From assembly GCF_026914265.1 (NCBI RefSeq), contig NC_069135.1, forward strand, positions 6,465,001-6,529,000: 64,000 nt of DNA, written 5' to 3'. The position numbers and the translations under genes are program-made. Within the stretch, counting starts at the first letter, position 1. Each line of letters starts with the position of its first letter. The notes below the pieces were generated by a model. It saw only the letters and a list, made by a program, of their open reading frames with translations. It was not told the DNA's origin and ran no database searches. This DNA is from Mya arenaria (taxonomy: Eukaryota; Mollusca; Bivalvia; Myida; Myidae). Positions 1-64,000 of the stretch are shown in pieces.

Positions 1-492
1 TCCCCATTCCCTATTTAGAACATTATCTATGTTGTTTTCGGTTTTGCATTTTAATGGTTTATGTGTTTCAAAAGATATATATCACATGCAGAATCATTCT
101 TTAAGCATGCATATGCTATTTATTTGGAAGAAAGCGACGGTCATTTATAGCTGTATTTCATGTCAATTTATACAACAACGAAATGCATATGCATTATTTT
201 CATTTTGTACCGCGTTGAGCCCTTAAGCCCGTTTCAATTCTTTAAAACATATTTGAAATTGTGCAAATTATGATAATAGGCAAAAAGAGACGACTCAATA
301 ACAGTTTCACTTTTTATGCAGTTTGACAAACGATTGCATCTCATTAGCGATGTCTGTATAACGTACTGAATATGTTTACTTTTAAATGCGTTGAATCATA
401 ACATTGTATTTAGAATGAAATCAAAATGTATGCCCTTTTTTGCTATAGTAAGTTCATGGGCTTATTAGATTCATTTCGAAGGGAGTAGGCCA
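1..492. other. Intergenic or intronic sequence 5' of the KLF15-like exon
   Basis: AT-rich sequence with no convincing coding region on either strand. It may be the 3' part of the first KLF15-like intron, because the exon at 825 begins right after a 3' splice site. Confidence 0.4.
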
Positions 493-713
493 GGGGCCAT
501 AATTACGAACAGTCTGAAATCTGAGTTCAGACTGAAGGGGCAAAACTGCAAATCTGCTTTTCATTGTATTTTTACTTCTCCGTGAGTTTTGATGATGATA
601 TTTTCTGAATCGTATTATTATTATTCAAAACTGTACCATAAATCATAAATTAAAAAAATAATAATAGAATGGCATAAAGATGATTCTTTGTAATTGTTCG
701 TAATCACGGCTCC
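493..713. mobile_element. Short inverted-repeat element (MITE-like)
   Basis: The left end reads GGGGCCATAATTACGAACA and the right end carries the inverted counterpart TGTTCGTAATCACGGCTCC, with about 220 bp in total and no coding capacity. Just inside the left end is a small hairpin (AGTCTGAAAT...AGTTCAGACT). This is the form of a non-autonomous DNA transposon. The superfamily is not recognised and target-site duplications were not resolved. It ends about 110 bp before the KLF15-like coding exon. Confidence 0.6.
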
Positions 714-824
714 TACGTATGGCTTTGTGGAACATTTATAAAAGTTAAGAGTCGGATAGTGAAGTTGTTTTTGCTATTCTTACAGGCGAAACTGTTATAA
801 AGCACAAACTATTTGCTTTTACAG

Positions 825-1841
825 GCGGGCATCCTAATGCGGGCGGTGCGAATCCAACACAGCGAGTTTCCAGTTCAGGAGCGTATGGAGGACTTCCTGC
901 CGCTGTGCGCGAGCCTAGAGCGCGAGCAGTACACGCTGCAGCGGCTCAACTCCGCTGGGGAAGACATGGATGCTCAACTGGAGGACCTCCGCAACAGCAG
1001 CCCCATTTCCGGTATGTGGGGCACTGAGTCGATGGATGATGAGATGTACCTAGAGTACCTGTTTTCACAAGGTCTGGCGGACTCCATTGAAAAACCAAGC
1101 AGTGTGAGCCCACTAATAGTGAACAAGAGTAGTGAAAAAGTGACCACGTTTTGTGATAGTTATTGTAACACTTTGCTGGCAGATTTCCCACGGGAAAGCC
1201 TCTCCACCGGAACAAGTAGTGACTCTGATTCTGACTATAGTGACGTATTTCCGACTGAGACTAAAGACTTTGTTGTTTTAGGAGTGGGTCTCCAAAGCTT
1301 AATGCATTCCTACGCCGCCAAAGGTCCTGCTCCTAACAACCCTAACACACAAGACCTAGCTATAGACCAATTCCCCCGTCCTCCCGCACCAAACAACGTA
1401 CCACGTGCACAACTTCATCACCATAGTAACCAACAATACTCATTTACGAACGCTAACTCATTGTTAACTAATGCCTCAATTTTAAATGCTGTTAACAAAG
1501 TCAGAGCGATGAAAACTCAATCGCAACGTGCGAATCCAATTGCCACCAAGGCTGCAGCAGACGACAAAATATTCCATTGTACGTACGCCGGTTGTACGAA
1601 AGTTTACAGTAAATCCTCGCACCTAAAGGCTCATCTACGACGTCACACGGGGGAGAAGCCTTTCTCGTGCACGTGGCCTGGATGTGGATGGAGATTTTCA
1701 CGCTCGGATGAACTTGCGCGCCATAAACGTTCTCATTCCGGAATAAAACCCTACCAGTGTAAAATTTGCGAAAAGAAGTTCTCAAGATCGGACCATCTTT
1801 CGAAGCATTTAAAAGTTCATCGAAAACGCAATGGCCTGTAG
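825..1841 (+). CDS. KLF15: Krüppel-like factor, KLF15 type (C-terminal coding exon)
   Basis: Sequence-specific nuclear transcription factor predicted to bind GC/CACCC boxes. Three C-terminal C2H2 fingers lie at about 1572-1830: CTYAGC...HLRRH, CTWPGC...HKRSH and CKIC...HLKVH, with recognition segments [15 protein letters not shown] and RSDHLSKH. The finger 1-2 linker ([11 protein letters not shown]), [10 protein letters not shown] and [11 protein letters not shown] match KLF15 far better than KLF6/7 or KLF9/13 as I know them. An acidic [17 protein letters not shown] stretch from 1020 resembles the GTES...FLLSQ segment of vertebrate KLF15. The exon starts after TTTGCTTTTACAG (acceptor ending at 824). 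In-frame ATGs lie at 837 and 885; the second (MEDFLPL) may be the true start, or an upstream exon may supply it. A second possible acceptor ends at 785. The stop is TAG at 1839-1841. The middle is Ser/Asn/Pro-rich and probably disordered. Confidence 0.9.
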
Positions 1842-2235
1842 CGTTGTTCATATTCATATCTAAATTATTTGAAGAGGCATTCCAGATTGACTGAATTGTT
1901 GTGATAAATTTATTGAGTTCAGTTCTAACGCGTAGCGTGTGTGTATGTACGGTCTTTCAGCATTAGACTTGTAATTCAGTGCCATGAATTGATGATTTTT
2001 CATTACTGACATTAATTTATTTAAAACCTTTTTTAATATTTTACAATTGCTTCGTTAAAAGTGTGTGCAACTTTGTGTTTATGTTTTAAACTTCATAGAA
2101 AGAACTTATCCACATGTAAATTTATACGTGTTCTAACTTCTTTGTTAATGACACACATCGTACGTATTATGATAGTTAACATACATTCACGGAGCACTAA
2201 TTGATGGAGCACTTATTTGAATATATGTAAATAAA
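1842..2235 (+). other. 3' UTR of the KLF15-like gene with poly(A) signal
   Basis: AT-rich, non-coding sequence after the stop codon, ending at an AATAAA signal at 2230-2235. No other AATAAA lies between the stop and that point, so a 3' UTR of about 400 nt is the simplest reading. Confidence 0.6.
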
Positions 2236-5200
2236 GCCATGGATTAAATATCACAACAATGCCTAATTAGCATGTTGCTGTAATTGTGTGGCAATTAAAG
2301 ACCCAAGACACCAGTGGTACATATTTACAACAAACCGGAAACGCGCACTTCTTGCGGGGGCCCTTAAGACCTTCTTCCGCCGCAAATTTAAGTGCAATTA
2401 AACAGTGAAAAGTCTGCTTGTTGCGACAGCTCGTCTTTTATACCAGCAAATAAAACAGTGCCGAGCAGAAAGGCGTGCGGAACGTTTACATATAATTGTG
2501 ATGGTTTGTAGTCACACGTACATATCTGATATCAATTTTCTTGGATTACAGAGAGATGGTTTCCAACTTCCCTTGAACGCACATTTCCGTCTTTCATTAT
2601 GATGCACTCGCAGTAAAGTTCATGAAATGTTTGAAAATTGGTTAAAATTGTTATTTTGCTGTCGAAATCTTAGAAAGTCTCCGGAACAGCATTCCCCTTT
2701 GTAGTAACGTGTGTTTCCTTTTCCTGTATCACTGTAGTGGTGTAAGATACAGATTATTACATTATCTTTGGTTTGAGAGTTTTGATTCTCCTCTCTACCA
2801 CAAAAGTGTTATTTTGCGTTTTCTAAACTCTAAGCTGTAAGCGGTTAGACATCAATATAATGTATAGCTTGGTTCTGAAAATTAATAACTGTACGGTTCG
2901 TATTTCAAGACTTAACAAGATCAAAATAAAGTCAAATTGCTATAAATTACCATTTTAGTTATAGTTTTCGAATATCCGAAAAATATAAGGGGTATGCGTT
3001 TGAAGGATAAAGGTATATTTCCATACAAGTGTATATCATTGTTTGAGAAAAACTAACTGTCAAACCAAACTGACTGTTCGTGGAATGAGTTTATGTATTA
3101 CGTACGTAAATTTGAAATAAAAAAAACAACATATTTTATTGTTAAATCAAAGACTGTGAATGACATTGGTACTTGAATTGGGTACACGTTTAAGAGATCA
3201 TAAATTTAATAATATTTTTGTCAAACTTAACTGATTGTTCGTGGAATTAGTACTTGTATCGAGTACAGAGATTAAAACCCGGTACATCATGTACATCGAG
3301 ATAATCAGAATCTGACTAATTCAAGTTGACCAGGTTTATTTTGATAAAGTTTGTGTCTGTCTGTACGCCAATATCTTCCTCGCATTTATATAGTGACTAA
3401 ATTATCATTGATAGTATATCATGGACTTTGAGATGTGTAATTGCATATTCGCAAATGTTATAAATTAGATATTTTATATACCACTTCAACCTGAATGCGT
3501 TATAGTGTTAACATTGGAACAGCATCATATACTATTTCAGATGTGAAGTTGATGTACTTTAAATGGTATTCAGAAAACAAAACTTCTAGCAATACACCTA
3601 CATTTATGGTTTTTTTAAAATGACATGCATGTTCTTAACAAATAAACTGACATCATTGTAATGTTTAGAGGCAACATGACCCGATATACCAACCACAAAT
3701 TTATCAAAATTAAAAAGTTAGTCAAGAATTTTTCAACATTAAAGCCTCACTATTAAAAAATAAGATAAGCGAAATAATGCAAATCGGAAACAAAAAAAAA
3801 AAACCTGACTTTTGCACGTGAAAACAAAGTATTGAAGATATGCACACGACACCAAGTGGCCATTACTCTCTCTGAAAAAATATCGAGCTATCTCCCTTGG
3901 CAACTGAGAAAAAACTACTGTAAGAAAAAGATGCATTCTTAAGTTTGATGAATCTAGCTACATTTAACAAGTTTCTTGTTGAACGACTTCAGCATATTAA
4001 TTGATGACAGAGCAGGATGTATTTAATACATAGTTAGATCTCAGCTTGTTGTTAAGTATACAACATAACAAAACGTGATCTTCTATCATATCTGAAGAAG
4101 ACTATGTGCGTTTCCTATGGACTATATTTTTAATATGCGCAGATAATCTTAAACACATATGTTGTCAAATTATCATCTTTAATCTGCACTTAATAATTTT
4201 CGAAAGAAAATATTCCCAACTTTTACAGTGCAATGACGGTTGTGACGTATGGTTTATTAGTGTCCTAGTGTCACAGTAGATAGTATGTTTGTATGTTTGA
4301 ATGAATTAATACCTAATTATGAGAAGCTAAATCCTAATTAGGAGAAACTATCTCGTTATTTTGAGATTATGAGAAATTAAATCCTATTTATATGACAATA
4401 TCTCGTAATTAGGAGATATTGAGGCCTGAACCAAGTATCTCTTAATCAAGACTTTATATCTGCTTATAATGACTACTTGTTTTAAACACAATTTGACTAA
4501 CCTTTCACACGTAAAACAGATAAAGGAAATCTGCCGTGTTTTCCATACACGGCATAGTTAAGAGTTTGTTTATAACACCTAAAATATATTTTACAAATCT
4601 AATATGTAAAGATTTTGATTTGATTTGATTTGATTTGACCACATACTTCACAACAATGCAATAGCATAGGTTTAAACCTGAGATTAAACAGTACTAGTAG
4701 TCAATTTGAATGTTGGATCAGTTTTAAGCAAGCATAACCGATATGTGTCCTTTCATACACGTGTTTGTTGGTGTTTTTTCTTAGATCAAAGCGAATTTTA
4801 CGAAATAGTTTATCTTTCAACAGTTAACAGGGAATTTCTAAGGGAGATGTTGGCATTTTTGTAGCCAAAAGGTGAATATAAGTCACTTCTTTTCGCTATT
4901 TGATTCAATACCATTTCATATTTGAACACATATCTTAAAGAAGCAAAACGACATTGTAGATTGTGGCGTCTGAAACATTTTGGCACAAAAAGCAACATAT
5001 TCATATTGTAGAAAGACAATTTCGCAAACGGAATTTCAACAAATGACAGCCTGCAGGATGGCTTCAGGTGCAACACTGATCAAAAAGTAAAATCAATAGA
5101 AACAATAGTTCAACGGTAAAAATGCATAGAACTAGAGAACATATTGGCAGAAGATTACACGATAAGTGAGTCTTTACCAAACATACGTCAACGAGTTTTT

Positions 5201-5559
5201 TAAAATTATTCAACGCCCACAGCCAACACCGCATTAAATATTTCGATATGACATGACGTTAATTTGCACAATATAATCAATCTTGCACCGTGAAGCATGG
5301 TTTGAAACAAGAAATAATGCATTAAGAATGATATATTGAACAGTTTAGTATGGAAGCGTTTACAGGGGGGTTGGGTGGCGGGTGTATACACTTAAGGTGA
5401 ATCTGAAAAATAAAAACGAACATTTTACAAACATTGTATGAGAGAATATTGCAAAATACAATATATTTGAGCGAAAACGACATTTAAAAGCCCAAGGTCT
5501 CGCATTCCAAATGTAAACACCACATAACTTTGTTCAGCTACTTTGAATAAATGAACCAT
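2236..5559. other. Intergenic stretch without recognised genes
   Basis: No open frame here resembles a known protein or combines with plausible splice sites. Two repeat-like segments are visible. At about 4300-4430 there is a palindrome-rich run of 'ctaattatgaga/ taggagata' motifs. At about 4612-4637 there are five GATTT pentamers, which look like the microsatellite tail left by a retroposon. Confidence 0.5.
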
Positions 5560-6655
5560 GCACATGAAGCTACCAGTATGGCAGCTTAGCAGCGTGAAGT
5601 TAGCAGCTTGATAACACGAAGCTACCTGTGTGGCAGCTTAGGAGCGTGAAGTTAGCAGCTTGATGACATGAAGCAACCAGTATGGTAGCTTAGCAGCGTG
5701 AAGTTAGCAGCTTGATAACATGAAGCTACCTTACCTGTGTGGCAGCTTAGCAGCGTGAAGTTAACAGCTTGATAAAAATGAAGCTACCAGTATGGAAGCT
5801 TAGCAGCGTGAAGTTAGCAGTTGCCTTTCTAGTCAGGTAGCTTAACACCATGAAGTTAGCAGCCTGATAACATGAAATTACCAGATTGGCAGCTAAGCAT
5901 CATGAAGTTAGCAGCCTAATAATCATAATCATGAAGTTACCAGTGTGGCAGATTAGCAACGTGAAGTGAGCAGTTGTCTAACTAGTCAGGCAGCTTAGCA
6001 CCATGCAATTAGCAGCCTGATAACATGAAGTTACCAGTCTGGCAGCTTAGCACCATGAAGTAAGCAGCCTGATAACATGAAGTTACCAGTATGGCAGCTT
6101 AGCACCATGAAGTAAGCAGCCAGATAACATGAAGTTACCAGTCTGGCAGCTTAGCACCATGAAGTAAGCAGCCTGATAACATGAAATTACCAGTCGGGCA
6201 GCTTTGCACCATGAAGTAAGCAGCCTGATAACATAAAATTACCAGTCTGGCAGCTTAGCACCATGAAGTAAGCAGCCTGATAACATGAAGGTACCAGTCT
6301 GGCAGCTTAGCACCATGAAGTTAGCATCCTGATAACATGAAGTTACCAGTATTGTAGCTTAACACCATGAAGTAAGCATCCTGATAACATGAAGGTACCA
6401 GTCTGGCAGCTTAGCACCATGAAGTAAGCAGCCTGATAACATGAAGCTACCAGTCAGGCAGCTTACCACCATGAAGTAAGCAGCTTAACAACTTGAAGTT
6501 AGCAGCTTCGTTGATAACATGAAGTTTCCAGTTTGACAGCTTAGCATTATAAAGTTAGCAGCTTGATAACATGAAGTTACCAATTTAATAGCTTAGCAGC
6601 GTGATTTAGCAGGTTGATAACGTTAGAAGCCCAACAGCGTAAATATAGCAGCTAA
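5560..6655. repeat. Minisatellite, ~52-bp unit, about 20 copies
   Basis: Tandem array of a ~52-bp unit containing AGCTTAGCACCATGAAGTAA, GCAGCCTGATAACATGAAG and TTACCAGTCTGGC. Each unit is two related ~26-bp halves sharing 'a-catgaagt-a-cag'. The left third uses the variant AGCAGCGTGAAGTTAGCAGC and the right two thirds mostly AGCACCATGAAGTAAGCAGC, so the array has homogenised in blocks. The edges fade into diverged copies. It is not coding. Confidence 0.9.
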
Positions 6656-8049
6656 AATGCCAAAGGTAATAGTATAGGTGCCCCCATCAAATTAACTAGT
6701 GCATTATCAGACGAAACTCATGATTTAATACGACAAGTGGTTACCTGACAGTGTTAAGTGTTTATATCAGAATTATAGGATAAGAAAATCAACGTGCATG
6801 TGTACCTTACATTGAAGAAAGATTTAAAGGCATATCGGTTAATGAATGAAATAGTGTCATGACATTAAAAAACTGTAACGAGAAATATGGGCGTCTTAAC
6901 CACAAAGAATTTGATCGAAATTAATGATACAATGAAATACGCAGAATTATAAAAATCTGCGCGAAAAAACATAAAAGAAGCTGCGACATTAAACGAACGC
7001 GCAAAACACGCACTTCTTGGAACACCACACACATTAAATGTGTTTATCAATGCTTGGAACTCATCAAGTTTGACTTGTCTTTGTATCAGCGAGTATTTTG
7101 AAATCATATCTTGGTTTCTGGTCCAGTTGTTTTACAAAAGTACATTCAAACGCATGATATGCATATTTATAAACAACAAACCTCAAATATGTTTTGTAGG
7201 AATTAACATACAAGCAACCAACAGCGACTTTAATCTTGACCTGAGCGACAGTATCTTAATATTATATTTGGACGCATTCTATTATAGTTTCTACAGAAGT
7301 GACGACCATGAAAATGGCCATGATATCGGTTAACATTTATACTCTAAAATCAAACATCTCGACTCACCCATTTTGTTCAACGGTCTTCGACTTCAAATGA
7401 ATGAAATGTAGGTCATGGACAATTGGCAGTGTCTAATTAACATTTTGATAACATAGTAGTATATGGTAACCTGCACACTCGGTAAACGGAAATATAATAG
7501 TGCTGCAGCTTGGAAAAATGTCACATTAAAAACCAATGCATCTCCTGGTAATTTTATTGTTCCCATTTTATAAAAACAAACCCTTCCTTAAAAGCTCAAG
7601 GCCTTTGTTATGAACTTCGTCGTTATTTTATTATACACAATCTAACCTAATCGAGTCACAAATAAACAAAGATCATCCTAGATTACATGCACCGAGAGGT
7701 AACTTGGTATAGTGATATCTTGTCTGGATACATAAGTAGGCTAGTTAATTTGATATTACCACTGCCTGGTACAAGGCTAGCTCCTCCAGGTTGTTTGAAT
7801 GTAATAATGTAATCAAGAGAACAAGATACATCTGCAGCAAGTTTGTCTTGTTTATGGCTAATGCAATTGTTTACCGTTAAAATGGCTTTTCCGAATTTCT
7901 TATTGTCAATATATAGAGTTTGCTTTTACGCGGTTATACGATTCGTTTTTTACCAAAGAGAGGCTCCTTATTTCATCTACAACTTAAGTAAGTATACAAC
8001 TAAAACTATTCTGTATGTCAAATAATTATACAACTTAATAAGTGTGCAA
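6656..8049. other. Intergenic stretch without recognised genes
   Basis: AT-rich. The short open frames (for example 7040-7333 and 7843-8025) have no recognisable domains, no supporting splice signals and no codon pattern unlike chance. Confidence 0.45.
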
Positions 8050-8330
8050 GTACAATGATACCACAATGCTTTTTACAACTGAAATGAATGGTAAGCTGTA
8101 TCAAGAACTGAAATGTCCAAAGCTTAAGCGGTTATGCATTTGAACTGATTCTAAATTTTGAATGGCTCTGCCCTGTTTCTAAAATGCTTTTAAAACTGCA
8201 GCTAAATCCCGTCGTTCTATAACTAAAATGCTTCTACGACTAAAATGTTCACTAAAATGAAAATGTGTTACCATTAAAATTCTTTTATGATGTCTAGAAA
8301 TATTTTACAGCTAAAATAGTACAAATTAGT
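8050..8330. repeat. Degenerate low-complexity tandem repeat
   Basis: A motif close to ACTAAAATGCTTTTACG recurs irregularly through this segment. The copies are too diverged to fix an exact period. It lies directly upstream of the LINE remnant. Confidence 0.45.
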
Positions 8331-8554
8331 TGATATATGATGATATACTATAATAACGTTTATGATAAGAAGAAAAGTTGTTGTACTTTAAGATGTCCAA
8401 CCTTATTTAGAAGCAAATCAAACGCCGCAAATCAACACACCGATAGAGCTGTGAGAACATTGTGGCATGTTCTGGTGAACAGTTTGACAGAAGAATGTTG
8501 AAAAACTATGAATTCAAGGAAACACTCGGTGTCACGCCAATTGATGTTTGCTTC

Positions 8555-9300
8555 ATTTTATTAGAATATGGGGTTGATATTTACGCCGAAGTTGTCATGG
8601 TCCAAAGCCTTAAATAAGTTAGCCATGGAAGTTACCAAGACGGGTAATTTTATCCAAGGTTTTCAACGTAAATTTGGATGTCTTAACTATGGTAAAAACT
8701 TTAAAATATTTGATTCTATGGTGAAACCAGTATTGCTTCATGGATCCGAAATATAGGGTATACAATATTCTCCTGTAATAGAATGCGTTTAAAATCAATA
8801 TTGTGAAAGGTTTTTAGGAGAGAATTAGTCTGTCAATACTGATGTTGCTCGTTGGGAATGTGGCCGTTCATCTCGTTTTCTAGACTATACATGCAGAGTT
8901 TTAAAGTATTTGTGTAAATTACTTATCATGCCGAATTATCGATATCCCCAAAATTGTTATTGTATGCTAAAACGGCTAGACGCTATAGGGAGGCGAACTT
9001 TGGCTCCTGAGGTTAATGAAACCTTGTTTAAATTTGGGTTTGGCTTCGTATGGGTTAGTCAGATAGTTGGCGATGTTAAGATATTCATTGAAACGTTCAA
9101 ATGACTTTTATCAGATAGTTTAAAACAAGATTGGTACAGTAACATTAACGAATCTTCTAGATGCCTGCACTATAAATATTTTATCTCTACTCGATGTTGA
9201 CTCCTATCTAAGTGAAATTTTTCTGTTAATACTATACGTGAAAGCAGCATGTTTTAAACTCGATTCACCGCGAGTCATCTCATACTAAATGTTTATCTTT
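8555..9300 (+). mobile_element. LINE remnant: C-terminal reverse-transcriptase region (CR1/Jockey-like)
   Basis: Two conserved blocks of an animal non-LTR retrotransposon ORF2 lie in order. At 8568-8756 is LIFTPKLSWSKAL...FDSMVKPVLLHGSEI, corresponding to the thumb-side 'F-PKLSW...KPILLYGSEIW' motif. At 8910-9104 is PNYRYPQNCYCMLKRLD...FGFGFVWVSQIVGD, matching the usual 'YP-CY-ML--LD--GR--W' segment. A third, weaker match continues in another frame to about 9300. The blocks are separated by stops and frame changes, so this is a dead, 5'-truncated copy. The exact clade cannot be settled without alignment. Confidence 0.8.
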
Positions 9301-10235
9301 CATCTTTTTCTAAAAACAGTAAAGTATGTTTTCAGAATCCGATGCACTAATAAGCTAGTTTTCAATTAAATATAATGTATGATTTTGATGTCTGGTAGTT
9401 GCTGATTTCAAATGCGTAAACTGAATGACTTAACCTTCATTAAACAAAATGTAATTGAAGTGTGTAGTTTTTTCTCTCTTTGTCAACTTGAATCGTATGT
9501 GAAATTACCGAGTTGATTTTTCTCAAGGCCAAAAGATCTTGTCTGTTATTTTATTGTCTGTCCAATTTTGACTTTTTTTTCTGCATTCACAGCCCTTTCA
9601 AATGATATTAAAATAATATTGGGTCACCAGGAATCAAAAAGACATAATTGTAGTCGGATACATTTACTTTGTTTTCTAAGGTAAACGTTTGAATTTGTTT
9701 TTTAAATAATGTAAAGCTCTTTATGTGATTAGGTCGGCAATATCAATATGACGATTACAACACTTAAAAACATCGACTACCAGTTTGTGTTATTGTGAAT
9801 TTTCATCTGTTTAAATACTGTTTCACTGCCGAAACTATAACTTGGAAGATATTAAGTAAACATTTCTTCCTTCATTTTGTGTTTATCATCTTCCAACTAA
9901 ATGAATATCACCTACATTTGATCTGGCCCTCAGCCTTGATCATGTTGCATTCATCCATTTAGCGTGTGATGTTTGTAATTTGACGACTGTTTTAATTATG
10001 TTGTATTGTATACGTAGTGAACCGCTTTTAAAAGTATCATGGTTCCATTTGCGTATGTTTATCTCGGGACAAGACTATTTTTTGAACAAACCAAAACACA
10101 TTTAATAGCGTTGATATTTTATTTTTATTCCAAAGGCTTCAATGAAAACAACAAATATCTTCTGAGTGGATTTGAACAACATATTAGTCAACGCGTTTTA
10201 AATTTAACGGAAAGAAAATGTTGACATTGTTAACG
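9301..10235. other. Intergenic stretch without recognised genes
   Basis: AT-rich, with no credible coding frame, tRNA or structured repeat seen. Confidence 0.4.
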
Positions 10236-10460
10236 TTTAGGACTTTGACTTTCGGTCCAGCCAACCCCGGATAAAGTCCCCGCTTTGCTGGTAAAATCCC
10301 CGCCAAATGCCCCCCGCACTCCAGGGACCCTATGTAAGGCCCATTCCTCGCTATAATTTGCGCAAATACAAAACCGACGCATTCACCCGGCACTGCGGGG
10401 CCACCTGGAAGGTAAAAACACGGTATACCCCCGGACCAGGGGGGGGGGGGGGCGTGGTTA
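10236..10460. repeat. GC-rich island, probable dispersed repeat fragment
   Basis: About 220 bp much richer in G+C than its surroundings, ending in a run of 13 G at about 10440-10452. On the minus strand it is open in one frame and reads as Gly/Pro-rich residues (GGPAVPGECVGF...PGLAGPKVKVL). The abrupt composition change suggests an inserted element or repeat fragment, not a host exon. The class is not recognised. Confidence 0.45.
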
Positions 10461-10469
10461 CAATTTAGT

Positions 10470-11370
10470 AGTGCATAAACAATGTGGCTGACTGCAATGA
10501 CATTGCTCGATAAAGGCTCTATGACTGTGTATGTCAACGTAAATTGAATAGCGCCATTTCTGGTGATGTTGGCCGTGCTGGAAAATTCCATATTGCCCGT
10601 ACGCTCGTCACGTGCAAAAACGCGCATATTGTTAGTTCTGTCATTGTATAGTTTTATCGATTGAAAATATATTTTTGAAAAAAAGAGAGAAGATTGCAAT
10701 ATATAAATACTCCATTTAAAGATGATTTTCAGAGAAAGGAAGTGTGTAAGATGGTCGTTTTTTCTTCTTTTTTCTTGCATACCTTTTATTTTCAATTTCT
10801 GTACATTTTGACTAAGAAAACGTGCTTTTGTACATTTCACGAAATATTGCGTGCGATGTTGTTCACTTCATGTCAAGTAGTAATTTTAGGTCAATGGTGA
10901 CGTCAAATAGTCAAATCGGCGGCTCGTTTACTTACTTCCAAACATTGCATATAGGTTATATACATTCTGAAAGCTCATACCTAGTGGTAAGCTCAAGATG
11001 TTTACTGCACTTGGGAGATTAACCAGTCTTTTCCATGAAGACGGTGTATAATAACTAACACTCCACAGTATTATTTTCGGAGGTAAATCGTGTGTGCAAA
11101 TGATTATATCGGAGTTCTGCAATTGCTTGCAAGTCTAGGACAAGAAATTCATTTGAAATAGCCGGTGATATTAATGAATAAATCCACATCTGATTGAATA
11201 TACAATACATTTTAGTTCTGCTGGCCATAAGCCTGAAGAATTTATGCAATGACGCGGTGTCCGTCATCCGTGCGTCCGTCTGTAAACAATTGCTTGTAAA
11301 AGCAATTAAAGTATTCATTTTGATCGTCTTATTAAATCAAAGTTATCTACTAGTTAGATATCCATGAGTG
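10470..11370. other. Intergenic stretch without recognised genes
   Basis: AT-rich, with only short chance open frames on both strands. No splice-consistent exons were found. Confidence 0.4.
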
Positions 11371-11374
11371 CTTC

Positions 11375-12060
11375 GTTTTTTTTTAAAACCAGCCATGACT
11401 GGATTGTGTCCCTTTTTATCATTAATATTCAAATTCAAGAGAGACAACCTGATTTCAGAGAGTGCATTTTTTGTTTTGTTTTATCTCCCTCGCCCGGAAG
11501 ATAAATTAGCGGTTAGGAAAGTGGGAGCACACCGTTGAAAATACAGTTTAAGAGAAACAATCTGTACTCAGATATGGATTTGTCAGTTGGTGTTCCATAT
11601 TGTTTTTGTTAAAGAGGGTTGATTGATTTTCATTTAATTTATATATTGACTTAATGAGGGTTCTTTCGAAAACCAGCCACACCCGCCCTTGCATGCATAG
11701 ATTATGGGCATTGAAATTACTATAATACTGCTTCTGAACACAACGTGGCTTCAACGTATTCTCTGAATTTCACCAAACTAGCGCAATTATTAAATATTGC
11801 TGAGACCTTGGTCCCTTTCGAAAACCAGCCACACCCACATTTAATAACTGGATTTTGACTCTTGAAATTGTCAAAATCGATATAAATTAAATTGTAAACA
11901 GAAAAGGACTTCCATTTATAATCCGATGATTACTTTACTTAATCAGTATATGTTGGCGTAATCACGATTCATTTCGCAAACCAGCCAGATACCCGAATGC
12001 ATGACTGGGTTATAGCCCCTTAAAACTGATCATAGACCTCAATGGCCTGTTGTTTTTAAA
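11375..12060. repeat. Diverged tandem array, ~150-bp unit
   Basis: The motif AAAACCAGCCACACCC, followed by an ACTGGNTT...GNCCCTTGAAA-like stretch, occurs at about 11385, 11669, 11821 and 11978. These spacings fit one ~150-bp period with one copy eroded between the first two. The copies have diverged heavily outside the core motif. Confidence 0.6.
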
Positions 12061-13231
12061 AAAAAGCTGATACAAAACTTGACTATGTCTGAATCTAAGT
12101 CTAAATATTGACGACAACTTCATGTGCAAATATATGAGCAAATTGATGCATATTTTCATACTTTAAAAAAACTTCCACACGGTTGAACTTTTTTTGGACC
12201 ATCTTATCCTCGAGCGTAGAAAAAACAATACATATTAAAATCAAGACGGTCAGGTTTACGTGACATGAATGTCACAATCAAAACTAAAATATATATTTGA
12301 AAAATAAAATCATGCCTAGACTGACCCTTAAAGCTTTTATTTATAGTTTCGAAATTGATACCAAAATTACTCAATAATATCAGTCGAAAAAGCGGTCGAA
12401 ACTACGTGCATTGACAAGATGGCTTTACTTTGTATAGTACGCTTGTTGGAATAACTGAGATATGATGAAAAGAATGACTGCACCTCGAATATTGCTTAAC
12501 TATTGTGAATATGCAAGACAATATTTCTATGCACTCATTTATGGCATTATACTTTGTACAAACAGTTGAGTAGTATCAGGACTGTATATAGTGTAGATGT
12601 ATTCAATAACTTACTCAATTTTAATTTGACTTGAATCAAACCGAATGCAAGGAAAAATCAATAATTTAATGAAAAAATAATGGAAAACATGAGAAAAACC
12701 TCAAATCTGCAGCATGTGAAACAAAGACACGAAACAGTAACATCACAGTCTTTTTATTTTTATGTACACGTACTATAAAACAATAGTTTTATTACAATGG
12801 AAGCATCTATAATAACATGATAACACCATTTTCTTGACTATACCAGTATAGATAATAACTGGTTGTTTCAGAGTACGATAGCAAAGTATTTCACAAAGTG
12901 AGCATCAAAAACTACATTTCATGATTGGCGTTGCCACTAGTTACATATTTACTCTTGATGTTCAGTAGTTGAATACATATATATTGCCATATTTTATTGA
13001 AACAAATACCAGTAAAATATGGCTACTTAAGGCAACTGCATAACATGTTAAATTAATTTGAATGCATGCAATCACTCCATAATTTCATAAAATACAGATG
13101 TTTAAGTATCTTATTTTGTGCAGCACAATTACTTTCTTGTATGCGTGCTACATTAATTGTGAAGGCTTTTAAAATATTTGCTCATATTTCTTATTCCATC
13201 TATTCCACAGCCTTACAGATCATGTCTTAGT
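12061..13231 (-). other. Downstream flank and likely 3' UTR of the SAMD9-like gene
   Basis: No coding region is visible. On the minus strand, AATAAA signals (TTTATT on the given strand) lie at 12993-12998, near 12788 and at 12753-12758, so the transcript probably ends 240-480 nt after its stop codon. Which signal is used cannot be told from sequence. Confidence 0.45.
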
Positions 13232-16200
13232 CTATCTTTGCTTGTTCAAATCAAATTTGAACACATCAATGTTGCAGTTGTAGCAAGGGCGACATCTTTC
13301 TTCGCTTGTGAAACTAATCCACGTTCCACATCCGAGGCATGCATACCTCTTAAGAAGTTTGACGTTAAAAGCCTCGTATCCATTCTTGATCGTGAAAGCC
13401 AAATTAAATTCAACTTTCCTTTCACAACATGTACTAACCTGAAGTTTTGCAGCTTTGGGTTCAAATCTGACGTGTATATCATATTGCCCACGCTTTGTGC
13501 GGACAGGATAAATAATCACTGCATTTGTGGTCGTTTCACTTGCTGTTTTCGGCTTTGCAATGACACCAACACAAAGAGCAAGATCGGTTGACATTTGAAA
13601 GACAGTGTCTGCGGGGAGTCCCATTCTCGGGTCAGCCGAAACTAACCTTTTGAAGCCTTGGTTTATTTTCCCCAGCCATTCACGAGGTATTGATGACTTG
13701 ATCACCGTTGCGTGCTTTTTTCGTAAATTACAGCATACTTCATCTGCAATTTCTAAGAATTCTTTGTTTGGTGAAATCCCATCATAACCAAGGCCAAGGA
13801 GAGCATTACATATGAATGTGTAATACAAAGCCGTGGCGGTCTTTAAATACTTTTCCCATTTTTGTACTTGAAGAAGGACCTCTTCTATCGAATAATGTCT
13901 TGTAAATTTCGTGTGCCGTATTGTTTGCAACCATGCAATCATTTCATTTTCAAGTTCCATTTTCTCTTCTTCTTTCAAACCAGGTCTGAACATTTCGCTG
14001 AAGTTGTGCTCGTACATATCAACAAGCTCATCAATTTTGCTGCTGTCGGTTTCTGCATCCAAATAGTCAAAGATGTCGCGTTTTCCATTTTTTACAGTCA
14101 TTGCCGCTATTTTCAGCCTCCGATCACAGAGTGACATTGTCGCGGGAGAAACTCGACCGGAAAAGTCCATTGCATCAATAAAATGACAAAATATGGCGTT
14201 GTATCTTCCGATCATCATCATCAGTGATTTCACATCTTCTTCTTTCATCCATTGATTAAGAAAGCATTCGTGAACAAGCCTTCTTATGGTCACCATATTT
14301 GTTTCTAGCAAACATTTTAATATCAAATTTTTTCTGACTTTGCTTGCCCAGTTTTCCCCCATTACATTTCGAATTGCTTCGCAAACTTGAAGACGTATCT
14401 CTATGTCTTCGGTGAAAGCATATATGTAAATTTCATGCGTTGGAGGGGTGTTTATCCTACTCTTATGGAAATAGTCGCTTGCTTCATTTGCACACCGAAT
14501 AACTTTGTTTAGTTTAGCAAGATTTACACTGAAGGTCTTTTTGGAAGCCGAACTTTTCTTCATGACACCAAACATGTGGTATACATGGGCTGCTTCTAGA
14601 AATGCTCGGTCTCTGTCCAGTGGTGTTGTTGATATACAGGTTTGTTTTTGTTCTTCGCACAAGCGCACTGCTTCGCGAAAGAGTTTCTCGGCTTGCTGTT
14701 CCCCATCGAGCCTACTGTACGCGTAAAAGCGACCAAGATGAGCGTGAAAACTCGGACTTTTCGGAAACGTTTTCTTCAGAGTGTTCAGCAATTCCATTCT
14801 TTGAGTAAACAGCGGTGGCCTAGGTGGAATGTCTTCTAAAAGTCGAGACAATTTTGTTCTTTTCTTTGTTCTTTCGCCATCTGTTTTGAAGCTTCGTGCT
14901 CTTACAATAAATGTTTTCGTCAAGATATCTCGCACGCAGCTGCTGAGGGTGCTGTTTCTTTTACCGGTATACTTGATAAACTCTGTACATAAATCAAAAA
15001 GCTTTTCGCAGGCAGCATCGCTTATCATCTCATTTCTCTCCTCTGCGTTCTCCTTCATTACTGATGTCAGTGTTTGCTCCAATATTTCCTTGGCAATGAT
15101 GCTGTGGCATATCCGAATATTATCTTTTCGATAAGCGTTTTTATCGCCAACCGCAAATTCTAAAACATTCGAAGGGAAGTCGCCAAGATCCAAAGCAGTA
15201 TTTGGAGGAAAACCGATCAGTGGAGCGAAAAACTGGCAGGGGATACCAGTATGGCCGTAGTACAGGACAAGCGACAGAAATGCCAAGCACTTTTGATCAG
15301 GTTTGAGCTCAATAATAGATTTCCCATTTAGTTGCAAGCAATTTCTGACGTAGCTTACAACTCCACGATATTCATGCATGTAGACAGTCAGACCAAAGTC
15401 GTACAAATGGGCTCTTCCCTCTCGGGCCTTTTGTTGATAACGTTGCAATTGCCTTCTTTGCTTTTCTGTGTCACAACAAGGAGAAAGACTTTGGACTAGC
15501 TGTGTTGCCTCGCTTTCTGACACTTTATTTGGTAGAAATACTAGCCCATCGCATGTTTTACCAGGTTCATGTGAATACCGTCTAACGTATAAAGTGATTG
15601 TGTTGCTTAATCTTTTCTTCAGATAAAAGTCCTCAGGCCCACCGTCCGAGTCCACTAAAAGCAAAAGTGGCAAACCTGTTTGATCGTGAATGTATTGAAC
15701 TCGCTTTTCAAGAGTGTCATCATCATTTAAAACCATTCTGCTTTTCAACTGGGCGCATGGATAATGAAAATGCATTCTCCACACTACATCCCTGGCCAAC
15801 GTTGTTCCACCGGCACCTGGTGAATGAAATAGTCTCACATCGGACAATTTGAACTCTTGAAGACGTTTTTGGACTTGTCTCTTCAGTTGGCTTTGGGCGT
15901 CCCTTTCTATTACAGCTTTCTCGAAGTTTACATTGTACATTGTAGACCAGTTAATTGTTCCACCCTTGCGAAACAGCGTTAGCTCCTCGGAAAGCTTTTT
16001 GTCATCCGGAATGTTACTTCCAAATGGAGCGTTAAGGTAAAGTACTTCAAGGTTTTCAGCTAACCAAGCTGCTTTTTCTTCTTGAATTGCAACTCTGGTG
16101 TTCACTTGTCTAGTGTCAGGTGCACATGGTAGTTCTAAGGTAAACCCGTTTTCTGGTCCATAGGTTTTCATCATTCTCGCAATTTGAGCACAAAATTCTC

Positions 16201-19200
16201 CAAACGGTATATCAAACGAATGGAAATTGTCACCGAAGTCATTTGCCATAGCTTTCAATGGAGTCAGTCCTTCATCTGTTTTAGGAACGTTTCGATCTTT
16301 CACAAGTAACACTTTTGGGGAGTCTGTCAGCTCATACTGGAGACAGGTTAAGAATTTGTTCATAAACTGCACAAATTTCTCATTTTCCGGCCAAAGGATG
16401 ATAACTGTTAATGTTCGGTACTCCAAAAACGTGTCCAGATTTTTGGCGTTTGTCTTGATTGTCTCTTTCACCTTCTTGAACCAGGCGTTGCTTTCTTCGG
16501 TTTCATCTTTTTCCAGATCTGTTCTCGATTCTTTTATTTCCTTCCGTCCCCTGAGGAAACACCACCTGGTACTATATTCTGTTAAAGGATCATTGATATC
16601 GTCATTCCAACTTAAAACCTTTAGACATCTTCTGTTTCCTAACGATACTTCACATTTATTAAATAGCCCGGTCTCGGGACTGTTGGTATCGAAATCATAC
16701 ACCGCTATCCATGGAAGAAGTCCAAGGGCGTGTGTATGTCGCGAGTCTTGTACATCACCGGTTAAGAGAAGAAAACTGCCTTTTTTGAACCCACTTACTT
16801 CTTTCCAAAAGTTAGACAATTCCTCTTCGTTTTCTTCTTCTTTATCTTCTACAAGAACCTCTTCTTTGTTCTCATTTTTGTGACAAGTAATTTCTTGCTT
16901 AATTGTTCGTGAGAACCATTGGAAAATAGTATGAAATTCTTTTGAAGATGCCTCTAAAGCCACAGGATGTTTAAGCTGTCTAGTTACAATTTCATTTTTG
17001 TTTAAAGCAATACGTTTGGTTTCTAGAGGCAGTTTGATAACACATGGGCTGTCCAAACCTTTGCTGTCATTTATTGAAACTATGTAATACGATTTTGAGT
17101 TGTACAGTATTTTCTTCGTTGTGAACGAAGGCATCGTTGTAAAATACTCAGGATGGAAAAGCCGTTTGAAGAAGTCTTTGTCAATGCACCTTTTTACCCC
17201 GTGAGGCTTAGAGTCTGTATCAATACCAACAACAATATATGAAAGTCCATCTACAGGCGTATTCCACAAACTTACTATATCAACACAGAATGTCAAAGGA
17301 TCGGTTTCGTATGTGTTAAGTGACTCGACGTATATAGTTCTTTCATCTTCACCTCTAGAAATCAATGTTTTGAATAATTCTGGGTCGAAATCTTCAAAAG
17401 GGAGTTGGAGAAACGTCGAATCAAACAGATCAGCTTCATCGTTTGTAACATCTGGATTTCTCTTCTCTGAAACTGGTTTTGCTGAACGTTTTCCAGATCG
17501 CTGTGTATTTACCACGGTCCACTCTTCCTTATCATCTAGAGATTTCATATATTCAGTGGTATTTCGTGACGCGGAGTTATTAGCGGACTCCGTTTTGTGT
17601 GTGCTTTCGTATTCGGAAAACGACGGCTTTTCTAACGAACGAGATTGCATCTTTGATGTTGGAACCTTTCTATAAATCTCCCTAAGCGTTACCGCATTGA
17701 TTCGTTTCTTTTTGTTCCTGTGTAATTTGTATCTGTCTTTTTCTAAAGTCAAGAAGTCTAGCAAAGTCCAACCGCTAACTTTTGAAAAGTACTCTAAACC
17801 TAGCATTTTTAGTTCTTTTCCCACCTCCTCTTCGAGTTCTGAAAACCCTAGTGTGCCATTACCTCTTTCTAGAATAGTTGAAACAATTTGAAGACCAGCT
17901 AGTTTCTTCGTCATATCATCGACATGTCTTTCTGAAAACACACACACAAAATACACCTTAATATGCACCGTCCGATTTCTGACATATCTGCTGAAATACT
18001 TTATCTTGATATATACAATAAGTTAATATGCACATTTACATACACTGTACAAATAAGATGCTGAGTCATGACAAATTAAACAATCACTGCAACATGTTTT
18101 GTTTTATTTCATCTGAAAGGATTTGCTGTTAAAGCTTTCACTATACATACACAGGCGCGGTTCGAGAAGTTTGTAGACATGTTTAGTCAGTTTTCAAATC
18201 ATATGACGTATTTATATAGTATTTGGCCAGGAGGTGTTCAACATCGTCTAGATTGAGCAAAATGCTTAAAGTATTCTTATTTTCTGTCAGATTTTCCTTG
18301 TTTTGTCCCCTGATATGCTGCCTATATGATATTCCAGTAAAATGGCAGACCTGATGAAAAATGTCAAACATTGATTGAAATATGAGTCTATGCTACGAAT
18401 TTAATGATGTCCAAATTCCCTTTAACATCCAGTTTTGCTCCTTTTGCAAAAAGTATCTTATATAATGAATATATAATATGCAATATAAAAAGCTTTAATA
18501 TGCAAGTATTATTCCAAACTAATCAATTTCAGAAAAATAACCTATTTGAGTATTAGACATCATATAAACAAAGTGATATTGGTTTTTCGAAGAAGTTCAA
18601 CACAGTGTTTTTTCAGTGAGGTGCCAAAATTGAACTATTTTGTAAATGGAACGAACTGATGACTGTGAGTTGGGCAAGTTAAATTTTCTTCTTTAAATTT
18701 TGATACTTATTTATTAAAAAATAATTGCTTCCCCTCCAGCTCAGTTATTGAAAAAATAATAATTCTATGGAAGGTCGAATGCTATACATAGAGACTTTAC
18801 GTAAATGTAAACAGTCCACGAACTTCTTGAGCAGCCCTTGTATGAGAATTCTTACCTCTCTTCTCACTTGAGTTGTCTTGGTTTTGAACGATAATGTTTG
18901 AGTGACCAATCACAACACTGCTACAGTCCATTATGACCGTCTTCGATCCTGTAAATTACCAGTTTAAAAATAGTTTATACTTTCTATACAAAATCTGTAG
19001 GCATAAAGCAAGGGTAATTGTGTATACATGATGCACTGATGAAACAATATTGTTGATTGACGGCCTTTTTTTAAATCAGCATGAATATAAAACATTCATC
19101 TGGAAAAAATAGGAAATATAAGTCCATATCGCACAAGACCGACTCGACCCGCATGCAACGAGAAGTGATCCAATCCCTAACATAGGTTTTTCTTTTATTT

Positions 19201-21202
19201 CCTTACCTAAAGTATTTTTTTTTAAACAAAGCTTTTACAAGTTTTCTTCACTAAAGCATTTAAAATCGACGAAAAAACGTATTTTCGTATTGCGGAAAGA
19301 GATTTGCGCATGCGCATGCGCATGCGCATGCGCACTAGGATATGATGTGATAAGGAATAAAAAAACCCGGTGTGCAATACATATTTATTTCTGGTTTCCT
19401 TATTTTATGTTTAAATCAAGCACGAGTCCAAGCATTACTATCATACGGCGGACATTCATTAGAAGAACGACATTTGGCTATGCATTGAAAATGCTCCAAC
19501 GAGTAAGAGTTAAAGCCAATGAGTGGAAAATGGACATCAACGGTTAGCAAGGTCTCTTTTTTTCAGAGCTTGTTACGAGTAAAATATAAAAATAATAATG
19601 GCGGAACGAAGTTTCACATAGAATTGATATGTGTTGTGTTAAACGGAAAGTTTCTGAACAATTATCAAAATCTGGTCGTCCAGAACATTCATAACTTGCT
19701 CGAGTTTAATGTTGACAACGTAAATATCTCACCTTTTGTACATTTTTTTACACATGGTAGTTCAACGGAAGACGCGTTGGAGCATTTGCAACGGATCACA
19801 AAATCTTGTGGCTCCAATGATTGCCCGCGTATAATAAATTATAAACATGCAGTACCCAGCCACTTAATCTTTTTGTAATTCATTGAATTCATGTATTAAC
19901 AATTACGTATCAAGTTTCGAATACCTATTTTTGCTTGATGACTGTCTTCCAATTCCGATGCCCATTTCTGTTTTCTTACGTTGAGCTCAGCATCAACATG
20001 TTTCAGAACCGCATCTGCATTTTGCGTAATCCTATATAATGATTCCATTTCGAGCATTTCGCTTTCCGTTGAAAGGTCAAGGTGTTCTGAAATATCGCAA
20101 TTTTTGTTTAAGTAAAACGTTTTTGATATGAAAGCATAGGTTTTAGACATCATGCTAATCAGAGGTTTAGTTGTGGAAGTGGTGATAAAACTGGTTGTTT
20201 ATAACATGTTCATAAAAGGTAAAACATACCTTTCTAACAAAAAATATCGAATATTTTGAGTCAGATGTTGATATATTGATAAAAATAAATGTTGGAAGTT
20301 AATGTTGGTTTTTACAGGCTTGTTTCCATTGAATATGTGCGATTCACATATTGTAATATAATATGATATGTTTAATAATTATTTAACAGTGAAGATGTCA
20401 TATAAAATACATGTTACACCAAAAGTTCTACCAATACATGATGTATTCATAAGCTGGTCGGCGTTTCAAAAATTCAAAGCGATTTTGAAAACAGTTAAAA
20501 GCCGAGCACGCAGTAACAGTAAAAATAATCACATATTTCTAGAGAGCAATGGTTTATCCATTTAAACAAGTTGTATAATACAGATAGGCCGGGCAAGAAC
20601 AATTTGCAATTATAAGTGAATGCAAGTGCAAGTGATATACTAGTACCAACTGCAAATTGCTTAAAAAGTATTATTCATATAGTATCATAAGTACACAGGA
20701 TTTTAATAGTGTATACAAATAATCTGCGATCTGATCTTTTGTCAGCAGTCTAATATCGCTGGTTTGCAGATATTTACGCAAAAATCGGATCATTCCAAGA
20801 CAAAAAAAGAAAGTAAAAACAGTACATTTGTGAGAGTGCAGCTTTAATGTAAACACAGCAAATGTTTTATGAGCAAAATCTGATAAAATCTTTTTCGTAA
20901 AATTTCACAATTCCTTATCACACCAAAACATTTTGTAATGGTTATAAGATATACTCTTGAAAAAGATTGTTTTAAAATATTTTAATTTTAAGCATTCCCC
21001 ACCCACTTTTTGCCTTGTGGAAGGTCATTAACCGTGATTTTTACGACTTTGATCTTTAAGTTACTGATGACTTTTGATTAGCACATTGTCTTAACATTAA
21101 ATGTTTTACCCATAAAATGATAAGTTTATAATTCTACAATATTTTACTGTTATTCGTTGTTAGTCTACCTGGTATGGAAGAGAGTTCCTGGCTTTCTGCC
21201 AT
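13232..21202 (-). CDS. SAMD9/SAMD9L-like STAND-type NTPase protein, 4 coding exons
   Basis: Predicted cytoplasmic innate-immune regulator; vertebrate relatives restrict poxviruses and repress translation. Coding exons: 21202-21169, 20086-19925, 18948-18856, 17931-13232. All three junctions are phase 1 with GT-AG sites, giving 1662 residues from MAESQELSSIP to stop TAG at 13234-13232. Order: a helical segment (13-65); VVIGHSNIIVQ; a small helical or winged-helix-like domain (about 105-170); an acidic/Ser-rich linker; an AlbA_2/Schlafen-like region (about 290-395); a SIR2-like region (about 470-690); a P-loop NTPase with Walker A SPGAGGTTLA (from 800) and Walker B LPLLLLVDSD (850-859); a TPR-like helical region; and a C-terminal domain ending in CLGC...CRPCYNC (1628-1649). 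Human SAMD9 has 1589 residues. No SAM domain is seen at the N-terminus. The gapped ATPase region RKGGTINWSTMYN...ERDAQSQLK also matches the family. The large exon is certain; the small exons are inferred from splice phases. Confidence 0.9.
19306..19335. repeat. (GCGCAT)5 array within intron 2 of the SAMD9-like gene
   Basis: Five perfect copies of the self-complementary hexamer GCGCAT. Each junction creates GCGCATGCGC, the palindromic core recognised by NRF1-type factors in animals. It could be a simple-sequence expansion or a cluster of factor sites in the intron. It lies about 360 bp upstream of coding exon 3. Confidence 0.75.
20738..20848 (-). mobile_element. Truncated copy of the MITE found at 36759-37071
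   Basis: TTTGTCAGCAGTCTAATATC, the 'ccaagacaaaaaaa' stretch and the terminal TGTGAGAGTGCAGCTTTAA correspond in order to the right third of the complete element at 36759-37071. The left part is missing. The copy lies in intron 1 of the SAMD9-like gene. Confidence 0.65.
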
Positions 21203-21238
21203 TGTCTGTTGAAATGTGTTCAGTCTTCAGCTTTGCAT
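21203..21238 (-). other. 5' UTR part of the first coding exon, SAMD9-like gene
   Basis: On the minus strand GCTTTTAG precedes position 21238, so the exon carrying the start ATG (21202-21200) may itself be spliced to a non-coding upstream exon. The 36-nt leader contains an out-of-frame ATG CAA AGC TGA mini-frame (an upstream ORF of three codons) ahead of ATGGCAGAA. If the AG is not a splice site, transcription could begin just upstream. Confidence 0.5.
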
Positions 21239-21373
21239 CTAAAAGCACAGAGCATTTTATGTATAAAAAATTTGGTCGCGACAATAAACAACATTTTTTT
21301 TAAAACTAAACAAGTCAGAAATACAGCTATTCTATTCAGTGGACGTATAGTTTGATCATTATTTCACAGTAGT

Positions 21374-21383
21374 GAAATCGAAA
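21374..21383 (-). promoter_or_regulatory. ISRE/IRF-like site upstream of the SAMD9-like gene
   Basis: GAAATCGAAA fits the GAAANNGAAA core bound by interferon regulatory factors. With flanks, GTGAAATCGAAAGT matches the 14-base ISRE consensus RNGAAANNGAAACT at all but one position. It lies about 136 bp upstream of the first coding exon. An eight-base core can occur by chance in AT-rich DNA, and the true transcription start is unknown. Confidence 0.3.
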
Positions 21384-21399
21384 GTAGGGAATTAAGTTG

Positions 21400-22855
21400 A
21401 ATTGTTTACCTATAGTATACATAATCCATTTATCTGATTCCTAATAATATAAACGGATAATGTAGACTCCATTTTCATTTAAAAACGATTGTTTCATTAC
21501 TTCAAATGTTCCACTAAACAAAAACAAACAATGCAAAGTTAATAAACTTTAAACATGGCGTCCAAACAATTATTGTCTGACTACGTAATGATCGATAACC
21601 GTTTTCAGAAAATACAAAACTTCACAGAAGGAAATGTACTTCATGTATCACATGCTTTAATTTTATGCGTACATTTTAATACAAAAACATCAACATGAGA
21701 AGTTGCAAAATGTATGCCTTGCAGTTATTTCGTTATTTTACTAGTTCTGCATGCTTGCATGTTTGAAAACATACAAATTTAAAACAAAATATGTGTTTCG
21801 TTTTCTTCAATCCATGTACACGAGTTTGATTATGACCTTTGACAATACATACATTTTTTACATGTATCGAACGGATAAGAAATGCATGCTTAATTAAAAA
21901 GACTCGCTATTGGGTCAGACATCGAACACATAAATTTGTGAAAAATGCGAAGATTCAATAATAAAACATCTTCTAACATTTAAAATAAATTTGATTATTG
22001 TTATATTTAAAGAATGTTACAAAAGTGCTCTACCTTGCAGTAAAGCGAATGCTCTATCTTGCAGTAAAGCATTTGTAATGTAATATCACAGTTAGATGTT
22101 TGTTCATAAAAATATGTAAAATAACTAAATTTAAACACATCTTTAAAACAACGTTGACTACCTAACCTCTGTGAGCGAAACCTAGCTGAACCAATCAAAA
22201 CCTTTGCGTGCTATCGTCAACCTTAAGTGATCCCTCTGCCAAATAAACACATCATTATCACAATTAGAAATAATACAAGCTGAAAGCATGGACGTACGCT
22301 TTACGTATTTCAAATGGGGTCCGTGGGGTCACCTTTCTTTATTGTTGAGGATACACCAGAAACGGCAGGCACCAATTCATGTGAGTCACAATTCTTAGGT
22401 GTATCCTGTAATGAGACCTTAAGTTTCTCCCTTCTTCAATCAAAGCACAAATAACACTTTATATCGTCTTTAGTACAAAGCGACCGGGACTTGCGCCAAC
22501 AACATTTGCCTTAGAAGCAGACGATTGGCCAATAAGCTATCAGGACGGCCTCAAAACCTCAACCGCACCATTACCACGACGACGACGGCCACCACCATTA
22601 TCACCATAAAAAAGTCTTTACCATTGAAAGTATAAACTACTGTTTCCATATACGAATGCAGAGTATAGTTAGAGCACATCTCCTGTAGTTCTTCCATACA
22701 CCGCATATCATAAGAGGTTATAGTAAGTCAAAAATCAGGAATTTAATAACTGTTCCGAAGCAAAAATATCCATTTAACAATGCTACCATTGTTCGGGGGG
22801 TAAAATGATCAAAAGTGTTTCGCGAAACTAACACGAATTCTCACTTTGACAGTGG
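21400..22855. other. Intergenic stretch upstream of the SAMD9-like gene
   Basis: No coding region recognised. Around 22560-22610 there is a short run of CAC/ACG trinucleotides. A non-coding first exon of the SAMD9-like gene could lie here but cannot be identified. Confidence 0.35.
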
Positions 22856-22859
22856 TCTG

Positions 22860-23715
22860 ATTCCATCACCCATAGCTCCACACTTTTTCTTTATTAAGAT
22901 TTGTTCATGTTATGCAAACTCTCAAAATAACAGTTGGACCCTTTCTTTATGTTTAAATCAACAGTGACCCCTGTCTAGACCTGTTTATATCCGCACCGCT
23001 CTCTATATGACAGTTGGCCTCTTTCTTCAACCGCCGCTCAAAACACTTGCCCCTTGTTTAGTTTTGCTTGTGTTCACCACGCCCTCAATTTTACCATTGG
23101 CTCCTTTCTTCTTCCGTAGCTCAACACTGTCTTTCAGTTTAGAACTGTTCATTATCTGCCGGTTAATTTATGTGACAGTGGGCTTATTCTTGCTCATCAT
23201 TATCCACCTTTTTAGACCTGTTTTTCCCGTCTTTAATCCGTAACTCAACACTTTCCAGCTATTTAAACTTCTATGCTCTTCACGCTCTCAATGTTACAGT
23301 GGGCTTTTCTTTTTTCATCCGTAGCACCAATCTGTTTGATTTCCTGTTAAGATTTGTATATGTTGAGTCCGCCCCAAATGTTGTCGTGGTCTTCTTCATT
23401 CATCCCTAGTTCAATAATGTCCCCCTATTGAGACGTGTTCATGTTAATCCCCCTCTCAATGTTGTCATGGTCTTCTTCATTCATCCCTGGTTCAAGTTCA
23501 TCCCGCTCTGAATGTGACAGTGACTCCTTTCTTCGACCAAAGCTCAACATGCCCCCCTGTTTAGAATGTTTCATGTTAAGCCCCCTTTTAATGTTGCCAT
23601 GGCTCGTAGCTCCACACTGACCCTCTTCCCCCTGTTTGTTTATTCATGTTCAGCTGTGGTCGCACGTAGCTCCATACTGACCCTTTTAAGATTGACTCAT
23701 GTTCACCCAGCTCTT
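22860..23715. repeat. Diverged tandem array, roughly 75-90-bp unit
   Basis: About ten imperfect copies of a pyrimidine-rich unit. Its recurring parts are 'GTAGCTCAACACTG', 'CCCCCTGTTTAGA', 'TTGTTCATGTT' and 'CTCAATGTTACAGTGG', followed by 'CTTCTTCATTCATC'. Unit length varies by internal indels. The open frames across it are periodic by-products of the repeat. Confidence 0.75.
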
Positions 23716-23719
23716 AATA

Positions 23720-26620
23720 AAGGGGATAGATTGAGTTGAGAATGAAACTAAACAAGACACATACACAGATTATGGAATAAAATTTATGATATGCAAAGAA
23801 GATTTATTAATTGGATAGTGGTATTATCCGCCCCCGATTACCCACGATTTGCCCATTTTTTGTCGTGTAATGACAGATGCGCCGTTGGATCGATGTGACC
23901 ATGCCTTTTGTAACAAACATTTTGCAAAAGCAATTAAATAAAATTAAGAAGTATTAAAGTTTGGTTCACATCTGATCAATTTTTAATTTATTGAAACAAT
24001 AATAATAAAAAGAATGATCGGAAAATTTCTTCATGCCATTACACCATGGAACCGGTGATATATGAAGGAATTTGTTGTTATAGAAGGCATGAGCACGTGC
24101 AATTGTATCAATAACTTTTAGCTTTTAAACATTCAAGTTTCAGTTTGAAATGAGCTTTAAATTACGCGGTTCGTTCGACAGCGTGTTCATTTCAATTCTG
24201 TCTAGAACAAAGGGAAGTCACTCGGAATTATAATGAACAGTACTGATTGCAAGTGCGACGTGCACTTGCAGCATTTGTTTTTTATGGCATAAATTCATTA
24301 TGAATCCTTTTTTAATGTCGTGCAATGAAACAGTTGTTACATGACAGGTCGGTCAACAGTCAAAACCGTTGCCCGAAGTCGTGGTAAAACGAAGTGAAAT
24401 AAGTGTATACTGTTTCGAAGCTTGTAACTTTCAACACATGCATCCACATAGAGCAATTGTCATTCAGAAAGTTTATTGTCAAGTACTTCAAAAAAGAAAT
24501 GCTTTGGCTCGACTTGAGGGCTAGAGCTTCATACCACGATAACAATGGCGTTTAATCGCCACGATTTAAAACAAACATACAGACCAATGTACCAGAAGTT
24601 GCTTGTTAAAGACAACTCCCGTGCTCATGTCTTCAAACATATTTGCCGTTGGACACATTTTTGTAAGACGTCAGTGTGTCATATGCTTAGTTACTTTCAC
24701 TAATGTCCTGTTGGGGTTTCTCATGGATATAGCTTTCGTTCACATTGTACATGTACATGCTCTGCGTCCATGTAAACTATTATTTTTATTGCATTAATAG
24801 AAAACATTACTACACATGTTACAGATGACAAGTTTTATATTTCAAAAGCATATCACATGTGTTGTATTTATCATATTTTTGAAAAAGTATTTGATGTCTT
24901 CATAACAAGCATTTTTATAATTAACTTTACTCACTGCCTGTCTTTGCTCAGTTCTGAAACGAGTCTGTGTCTCTCCCAATGTGATGGAACCGATACCTTG
25001 GAAAATCTATAATATGGTCCCTCTAATACTCAGAATAACCATCTGTCTGTCTGTTTGCTGTTTTTGTACCAATGGACTCCCGCTTGTGACCTTCTAAGGT
25101 TCTCCATGAATTTGACATGAGAGGGCACTAAAGTAATAATACAATCCTTCTATCAGAATTCTTACAAAATGTTCTAGTGTTCGTTTTCGTCTGAATGAAT
25201 ACGTCTTGTATTTTGTCTATCTTACGTTGACTGCTCTTTCCATATCACTGTTTACATCAACTGATTAACATGCCTTGCAAAAAAGGCAGTTTGTTGCTCT
25301 GCTCCTATTCGAGTTTAATGTATAAAATGTTTTTTTTCAGTCTGGTCACATTTTAGATTACAAAAGGTAGCGAATGAGTTTCACTTTTCATGGCCTCTCT
25401 TTTGCCATGTTTCTAACGTTTGCGATTCAAAAATATACAATGCTGCCACTAGCACCCTTACCATGTTCTTCATCTGTAGGTCAGTCAAAAAAAAATTCTC
25501 TTAATTGAATGAAGAAATCAGTAGTATAAGTTTTTGACAAATACATCTCAACAAATTGGTTCCCTTTTTCATTCGCGAACGAATTTGGTTACGAAGAAGA
25601 AGAAAAAAAAACTCGGAACCAAAACGGAAACTGATCTAATTTATGAATATATATATATGAGATATAATTATGAGCATAAAATACCCAATCTCATGCAATA
25701 TTACCCTGATCGCAGTTTCGACTCACGGAAACTATCCGTATTTATAGGTAATAAATAACAGATTTTAACATTTCAATTAAGATATTGGTAAGCGGCCTTG
25801 TGTAGTTGTCCGCAAGTAAACAAGCTATACTAATGTTCAAATACCTATTATTAGTACTGTATATGGCAGACTTCATTGTCATACTTTGATCTTATTTCGT
25901 TATATATTTTGAATTCAGTACACTAGCTTTTACGTCAAACTCAATATAAGTTCCCATGTATGACAAACTATATTACAAATATTTGCCAATTGTCTAAGTC
26001 TTACGTTTAAGAACTATTGAAGAGTCAAACATTCATGTACTTATACATTTTCATTGTTAACTTCAAATACCTGAATAAAATGAATGGAATGAACACGTAT
26101 GCCAAATCAACATATGGTTTTGATACGTTTAGTAGCGAGTCCCCAAACTTGTTTATGTAAATACATTCAACAATTCAATTTGATGTTAACAGTACTCTCT
26201 GCATCATGATATATCGCTTAATAAACTCGTCGTATATGTTTTTCATTAGAAGGCATACTTTGTAGGAGAAAAATGACTATTCCTTGATGTATCTTTAAAA
26301 CGTAGTTATCTTTCACTAAAGCTGGCGTTAAGTTTTATTTGGCAACCGTAAGGTCGGCCGGTAATTCGAACACTTCAATTGTTTTCTTTGTGGTTCTGAG
26401 GGATCTTATGCATATAAGTTATTCTTGAAAAAGAAAGTTGCTATAGAGAGTTGACAGTGTGATACCTTTCATTGTTTTAAAAGAAACGTTGGTATCAATC
26501 AATAATACAATGAAAACTACAGGGACAAACCCAGTAGTCGAAAGTTCAAAAACAGACTCTGAGAGGCACATCGCAAGGGCCAAAACGAAAATGAAACAGA
26601 GCCACAGACGTATAAATACC
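23720..26620. other. Intergenic stretch without recognised genes
   Basis: AT-rich, with no recognised coding sequence. A short imperfect inverted repeat, TTGCAAGTGCGACGTGCACTTGCAG, spans about 24246-24270 with half-sites of nine bases. No other structure is supported. Confidence 0.4.
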
Positions 26621-26626
26621 ATAAAC

Positions 26627-26755
26627 ACGAATACAAACACCACGAACACGAATACAAACACCACAAACACGAATACAAACACCACTAACACGAATACAAA
26701 CACCACATACACGAATACAAACATCACAAACACGAATACAAACACCACAAACAGA
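26627..26755. repeat. 21-bp minisatellite, about 6 copies
   Basis: Unit CGAATACAAACACCACAAACA repeated about six times. The 21-bp period keeps all frames open, which explains an Asn/Thr heptad on the plus strand (26459-26794) and a Val/Phe-rich frame on the minus strand. Neither open frame shows anything outside the repeat that looks like a domain, so both are treated as non-coding. Confidence 0.85.
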
Positions 26756-26799
26756 CCAAACACACATCATCAAAAAAGCTTGACTAGTACATAATTGGA

Positions 26800-28665
26800 T
26801 TACAGTCTTGGAATAAACCGAGCTAGAATGCTATCATGATAATCTGTATTTTTTGCTTTCAAATCATCTCGATCTTTCCAATAATGTTTTACACAGCATA
26901 GCAGTGTGCTGCGTGGCATAATTTTTTTCTGTATTTTACCGGATTTTATAAGTTCCATATCTTTTTCTGAAATCTCATGGCGAAATGTATAAGTATCGAT
27001 ATACTGCTTGATTTACTGTCATTGTTTTCATACGTCCTTTCATATTAGCTTAACCCTGATTTGGAAGATCTTGCAAAAAGAGATTTGCATACAGAATTAT
27101 ATGATATTCCTCAGTCCCTATTGTTATAAGCTGAAGCAATTTTCACGAACACGTTCAGTTTGAGTTTTGGATTCATGCATATGAATTGCAACTCATTATT
27201 TTCTTGTTAAATTGACATCAGCCAATATTTACAATGAAAACTTCCACATTCATATTGCATTAGATAACCTTTACCATTATTTTTAGTTTATATAAATACT
27301 GTAAATGGTGTTTTATGTGAATTTATAAAAGGGACTTATTCATAAATGCATTTCGAAAGAACTGCAAAGTCATTGCTATTAGCAATAGGCCTGCAGTTGG
27401 CAGTAGAACAATGTCATTACAATAAATCACATACTGAGTAAGCCGCATTTTCTAAAGAGCATTACTCACACACACTGCAAACATAACTTTGCATTAACAT
27501 AAGAAGCTTAGAAGCTGGTTTTATGTAACTACGAGTAGTTCAGACGTCTTGTTTGTACTCATTACAGTTTAAATTTTCGTAGCTATCGGTAAATCCTTGC
27601 TAAGAAAGAGCAACCCTCAATATTTATAAACACGATCCAGATTGTTGAATCGTCCCGGTGCGTACGTGTTCCCATAGCAACGTTTCTTTGGAAAATCTTG
27701 ATACAAAATAGATATTTTGATTTACGCGCGAGATACTCTGTAAAGATACACATGTTTCTGTGGGTACAATTTGTATGAGAGATGTGAGAAGTTCATACAT
27801 ATATTGCTCACCTAGTGGATTGTATCTGTATTTTTTCTTGGGCCAGGTTCCATGAGGCTCACTTCAGTAATGGGATATTAATTGATTAAACAGAATGGAG
27901 ATAAACGCTTTGTGAACGCTAAAAACTTGAGTTTGACAACAATAAGAGGTAGGTAGACTTTTCTAAATTATAAGTCACTAATCATAAGTTACTAATACCA
28001 AATATGACAGATAACTGTTATATCCTGGGTATTATATGTTTGTATATATGATGTAAATATCGAAATGCTTATGCTCCTCGTTTCCTCAATATTAATTGTA
28101 CACATTTTCCAACATGCTATTTCCAGTAACACTTCAGACAAATGTACCTCGGTATGTTGTTTAATTATCGTCGTTCAAGTAGTTGCATATGGAACTAATT
28201 ATCTTGTGCAAGAGTTGTGTATGTCTGAATTCCCTGCTCTCTGCCAGTAAGTTTCAAGTGATGGATCATTGTGAGAGACGTGTGTGTTTGGGATACAGCC
28301 ATTCATCGATGCTGTTGAAAATCTGTCAAAAAGGATAAATAACTATGTGAATGTTCCATATCTATGCTAGAGTTTCAGATATAGTCTGCTTCTGGTATGT
28401 CAATCCAATAGGAAGTTTTTGATTAATTGGACATTAATTTGCACATCTGGTACGTTCTGTCGAACATTTCAGGACCATGTACCATGCATAAATGCATAAA
28501 CGTCTTGAAACACAATGTTTATAGCATTTACATTAAGTATGACTGCTATTTATAATTATTATCCATATATTTAAACGGTATGTTATATTGTCGGTAACTT
28601 TTGACTCGTCTATATTAATGCATACACATGTATGTATAAGCTTATCGCTTTCCTTTTCCTTTCAG
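26800..28665 (+). other. Upstream region of the tetraspanin gene
   Basis: No coding exon seen. A possible non-coding first exon ends at 27948 before GTAGGTAG, which would splice to the acceptor CCTTTTCCTTTCAG ending at 28665. This is a guess from splice signals only. No TATA box or initiator could be assigned with confidence. Confidence 0.25.
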
Positions 28666-28687
28666 ATTATATAGACTATACATCAAG

Positions 28688-31600
28688 ATGGGGTTGCGAG
28701 GCATCGGAGGCTTTATAAAATACTTCCTGTTTCTCTTTAATGCTGTTATTTTGGTAAGACAGTTTTCACATTACAATAGTTTACGATACCTGTTAAATAA
28801 ACAAACAAGGTCAGATAATGTATACGATATCAATAAGAGTTATGTGTGATCACATGGCCTTCTAAACATTGTCAATGAATGGAAGGGGTCAAACACTAGG
28901 CATGTGTTAGATTAAACATTATTTATTTCAATGAAACATTTTAAAAGGAATGGTATAATCAAAAAACATACCGTGTTAAAAATACACGTGAAAAATAAAC
29001 AAGTGATATATGCACAAAACAAAATAGTCACGCAAGGACATACTTACTCTTATGTATATACATATATTATGCTGTTGTATAAGTGTATGAGAACACACTA
29101 GTGTGTTAACTAGATAAAACAACATCAACAAAAGCAGCAACAAAAACAACAACAAAACAAACAGTAAAGATAAGACTACATCTGGGTGCTATGCTGAACG
29201 GCTATTATAGCAATCACATGGCAAACATGCTAGTATAATGTCTACATCTCACATTTAATAAGTAAATCACAGTTACGTTTATCATTGTGTTTAGAGAACT
29301 CGGAAACCAATCATAAATATTTGTGATGAAATATTCATAGATGCTGTTTAATTATCAATTTTATTCTTGATACGCAAATAGGAAGTGATATTATTATATA
29401 ATATACTCTAATAGCAGAACATTTTCCCATTGTTTGACGGCGAGTGCACGCATAAGATGATGCTCAAGAGGGTTATATAACCACTTTTGTTACCGCACTT
29501 ATTAACAAAAAGGCAAGGAATCATACAACAATACCACCAACAGACCACACACAGGCTAAAGGAAATGGCACTCCAGTTAAAAGCACTTAATCATGCTCTC
29601 AACCATATTGGGCTATGATATCAGAGAATCCGAATATAACATAGGTCAGTAAAAAAAGTTAACTTTTATTCCATATTAAATATTTAGAAACATTGAGAAA
29701 CATTGTTTCGACGAGGGACCACGTTTCAGTTATGATCTGTCAGAGTCGATCTCTGTTGAAATTGAAAAATACCTTAATGTTACTTTTTTGCTGTTGTTAC
29801 ATATTTGCATGAATTGAATTTGGGTCAGTATTAAAGACGACCACGAAGATTAGATAATGAAATATAATGTTATCTTCTTGTTACCATTCATGAGGTTTCT
29901 TATGATTTAATATTTTGGAAGTAACGACCACCGGGGAATCTTACCAATGCATGTATAATACGATACCCTTTTCGAAGTAGTTAAATTAAATTTGAAACAA
30001 CTCGTTTCAAATATCCCCCCTCCTCCCAAGAGCTGTCGATTCATCTAGCATCTGCTCAATCGTTCAACCTTTTCATCTTTCACTTCCCCAAATAACCACT
30101 AATTAAGAAGGAAAACTGCGTTACGCTTAGTATTTCACTCAATGGCATAACGGCAATATTTGATTTTTCACTTACATCATCAATCAAAACAGTAACGTTA
30201 AAGCCATTAATTGTTACAGCAGCCTGCAAGTTTTCACATGCACTGCCAACCTAGGTCAAAACACCCAAGTGGCACCCACAGCAATTTTTGTTATTAAGAC
30301 ATCAACAAGTGCCAGTGTTATAACAGAATATTTGTCGTATACTCTAAGTGGAGCTTATATCTCTTTCAAAATGAAAAGGGATGCAAAATCTCATTGTGTT
30401 TTCTCGGATCTCTGTGGTTAGAACATTAAGGGACCAGATTTGCAGATGTTTAAGCATCATAGTCTAAGTACATGATCATATACTATATTTATTATTCTCC
30501 TATAAACACAATTTACAGTTAATTACGCATACCAGAGATTTATAGTTCTGCTACTTATGATCATGACGTCATGGATGTTCTGGCAGAAGGATTCCTCGTA
30601 ATCACAAAGCACAATCACAGCATAAACATTGCAGACGACATTGATTTAGTGTGTTAACAAGCCAAGAACAACGGAAGATACGGGGACACGCCCAGTAGCC
30701 AAACAATTAACACATCCCCTATATAAAGGTTAAGGCCAACCAGACAATGAACAAGAGACTAACAATGCACTAACAATACAAACAATCTCTTTGATTTATG
30801 GCATCTGGACAATATAGTCAAATGAAGTAAAAGAAAACCACGTCAAAGAATCAAAAATGGCTGTTTAATAGGTATTGGAGTGAGGTTTGTGCACGTAAAC
30901 TGGTCTAAACCCCCAGTAAATTCAAGATTTACTGACCGTTCTAAGGCGGTACCTAACAATCCTTGATAAACATGCCTAGTTTTTTTTATATAATATATAT
31001 GCACTGTGTTGTTTGCGAAGTCTTATGCTGTTGTTCCATGTTTCTTGTTTGTGATTTTTTGTTTTATGTATTATGTCTTTGGCGTTTACCCTGTGCCATT
31101 AAACGGGGTTTATGTATAAATTTTGGGCTACTGAGCTTGTTTCTGTAGTTTTTAACATTAATATTTGGAGATATATCGTCAGAGGGAGGAAGATATGTTC
31201 TATGTAATTATTTTTCTCAGAACATAACATACCGACATTACATTAATTATGAGCTCTTTGAAATTGTGTTCACCTTCGTTTCTATACCACTGTGCGGGCC
31301 TGATATGATGGTTTTATCTGAAATTTGACAATAATTGAGAACTGTGAGACACTGGACAGAAGTACAGTGAGTAAAATGAACTCATAAATATTGTGACGAA
31401 AGCGCCACTGACTGACTGAACTTATGAATATCAGAGTTGGAGACACTTAGTAAACTTACACATATAAAAGGCACAAGCATGTTAACACGTGACTTCGATC
31501 TATCTATATATAATCTGAGTCTAAAAAATACACAGAGGATAGAAAACAATTAAAATCCTTGTTACCAATACATCGAAAAGTTTGGCATTTTATCTGCGCT

Positions 31601-34600
31601 ATCGTTTATATGTTATAACAAAAAAACATTATGGCATGCTTTAAGTGTCCTAAAATTAGCATCAATCGTTTTAATTATAAACAATTATACACACTTCAAC
31701 TTGTATTTCTCCGGTAACAAGATAAAAACATGCAAATAACGACGATTTATTATCTATATTGAAAGGTTTGCCTATTATGACAACAACTGGCAATGGAAAC
31801 ATGTTCAGTGTTTTCGTTTTGCATTTTGTAATACGCAACCGTATTGCCTCAGGTTTGTATATCATAACTGGTATTTCACATTTGTTACACCATATATCAA
31901 CGCAAACATCCAATTCCTGTAGTGTCTGATACTATATAAGCATCGTTCACAACTGAGATACACTTAAAACATCGGAAGCCATTTGGCCATTGATCGGACC
32001 AGATAATAAGCTGTTTCAGATGATTGGCAGTGTTATCATTCATATTGGCCTGTTGCTTACAAGATATACATCTTTCCTGAGAATTATTCCAGCGTCTTAT
32101 AATAAACAATAATTAAAACAAGGTCAACTTAGCAAATAAAATTGTTGAGTTTACCAGCCGCATCGCATGTTTACAAATGATTCTTTGTTGACCATTCTGT
32201 TACATACATTCATTTCATCTTTTTCCTTAATTGAAAACAAAACGTGTTATTCCAGGTGGCCGGATGTGCTCTGGTCGGGTTTGGTATCTACACACGGACC
32301 AGCAGTTCAGGCGTAACCAAGTTCTCTTCCATCTTGGGGAGCAACCTTCTACCAACTGTATCACTTGTCCTCATTGTCACCGGGGTGGTCATTGTGGTCA
32401 TTTCTTTTCTGGGTTGTTGTGGGGCCATTAAAGAGGTCAAATGTATGCTTGTTATGGTGAGAATAATTGTTTGCAATTACTCATTATAAAAAATACATTA
32501 TAAAAACAGAAAAAAACTATTGAATAACCTAAGTAAAGAAAAAGAACAAATGTCTAGCATTGTGCTTGCAATTTGTTTAGATAGATATAGGAGACAGCAT
32601 TATATTCGCAGAGAAGTGCACATAAGTTTTGAAACTATAAGTCTACGGAATTCCTTTACAAACATATATGTTTGAACTGTTTGTACCGACACAAAGCATT
32701 TTTCAATTAAAAAACAACTAAGACTCTTAGGCATCCCATGGGCCGTATTCTATGCCATAGGATATGTTTTATGACCATCATTTTTGTGTTTCAGTTCTTT
32801 GTACTGATGCTGCTCTTCTTTATTGCTTTTCTGGTCGGAGGTATCATGCTGTATGCCTTCAGAGAAAAGGTTGGTAGATAATGTGATCCGTATTTTTGTA
32901 TTTCATCTCCAAACTATACTTTATTTCAATGCATCATTCGAACGATGAAAGCGGAAAGATCTACTTCTTAATTGAATGCTACTATTTTGCCCTTAAAATT
33001 GTTTTAACGTCCTCTGGTGTGTTCGAATTGTGCAACAAGACGGATACTGTTTTTGCTACGGTAGCTATATGCCCTTTACACATTGACGAAAACGGTGCAA
33101 GTTAACTTATTTTTGTTAGTATTTGTTTATCAAGGTTGAGACTGAAACCTGAAAAATATAATTCCGTTATTAAGTTGATTGCTGATACTTCTAGATTGAA
33201 GACATGACACTAGACCAGTTGAGACGGCAGCTGAACCATTCTTATGGCCGATCAAGTGACGAGCAGGTCACAGAGGCATGGGACTCAATGCAGAAACTGG
33301 TAGGTGTAGGGGGATGTCACAGAGGCATGGGACTCAATGCAGAAACTGGTAGGTGTAGGGGGATGTCACAGAGGCATGGGACTCAATGCAGAAACTGGTA
33401 GGTGTAGGGGGATGTCACAGAGGCATGGGACTCAATGCAGAAACTGGTAGGTGTTGGGGATGTCACAGAAGCATGGGACTCAATGCAGAAACTGGTAGGT
33501 GTAGGGGGATGTTTTGTTTAGATACATATATGAAACTGTTTTGTTAGTTTCCCTTCCAATATAAACGATGAATAAACAATGTGACGTTTTATTTGTTTAC
33601 GAACATTGCTATTAGTGTAGTTACATTGCTGCAGAAAATGGTAAACGATTTAGTGGTGTAATCGGGGAGGACGTTATTTGATTTGATACAGACATTAAGT
33701 GAGAAAAGTTATCGATAGCAAACAAAATGCAGTTTATATGAATATGTACCGTTGCTTGGTAATACTTCTCCTTTATTTTTAAAAAATGTATGTCACCAGT
33801 ATGTGTCATAAAGCACAATCTTACTTATTTTCTCTTCAAATATTGCATTTCTGCGCTTGCCATGGATTCATACAAAAACCTATTTTCCAAGCTTGATTTT
33901 TTATCACTCGATTGTTCCAATTTTCTAGCCGATTGTTTATGCACCCCAAAGGCTTCTGATGCTTTAAGTGTACACACAGACTTGCTGAAATATTAAGCAA
34001 TAATTGTTTTCAATTTAGCTTATAAACCAACGGAATAGTATTTCTAAATGACACATGTGTAATACAGAAAAATAATATAATAGTTATAACCGGGAACAAG
34101 GTATAGCATGTGATAAAATAAATACATCTCTGGCAGCACTTTTATCTGATTACCAGTTATTTTCTCCACAGGAACTTGGAAATTTTAAAGAGTTATCTAC
34201 AGTTTGAGAGCATCTTTTAATTAATCAATTTAAATCACGTTGCGTAAACCGATTGAAATGGATAATGATTTTCCGCACACTGGGAATGATCTTGAAATGT
34301 CCTACTTTTTGTTACTGAATTAAACATTCTACTAGATATATTTGATAAAACCAAATGGTTGTATAACAATAACAGTCAGTTTCACAGACATATCTCTTCG
34401 TATGATATATAAAAAAAATCTAATTAAAATGCTACTTTCAACAGATGGGGTGGTATTTATTATTGATTTAAATTAGATCATAGAAGATGTAGCTAATCGG
34501 ATTGCGTGATTTGAATAACGGAACTATACCATGAATGAAGACTATCATGTTTGATCTTAAGTATGACTTAAGGTATATGCTGAATTCCACTCCTGGGCGC

Positions 34601-37600
34601 TGTTGTTTGCCCACATCGTCGGCTGCATTATTTAGGAAGTTAAATAACCGAGCAACCAAGAAGAGTAAGCCTTGCCCTTTTATCGATCGAGGAAATTAAA
34701 CTAAAATAACAAAATAATACAGTAATAACGAAACTTTTTGAGTTGATGTAAAATCTGATATTGCATTGTTTTTATATTTCTGTAACCATTTAACTTCCTG
34801 ATTTAAGATAAGCTTATTGCTGAAACATTTCATTTTCTTAAGGGTTTCATTTCAAAACATTGGCGATTATAACATATATCTTTATGAAACAAAATGACTT
34901 TTAGCAATGATAGTAACTCTTTTAATCAGACAGGGGTGCCAGTGTGCTTTCTGTTTTTAAATGAAAAGGTGAAGTGTCAAGCTTTGTTGTATGTTAAAAC
35001 AGCAACAGCTTGTCTGTCTATTTTAGGTTCGATTATTTCATTGGGATTAATTGTACTTTTCAAGAAATATAATGAGCATCCACAGAGAACGATTATACAT
35101 CTGTCTCTGGCAACTCTTACGTTAAGCGTTGCGTATGTGATACAAGGAATTCCATCGGAAAATAATACAATTTGCAAGGTCCAAGCATCGATATTGCAGT
35201 TTTCAGTTTGGGCATGTTTACTTTGGATTATGAACATTGCCTTCGGAATCTACTTTCGTGTTGTTTACGATATCGACATAAAACGACATGAAAAGGCATT
35301 GACAGTCATATTTTGGGCGTTTCCTTTTGTCACAATGGGGCTGCCGTTTTTGGATGATGCGTATCAGCCCGCTGGAGTTTGGTGTTGGTTAAGGAATGAC
35401 CATGCATGGCGGTTTGGATTGTGGTACTGTTGGAGAATTGTATCCATTGTGTTATTTGGCTATATAACGATTCATACAGAAATTGCCATTCGCAGACGAC
35501 GGAGGGGACGTTATTCAACTTCTATAACAAGTTTGACAACGATGGAGTCAGAAATGAAAACACTTCGAATATATCCAATCCTGTATTTTATCGTGAACAT
35601 TTTCCCTATCATAAATCGCATCCAAAACGCAGCAGTTCAAGTGCACGATCAAACAGGATACAGCTTTACACTGTTGCTTCTTCAATCCCTCTTCGACCCT
35701 TTGTTAGGTGTGACACTGTCTCTTGCGTATGTTCTTGATGGAAAGACAAGGAGCAAGCTGAACAAAGCTGGCATTACAGATGCTTTAAGACGATGGCGAT
35801 CAAAACGGACGGATGTAAGGGTTTTCCACGTTTCTGTACAGTTCCCGGACTTAAACATATCTGTGGAAAAAACACACCCTTAACAGTGTTTATTTGTACC
35901 ATCGACAAATATTTTTCACACAGTCATGTTTCGCAATTTGAACAGCCCAAGTCATAGATCAGTATAAATTCTAGAAAGTTTCTCCTAAAGCTATGTGTTA
36001 CACTTTATCTAGCGAATGTTATAGAGATTGGTGTTGCAGACGCCAGAAGACAATGGCGATCAAAGTCAACGGATACAGGGTGTTCCATGTTTCGATACGG
36101 TGTCTAGACCTGAATGTTTCAGTGAATAATACTTTAAGAGAAACTGATCAGATACGTAGTCGTGTGCGTGGAGCATGTGACCATGACTTGTTATACATTC
36201 CATGTAATATTTTATTGCATTTTGTTAATTTTGCAATACTTTCTATATAAAGGTATTTATCGATTTTTTTTCGTTTTGTTGAGGATTTTTTAAGCCAATA
36301 CCGATTGTCGTTCTTGTGTTGTCCTTAACTTTGATATATGTTATCTATTTTTTTGCACATACTATTTTTTTTTATGCAGTTCAATATAGTTTTGGTCTAT
36401 GATTTATTGATTGATGTCAAAGACTGAACAAAACACTGGTGTCATAAATATGTTATTTTCAAAGCGGTTTAAAAACAAAACCGGAATACATTATGTAGTT
36501 TAGTGATTAATTTATACACTGTATTGAATAATGGTTTTCTGGCATTCGAGTGAAATGTAAAAGCACGTGTGTAGTAAAAATCCGTCCATGTATAGTTATC
36601 TTGACTTTCTTACATATACTGCTCAGTTTTGTACGGAACATCATACTGATTTGATATTACTATGACAAATCACGGATTCGACTACGCTCAAATAAAGATG
36701 ATAATGTCAGTTTCAGTTTGTTTATACTTCGTCTCAGGCATACACTAAACATATGGAGTTAAAGCTGCACTCTCACAGATTGAACATTTTGACAACTTGT
36801 TTATTTTTTATCTTGGAGCGAGCCAAATTTTGCAAAAATCCCTGGAAACCAGTTATATAAGACTGCTGACCAAAATTGAGATCGCAGATTTTTATATTTA
36901 AGTTCAAAAATCGATGTTTTATGAATTTTTCTTAAACCGTTAGTAACGGTTTAAGCCATAAAACATCTTTGTCAGCAATCTTATATCATTGGTTTGAAAA
37001 ATTTGCTCTTTCCAAGACAAAAAAAAATAAAAAGTTGTAAAAACGGTAAATCTGTGAGAGTGCAGCTTTAAGGGACATTTTCGGCTTTATCGAGATCGTT
37101 TGTTAATAATAATTACGCGTTGAATGAGGCCTCTTGAAAACTTCTCATTACTCAGCTAGCTGATAACAAAAACTGTCAAGAAAAGGGAAGATTTGTTAGT
37201 TGAACTCACAGAAGACAAAATCAAACAAAAAACTTTAAATTGTTCACAGATTCTGTCGCAATCTATGTGCTATATAAGACCGCATGGCCCGAGTGGCTCA
37301 GTCGAGGAAATGTAGCGTATGGCCCTTCAAGAGTTGTTAAAACAACTTGACAGTTTGTTATGGAAATGGAATAAGAACATAAGACTGCGCCAGTGCACAT
37401 AAAGTCAAGACAAGCATTTCGCGCTGATTAGGTGTGGTCAAGCATGTGGTTGTAGATGATGGTATTGGCCGAACGGCGTTACTTTTTCATTCAGCTATGC
37501 ATACTTAGCATTGAAATCGGAGTGAGCTTTTGAGATTCACCAGTTTGCCATTATTTCTGCTTTCATATTTTAGTTCCAGTGTTGCGGTATCACAGGCGAA

Positions 37601-39473
37601 GTCAATTCAACAGAGTCTTGGGCATATTACAAAACGTATACAGACTGGTTTCACAACAACACAGGTATACGAAACACACACGGAAGGTTTGTCGATTTCG
37701 CAAACCCTATCTTGTTGGTTTGTTTTGTTTTGCTTGTATCTTCAAAAGTAGAAGTTATAGCTTTCTATTTCTAAAAGGAAAATACCAACTTCGTAGTTAA
37801 AGTGAAAATGTCACTAAAGGTATAAATCAAGAAAAGAAAGTATCATTTGTTTTTAAGTTATTTCATCAATAGGCAGAACGTTTAATGGATTATACAGGGG
37901 AAAAAATAATATATTTAACTGAATAATTTCATACATATAGTACAATCTAAAACCTTTCGAAAGTTAATTAAAAAACCCTTTCCAACAGAACTGGCAAAGA
38001 AATCTCGGAAGCTGCAACTTGAATACGTACCATTGAGCTGCTGTGTGGACCCGGAAAATACGCCCAACGTGACCCAGTGTCAGGGCTTATCTCGACCAAC
38101 AATCATCCCCGTTACGGGCCCACCTGTCGGTGAAGATCAGACCAATGACCAATTATTTACTGAGGTATAATAATCAATTGTTGTCCATTATGTGTTGTTG
38201 CTCTAGTGACAGAGACTCTCCCGACCAACCAAAGATAGCTGAGAAAGAGTATACCACTGTTGGCCAATATTTGTTAGTGACAGCATCTCTCGACCAATTA
38301 TCATCGCCGTTACATTCCTATCCGTTCGTGAAAACCAGACCAATTACAAAATGTTAAATGTGATATAGTAAAACTTATATTTGGAATACAGTTTAGCTTC
38401 CATTGAACCACTTCCAGTACACACCTGTTTCAATAAAGTTTTTAGTCGTACAATCGCATTTTTCTTAATATCATTTAGTCATTACCTAAATTTTTTACTG
38501 AGTATTAAGATTGAAGATAAAGTTGGAGCATGAAACAAAATCAACATATCACAAATTGTTATATATTTCTTTATATTTTTATATTTTGTAGCTACGACTT
38601 AAATGCTTTACTGGAACTCAACCAGACCGGCGGTTTACTTAACTGAGCTATACTGTATTGTAGAAAGCATGTTGGTCAGTAGGTGATATTTTCATTAAGT
38701 GTTTATTGTTCCAACGACCGTCCGCAAAGACGGTCAACTGGTTACGTAGGAATGTGTTGTATTTAAGAGATGCGTATACTTAGACTGGGTTTGTCCTTGA
38801 GTTTCTATTTGAGGTTTTCGCCACAATGCAAATCTGGATACATTGATTTAAAAAAAAAGTTCAAAGGGATGACACTGCTTTTCTCAGAATAACATTTGTT
38901 GTGTAATACTTAGTTCCCGTACATCATTTTTTCTCTCAATTTACAGGGGTGCTACACATCTTTGAACAATATGCTGAAAGACAACTTGAAAGTCTTAATT
39001 GGAGTCAGCGGAGGGATTGCAGTAGCAATGGTAAGATGCTGGCGGCACTTTTATTAAAAGATCATAGTCTTCTTAAAAATAAATGTTTTTACATATTCTC
39101 AGGTTTAGGTTATACATATTTCTATTAGTTCGGTTGTGAAGAAAATCACCCTCGAGTCCGTTTCCTTCGCCGTACTTATGTCCTATATGAGTACGTGAGA
39201 AAGTACCCCTAAAGGGAGAGGGCGGGGGGTTGAAGCCACAGCCCCTTGGGTGAGAGGCGTTCGCCTATACCACATCACCACTCTCACCTCAAGCCTCAAT
39301 TTTAACCTTTCAACACTGCAGTAAGTTATTATATTTATGAAGAACTACTTTTGATTTTAGTCAGTCTTTTTACATACTAATTCCACTTTTCTACATTTCA
39401 GATACTCGGAATGGCATTTTCTATATGCTTATGCAAGAAGATAAGGGAAGACGATGACTACGAATGTGACTGA
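28688..39473 (+). CDS. Tetraspanin, 8 coding exons, 289 residues
   Basis: Four-pass membrane scaffold that organises partner receptors into membrane microdomains. Coding exons: 28688-28753, 32256-32456, 32795-32869, 33195-33299, 37574-37664, 37989-38164, 38947-39030, 39402-39473. All sites are GT-AG; the exon 5/6 junction is phase 1, the rest phase 0. Transmembrane helices lie near residues 9-33, 53-76, 86-112 and 258-280. The large extracellular loop has all six hallmark cysteines: CCG at 152-154, PLSCC at 194-198, C210 and the C in EGC at 240. Further family marks are GCCGAIKE after helix 2 and the short polar tail KKIREDDDYECD. N-glycosylation sequons occur at NHS, NST, NNT and NVT. Introns are long (3.5 kb after exon 1, 4.3 kb after exon 4). 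Intron 4 contains a receptor gene on the same strand. The last part of exon 6 and its donor site are satellite-derived. AATAAA is at 39716-39721. Which tetraspanin subfamily this is remains open. Confidence 0.93.
28754..32255 (+). other. Tetraspanin intron 1
   Basis: GTAAGA...TTATTCCAG intron of 3.5 kb. No recognised gene lies inside it. Parts of its 3' half (about 30080-30180 and 31700-32100) are similar to 43010-43450, showing that the downstream duplicated unit B begins within intron 1 sequence. A low-complexity CAA-rich run lies near 29120-29165. Confidence 0.5.
33267..33511 (+). repeat. 49-bp tandem array repeating the exon 4 splice donor five times
   Basis: The unit begins GTCACAGAGGCATGGGACTC, runs through AATGCAGAAACTG|GTAGGTGT and ends GGGGGAT. 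Copies start at 33267, 33316, 33365, 33414 and 33462 (periods 49, 49, 49, 48). The first copy is the real 3' end of tetraspanin exon 4; each later copy carries the same CTG|GTAGGT donor, at 33300, 33349, 33398, 33447 and 33495. Only the first donor keeps the tetraspanin frame. The next two shift it, and the last two, although multiples of three away, would read a stop at 33399-33401. Confidence 0.95.
34894..35883 (+). CDS. Class E (cAMP-receptor-like) seven-helix receptor, copy A
   Basis: Intronless 329-residue membrane receptor of the slime-mould cAR type (Dicty_CAR family). It shares the cAR landmarks ACLLW in helix 3, GVWCWLRND...WRFGLWY in loop 2/helix 5 (cAR1: NWCWI...YRFGLFY) and YFIVNIFPIINRIQNA in helix 6. 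Helices lie near residues 36-56, 66-86, 97-121, 135-153, 175-195, 226-247 and 256-280. C94 and C164 are placed for the usual helix 3-loop 2 disulfide. Sequons occur at N5 and N11, with no signal peptide. Loop 3 has an RRRRRGR cluster, and helix 7 ends before a Ser/Lys-rich tail. The ligand in animals is unknown to me. The gene lies inside tetraspanin intron 4, same strand. The flank before the ATG (ACTTCCTGATT...AAACAAAATG) is shared with copies B and C. A candidate AATAAA is at 36691-36696, far downstream. Confidence 0.88.
   Translation: MTFSNDSNSFNQTGVPVCFLFLNEKVKCQALLYVKTATACLSILGSIISLGLIVLFKKYNEHPQRTIIHLSLATLTLSVAYVIQGIPSENNTICKVQASILQFSVWACLLWIMNIAFGIYFRVVYDIDIKRHEKALTVIFWAFPFVTMGLPFLDDAYQPAGVWCWLRNDHAWRFGLWYCWRIVSIVLFGYITIHTEIAIRRRRRGRYSTSITSLTTMESEMKTLRIYPILYFIVNIFPIINRIQNAAVQVHDQTGYSFTLLLLQSLFDPLLGVTLSLAYVLDGKTRSKLNKAGITDALRRWRSKRTDVRVFHVSVQFPDLNISVEKTHP
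35990..36130 (+). pseudogene. Repeated 3'-tail fragment of the receptor gene, unit A
   Basis: At 36026-36130, GTTGCAGACGCCAGAAGACA, ATGGCGATCAAAG and GTGTTCCATGTTTC, followed by CTAGACCTGAATGTTTCAGT, mirror the end of the receptor just upstream (ATTACAGATGCTTTAAGACG...GGGTTTTCCACGTTTC...CCGGACTTAAACATATCTGT). The copy lacks helices 1-7 and cannot encode a receptor. Related fragments follow copies B and C at the same relative place. Confidence 0.65.
36759..37071. mobile_element. MITE with 23-bp terminal inverted repeats
   Basis: Left end TTAAAGCTGCACTCTCACAG, right end CTGTGAGAGTGCAGCTTTAA, 313 bp apart. The inverted similarity extends inward: AACATTTTGACAACTT pairs with AAGTTGTAAAAACGGT. The element is non-coding, with an internal palindrome AAACCGTTAGTAACGGTTT near 36936-36954. 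It lies in tetraspanin intron 4, 3' of receptor copy A. A truncated relative is at 20738-20848. Confidence 0.85.
37285..37320 (+). repeat. Possible tRNA-derived (SINE) head fragment
   Basis: GGCCCGAGTGGCTCAGTCGA resembles the start of a tRNA with an A-box, but no B-box follows at the expected distance and the rest is not tRNA-like. Probably a truncated retroposon in tetraspanin intron 4. Confidence 0.3.
38088..38345 (+). repeat. Satellite monomers overlapping tetraspanin exon 6
   Basis: Two adjacent copies of a ~125-130-bp unit: CTCGACCAACNATCATCCCC, GTTACGGGCCCACCNGT, GAAGACCAGACCAATGACCA, TTNTTTACTGAGGTA, TTGTTGGCCATTATGTGTTG and CACTAGTGACAG. The first copy supplies the last ~75 coding nucleotides of exon 6 and its donor (ACTGAG|GTATAA). 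The second is intronic. The same unit forms arrays at 47590-47780 and 53830-54800. Confidence 0.8.
39125..39288 (-). mobile_element. tRNA-derived SINE, minus strand
   Basis: Read on the minus strand from 39288: a tRNA-like head with GATGTGGTATAGGCGAACG (A-box region), CTCTCACCCAAGGGG and a worn B-box GGCTTCAACCCCC at 39237-39225. A core containing GGAAACGGACTCGAGGGTGA follows. Head plus conserved core is the usual SINE build. The copy is diverged and sits in the last tetraspanin intron. Confidence 0.6.
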
Positions 39474-39721
39474 GTTTTTAAAACAATTTATTCCTTTACT
39501 GTGTTCGTACAAACTGTAAATAATACAATTAACTGTCAGCCGAATTCGAACAGAAATATGGCTTTGAAACATTGACATGTTGACAGTACATCGAAACATG
39601 ACGGGTGTTTCATTTGTCATTTAAACACGTTTTTACATTGTCTGGTCCTCAAAATGCAACTAATATTTATTTGCTTTTACGTTCTTTACTTTGAAAAAAA
39701 AACTGCAATTGAACAAATAAA

Positions 39722-40402
39722 TGATCTTGAAAATGATCCAATGATGTTGTTTGGTACTGTTTATTCGGATATCAAAGGACAGCTAATGATAAACACGTCC
39801 ATATTTAATTTACGCCAAGAAGGCTAATTGAATATAAGTAAGTGGTCTAAACATGTACATGTATATACACGTCCATAATTAATGAACGACCAAAAACGTT
39901 ATCATCAATTGACATTTTCATATCATTTTTGTCTAAACATACATAAGAAATAGAGTTAAATACTATTTAAAACGATATCAAAAGTTTAAAAAGGACGTTT
40001 TTGAATATAAAATGGTAGTTTAGTCAGTTACATGTTTTTATGCACGTTTTAATTTGTTCTTGAATTGTACATTATTATTATTACTATTTTGTACGTGACT
40101 CGATGTGTTGTGATATAATAGGTGAAGATAAAACATGTTAATATGTATTTCTTCTTTTGTTACTTACAAAATGTATAACGTGGTCAATACGTTCATACGT
40201 CGATACATGTCACTTAGCAGTGAACAAAGCGTGATGGTGAAGTGAACTAAATGATCGCCTTGGAACGGTGAAATCAAAGAGTAGGCCATCCGAAATGAAT
40301 GATACAATGGACACTCCAGAGCGTAGACTCAGTACAGAGATACAAGGTTATGTCATAAACGACAATTAACGAGAGATAAACTATGTCATAAAGACTACAC
40401 AT
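39722..40402. other. Intergenic stretch after the tetraspanin gene
   Basis: Non-coding AT-rich sequence between the tetraspanin poly(A) signal and the mariner element. No structure supported. Confidence 0.45.
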
Positions 40403-41642
40403 ACGAGGGGTGTTTAAAATGTCGCGGGAAACTGGTCTCATTTCTTTATTTCACATCGCTTTTTCATTAAAAAAGCTGTTTAAATTCTATATACATGATG
40501 TTAAAATTTAAAACAGACGTTTGAGAAATTGATCTTTTTTCAAAATATCTTTTTTTCAAACAAAAGTGTCGGGAATTTTGAGGCCTAACGTCATTGATAT
40601 CATGTCCTTCAATATTGACAGTTTTTTTTATTTCTCAGTAGTTTTCAATTCTTTCCGCGAAACACGATGCACGTTTTACATTTTTTCACCCACCCATAGT
40701 AACTATTCACATACAAGTCAGGTGGAAGGAAAAATATTGCCGACTGAACTGCACCGGGATATTCCGCAATGTCATCGAATTGCTGTCATTTCAGGTATTC
40801 CGAGGAAGAAATCACATGATGCTAAACCAGGGCTGTACAAACGATACTCTAGTACATTTTGGGAAAGTTTGGCGATCATTTACTGAGTTACTACTGCACG
40901 CTGTGCACGGGTGCATTGTCGTGATGCAAAAGCAAAGTCGACAGTTCCGCAGCTCGATTCTTTCGCATTGCCCTTATGCAATACCGATTAACGATCTATT
41001 AATTAATCTTACAATATTTGTTGTTGTTTATTCAACAAATTGGTTTGAGTGAACATGTTTAAATTTGGCTGGTGGAAACAATGATTCTTTAACATACAAC
41101 ATATTTAATTTAGAATAACCTATAAGTTTTAAAAATGATTGAAATAATATTTTTTATCCTTTAATAACTTATACTGCGCTGTCACTATTTGCCCTTTCGG
41201 TACTGCATGGCTGGATATCACTTCGTTAACATGAACATGTATTTCTTCTTAAACCTTCTTGAGTGATAGGGAACCTGGTGTTTTCCACATGGTTTATTGT
41301 TCATTGGTTTCTGGCCAGTAAAGACATATCCAGGTCTCATCAATGGTAACTATGCGCCTTAGGAATGCCTCTACTCCCCAATCCAATCGCCAAACAAAAC
41401 GCTCACAACACTCGACTCTCTGTTTCTTTTGAATATCCGAAAGCATTTCTAGGATCAATCTTTTACACTCATCTCATATGAAGTTTATCATGAATGATGT
41501 TGTAAAAAGTCCAAACATTACAGTCAACTCTGTGTCTAATTTCATGAATTGTGATACGGTGGTACATTTCAAGCAGTTACTTGATGTTTTCGACTTTGGG
41601 CGACCACTCCGTGTATCGTCGGTAACACTTTCCTGCCGTTTT

Positions 41643-42115
41643 CTTTAAAGCAACTGTGCACCAGATGATCAATTTGCAAGAAAATAAGAAAATTGTCGAA
41701 AACTGTCATAAACTTGGTGTTAATGTGTACATTGCATTGAAACTTACTAACTGAAGTACCACATAGTTTACAATTTATTTAAGTTCAACAGTTATTTCGT
41801 ATTTATCCATTATAAAAGATTACTGGGTATGTCTACCTAGTAGAATTCATTCCGTATGCGTGATTGGCTAGTCGGTGTTATCACGTGATATAACCGAGTT
41901 AGGTGTATAGCTTAATTATGTATTAGAGTAAGCCGTCGTAGCTCAGTGGATACGGCGCTGGATTGCTATTTTGGCGACACGGGTTCGAACCCGGTCTCCG
42001 ACACATTTTTTTTTAATTATGATATCAAAGCGTAACACATTCTATTAAATAATTGTACTGAGATTCGTTGCAGAAAAAAAAATTGGTGCCAATCTGGTGT
42101 ACAGTCCCTTTAAAG
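41643..42115. mobile_element. Non-autonomous TIR element inserted in the mariner, carrying a tRNA-like module
   Basis: Ends: CTTTAAAGCAACTGTGCACC at the left and the inverted TGGTGTACAGTCCCTTTAAAG at the right, about 30 bp of imperfect inverted repeat over a 473-bp element. Mariner transposase sequence resumes on both sides (GRESV-equivalent motif at about 41625, N-terminal motif from 42116), so this element inserted later. The target duplication was not resolved. It contains the tRNA-like sequence at 41932-42003 and has no protein-coding capacity. Confidence 0.75.
41932..42003 (+). tRNA. tRNA-like (pol III) module, probably not a functional tRNA
   Basis: A-box TAGCTCAGTGG (41939-41949), B-box GGTTCGAACCC (41982-41992) and a T9 terminator at 42006-42014 give all internal pol III signals. 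An anticodon arm CTGGA-TTGCTAT-TTTGG can form with anticodon GCT (serine). The acceptor stem pairs poorly, the T stem has a mismatch, and the long variable arm expected of tRNA-Ser is absent. It lies inside a transposable element, so it is best read as a tRNA-derived promoter module. Confidence 0.6.
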
Positions 42116-42459
42116 CGTTATTTCTTTGTTAGCTTTCCCATTTTGCACACCCAAATTAAAAGCTGATCTTTGTTCAAAGTTCATTTTCCCGCACCGTTCA
42201 AAGCAAATGGCCACCAAACAGTGAAATGACGTCAGAATTTAACATGACGTCACGGAATCACGTTATGCGTTTGTGTTACAGTGCAGCATAGTTTGTTACG
42301 GGTTGCTTAGCAAAAACACTATGGGACGGGTGTTATTAAACGGTAGCCATAGGGACTTCACTTTTTCTGAGGATTGCATGTTTGTAAATACTTTTTTGTA
42401 AAATAAATGCAGTATATTTCAGAACGATTCAAAGATGTACTTACACTGAAATAAAAGCA

Positions 42460-42560
42460 AGAACACACACAGACAGACACACAAACACACACACGCGCAC
42501 GTACATGCACACACACGCGCATGCGCACACACGCACGCACGCACGCACACACACACTTGA
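42460..42560. repeat. (CA)n-rich microsatellite with CACG interruptions
   Basis: About 100 bp of CA repeats mixed with ACGC, GCGCATGCGC and ACAG interruptions. The Cys/Val-rich minus-strand frame across it is a repeat artefact. Confidence 0.9.
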
Positions 42561-42599
42561 AACAATGCATTCTTTTTTGCGCTATGTCACTTCTACGAA

Positions 42600-43009
42600 C
42601 TCTCGCGTAAAACAAAAATTTCGATAAGAAACTTACCTGGATTGACGATCAATCGAGCAAAAATACTACTTGCGTTTGCATTTGTGGCCAACGGACTTTT
42701 TGTTCATCCCGATGATAACGTTACGTGTAAAATAGGTTACCATTTATCAGTTTTTTTGTTGGGGTTGAAGGCAGTCAAGATACAGCAAATGTTTACAATA
42801 AGGTAGGCACATTCCCAATGTTAAAAATGTGACTTAAGACGAAAACGCCACAATGCACTGACCATGTTTGCTCATTACTCTACAGCGGCCATGAGTAGTT
42901 ACAGATTCATTCACGGTGCCATTAAATCAATATACATGATGTAATTTCCAGAGAAGTTTCACAATTCGATTCAAAGCATTAAACCAACACAGCTGCCAAT
43001 TCAACTCAA
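42600..43009. other. Intergenic stretch without recognised genes
   Basis: Nothing coding or structured seen between the CA microsatellite and the start of duplicated unit B. Confidence 0.4.
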
Positions 43010-44464
43010 ATGGTACAGTGTTTTTATCTTTCACTTATTAAATAACTACTAATGAAGACGGAAAACTGTGTTACGTTTACGTTTTCGCTAATCGACTCAT
43101 CGGCTTTATATGATTTTGCCTGTTCTTTTATCGTTAATATATATCAAATACGTGGACATAACACTCCTGTAGTGCATGGGCAGGAATGCTTATTATGACG
43201 GTAAATAACCATTATTTTTGTATTTCATTGTAATACACTTTCGTATTGCTTCAGGATTGTATATAATACCATTAGACTACATATAAACGCCAACATCAGA
43301 CTCGTGTGGTTTCCTACAGTTAGTATCATCGGAAGACATTTGTCCGTTGATCGAATCTGATAGTGGGATGTTTCAGATAATAGGCATTGTTATACTTAAC
43401 TTCGTACTGGCCTGTTGCTTACACAATATTAATCTTTTCTGAGAATTATTCCATTGTATGAGCGTGATGTGTAAACATATTTTCTGTTAATTTAAACGGC
43501 ATCTTTAAAACCGTTAACAGTCGAACAAGGCAGATGTTAAAACGATGTACTGACACAGGTCAAGCTAATGGGTACTTTTGATGTTCACAAGTACAGGAAA
43601 CAAGAACCAAAATTCTTAATAATTTTGAAACTATTTGTAAATGCAATTCAAGTTAGAGTTATATGTTTGAACTGTTTGTACCTACATTTAACTTTTAACA
43701 TAATTTCCGACTTAAAATAACACCTGAACCATTCCTAGGTTTATACGAGGTCGTATTTTAAATCACGTAGGGTAAACAAATTTAAATTGATGCCACACGA
43801 TGGAAATATTTTGAAAACAAAACAAAAAACAACAACATTATTATTGTTTCTGCACAAAAGAAGTAATAAAAGATAGTGAAAATGGGAAGTCCACGCTGGA
43901 ACTTATCAACATCAATAGAATACAGACGTGATACACAAAATGAGTTCTAACAATTGCATTGAAAAGAACATATCTTAACCCAATAATCATAATTTCATAA
44001 TTATAAAGGAAAACAAACAGAATAATTTGAAATCCTAATGGATTTGCTTAAGCATTTTATCTGTTCTTGTTTGTAAAAGTGGGCATCTTGTCGATGTTTC
44101 ACTTACATCATGCCCCTATATTTCAACGACCAGAATACTTTGTGATCTATTGCTAGAATCTTGGTTTAAACAGTATTTATTTTTATAACAAATATACATT
44201 TACAACATAAACATATGATATATAGAAAAGCAAAACACGCATATACTGTGTAATTTGGTTTATCGATAGTTTAATAGAGAAAATAAAATAATTAATTATC
44301 AAATATTTTTAACATATGAGAAACTATATTTGTCAGTATAAATCTGGTTGGAGAAATAATAAGTAAAATTTAAGAAGCTAATCCATTGACAAAGATAGTT
44401 GCGGATACTGAAGGTTACTAGTGCAATTGAAGTCGGATACTCATGATACACAATTTATTATACA

Positions 44465-44990
44465 AAATGTATCTGATTGCATTACAAATGTACTGTAGCG
44501 AGCTGCTGAAGTATTTCGAGCTGAAGCAACATGAAGGGGCTCTGTTTGCTATTATAGTAAACTATTGAGACATTAGGTATTAAAGGAAAGTGAGAAGAAG
44601 ATAGAAAGTAAGGTAGTAAGGTCGCAACATATGGAGTGAAACGATCAGTTGCTTTAATAAAACGATGCACTTCGTTGCAAATAGCCAAGTTTGACTGCTC
44701 GTCAAGACTGGAATTACCGTACATAAGACGGTCAGTGAAAATAAAAGCTTGAAGGTTCTCAACCATTTCAGATCTTCTTTGTTCAGCGAAGTGAGGACAA
44801 TACATAAGGAAATGTGCAGTTGTCTCAATTTCGAGAACGCTGATTTTTGATTTGAATACTGATACGCTTTCTGAGTAGCGAATCTCATGAGGGAGGTCGT
44901 TTCAGGACGCAAAAGTAGAGTGTAGAAAATACTTTGAAAAAAAAACAAAACTGTGTACGGCTAGAATCTTAAATTGTTTATGTGGCAAAT
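44465..44990 (-). mobile_element. LINE 3'-end remnant (C-terminal ORF2 region)
   Basis: On the minus strand, HFLMYCPHFAEQRRSEMVEN, a middle LMYGNSSLDEQSNLAI and EVHRFIKATDRF follow the usual end of animal CR1/Jockey-type ORF2 proteins (H-L--CP-Y---R...YG...N--I---V--FI--T-RF). The upstream part is in another frame. The copy is 5'-truncated and dead. The matching part of unit C lacks it, so it entered unit B after the B/C split, or was lost from C. Confidence 0.75.
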
Positions 44991-45034
44991 AACGATTGCT
45001 ACGGTGGAATAGAGATGACCTGTATGATAGTTTT

Positions 45035-45170
45035 TATGGGACGGCCACGACTTACTATCTCGCTCCCATGTCTTAGTTATCTCGTGGTCACGACTAGCAA
45101 ACTGTTTCACGACTAAATATGCCGTGGCCACGACATAGATATAACCAAGTCGTGGGAACGAGTTAATAAC
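45035..45170. repeat. Palindrome-rich repeat upstream of receptor copy B
   Basis: Alternating CACGACTTAC/ATATAACCAAGTCGTGG-type motifs and CGTGGTCACGAC make this segment largely self-complementary. A diverged copy lies at 50815-50960, at the same place in unit C, so the repeat predates the B/C duplication. No equivalent was seen at the matching place in unit A. Confidence 0.6.
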
Positions 45171-45586
45171 ATTTTAACACATATCACTTCTGTGCCACCG
45201 CAGATGCTCTGTTATTAAATCTGCTTTTCTACCGCTAGTTGCAAGAGTAAAATATGTGTTACCTTGACGACGACTGGCCGATCGTCTTGATTTCACGTAA
45301 TGTCGGTTAGATAATTTATAATGTAAAATAATCCAGCAAATAAGTATAGAAAACAAACCATGATCTCATAGTGAATAAGGAAATATATGGAATGTCACAA
45401 AAAATGAATCTGCCAAAACTGTTTTGGTTGATGTATAATTTGATGCATTGTACTTTTCATCATCCATTCACTGTGTAACTCGAATACTCATTTTAACTTC
45501 CTGATTTTACATTACAAAACATTTCATACGGATCCTATTTTCAGAAGAAAATATAGAATAAAAGTTATATATTGGAATAAAACAAA

Positions 45587-46576
45587 ATGGAGTTTACCAA
45601 TGAAAGTAACTATTTTAATCATACAGGAGTGCCAGAATGCTCTCTGTTTCCAACTGACAGAGTGAAGTGCCGAGCATTGCTGTATGCTAAAACAGTAACA
45701 GCTTCTTTATCTATTTTAGGTTCAGTTCTAACATTGGGATTAGTTGTACTGTTCAAAAAATATAATGAACATTCACAAAGAATGATTATACATCTGTCAC
45801 TGGCAGCACTTGTTTTTGGAGTTGCTTATGTGATACAAGGAATTCCGTCTGAAAATAATGCAATTTGCAAGGTCCAAGCATCGATATTGCAATTCTCCGT
45901 TTGTGCATGTTTACTTTGGATTATGAACATTGCCTTCGGAATCTACTTTCGTGTTGTTTACGATATCAACATAAAACGTTATGAAAAGATATTGACATTC
46001 CTATTATGGACGTTGTCTTTGATCATAACGGCGCTACCCTTTTCGGATAATGCGTATCAGCCCGCTGGAGTTTGGTGTTGGCTGCGGAATGACGATGCAT
46101 GGCGGTTTGGATTGTGGTACTGTTGGAGAATTTTATCCATTGTGTTATTTGGCTATACAATGATTCATACAGAAATTACAATTCGCAGACGTCGGAGGGG
46201 AACTTTTTCTACTTCTATCACAAGTTTGACAGCGATGGAGTCAGAAATAAAAACACTTCGAATATATCCAATCCTGTATTTCATTGTGAACATTTTCCCT
46301 ATCATAAATCGCATCCAAAACGCAGCAGTCCAGTTGCGCGAGCAAACAGGATACAGCTTTACACTATTGCTTCTTCAAACACTCTTCGACCCGTTGTTTG
46401 GTGTGACACTGTCTCTTGCGTATGTTCTTGATGGAACGACAAGGAGCAGACTGAACAAAGCTGAAATTACAGATGCTTTAAGACGATGGCGATCAAAACC
46501 GGCGCATGTAAGTGTGTACCGCGTGCCTGTACCGTCCCCGGACATGAACATATCTGTAATAAACACACACTCTTAA
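45587..46576 (+). CDS. Class E (cAMP-receptor-like) seven-helix receptor, copy B
   Basis: Intronless 329-residue paralogue of copy A, with the same landmarks: GVWCWLRND, WRFGLWYCW, the RRRRRG cluster in loop 3, YFIVNIFPIINRIQNA and LAYVLDGTTRSRLN. N-terminal sequons NES and NHT. By eye it differs from copy C at about 30 of 327 aligned positions and more from copy A, so B and C are the younger pair. One visible oddity is QFSVCACLLW: C replaces a Trp found in A and C near the start of helix 3. The frame is intact from ATG (TTTGGAATAAAACAAAATG context) to TAA at 46574-46576. AATAAA lies at 46942-46947. It no longer sits inside a working tetraspanin gene. Confidence 0.88.
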   Translation: MEFTNESNYFNHTGVPECSLFPTDRVKCRALLYAKTVTASLSILGSVLTLGLVVLFKKYNEHSQRMIIHLSLAALVFGVAYVIQGIPSENNAICKVQASILQFSVCACLLWIMNIAFGIYFRVVYDINIKRYEKILTFLLWTLSLIITALPFSDNAYQPAGVWCWLRNDDAWRFGLWYCWRILSIVLFGYTMIHTEITIRRRRRGTFSTSITSLTAMESEIKTLRIYPILYFIVNIFPIINRIQNAAVQLREQTGYSFTLLLLQTLFDPLFGVTLSLAYVLDGTTRSRLNKAEITDALRRWRSKPAHVSVYRVPVPSPDMNISVINTHS

Positions 46577-46739
46577 CACTGTAAATTTGTACCATAAACA
46601 AATTACAGACACATATTTCAAGCCATGTATCGCAAAATGAACGACCATAGCCAAAGATCAGAGATAACGTCATATTGCTGCACTTGCATGCCTTTTCGAG
46701 CGGTTCCTTTCTAGTTGATACATTGCGTATGTTGAGGAA

Positions 46740-46845
46740 CATGATCAACCAGGCACCATGAAGCAATCGAAGCCAACGAATATTAGGGTGTTTCACGTTT
46801 CCTAGACCTGAATGTAACAGTTAACGATATCACTCAGAGAAACTG
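46740..46845 (+). pseudogene. Repeated 3'-tail fragment of the receptor gene, unit B
   Basis: ATCGAAGCCAACGAATATTA...GTGTTTCACGTTTC and CTAGACCTGAATGTAACAGT correspond to the fragment at 36055-36130 in unit A and 52555-52640 in unit C. It is non-coding. Confidence 0.55.
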
Positions 46846-47589
46846 ATCAGATGCGTAACTGTGTGTGTTAAGGTTGTCTTGCAACATTTTTTTGAAATTT
46901 ATTATTAAAGCGATAGCTTCTCTATAATGGTATTCACAGAAAATAAAATACCATGACTGGTCGTTTCTCTTGATGATGTTTTTCATTATTTTGGTGTACA
47001 TTTAATGTGATTTATTTTTCTTTGTGTATTATTTTTTTTTACAAAGTAAAGTTCACGAATCATTTTAGCTTAAGGCATATTAAGAAAAATGTGGTTGTCA
47101 TTACTTGTGATTCAAGGCGTTAGTTAAAAGTATGTCAACATTATACATGATAAAGTTTAACAGTCATTTACTACGTTGTATCAAATTATGGACATCATAC
47201 ATCATTCACGCATTTAGTGCTCATATTTGTACTGTAAAACATGTATTATATTAAAACGAAAATGTCCTCAATGTGATATTATAATTAGGAGTATTTGGTC
47301 TTAACATATTTATAAATAATATTTTATTATTAATTTGTAGACATCATTTATATACATGTGAACAACGATTAATTGCTTGAGGCTTGTGTTCGTTTGAAAG
47401 TATATCATTTGCATTCAGGAATAAACATCAAATAACCTGTTGAGTTAGGCCTCTTGTGCACTTTCTATTTCTAAGTTTAACACTTAATACTATTAGCTTT
47501 GTTCTAAAGTGTGTTCGATTCACGTGAGACAAAACAAACAAACGCCATAACGCTAGTAATATGTTCAATCTCGGTCAATCATCTCCCCC

Positions 47590-47785
47590 ATAACAGACCT
47601 ACCTGTTAGTGAAGACGTGACCAATGATCATTGTTTACTGAGGAATGGTAAAATATACACTGTTGGACATTAAGTGTTGTTGCCATAATAATAGTGACAG
47701 GGTCTCTCTCGACCAACCAACATCTTCGCTACGGACCCAACCGCGAGCGCCATACCTATTGAATGCAAGTACAAATGTAAAAATA
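47590..47785 (+). repeat. Satellite monomers ending unit B
   Basis: One and a half copies of the ~125-130-bp satellite seen at 38088-38345, with CCCCCATAACAGACCTACCT, TGAAGACGTGACCAATGATC, TTGTTTACTGAGG and GGTCTCTCTCGACCAACCAA. It joins directly onto the degraded tetraspanin exon 2 copy of unit C. Confidence 0.75.
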
Positions 47786-47796
47786 AACGTGCTATT

Positions 47797-47912
47797 CCAG
47801 GCGGTAGGTATCAACACGAGGACCAGCAGTTCAGACGAGGTCCAAGTGTGGTTATATATTTCCATGTTGTTGGGCCATCAAAAAAGTCAAATATGTTCTT
47901 CTCATTGTAAGA
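47797..47912 (+). pseudogene. Degraded copy of tetraspanin exon 2
   Basis: GTGCTATTCCAGGCGGTAGG and TATCAACACGAGGACCAGCAGTTCAG match the acceptor and start of exon 2 at 32250-32310. TGTTGTTGGGCCATCAAAAAAGTCAAAT and CTTCTCATTGTAAG match its end (GGCCATTAAAGAGGTCAAAT...CTTGTTATG|GTGAG). A central deletion removes most of helix 2. Confidence 0.8.
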
Positions 47913-48333
47913 AGAAAACAAACATATAACCTTTTATATTAATAATCCACACACTCTAGTTCGCTTTTTTTCTTCTGAATGAAAATAATAACACATAATA
48001 GGAAAATAGGAATATGAAAACTTTTGATGCACGTCAGTTTAAGGTCAAGAAGGACACAGGTCAACAAAAAGAATACTTTTGATGAACACAAGGGTTTATG
48101 ATTAAACTTTTTGCAACTGAGCTTGTTTTTGTAGCTTTTTGCATAAATATTGGAACTTTTTGTAAATGAAATTCAAGTTAGAATGATATGTTTGAACTGA
48201 TTGTACCTACATTAATCCTGTTATAATTTCCAACTTAAGAGAACACCTGAACCATTCGTATGATTACACGGGATCGTATTATATTCTTGAAGGCGGGATA
48301 ACTGGCTTTATTGCAAATACTGATGTGTTTCAG

Positions 48334-48412
48334 TTCTCTATACTGATGCTGCTCCTCTTATTTGTTTTCATGGTCGGAGGTATCATGTTGTATGCCTTCA
48401 GGAAAAAAGGTT
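48334..48412 (+). pseudogene. Degraded copy of tetraspanin exon 3
   Basis: GTGTTTCAG|TTCTCTATACTGATGCTGCT...GTCGGAGGTATCATG...TATGCCTTCAGGAAAAAAGG is a near copy of exon 3 at 32795-32869 (TTCTTTGTACTGATGCTGCT...). Substitutions and a base gain at the donor side leave it without its normal frame. It still reads as helix 3 (LMLLLLFVFMVGGIMLYAF). Confidence 0.85.
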
Positions 48413-48429
48413 GGTAGGTAATGTGTTTT

Positions 48430-50339
48430 AGCGAATGGTCCACCAAGCGATTTTATACCATAGGAGAGGTGTTCAACAATGCATAATTACTTTTAAAAAC
48501 GTGTATATCTGTCTCCATAATAATTGTTATTTGGAACCATTTGGTTTTGCCCATTTATTTCAATGTGTGCACAAAACGGTTGTGCGAGATCGATTACACA
48601 AAGGAAAACAAATATTGACGTCGACAATACATAAGCTTCCGTGTCTAAAGCTGGATAAAATGGTTATATTGAAAATATATCAAATCGCCATAAAATGGTC
48701 ATTTATGTTGCATCGGCGATAAAACAATATTCGTTATGACTTTATAGGCATAACGACATTTATTTTTAGGAAATAAACCGCTCTATTTAAGTCCTGTAAG
48801 AATTGTTTATGTAGTCGCAGTAATACACAACTTCGTAATTTTGACGCATTGTGGTCGTTTGTTTACACTTTCTGACAGTCGGAAGTGCAATTAATTTTTA
48901 TATACTGCTTTCGATTCTGGGATCGAATGTAATCAGATATCAAGATTTAAGGCTGAAATTATTAACCAGTCTGTCATAGCTCTTCCTTTCCGTTTTCGTC
49001 GTCTGTAGGATAGCATACAAAAATTTACACCCGCCCTCCCACTCCCCATTGTTTTTCACATGTAGAGTAAACAGTAAAGTTTCTTACAGCATCAAGGCAT
49101 TAAACGGTGTTCTTGCTGTCCTTTTTCTGCTTGTGTATTTTCAGTGCGCTCGGTGTTGTAATAATGATTGAGAGAATTGTTCGTGGAGATGAAAAAACTT
49201 GCCAGGAGCACAAACGGCGTCGCTGTGTTTGATCGTTGTCCCCTCGAGTGACACACAGACAACGGGACCTATTACTACAATATGCGCCAAGGATAAGACT
49301 GGGAGATTCGTTTATATCTTATATAGTGCCAGTCTTTTAACATAAGTTGTTATACTCATTCACATGTCTTCTTTTTATTACAAGTCGCAAAGAAAAATTC
49401 AGCCAGCTGAGAGTAGGGCAACATTTAATCTACATGATCACTATATCAGTCAATAATCTTTTTGGTTAAATCCAATATTTTTTATGTTTGTTCCCAACTT
49501 GAAACTTGATGGCGGGGCTAAGCCCCATACCCATCGGTGAATTGGTGGTTACAGACAAACGGGCAAAAACATGTTAAGACGATAAGTCCTTAGGTTGTTG
49601 CTCTTGTGTTATGGTAACACCTATGTTTTGTAACCCTGCAGGTTCTTGCGTGTTGTGTCTAGTAATTTGTGCGTTTAACCTTTAAACGCTGTGGAAACAG
49701 TTTGCTTTGCGTTTTGATTGCGTGTCAGCAGGTTCTTGCGTGTTGTGTCCAGTAATTTTTGCGTTTAACCTTTAAACGCTGTGGAAACAGTTTGCTTTGC
49801 GTTTTAATTGCGTGTCAGCAGGGTGTGTATTGCGTACAAACATTGCGTTAAGTTTAACTTTAAATATTTAGCAAAGGGGGGGGGGTAAAAATACAAATTA
49901 TCTGCCCTTATCTCGGCTGGTTGTATTTTTAACGGACTGCTTGGCGCCTTAAAGCGAACCCTTGCAGTTCCGTTTTTTGCCGCCGCATATGTCCACATAC
50001 GTCCATTTTTTGTTTTGAATTTTATTACAATAAGTACGTAGTACATTGATGTTATATATTGCGGTGTCATCCACGATATTTTCTCTGTTCAAAAAGTTGC
50101 AACTCAATAAAATGATATGTTTAAGAGCTGGCGTTTGTTACAGTTTATTTCACTTATAAAATAATCACGAGTTACTAACAGTATTTTCGTGAAAGTTCAT
50201 CAGTATGTGCACTATTTTGCTCAAAATTGTATAATTTTCTAAAAAGGCACGATTTAGTATAATGATACGTATATTCAAGCACTTGAATCGGAAAACCGAT
50301 AATTTTCTTCAGTTTGTCTACTGTATGAAAGCGATTTTT
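48430..50339. other. Spacer within unit C
   Basis: No genes recognised. It contains the 90-bp tandem duplication at 49641-49820, and a G-run near 49876-49885. It does not visibly align with intron 3 or intron 4 of the tetraspanin and may be inserted sequence. Confidence 0.4.
49641..49820. repeat. Perfect-length 90-bp tandem duplication
   Basis: Two copies, 49641-49730 and 49731-49820, starting GGTTCTTGCGTGTTGTGTC and ending GCGTGTCAGCA, differ at only three or so positions. Each contains the palindrome GCGTTTAACCTTTAAACGC. The near identity indicates a recent duplication. Confidence 0.95.
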
Positions 50340-50814
50340 TACTAAATCAATTTAAACCACTTAAGGTAAACCAATTTAAATTGATACCCCACGATGGAAA
50401 CAATCATTATTTTTGTTTTTGAACTAAAGAAGTAATAAAATATATTTTTGTTAAATCCAAAGATAATTAAAAGAGTTACCTTGGGGATTTTGAAAGTCCG
50501 TTCCGAAACCTATTCTAACATTTATACAAAAAAGACACTAAATGAGTTCTTATAACTGCATTGAAAAGAACATCTATATACATAATGGAATTAATTTCAT
50601 CCTTCTACAGAAGATGTGCCTGTGCAAAATTGGATTCAAACTTACAAATATTTCATTTAAAATCCGTTTGTTTTTGGTTACTAGTGATTTTTTTATTATC
50701 ATTATTTGGTTGTAAAACTGGGTATCTTCTCGATGCTTACATCATATCAGTATATTTAAATGACCAAAATATTTTATGATCTCTCGCAACAATACTAAAC
50801 TGTTTATTCCATGG

Positions 50815-50960
50815 CAACGTCTTATAATCTTGTTCCTATGACCTTGTTATATCGTGGATACAACATAATTTTGTCTTACAAACTGTTTCCACGACTAAAT
50901 CTGCCGTGGTCACGACTTGCATATAACTAAGTTGTGGGAATGAGTAAGTTGTTGCCATTA
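50815..50960. repeat. Palindrome-rich repeat upstream of receptor copy C
   Basis: Diverged counterpart of 45035-45170 with CTGTTTCCACGACTAAATCT, GCCGTGGTCACGACTTG and ATATAACTAAGTTGTGGGAA. It holds the same position relative to the receptor start. Confidence 0.55.
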
Positions 50961-51377
50961 TATAATAAAATTCTAATATATATCATCTCTCTGTGCCACC
51001 ATAGATTGGCGCTGTATCATTTAATGCTGCTTTTTTTCCATATAAAAATATGTTAAAAACCTTGACGTCGGGCCGATCGTCTTGACTTGACGTAACGTCG
51101 GTTAGATTATTTAGAATTAAAAAAACAAGAGCAAACAAGTATAGAAAATAAACCATGAGCTCCTAGTGATTAAGGAAATAAAAGGAATGTCACAAAATAA
51201 TGAATGATAACGCAACTGTTTGGATTGACGTATAATCTGAAATTGCATTTTATCTGATATTGACTGTAACTCGGCTAATCATTTTTACTTCCTGATTCAA
51301 GATAAGCAAACATTTCATACGGATCCGATTTTCAGTAAAAAATATAGACGAAAAATTATATATTTTAATTAAACAAA

Positions 51378-52361
51378 ATGGAGTTTACCAATGATAGTAA
51401 CTATTTTAATCAGACAGAAGTGCCAGAATGCTCTCTGTTTCCAACTGACAGAGTGAAGTGCCGAGCATTGCTGTATGTTAAAACAGGAACAGCTTCTTTA
51501 TCTATTTTAGGTTCAGTTCTAACATTAGGATTAGTTGTACTGTTCAAAAAATATAATGAACATTCACAAAGAATGATTATACATCTATCACTGGCAACAC
51601 TTGTTTTTGGAGTTACATATGTGATACAAGGAATTCCGTCTGAAAATAATGCAATTTGCAAGGTCCAAGCATCGATATTGCAATTCTCCGTTTGGGCATG
51701 TTTACTCTGGATTATGAACATTGCCTTTGGAATCTACTTTCGTGTTGTTTACGATATCAACATACAACAATATGAAAAGATATTGACATTCCTATTATGG
51801 GCGTTGCCTTTGATCACAATGGCGCTACCCTTTTCGGAAAATGCGTATCAACCCGCTGGAGTTTGGTGTTGGCTGCGGAATGACAATGGATGGCGGTTTG
51901 GATTGTGGTACTGTTGGAGAATTTTATCCATTGTGTTATTTGGCTATACAATGATTCATACAGAAATTACAATTCGTAGACGTCGGAGGGGAACTTATTC
52001 AACTTCTATCACAAGTTTGACAGCGATGGAGTCAGAAATAAAAACACTTCGAATATATCCAATCCTGTATTTCATTGTGAACATTTTCCCTATCATAAAT
52101 CGCATCCAAAACGCAGCAGTTCAAGTGCACGATCAAAGAGGTTACACTTTTACACTGTTGCTTCTTCAAACACTCTTTGACCCATTGTTTGGTGTGACAC
52201 TGTCTCTTGCGTATGTTCTTGATGGAACGACAAGGAGCAGGCTCAACAAAGCTGGTATTACTGATGCTTTAAGACGATGGCGATCAAAACCAACGGATGT
52301 AAGTGTGTACCGCGTTCCTGAACAGGCCCCGCACATGAAAATATCTGTAATAAAGACATAA
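51378..52361 (+). CDS. Class E (cAMP-receptor-like) seven-helix receptor, copy C
   Basis: Intronless 327-residue paralogue of copies A and B. It keeps both conserved cysteines, the GVWCWLRND and WRFGLWYCW segments, the RRRRRG loop 3 cluster and the YFIVNIFPIINRIQNA helix. N-terminal sequons NDS and NQT. Differences from copy B concentrate in the N-terminus, the helix 4/loop 2 region, the loop between helices 6 and 7 (VHDQRGYT) and the last 25 residues, the parts most likely to meet ligands or partners. The ATG context (TTAATTAAACAAAATG) and the preceding ~100 bp are shared with copy B. It ends at TAA, 52359-52361, two codons shorter than B. No stop or frameshift was seen. Confidence 0.88.
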   Translation: MEFTNDSNYFNQTEVPECSLFPTDRVKCRALLYVKTGTASLSILGSVLTLGLVVLFKKYNEHSQRMIIHLSLATLVFGVTYVIQGIPSENNAICKVQASILQFSVWACLLWIMNIAFGIYFRVVYDINIQQYEKILTFLLWALPLITMALPFSENAYQPAGVWCWLRNDNGWRFGLWYCWRILSIVLFGYTMIHTEITIRRRRRGTYSTSITSLTAMESEIKTLRIYPILYFIVNIFPIINRIQNAAVQVHDQRGYTFTLLLLQTLFDPLFGVTLSLAYVLDGTTRSRLNKAGITDALRRWRSKPTDVSVYRVPEQAPHMKISVIKT

Positions 52362-52544
52362 ACTTAACACTGTATATTTGTACCATAAACACATTATAGA
52401 CACATATTTCGAGTCATGTATCGCAAAATGAACGACCCATAGCCAACGATCAGAGATAATTTCATATTGTTGCACTTGCATGTCTTTTTCGATCGGTTCC
52501 TTTCTAGTTTATATATTGCGTATGTTGAGGAATATGATAAACCA

Positions 52545-52645
52545 GGCACCATGAAGTGATCGAAGCCACCGAATATAATGGTGTTCCACGTTTCCATTCG
52601 GTGCCCTAGACCTGAATGTAACAGTGAACGATATCACTCAGAAAA
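52545..52645 (+). pseudogene. Repeated 3'-tail fragment of the receptor gene, unit C
   Basis: GATCGAAGCCACCGAATATA, GGTGTTCCACGTTTCCATTC and CCTAGACCTGAATGTAACAG correspond to the fragments at 36055-36130 and 46745-46830. It is non-coding. Confidence 0.55.
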
Positions 52646-52675
52646 ATTGATCAGATGTGTAATTGTGTGTTGGTG

Positions 52676-52684
52676 TATTAGTTG

Positions 52685-52741
<57 letters not shown>

Positions 52742-52765
52742 ACGTGTGTGTGTGTGTGTGTGTGT
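52676..52765. repeat. (TG)n microsatellite
   Basis: About 85 bp of TG repeats with two short CGTG interruptions. The equivalent place in unit B has only AACTGTGTGTGTTAAG, so the expansion is specific to unit C. Confidence 0.95.
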
Positions 52766-53829
52766 CTTGCATTTTGTTTTGTTTTTTACGCGATAGCTTC
52801 TATATAATGATGTTAATTGATTAGAGAAATTAACCATAATCGGTCGTCGCTCTTTTTTACCATATATTTGGTGGACATTGCATATGAATTGTCTTTCTTT
52901 GTCTATTGTCTTTATGTTACGAAGTAAAGTTCACGTATCTTTTTGAGTTAAGACATATCTCTAGCAACGCGGTGGTCACAACTTGTTATTTCAAAATGTT
53001 ATCTAAAAGTATGTCAACATCATACATGACGAAGTTAAACGGTAAATTATTACTTTGTATGAAATAATGATTTGGTGGCCTGTGCACGGATTGTAATTGC
53101 TTGCTTGGACATTATATATTACACATACATTAAGTGCTCATATTTGTACTGTAATATTTTTTATATAAAAACGAACGTTTCCTCCTCAACGTGTTATTAT
53201 AATCAGAAATATTTGTTCTAAATATAATGTTTTATGCATTTGTTTTTAATGTGTAGACTTCATTCATATACATGTGACCAACGATTGATTGCTTGAGGCT
53301 TGTGAATTTATAAATAGTATTTTGTATTCAGGATAAAAACAGATTACCTCTTTAGTTAGGCCTCTTGTGCACTATTACCCAGATAGCTAATAACAAAAGT
53401 TGTCATGAAAAGGGTAGCTTTCTGCTTATATATGTTCGATTCACATAAGACAAATCAAACAAACAACGCTTTAAATGTATCACAAAATCTACAATAATGA
53501 CTGGTATATAAGCTGTATAAAACCCTAGCCGGTGTATTTCCCATTGAACTTATAAGAAAAAATAGCCTATGTCGCTCGATGACCTTTGAAACTGAAAATA
53601 TGGCCGATTAACTTTACAGCATATTATAGAAATGCACACAATGTTAATGGAAATCGTTGTCGGGCAAGTGTTTGACAATAATGGTTTGTACCGTATCTTT
53701 ATCCAAACTGTATTTCTTATAGGAAAACAACATAGGATAAGTTATATAGATACGTTACAAAAGGCATTACTGTCTTTTTAATTATGCTTTTTGTTTGATT
53801 TCATTTATAGCTAAATCAATCAGGTGTTC

Positions 53830-54830
53830 GTGAAAAACAGGTCATTTATCAATTGTTCACTTGGGTAGAGTATACATTATTGGCCATTATGTGTTGTTGC
53901 ATAACACTAGTGGTACGGTCTCTCATGACCAGCCATCATCCTAGTTACGGACCCACCCGTTCGTGAAGATACTACCATCGACCTATTGTTTACTCAGGAA
54001 AAGTATACAGTATTGGTCAATATGTGTTAATGCCATAACGCTAGTAATAAGCTCAGTATCCGCCAACCATCTTCCCCATAACAGACCTACCTGTTAGTGA
54101 AGACAAGACCAATGCCCATTGTTTACTGAGATATGGTAGAATAGACACTGATGGTCATTAAGTGTTGTTACCATTATAATAGTGACAGGGTCTCTCTCGA
54201 CCAACCATCATCTCCGCTACGGACCTACCCGCGAGCGCCATACCAATTACCAATTGATTTGCTTAGGTAGAGTATACCTTGCAGGCCATCTTTCGTTGTT
54301 GCCATAACACTAAGGACCCGGTCTCTCTCAACCGACCGTAATCCTTGTTACGGACCTACTCGTCTGAGAAGACCAGGCCAATGAACAATTGTTTCCTGAG
54401 GTAGAGTATACATTGTTGACGACCATGTCTTGTTGCCATAACACTAGTGACAGGGTCTCTCTCTCTCGACCAATCTTTTTCCCCGTTACTGGCCTACCCG
54501 TGCGTATAGAAGACCAGGCCATTGCTCAACAGTTAAGGTAGAGTATACATTGGTGACCATCATGTATTGGTGCCATAAGACTAGCAACATGGTCTCTCCG
54601 GTACGGCCCACCCTTCCGTGCAGACCACCCTTCCGTGCAGACCACTCAAATGACAAATAGTTTCCCGAAGTAGAGTATATATTGTTGGCCAATATTCGTT
54701 GTTTTAATACTACTAATGACATGGTCTCACTCGACCAATCACCATCCCATTCACGGACTTACCCGTTCGCATAAAAGACCAGGGTAATGATCAATTGTTC
54801 ACTGAGGAGTGGTAGATTTGTCAAAGACTC
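53830..54830 (+). repeat. Satellite array, ~125-bp unit, about 8 copies
   Basis: The consensus parts GGTCTCTCTCGACCAACCAT, CCCGTTACGGACCTACCCGT, GAAGACCAGGCCAATGATCA, TTGTTTACTGAGGTAGAGTA, TACATTGTTGGCCATTATGT and GTTGCCATAACACTAGTGAC recur about eight times. This is the same family that forms the end of tetraspanin exon 6. Some copies have local duplications (for example CCACCCTTCCGTGCAGA twice near 54606-54640). Confidence 0.88.
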
Positions 54831-54915
54831 TGTCATCAAGTAAATGTCAAATACTTTGTGATCAATTTTATGTCAAAGACTATCATTAATTTTTTGTCAA
54901 AGACTCTGTCAGAAT
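54815..54915. repeat. Short tandem repeat of GTCAAAGACT units
   Basis: TTGTCAAAGACTCTGTCATC, ATGTCAAATACTTTGTGATC, ATGTCAAAGACTATCATTA and TTGTCAAAGACTCTGTCAGA give four diverged copies of a ~30-bp unit just after the satellite array. Confidence 0.75.
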
Positions 54916-54929
54916 GCGATTATAGACGT

Positions 54930-57900
54930 TTTATTCAAAGTAACTTTTTGACTCCATGGCTACGCATCTGATCGTGCCACGACCTATATGCCAATGTGTT
55001 AATTTATCATAATCACATATATGAGCTAACATGTAAATAAATTATATATATATACTATTATACTATACTATTATATAAAACACATAGTAGAATTTTCGCT
55101 CAATAGGTAACTCACTTTTTCTTTTCCATATTCAAGATGCAACCACCATCACAGGTGTGTGGTACTGTTCAACAGCAGTCATTATTTGTAAATTGCATGA
55201 CAGGTGTTATCATGGGACGAAATCATTTACTGGTGTTTGAAGTTAAAACTAGGTTTGATTCATATTTGTAATAGAAGACTTGATTCACAACCGCTATTAG
55301 AAATAAATCTCTCACTTGGTGGGAATTACCATGGAAGTTTTTTTCCCTGAGTCTGTTGAAATGAGCTTGAGGAGAAACTACTAGTCTTTCTGATCCTGGA
55401 CATGAACCAGGCATGAACCAGCTCCCAAAAACAAGAAGAAGGTTCAGATTACTGACAGTGTCAACAAATACAAAATTATTTGTTGAATGTTCACGATTGT
55501 AATTTATTTGCAAATGAATGTGTGGTTTTAGATATCCAGGAAGCAAATTGTGTTACATGAATACAATGCAATTCGCGAAAGTGATGGTCGTTTCATAGAA
55601 AAAAGGCAAGGCAATGGGAAATAATGATCGAAACATGTTTGTTCAAAAAGGATAAGGATATGTGAGTTACTCGGTTGTTGAAATATACAAAGGTAAGGAC
55701 TTGCTGAAGTATTTTGATTAAGCTGGTGAGGACAGCTTGCCGGTTATGGTATGGTATGCCTATACTAAAAGGAACTACATAGTGCCTTGTGACGGTGACC
55801 TGTGCAAGGCTGGAATATGTTGGCAAGGTTTGTTAAGAACTTCATGTTCAAAAATCACAATCGGAGCTGGCGGGATGTTCTCTAGGAGGAACCTTTAAAG
55901 GATGGCAATGGAGAATATACAGATATCAAATATCTCCAGTCGCATTTTTTAATGATGATTGTCATAAAGTTAAAGCGTAAGTTAGTTTTTAGTTTAAAGG
56001 TTATTTATTTTACATTTGTGAAGAAAAATTCATTAAATTATACAATGTCATGTTCGTTTGCACGATGTTGCAGGAGAGTGTGATCTTTGATTGTGGGGGA
56101 AATAGAAGAACCCGGTGGAAGCCGACTTCTCAGGCTTGTTGAGTACCCATCAAACTATCGCCTTGGTGGGAAGCCAGTGCGCTTACCGTTGTGGTAGTGG
56201 TAGTAGTATAATTGGTTTACAATATTTTAAAAGGAGAAACAGGGCTTTGAAATTTTCCTGCATTCATTCTCTCAGTGTGCAAGGATAAGGAGAACAGGTA
56301 ATCAGAAGGAATGCTGACTATGATGATGCTGCTCAGCCACGGGAACAAGTACTTTATTTTTTATGGTTTCGTGCAGACTGTAGTCACTGCTTTGAGTTTC
56401 ATATGACAAGGACACAATGAAGAAAAGACCAAGCAGCTTCACTTACCTGGTAAAAGACCTGATGTATTTTATGACTTAGCATGTAATATTCGGGAGTATT
56501 TTTTAAATTGTGAGAGTGGTTACTTTAAAAATGATGGATTTTTCCTAACAAGTTTCATGGGCCCACAAGTGCTCTATTACATTCCGGTCATGGCTTTGGC
56601 ATTATTAATTCTGAAATTTGCGAGTTATTTTATATCTTTGTTCAGTGCATAAAAAAGTCAACACGCAAGATGAGTCAATGCCATTTTTGCTTCTAAAAAA
56701 AGATTTGAATTAACAGTGATAGTGTTAACATCAAACTGTTTGGGTGGGGGGGGGGTTACACATTTTTAATTTAGAGTTCGGATATATTTGTGTTGTAACT
56801 AGTGACTTTACAAGGAAGAAAACAGTTGGCTGTAAGGGGATGGAGGAGGCAAACCATCAAAACTAGTTCATTCTCTAATACTAAAATTGTATTTGAAACG
56901 TTTTTGAAAATGTTGATTACTCATAAAGTTGTTTGTATTCATAAAATGATGAATGATAAATGTTGGATATATCGATTTTGTCATTCACTGAATTATGAAT
57001 GTTATAATTATATATTGACTTGTATCTTTCATGCATGTTTGTAATAATATTTTGCGTATAATAATAAGCTGTATATGCTTACATCGAAAATAAACGTTAT
57101 GTTATGTTATGTTGTATCAAAGTCACAGTATTGTCAATATCAAAACATTTCTTTTTGTGATCACTATTGAATTCTTTGAAAAATAAACACTGACTTTGAA
57201 CTTCGTCTTCTTATATTTAAACGATGCTGTGAGTGCGATTGCTTTGCTAAGGAAAGTAACCAGTAATATGTATATTGTACATGTCGTGTATCGTCGTCAA
57301 CCTTCGCATTACTTAAAAAATGCATTCAAATAGTTTTGCCCAAGGACTTTTCGCCGATTCACCAAATAGTAAACAAGATATAACTGATTTAAAGCTTTGG
57401 AAGTCTATGCAAAATCGCATATATATTATGGAATAGTTACATTGGCAACGTACAGGCAAACAAAAGAAGACACATTTACTGTATATATCAAATTCTAGTA
57501 TAATTGTTTTATAAAATGAATCGCATTAATATATCTTTTAAAATAGAATCGGAAAAGACATAACATACTAAAAAGGCGCCCTCTTAACCTTAATGCGGAC
57601 CTAATTTTTGATACCTATGAACGGATGAACGCACTTACGCGAATGATATGCCTTTTGACTGAAATGCTATTGGTACAAAAAAAATACCAAAACTAAACCC
57701 ATTAAAATAACTTTTAACTAAAACAGTCTTAAGACCATCGCTCGAAATCGGCCATGTAGTGCGGTATGTGTGGCAAACATTTGCGGATGGTCTCAGACTC
57801 AGCTCCAAAACGGAGAGCTGACAAAACAATCCTTTTAAATTTGGTAGGGCGGTGGGTCTCGATGTCCTTTTACCCTAAATTGTCGCCTAACCGCAGTTTG

Positions 57901-59370
57901 GTTAAATTCCCTATACATATATACATTATGTTTGGGGCAACTTTGACGGACCCTGTGCCATTAAAAAATAAACAATCAAGGTGGTGCGGAACTTCTATGA
58001 ACATGTTTTAAGGTTAATATCACATGACCATGACCTGATCAATGACCCTGACCAACTACCATAGGTTTTCAGCTCAGGGATATTTTATTCCCTTTCACTC
58101 CCCTTCCAAGGGCATGCTTCTGTCCCAAGAACTCGACTTCATTTGAGGTTTGTTCACTGAAAAATTATTTGTTGACCAAATAAGGCTATCTTGGTACCAA
58201 ATGTTGCGGACGGACGGACACTCTTGATATATGATGATCTCAGAGTCAGCCGCTACCAAATGTTTGTGTTTTTGTATGATGGACTTTGTTAGAGTTAGCA
58301 TGTCTTAATGCCCCCAGTCTATTTATTTGACGTAAACTGTGATCTTAAAAGATAAAATCACCAAATAAAGTGCAAATAGTAGGGTTTTGAAACCCCTTTA
58401 AATTAATGTATTGAACAAGGTTGTCTTATCCCCGGATCATGCTAAGTTAGTCCAAAAACGCGTTAGAATTATCGGTTTTACAAAAGAATGGGAAACTATG
58501 TTTCTTCCACACACAAAAAAAACGCAAATGAAGTATAGCTTGCTCACACATGTTACTACAAGTCATGCCGAGCAATCGCTCTCTTCTGTTTCTTGGTTCG
58601 CACCTGATAGAAAGAATCGCAACAAGTCAGATCTACCACAATTTTGAAAGAGCAATTTAAGCTAGCGGCACATTTGACATAAAATACACTTTTTATATTT
58701 CAGTTCATATGTTTCGTCTTAATTTAAGCTATAATTAATACAAGTGTTTTAATAAATGTATGTTTGTGTCAGATTTGGCAATTTGGAAAGTATTAAAATT
58801 GTTTTGTACTGCTCATGTAATTTCAGGGTACCGTGGTTCTAATTACAATACTTCGCGATCCGGACTTTAGATCATTCAATGAAATTGAGTTTTGGCATAC
58901 TGCTGTACACATTATCCTTCTGTTTTGTAATTAATGCCCGAATTCATATTTTAAAGCATATAACAAATTTGTTATCCTGATATTTTGTATAAATCGTTGT
59001 ATTTTGTTCTTTGAATATACATTGTCTTTAATATGCATTGTATTTAAGAGTAGCAGTCAACAGTTTCACATTCAGTTCTTTCTTTTTTATTTTCAAAATA
59101 TCGTACATCTTATTTCCTCTTCTTTTAGAAGAATCATAATATTTAAATCTGAAGAAACATTTTTTCCATTTGTTGGAAGCTGTCGGGTTTCATACAATGT
59201 TGCATTCAGCTCATTATAAATACAATTAAATATGGCTTAAATATGTATTTTGGAAATCTCGAAAAAAAAATGTTCTGAATAACACAATCTGTCCATGTCA
59301 ATTTATTCATTTCGAAAATTTAAATTAATTTTGTTGTTGGTCCATGCACGAATAATATTCGAATGTTAAG
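54930..59370. other. Intergenic stretch without recognised genes
   Basis: Open frames here are short and match no known family. Two retroposon-like features are visible. An AATAAACG(TTATG)n tail at about 57088-57115 could be the 3' end of an old LINE or SINE. A segment at about 58020-58260 has ATGACC/CTGACC runs and GGACGGACGGAC, a type of dispersed sequence common in molluscs. An AT-rich run lies at 55040-55080. Confidence 0.4.
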
Positions 59371-59565
59371 TCGAGAAGGGCGAGGCAACTATGCAAATTT
59401 ATACTAGAGTTGGGCAGCTATAGAGTCGAGTTGTGTATTTATGGTGTTGAGAAGGGCAACTTTGCAAGTTTAGTGTGAGTATTCAACAGTTACGCAACTA
59501 TTCAAACAGTGTCGAGTAGGGCAACTATGCAAATATAGTGTCAAGTAGGGCAACTAATAGAATAT
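59370..59565. repeat. Degenerate tandem repeat, ~38-bp unit
   Basis: GTCGAGTAGGGCAACTATGC followed by AAATTTAGT-like sequence recurs about five times with small indels. Confidence 0.65.
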
Positions 59566-59569
59566 ATTT

Positions 59570-60790
59570 AAAATTTATTTTAATAACATCCAGAAGGCTT
59601 GACCGTTACATTCTAGTGATTGCATATAATTTTACATACAAATATATGATATGGTAGTTAACAATCAAACTCATAATAATGAACATAACATACAATATTG
59701 TTACATCGTTTCATGAACTCAACTTAAACAACATTACAATGCATTGATTGTATTCTCTTTAATCTTGTTGCATAATATAATGTGTGCAACGACAAATTTT
59801 CAGATCTGATTTCAGAAATGCAAAGTTATATACTTTACTAATCAAATACAATTCACCAACATGGCATTCTTCTTAAAATAATAGCATCATCACAAATGTA
59901 ATGTTCTATTTTAATCAAATTGAATGACAAGGAATGTAATTTTCTACTTAAATTAAATTTAATGACCAGGAATGTTATTTTCTTTATAGTATGACTTCCA
60001 TTATTTATATGTATCAATACATAAAATGTCGCTATACAACTTGCACATTTCCAAAGCTTTTCATTCAGGATGTCACATCAAAAGATATTACCCTAGTTGT
60101 ATATAAAAAAAAAAAAATCACAAAAGATATTATTTCTTGATGGTGAAATCATTCATAAATTTCATTACTATATACGTTAGTACAGGTATATATATGAAAA
60201 CATGGTGGAACTATGGTATAAAGTATACCTGACAAATTCTGCGTAAAGTAATCTGTTATTATTTTAAAACTTATACATTATCAATAAGACATTTATTGGG
60301 ATTATTTTGTACCATGTGAACCTTCAAAATGATGTTAAGGTAAATATCAAAAGTTCCTAATTCAACCATTAAAAAAACAACAGTTTTTTTAAATAGCTTT
60401 TCAGATATAAACGTGACAAAAAATAAAAATGGCATTGAAGCTTTGTATTTATTATTTCCTGTATTATTTGTTTGCTTTACATGCACAAATAGGAATTCTT
60501 TTTGTATCCTAACATAATTTCATGATTGCTCCACAGTTGAACACCATATTATAGCATATAAGTAGTAGCCTTTATAGTTGATCCTTATTCAAGACAATAC
60601 AAACTTGTTGACCAGGACAGGTAGCCTAGTTTTCAATTCAATAAAATTGAACAAATCTCAAGCACTGAATCTTATACTTCCATTCTGTATCTTACCAATG
60701 ATATGGAGTACGACGCTTTGCATTACATTTTTTTTCTCACAAGGCTACTCAATAAATAACAATTGCTGGTAGAAAACAGATGTAATGTGT
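59570..60790. other. AT-rich stretch, possible 3' flank of a minus-strand gene
   Basis: No coding sequence seen. Several minus-strand AATAAA signals occur, as expected by chance in AT-rich DNA or at the end of a gene transcribed from the right. Confidence 0.3.
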
Positions 60791-60805
60791 TAATCAAAAC
60801 ACTTA

Positions 60806-60940
60806 TGGCTGGCTGCAGGTGGATGATCATTTCGTGGCAGACTGCAGATTTGATGACCATCTTGTGGCAGACTGCAGATGGATGATTGTCTTATCATGGC
60901 ATGCTGAAGTTGGGCGACTATCTCATGGCAGCCTCAAGGA
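60806..60940. repeat. Tandem repeat, ~35-bp unit, 4 copies
   Basis: GGCTGCAGGTGGATGATCAT, GGCAGACTGCAGATTTGATG, GGCAGACTGCAGATGGATGA and GGCATGCTGAAGTTGGGCGA are successive unit starts, each followed by a TCTTGTGGCA- or TCTCATGGCA-like end. Confidence 0.75.
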
Positions 60941-61068
60941 GAATACCAAAGTCCTTAAAAGTATCAAATGGAAATGATGGTTTCTTGAAGTTCAAAGACA
61001 AAATCCAGAATAAGGGCAGCAGTTCAAGGTATCCATAAAGTGTTACAGTGTCTTTCTTCCAGGACATG
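60922..61068 (-). other. Possible terminal exon of a minus-strand gene
   Basis: After the acceptor TTTTCTCTTCAG (61080-61069) the minus strand stays open for 48 codons from an ATG at 61067 in one frame (MSWKKDTVTLYGYLELL...LLEAAMR, stop TAG). In the phase that fits the candidate exon at 62311-62156 it reads only HVLEERHCNTLWIP, then TGA at 61026-61024. The two readings conflict and neither matches a family I recognise. Confidence 0.25.
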
Positions 61069-61069
61069 C

Positions 61070-62150
61070 TGAAGAGAAAAAGTTGAGGTCACACTGCAAT
61101 TATTGAAACAAATTGTCCAGTTTCATTTCAAGTTGTTATTTTACAACATTGTGAAACAAGTTATTATGTGGAGGATATTACAAGAGTGCAAATGCAATAC
61201 ATAATTTATGAAATGAGTTTTCTTAAATTGCCCAAGGCTAGCCTTTTATCAATTTTAGCAACAAATTTAACAAATGTAGTATTTAATGACCATCAATGTG
61301 ATAATAACTTTTTATTTGGTGATGAAAGAAAGAAAGTTAAATACTTAAAACGTTGCTTTAGAGATCTGCTCTTTCAACAGCAATAATAAATGATGTAAAT
61401 ACATAATGGAAAGATTATTTATGATATAAATACACAATAATTGTTTGTTTCCGTGAAAGATGGCAATATATTTATCACAAGTGAGCACAAATTAATAAGT
61501 TGCTTTTAGGGTTGACAAGGTGAAATTAACCGCAATCTTACACTGAAACACACAATTTCTTTTTTTCTTTAATGCCTTAAAAGGATATAGAGTGACAATC
61601 AATTGCAATTCTTCATTTACCTTTGAAGCTAAAAATCACATCATTATACTGTTAGATATAAGTCATCGAAATAAGCCTTTTGGATGAACAATTTCGAATT
61701 CTTATACTGCTGCTAGGCATTACTTTTTTGAACAAGCCCTGCAGTTTGAAACCCAGAATTTGAACAAATCTCTACAAACCACCTTGTATCTCATACCAGT
61801 AATAAAACAATATCTGAATCAGGCTCACTGGTTCAATATCAAAATGAATATGACTTTGTATTACTCAAACTATTTGAACGAAAATGTTATTGCATAGGAT
61901 AATTTAAATGAACAGCCGGGGATTATGCCACGATTTTTGACATTAGTATAGCACTTTGATAAGATGGGCACCATTTCATTTCACCAAAGGTATAGAACTA
62001 TATGGTGATAGTTTTCCTTATTAAACAACGGTACAGTCTGCAAAATAATTTGATTGGGACTCATACATGATTTTCGGTACATCAGACAATGTTGAAAACA
62101 ATACTTTCTTCACGGATATACTACTTGTAAAGTTAAACACGCAGTGATCT
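61070..62150. other. Possible intron or intergenic stretch
   Basis: AT-rich, nothing recognised. A plus-strand open frame at 61168-61386 starts with GTG, has no domain match and lacks splice support. Confidence 0.3.
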
Positions 62151-62155
62151 CTTAC

Positions 62156-62311
62156 TTTTGGGTAGTTACCCCAAACTTTACTAATGACAACTTCTGTTGT
62201 TTCAGAATTTAAATTTCTTGTGGAATTTTTAATTTCTTGTGGCACTGATATCAGCCTCTCATTCAGTGTCTGTTTACCCTTGATATTTGTGGCTTTTAAA
62301 GAGGAAAGCTC
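62156..62311 (-). other. Possible internal exon of a minus-strand gene
   Basis: Bounded by TACCCTGTGCGTAG (acceptor, ending at 62312) and a strong donor CCAAAA|GTAAGA (62155-62150). It is 156 nt long, open throughout in phase 0 (ELSSLKATNIKGKQ...VVISKVWGNYPK, 52 codons). A competing reading in another frame begins at the acceptor TTGCCCACAG near 62393 and runs through HNLTQGEQFLISIL...LFKSHKYQG to a stop. Only one can be right. No family recognised. Confidence 0.25.
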
Positions 62312-62429
62312 CTACGCACAGGGTACAGAAGGTAGAAAAATCAGCACTTAGTATGCTTATCAAAAATTGCTCTCCCTGAGTCAGGTTATGACCGCTGTGG
62401 GCAAGAGTAGCTAATTCTTCACAAATACC

Positions 62430-64000
62430 CAAGACAAAACATTAAAGTTCACCATTAAAATTTCGTTGAAATGTATTGAATTGAATCACTGTGATTCTTT
62501 CCACATGGTCATTTTAGATAAATATCTGTGGTATTTACTAACCACTTTTTTAATTATCTAGCTATTGTACTCTGAAAAAGCTAGAACTAAGGTAAGCTGT
62601 AAGTTCAAATTGTGTGACATTTCAAATAAGTTAAACAATTGAAATTTGATAGTCCATTTTTAGTCACACTTGAAAATCAAAAACTGGGTTGATAATTAAT
62701 AATTGCAGAAAAGGGTATAGGCGTTTGTATAGTAGACAGACATTTCCCATTTTGAAGTAACTTTTAGCACATTGCATTGCAAAAATAAGACGATAACATT
62801 TGTTTAAATAGCTCTAAATTAATTAATTGAACCAATCATAATTCATTTTCGTTTGAAGGTAGCAGGAAGGATGGGGTGTACAGATGAGGACTATCGCAGT
62901 ACAGCTAGCAATGTACAGGAGAACCGAACGTTTGAATAAGCTAATCCACTTCACAATTTGCATGAGATCCGACTGAGACGTGTCATGAAATGGATAAATA
63001 TTCCTAAAAACTACTTTCCAAATTACATTAGTCAAGGAATTGGTGACACATTGTTACTATTTTTCGTGCAAACAGTAAGCATACACGATATTTAAAAAAC
63101 CCAAAGGAAAATGCATTAGATGATGTTAATGCAAGCTCGGTTGATAACAGTTTAGGAAACGCATAATTATTATATTTTAAATTGTTTAAATGAATACATT
63201 ACATGAGTCTATTTTTCAGTTTTGTCTTCTCTTATTTTGTTTCAAAGTCCGTAAAACATACCCGCCAAAACAAAGTTACAGAGAAAAAGGTTGCCAAAGT
63301 ACTTTTAATTTTTGTTTAGTATACGGTACATGTAGAAAAATGAAGGAAACTATAGCAGTAAGATACATTCAACTTACCCGTTAAATATTTACTGGCATTG
63401 GCCCCATTGCTTGTCCCTGTTGTTTCCATTTTTTTGCTTTGTCCAATACTTAGTTATTTTTTTCATTCACACTTCTAAAATTAAGATTATTTATTTAATT
63501 CAGATATTTTTACTGTCTGCAATAGTTAATAACTTTCCTTTAACAATAATTAATCAAGTTTTATTCAGTGCTATTAAGGGTTGCTGCAGTTAGAAAATTA
63601 CAAGAAAGTAATACCTGTCCCCTTATCCAAACGTTACAGCAGACCAATACCCATCAGCAGTACTTCATCAACATCAATGGATCTTAAACGGATATCACAT
63701 GAAACATGAAAAACTTTAATAAAAATATGCCAACAGGGTTTACGAGTCAAGCCAATGTGGTAGAACCAATCTATCATTCAAGATAGAGTTATGGCATTCT
63801 GCTTTTGATTGTTGTATATATTTTTAGAAAGACCTCGACAATTATGAAAACAAAAAGTGAAGACATATTTCAACAAAAGTTTAATGCAAATACTACTCAG
63901 AACTTATTTAATAGTGATTGAAAATCGGACTCCATTTGCTATCGATAATCGAATCGAATCGGACCAAGCATCTCGGTTTACTATCGGACAATAATCGAAA
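62430..64000. other. Right end of the window, no recognised genes
   Basis: AT-rich. Short frames such as 62823-63035 (minus) have an AG at a plausible place but no convincing donor. Any gene carrying the candidate exons to the left would continue here or beyond the window. Confidence 0.35.

Follow-up and report, generated by a model that had tools for sequence, protein, structure and literature searches.

A tandem repeat that probably arose from the end of a tetraspanin exon in Mya arenaria

In a tetraspanin gene of Mya arenaria, the end of coding exon 6, its splice donor and the beginning of intron 6 constitute one unit of a tandem repeat. Most probably (a probability of about 0.92), this repeat was born from the exon itself by tandem duplication across the donor, hidden by splicing, and its copies were spread by segmental duplication. 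An initial annotation of this DNA had favoured the opposite direction, a satellite recruited as coding sequence and splice donor, and had mentioned as an alternative that the exon end was ancestral and the repeat had grown from it. This alternative is the one supported here by homologue conservation, frame memory, residue polarity and unit anatomy, and its remark that a tandem repeat and a coding exon are connected whichever direction holds remains valid. The evidence covers one locus and comprises protein homologues and the sequence of Mya.

Tetraspanin gene and repeat unit

The window, that is, the whole stretch of 64,000 nucleotides analysed, corresponds to C14:6465001-6529000 of a source genome of 1.216 Gb in 18 contigs. 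A tetraspanin gene with eight coding exons, ending at position 39473, was delimited in it (Table 1). Exons 2-8 joined encode 267 aa and showed 100% identity with full coverage to the TSN11-like protein of Mya arenaria (P0001, 289 aa), the first 22 residues of which mapped to exon 1. P0001 was identified as Tetraspanin PF00335 (Pfam: E 1.2e-55, 189.1 bits against a cut-off of 32.1) and has the tetraspanin cysteines, with the CCG motif as FQCCG in exon 5 and SCC in exon 6; the initial numbering of C210 and C240 is correct for this 289-aa protein. A single-exon receptor-like frame (Pfam Dicty_CAR) is nested within intron 4.

Table 1. Features of the tetraspanin locus and of its repeats (positions in the window).
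Feature	Position	Strand	Evidence
Tetraspanin exon 1, coding part, MGLRGIGGFIKYFLFLFNAVIL	28688..28753	+	tblastn with P0001 N-terminus, 100%; GT donor directly after
Tetraspanin exon 2	32256..32456	+	gene model of exons 2-8 equals P0001; splice sites
Tetraspanin exon 3	32795..32869	+	gene model equals P0001
Tetraspanin exon 4	33195..33299	+	gene model, splice sites; last 33 nt and donor are unit 1 of the 49-bp repeat
49-bp minisatellite, 5 units, each with exon 4 end and donor; unit 1 exonic	33267..33512	+	TRF, 97% matches
Receptor-like frame copy 1, intron 4, stop-to-stop limits	34888..35880	+	open frame; Dicty_CAR PF05462 E 5.5e-13
Tetraspanin exon 5, CCG motif	37574..37664	+	gene model equals P0001
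Tetraspanin exon 6, coding, conserved loop	37989..38164	+	gene model equals P0001; homologue alignment
Repeat unit 1: 89 nt of exon 6, donor GAG/GTATAA, 29 nt of intron 6	38076..38193	+	nhmmer 70.0 bits; alignment
Repeat unit 2, intron 6, internal deletion, no GT at donor place	38194..38273	+	two short profile matches; alignment
Repeat unit 3, intron 6, no GT at donor place	38275..38384	+	36.7 bits; alignment
Tetraspanin exon 7	38947..39030	+	gene model equals P0001
Tetraspanin exon 8 including stop	39402..39473	+	gene model equals P0001
Receptor-like frame copy 2, stop-to-stop limits	45581..46573	+	open frame; PF05462 E 3.9e-16
Array B: units B1, B2 (B2 truncated)	47544..47768	+	blastn, nhmmer, alignment
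Degenerate exon 2 fragments	47796..47906	+	tblastn 47807-47833, 47865-47906; blastn 47807-47837
Exon 3 copy, 86% DNA identity	48334..48408	+	DNA/protein match
Receptor-like frame copy 3, stop-to-stop limits	51369..52358	+	open frame
Array C: units C0 (partial) to C7	53821..54815	+	TRF, blastn, nhmmer, alignment

The repeat unit is composed of the last 89 nt of exon 6 (38076-38164), the donor and, according to the cut point, 29-40 nt of intron 6. The initial annotation had described the exon end and donor as a monomer of a repeat arrayed at 47.6 and 54 kb; this connection was confirmed by blastn, profile and shuffles, while extent and period had to be corrected. Homology starts at about 38076, within the Gln209/Cys210 codons, and not at 38088 with about 75 nt of exon, and full units measured 131-137 bp in the alignment (TRF period 134) instead of about 125 bp. 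When 38000-38600 was compared with the window by blastn, 38089-38232 matched 47568-47720 (72%, E 2e-17) and further copies were obtained at 53.8-54.8 kb (best E 7e-17). An nhmmer profile from five 54-kb units, with the exon excluded, gave 70.0 bits for 38076-38194 (E 7.7e-21 in 134 kb). As control, 1000 dinucleotide shuffles of 38069-38200 were searched: 16 gave any match, the best of 4.2 bits against 69.9 for the real sequence. The distance between this shuffle maximum and the profile score shows that a repeat unit is formed by the exon 6 end together with the donor and the beginning of intron 6. Apart from its self-match, the first half of exon 6 (37989-38075) was without a match at E <= 1e-3 over the 134-kb region.

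With the exonic unit and the incomplete ones included, the window has a total of 13 units, of which the exon is the 5'-most: three in the gene, two at 47.6 kb and eight at 54 kb (one partial). As in satellites, the units are in tandem, head to tail; long arrays were not found, with 2 to 8 units per array, and the label "satellite" is not warranted by array length at this locus. Pairwise identity between units was about 51-86%, mostly about 55-75%, with the highest values for B1-C2 (86%) and B2-C3 (84%) and about 51-79% for the rest. The genome search for the monomer, suggested in the initial annotation, was carried out with three DNA queries; this locus was listed (C14 6.50-6.54 Mb) and no place elsewhere, in an insensitive search whose counts are lower bounds. 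The exon query retrieved only itself and missed known copies of 72-75% identity, and very common words are skipped, so that diverged copies elsewhere may have escaped and the evidence of confinement to this locus is weak. A genome-wide satellite is not supported, the test being weak for the same reason.

Direction of change between exon and repeat

Recruitment would mean that a pre-existing satellite was inserted at the end of exon 6, giving about 25 residues and the donor. The sequence shared by exon and arrays far beyond chance agrees with it, and so does the location, since C210-C240 covers the part of the loop that generally varies among tetraspanins. The homologues speak against it. An alignment of 37 rows was obtained, with Mya and 36 homologues from 79 matches; 42 weaker and more distant homologues (P0038-P0079, E 2.4e-27 or worse) were left out. 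Among the 36 homologues, 21 are from bivalves and gastropods and one is from the nemertean Tubulanus; they are not independent, as some entries look like near-duplicates (e.g. P0017/P0034 and P0018/P0035).

C210 and C240 were present in 37/37 rows, separated by 27-31 residues (29 in Mya; 29 in 19/37 rows). PP[VLIA] was found in 34/37 rows including Mya (33/36 without it), and, Mya counted, N[DEN][QELIM][LM] in 30/37 and TEGC in 25/37. The loop core PPV...NDQL...TEGC is therefore common to most homologues. An exonised repeat should have orthologues that lack the repeat-derived segment; the loop had 27-31 residues in 36/36 homologues, so the insert of about 25 repeat-derived residues between C210 and C240, for which an orthologue alignment had been proposed as a check, was not found, and the same loop is present in distant homologues as far as protein shows. 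Because loop length is nearly constant across the homologues and the core is kept in most of them, the end of exon 6 appears to be older than the repeat. Units 51-86% alike could hardly keep their likeness to the loop as non-coding DNA since the bivalve/gastropod split. From the protein conservation we infer that the array is absent in other bivalves.

The arrays keep a trace of the coding frame. Read in the exon frame, the consensus of the 12 non-exon units begins with a stop followed by QGLSRPTIIPVTDLPVREDQTNDQLFTE. Single units are broken by stops and gaps, with a stop at codon 210 in 8/11 units covering this codon. A loop HMM built from the 36 homologues, Mya excluded, gave 55.9 bits for the exon and, for the array consensus, 37.6 bits in the exon frame and <= 0.7 in its other frames; of the single units, C7 reached 19.8 and C1 12.8 bits, and the other 10/12 had <= 7.4 in any frame. 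Given this in-frame score of the consensus and the low scores of most single units, the array as a whole seems to retain a coding memory that most single units have lost. Recruitment leaves unexplained that the array consensus matches the homologues in one frame only. Mean loop identity to the 36 homologues was 49.8% for the exon and 41.1% for the array consensus.

Four sense differences were observed from exon to array consensus: C210 to stop, G223 to D, P224 to L and G227 to R. Position 210 is C in 36/36 homologues and position 224 is P in 35/36; position 223 is G in 21/36 and D, the array state, in 3/36; position 227, with G in 5 and R in 4 of 36, is uninformative. At 3/4 sites the ancestral residue was likely kept by the exon, and not by the array. 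Loop length, core, frame and polarity argue strongly against a satellite recruited into the loop as a 25-residue insert; no copies off the locus were listed either, in the search of limited sensitivity described above. Recruitment is considered highly improbable, and the origin of the repeat from the exon is preferred.

Exon and array consensus differ at 12/87 sites, distributed over codon positions as 2/2/8 (binomial P 0.019), in contrast to the differences of the other units from the consensus (71/58/73, chi-square P 0.37; Fisher P 0.037 for the contrast with the exon). Consensi from overlapping unit subsets showed the same lean when compared with the exon (3/2/9, 4/4/11, 3/3/11 and 4/4/13). 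These 12 differences modestly support that exon 6 is under purifying selection beside free-running copies. The distance to the array consensus was 13.8% for the exon (left out) and, for single units left out in turn, from 12.0% (C3) to 38.8% (C6); unit C3 is as near the consensus as the exon.

The units of intron 6 and those outside the gene might be functional, for instance by acting as decoy donors or as exon-end copies that regulate splicing. GTAGAG is kept in 5/9 outside units covering the donor segment and, in the alignment, B1 and C2 keep GT after a 5-nt insertion, counts too few for a test; exon 4 also has further intact donors (see below). On the other hand, both intron 6 units are without GT at the donor place, outside the B1-C2 and B2-C3 pairs units share only about 51-79% identity, differences are even across codon positions, and no intact tetraspanin exon 5-7 was found next to the outside arrays in the 134-kb region. 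Function of the units is regarded as improbable, and an origin from the exon would need no function of the arrays.

Segmental duplication of the locus

Six receptor copies are present in the 134-kb region, with an array behind 5/6; the copy at 94.1 kb is followed by just a weak match at 98.5 kb (10.4 bits, E 0.019). Reading frames of the receptor copies at 45581 and 51369 are still open, and pieces of the tetraspanin gene, namely exons 3, 7 and 8 and fragments of exon 2, are scattered in the copies. The stretches 47541-47760 and 54029-54248 are 88% identical, and the pairs B1-C2 and B2-C3 nearly as much, in contrast to the 55-75% of most units; for this reason, the array appears to have existed and diverged before the receptor-bearing block was duplicated. 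A stretch of 18.4 kb (45533-63891) is repeated at 69303-87723 with 99.28% identity; it was either duplicated very recently or is an artefact of the assembly, and two of the five arrays are therefore near-identical copies of two others.

The duplication of the locus and the scattered fragments of exons 2, 3, 7 and 8 would also agree with segmental duplication only, the arrays being decayed copies of exon 6 that never underwent tandem amplification. Array C, however, has eight units head to tail, the first partial, with the full-unit length given above; the 5' half of exon 6 was not found beside the arrays in the 134-kb region; and two extra units are located inside the intact gene. Decayed exon copies without tandem amplification are contradicted by this head-to-tail spacing, and this reading is considered highly improbable.

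Proposed origin and known systems

In the proposed origin, a segment that starts at the Cys210 codon, includes the exon 6 donor and ends about 40 nt inside intron 6, which is the anatomy observed in the unit, would have been duplicated in tandem, presumably in the lineage of Mya. The first, exon-joined donor would have stayed in use, as suggested by the agreement of the annotated protein with the gene model; because this donor was still used, the protein would have remained unchanged and the added units intronic. Free from selection, the added units would have mutated and gained the stops and further copies that are seen in the sequence. The locus, with the receptor gene nested in intron 4, was then segmentally duplicated several times; in the copies, most tetraspanin exons were lost or decayed, while the receptor frames of the window are open and the arrays are kept. 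Exon 6 would have been held by purifying selection, with modest support, since it encodes part of the extracellular loop in a tetraspanin that is widely conserved among molluscs.

Exon 4 offers a second case. After its own donor, four further intact donors follow in the 49-bp minisatellite. The 289-aa protein is obtained from the first donor only; donors 2 and 3 shift the frame, and donors 4 and 5 give a length in frame but a stop at residue 183. The exon 4 repeat is a younger stage of the exon 6 design.

In exonised repeats of the Alu type, a repeat is recruited into a coding exon. The Mya unit likewise overlaps a coding exon and donor, but the direction is opposite, the exon being probably ancestral. 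One known way of gaining introns is tandem duplication across a splice boundary (PMC4974935; PMC3443670, the latter citing Gao and Lynch 2009 and Hellsten 2011). As in that route, a splice boundary is crossed in Mya, the unit consisting of exon 6 end, donor and intron head, and splicing sets which copy is exon and which intron; unlike it, no new intron was created, since intron 6 is removed once to give the annotated protein, and the copies enlarge the existing intron 6 and then form an array.

For the CapA satellite of platyrrhine monkeys, an origin in a NOS1AP intron has been suggested (Valeri et al. 2018, as described in PMC8210747). In both cases a tandem repeat is traced back to a single-copy piece of a gene, and in Mya the source loop is conserved in homologous proteins, a comparison at protein level. 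Unlike the intron-derived CapA, a major satellite, the Mya repeat includes 89 nt of coding exon and the donor and forms short arrays. The sources of satellites named in the consulted parts of PMC5615363 and PMC12692304 are TEs, rDNA spacers and other tandem repeats. As in TE- or rDNA-derived satellites, a fragment of another genomic element was tandemised; unlike them, the source in Mya is a conserved coding exon end. Among titles and abstract openings, with few subscription papers covered, no description of a satellite or array from a coding exon end and donor was found. The Mya case can be classed as a variant among tandem repeats that derive from genes, small to the extent observed here, and interesting but modest.

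At this locus the direction between repeat and exon can be settled, as conservation, frame memory and polarity all point from exon to repeat, which makes it a worked example. It provides a simple, testable way for repeats to be born, namely a duplication across a donor that splicing conceals. Caution is advised as well: an exon-overlapping repeat is not at once an exonisation, and a real, conserved exon could be clipped if such repeats were masked. As a tentative generalisation, which is rather unlikely at present, splice donors might be a nursery for tandem repeats, donor-spanning duplications being invisible to the protein while the first donor is used. If true, exon ends could give rise to arrays free to expand into introns, one process would be visible in this gene at two ages, young in exon 4 and old in exon 6, at 2/7 donors, and decayed arrays would preserve a readable record of ancestral coding sequence.

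Receptor-like frames

The tandem family of single-exon, receptor-like open frames (Table) was represented in the window by three members, each open over 330-331 residues, and the first of them was housed in intron 4 of the tetraspanin gene. Pfam Dicty_CAR (PF05462) was matched by two frames, two of the three in the window having been scanned. More copies were detected by blastn past the window end, at 69.3, 75.2, and 94.1 kb on the same numbering.

Table. Coordinates of the repeat and receptor-like frames
Feature	Window position	Description
49-bp minisatellite	33267-33512	five near-identical units; tetraspanin exon 4 end and its donor
Receptor-like frame	34888-35880	single exon, tandem family
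Receptor-like frame	45581-46573	single exon, tandem family
Receptor-like frame	51369-52358	single exon, tandem family

Duplicated segments and other features

An 18.4-kb stretch was present twice with 99.28% identity, at 45533-63891 and, beyond the window end, at 69303-87723; it may be either a recent segmental duplication or an uncollapsed haplotype of the assembly. The last tetraspanin exon region had two additional copies past the window end, at 98977-99411 (77%) and 101919-102463 (74%) on the window's numbering, both farther downstream than the most distal receptor copy detected.

Within the window itself, a single open frame of 1596 codons (13235-18022, minus strand) was observed, by its look a putative SAMD9-type protein, together with a tandem array of about 18 copies of a 52-bp unit (5562-6505) and an open frame at 801-1838 with three C2H2 zinc fingers at its end and a Kruppel-like look.

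Exon 4 minisatellite

The 49-bp minisatellite is a second, younger instance, within one tetraspanin gene, of the design already found at exon 6, a tandem repeat whose first unit is an exon end with its splice donor.
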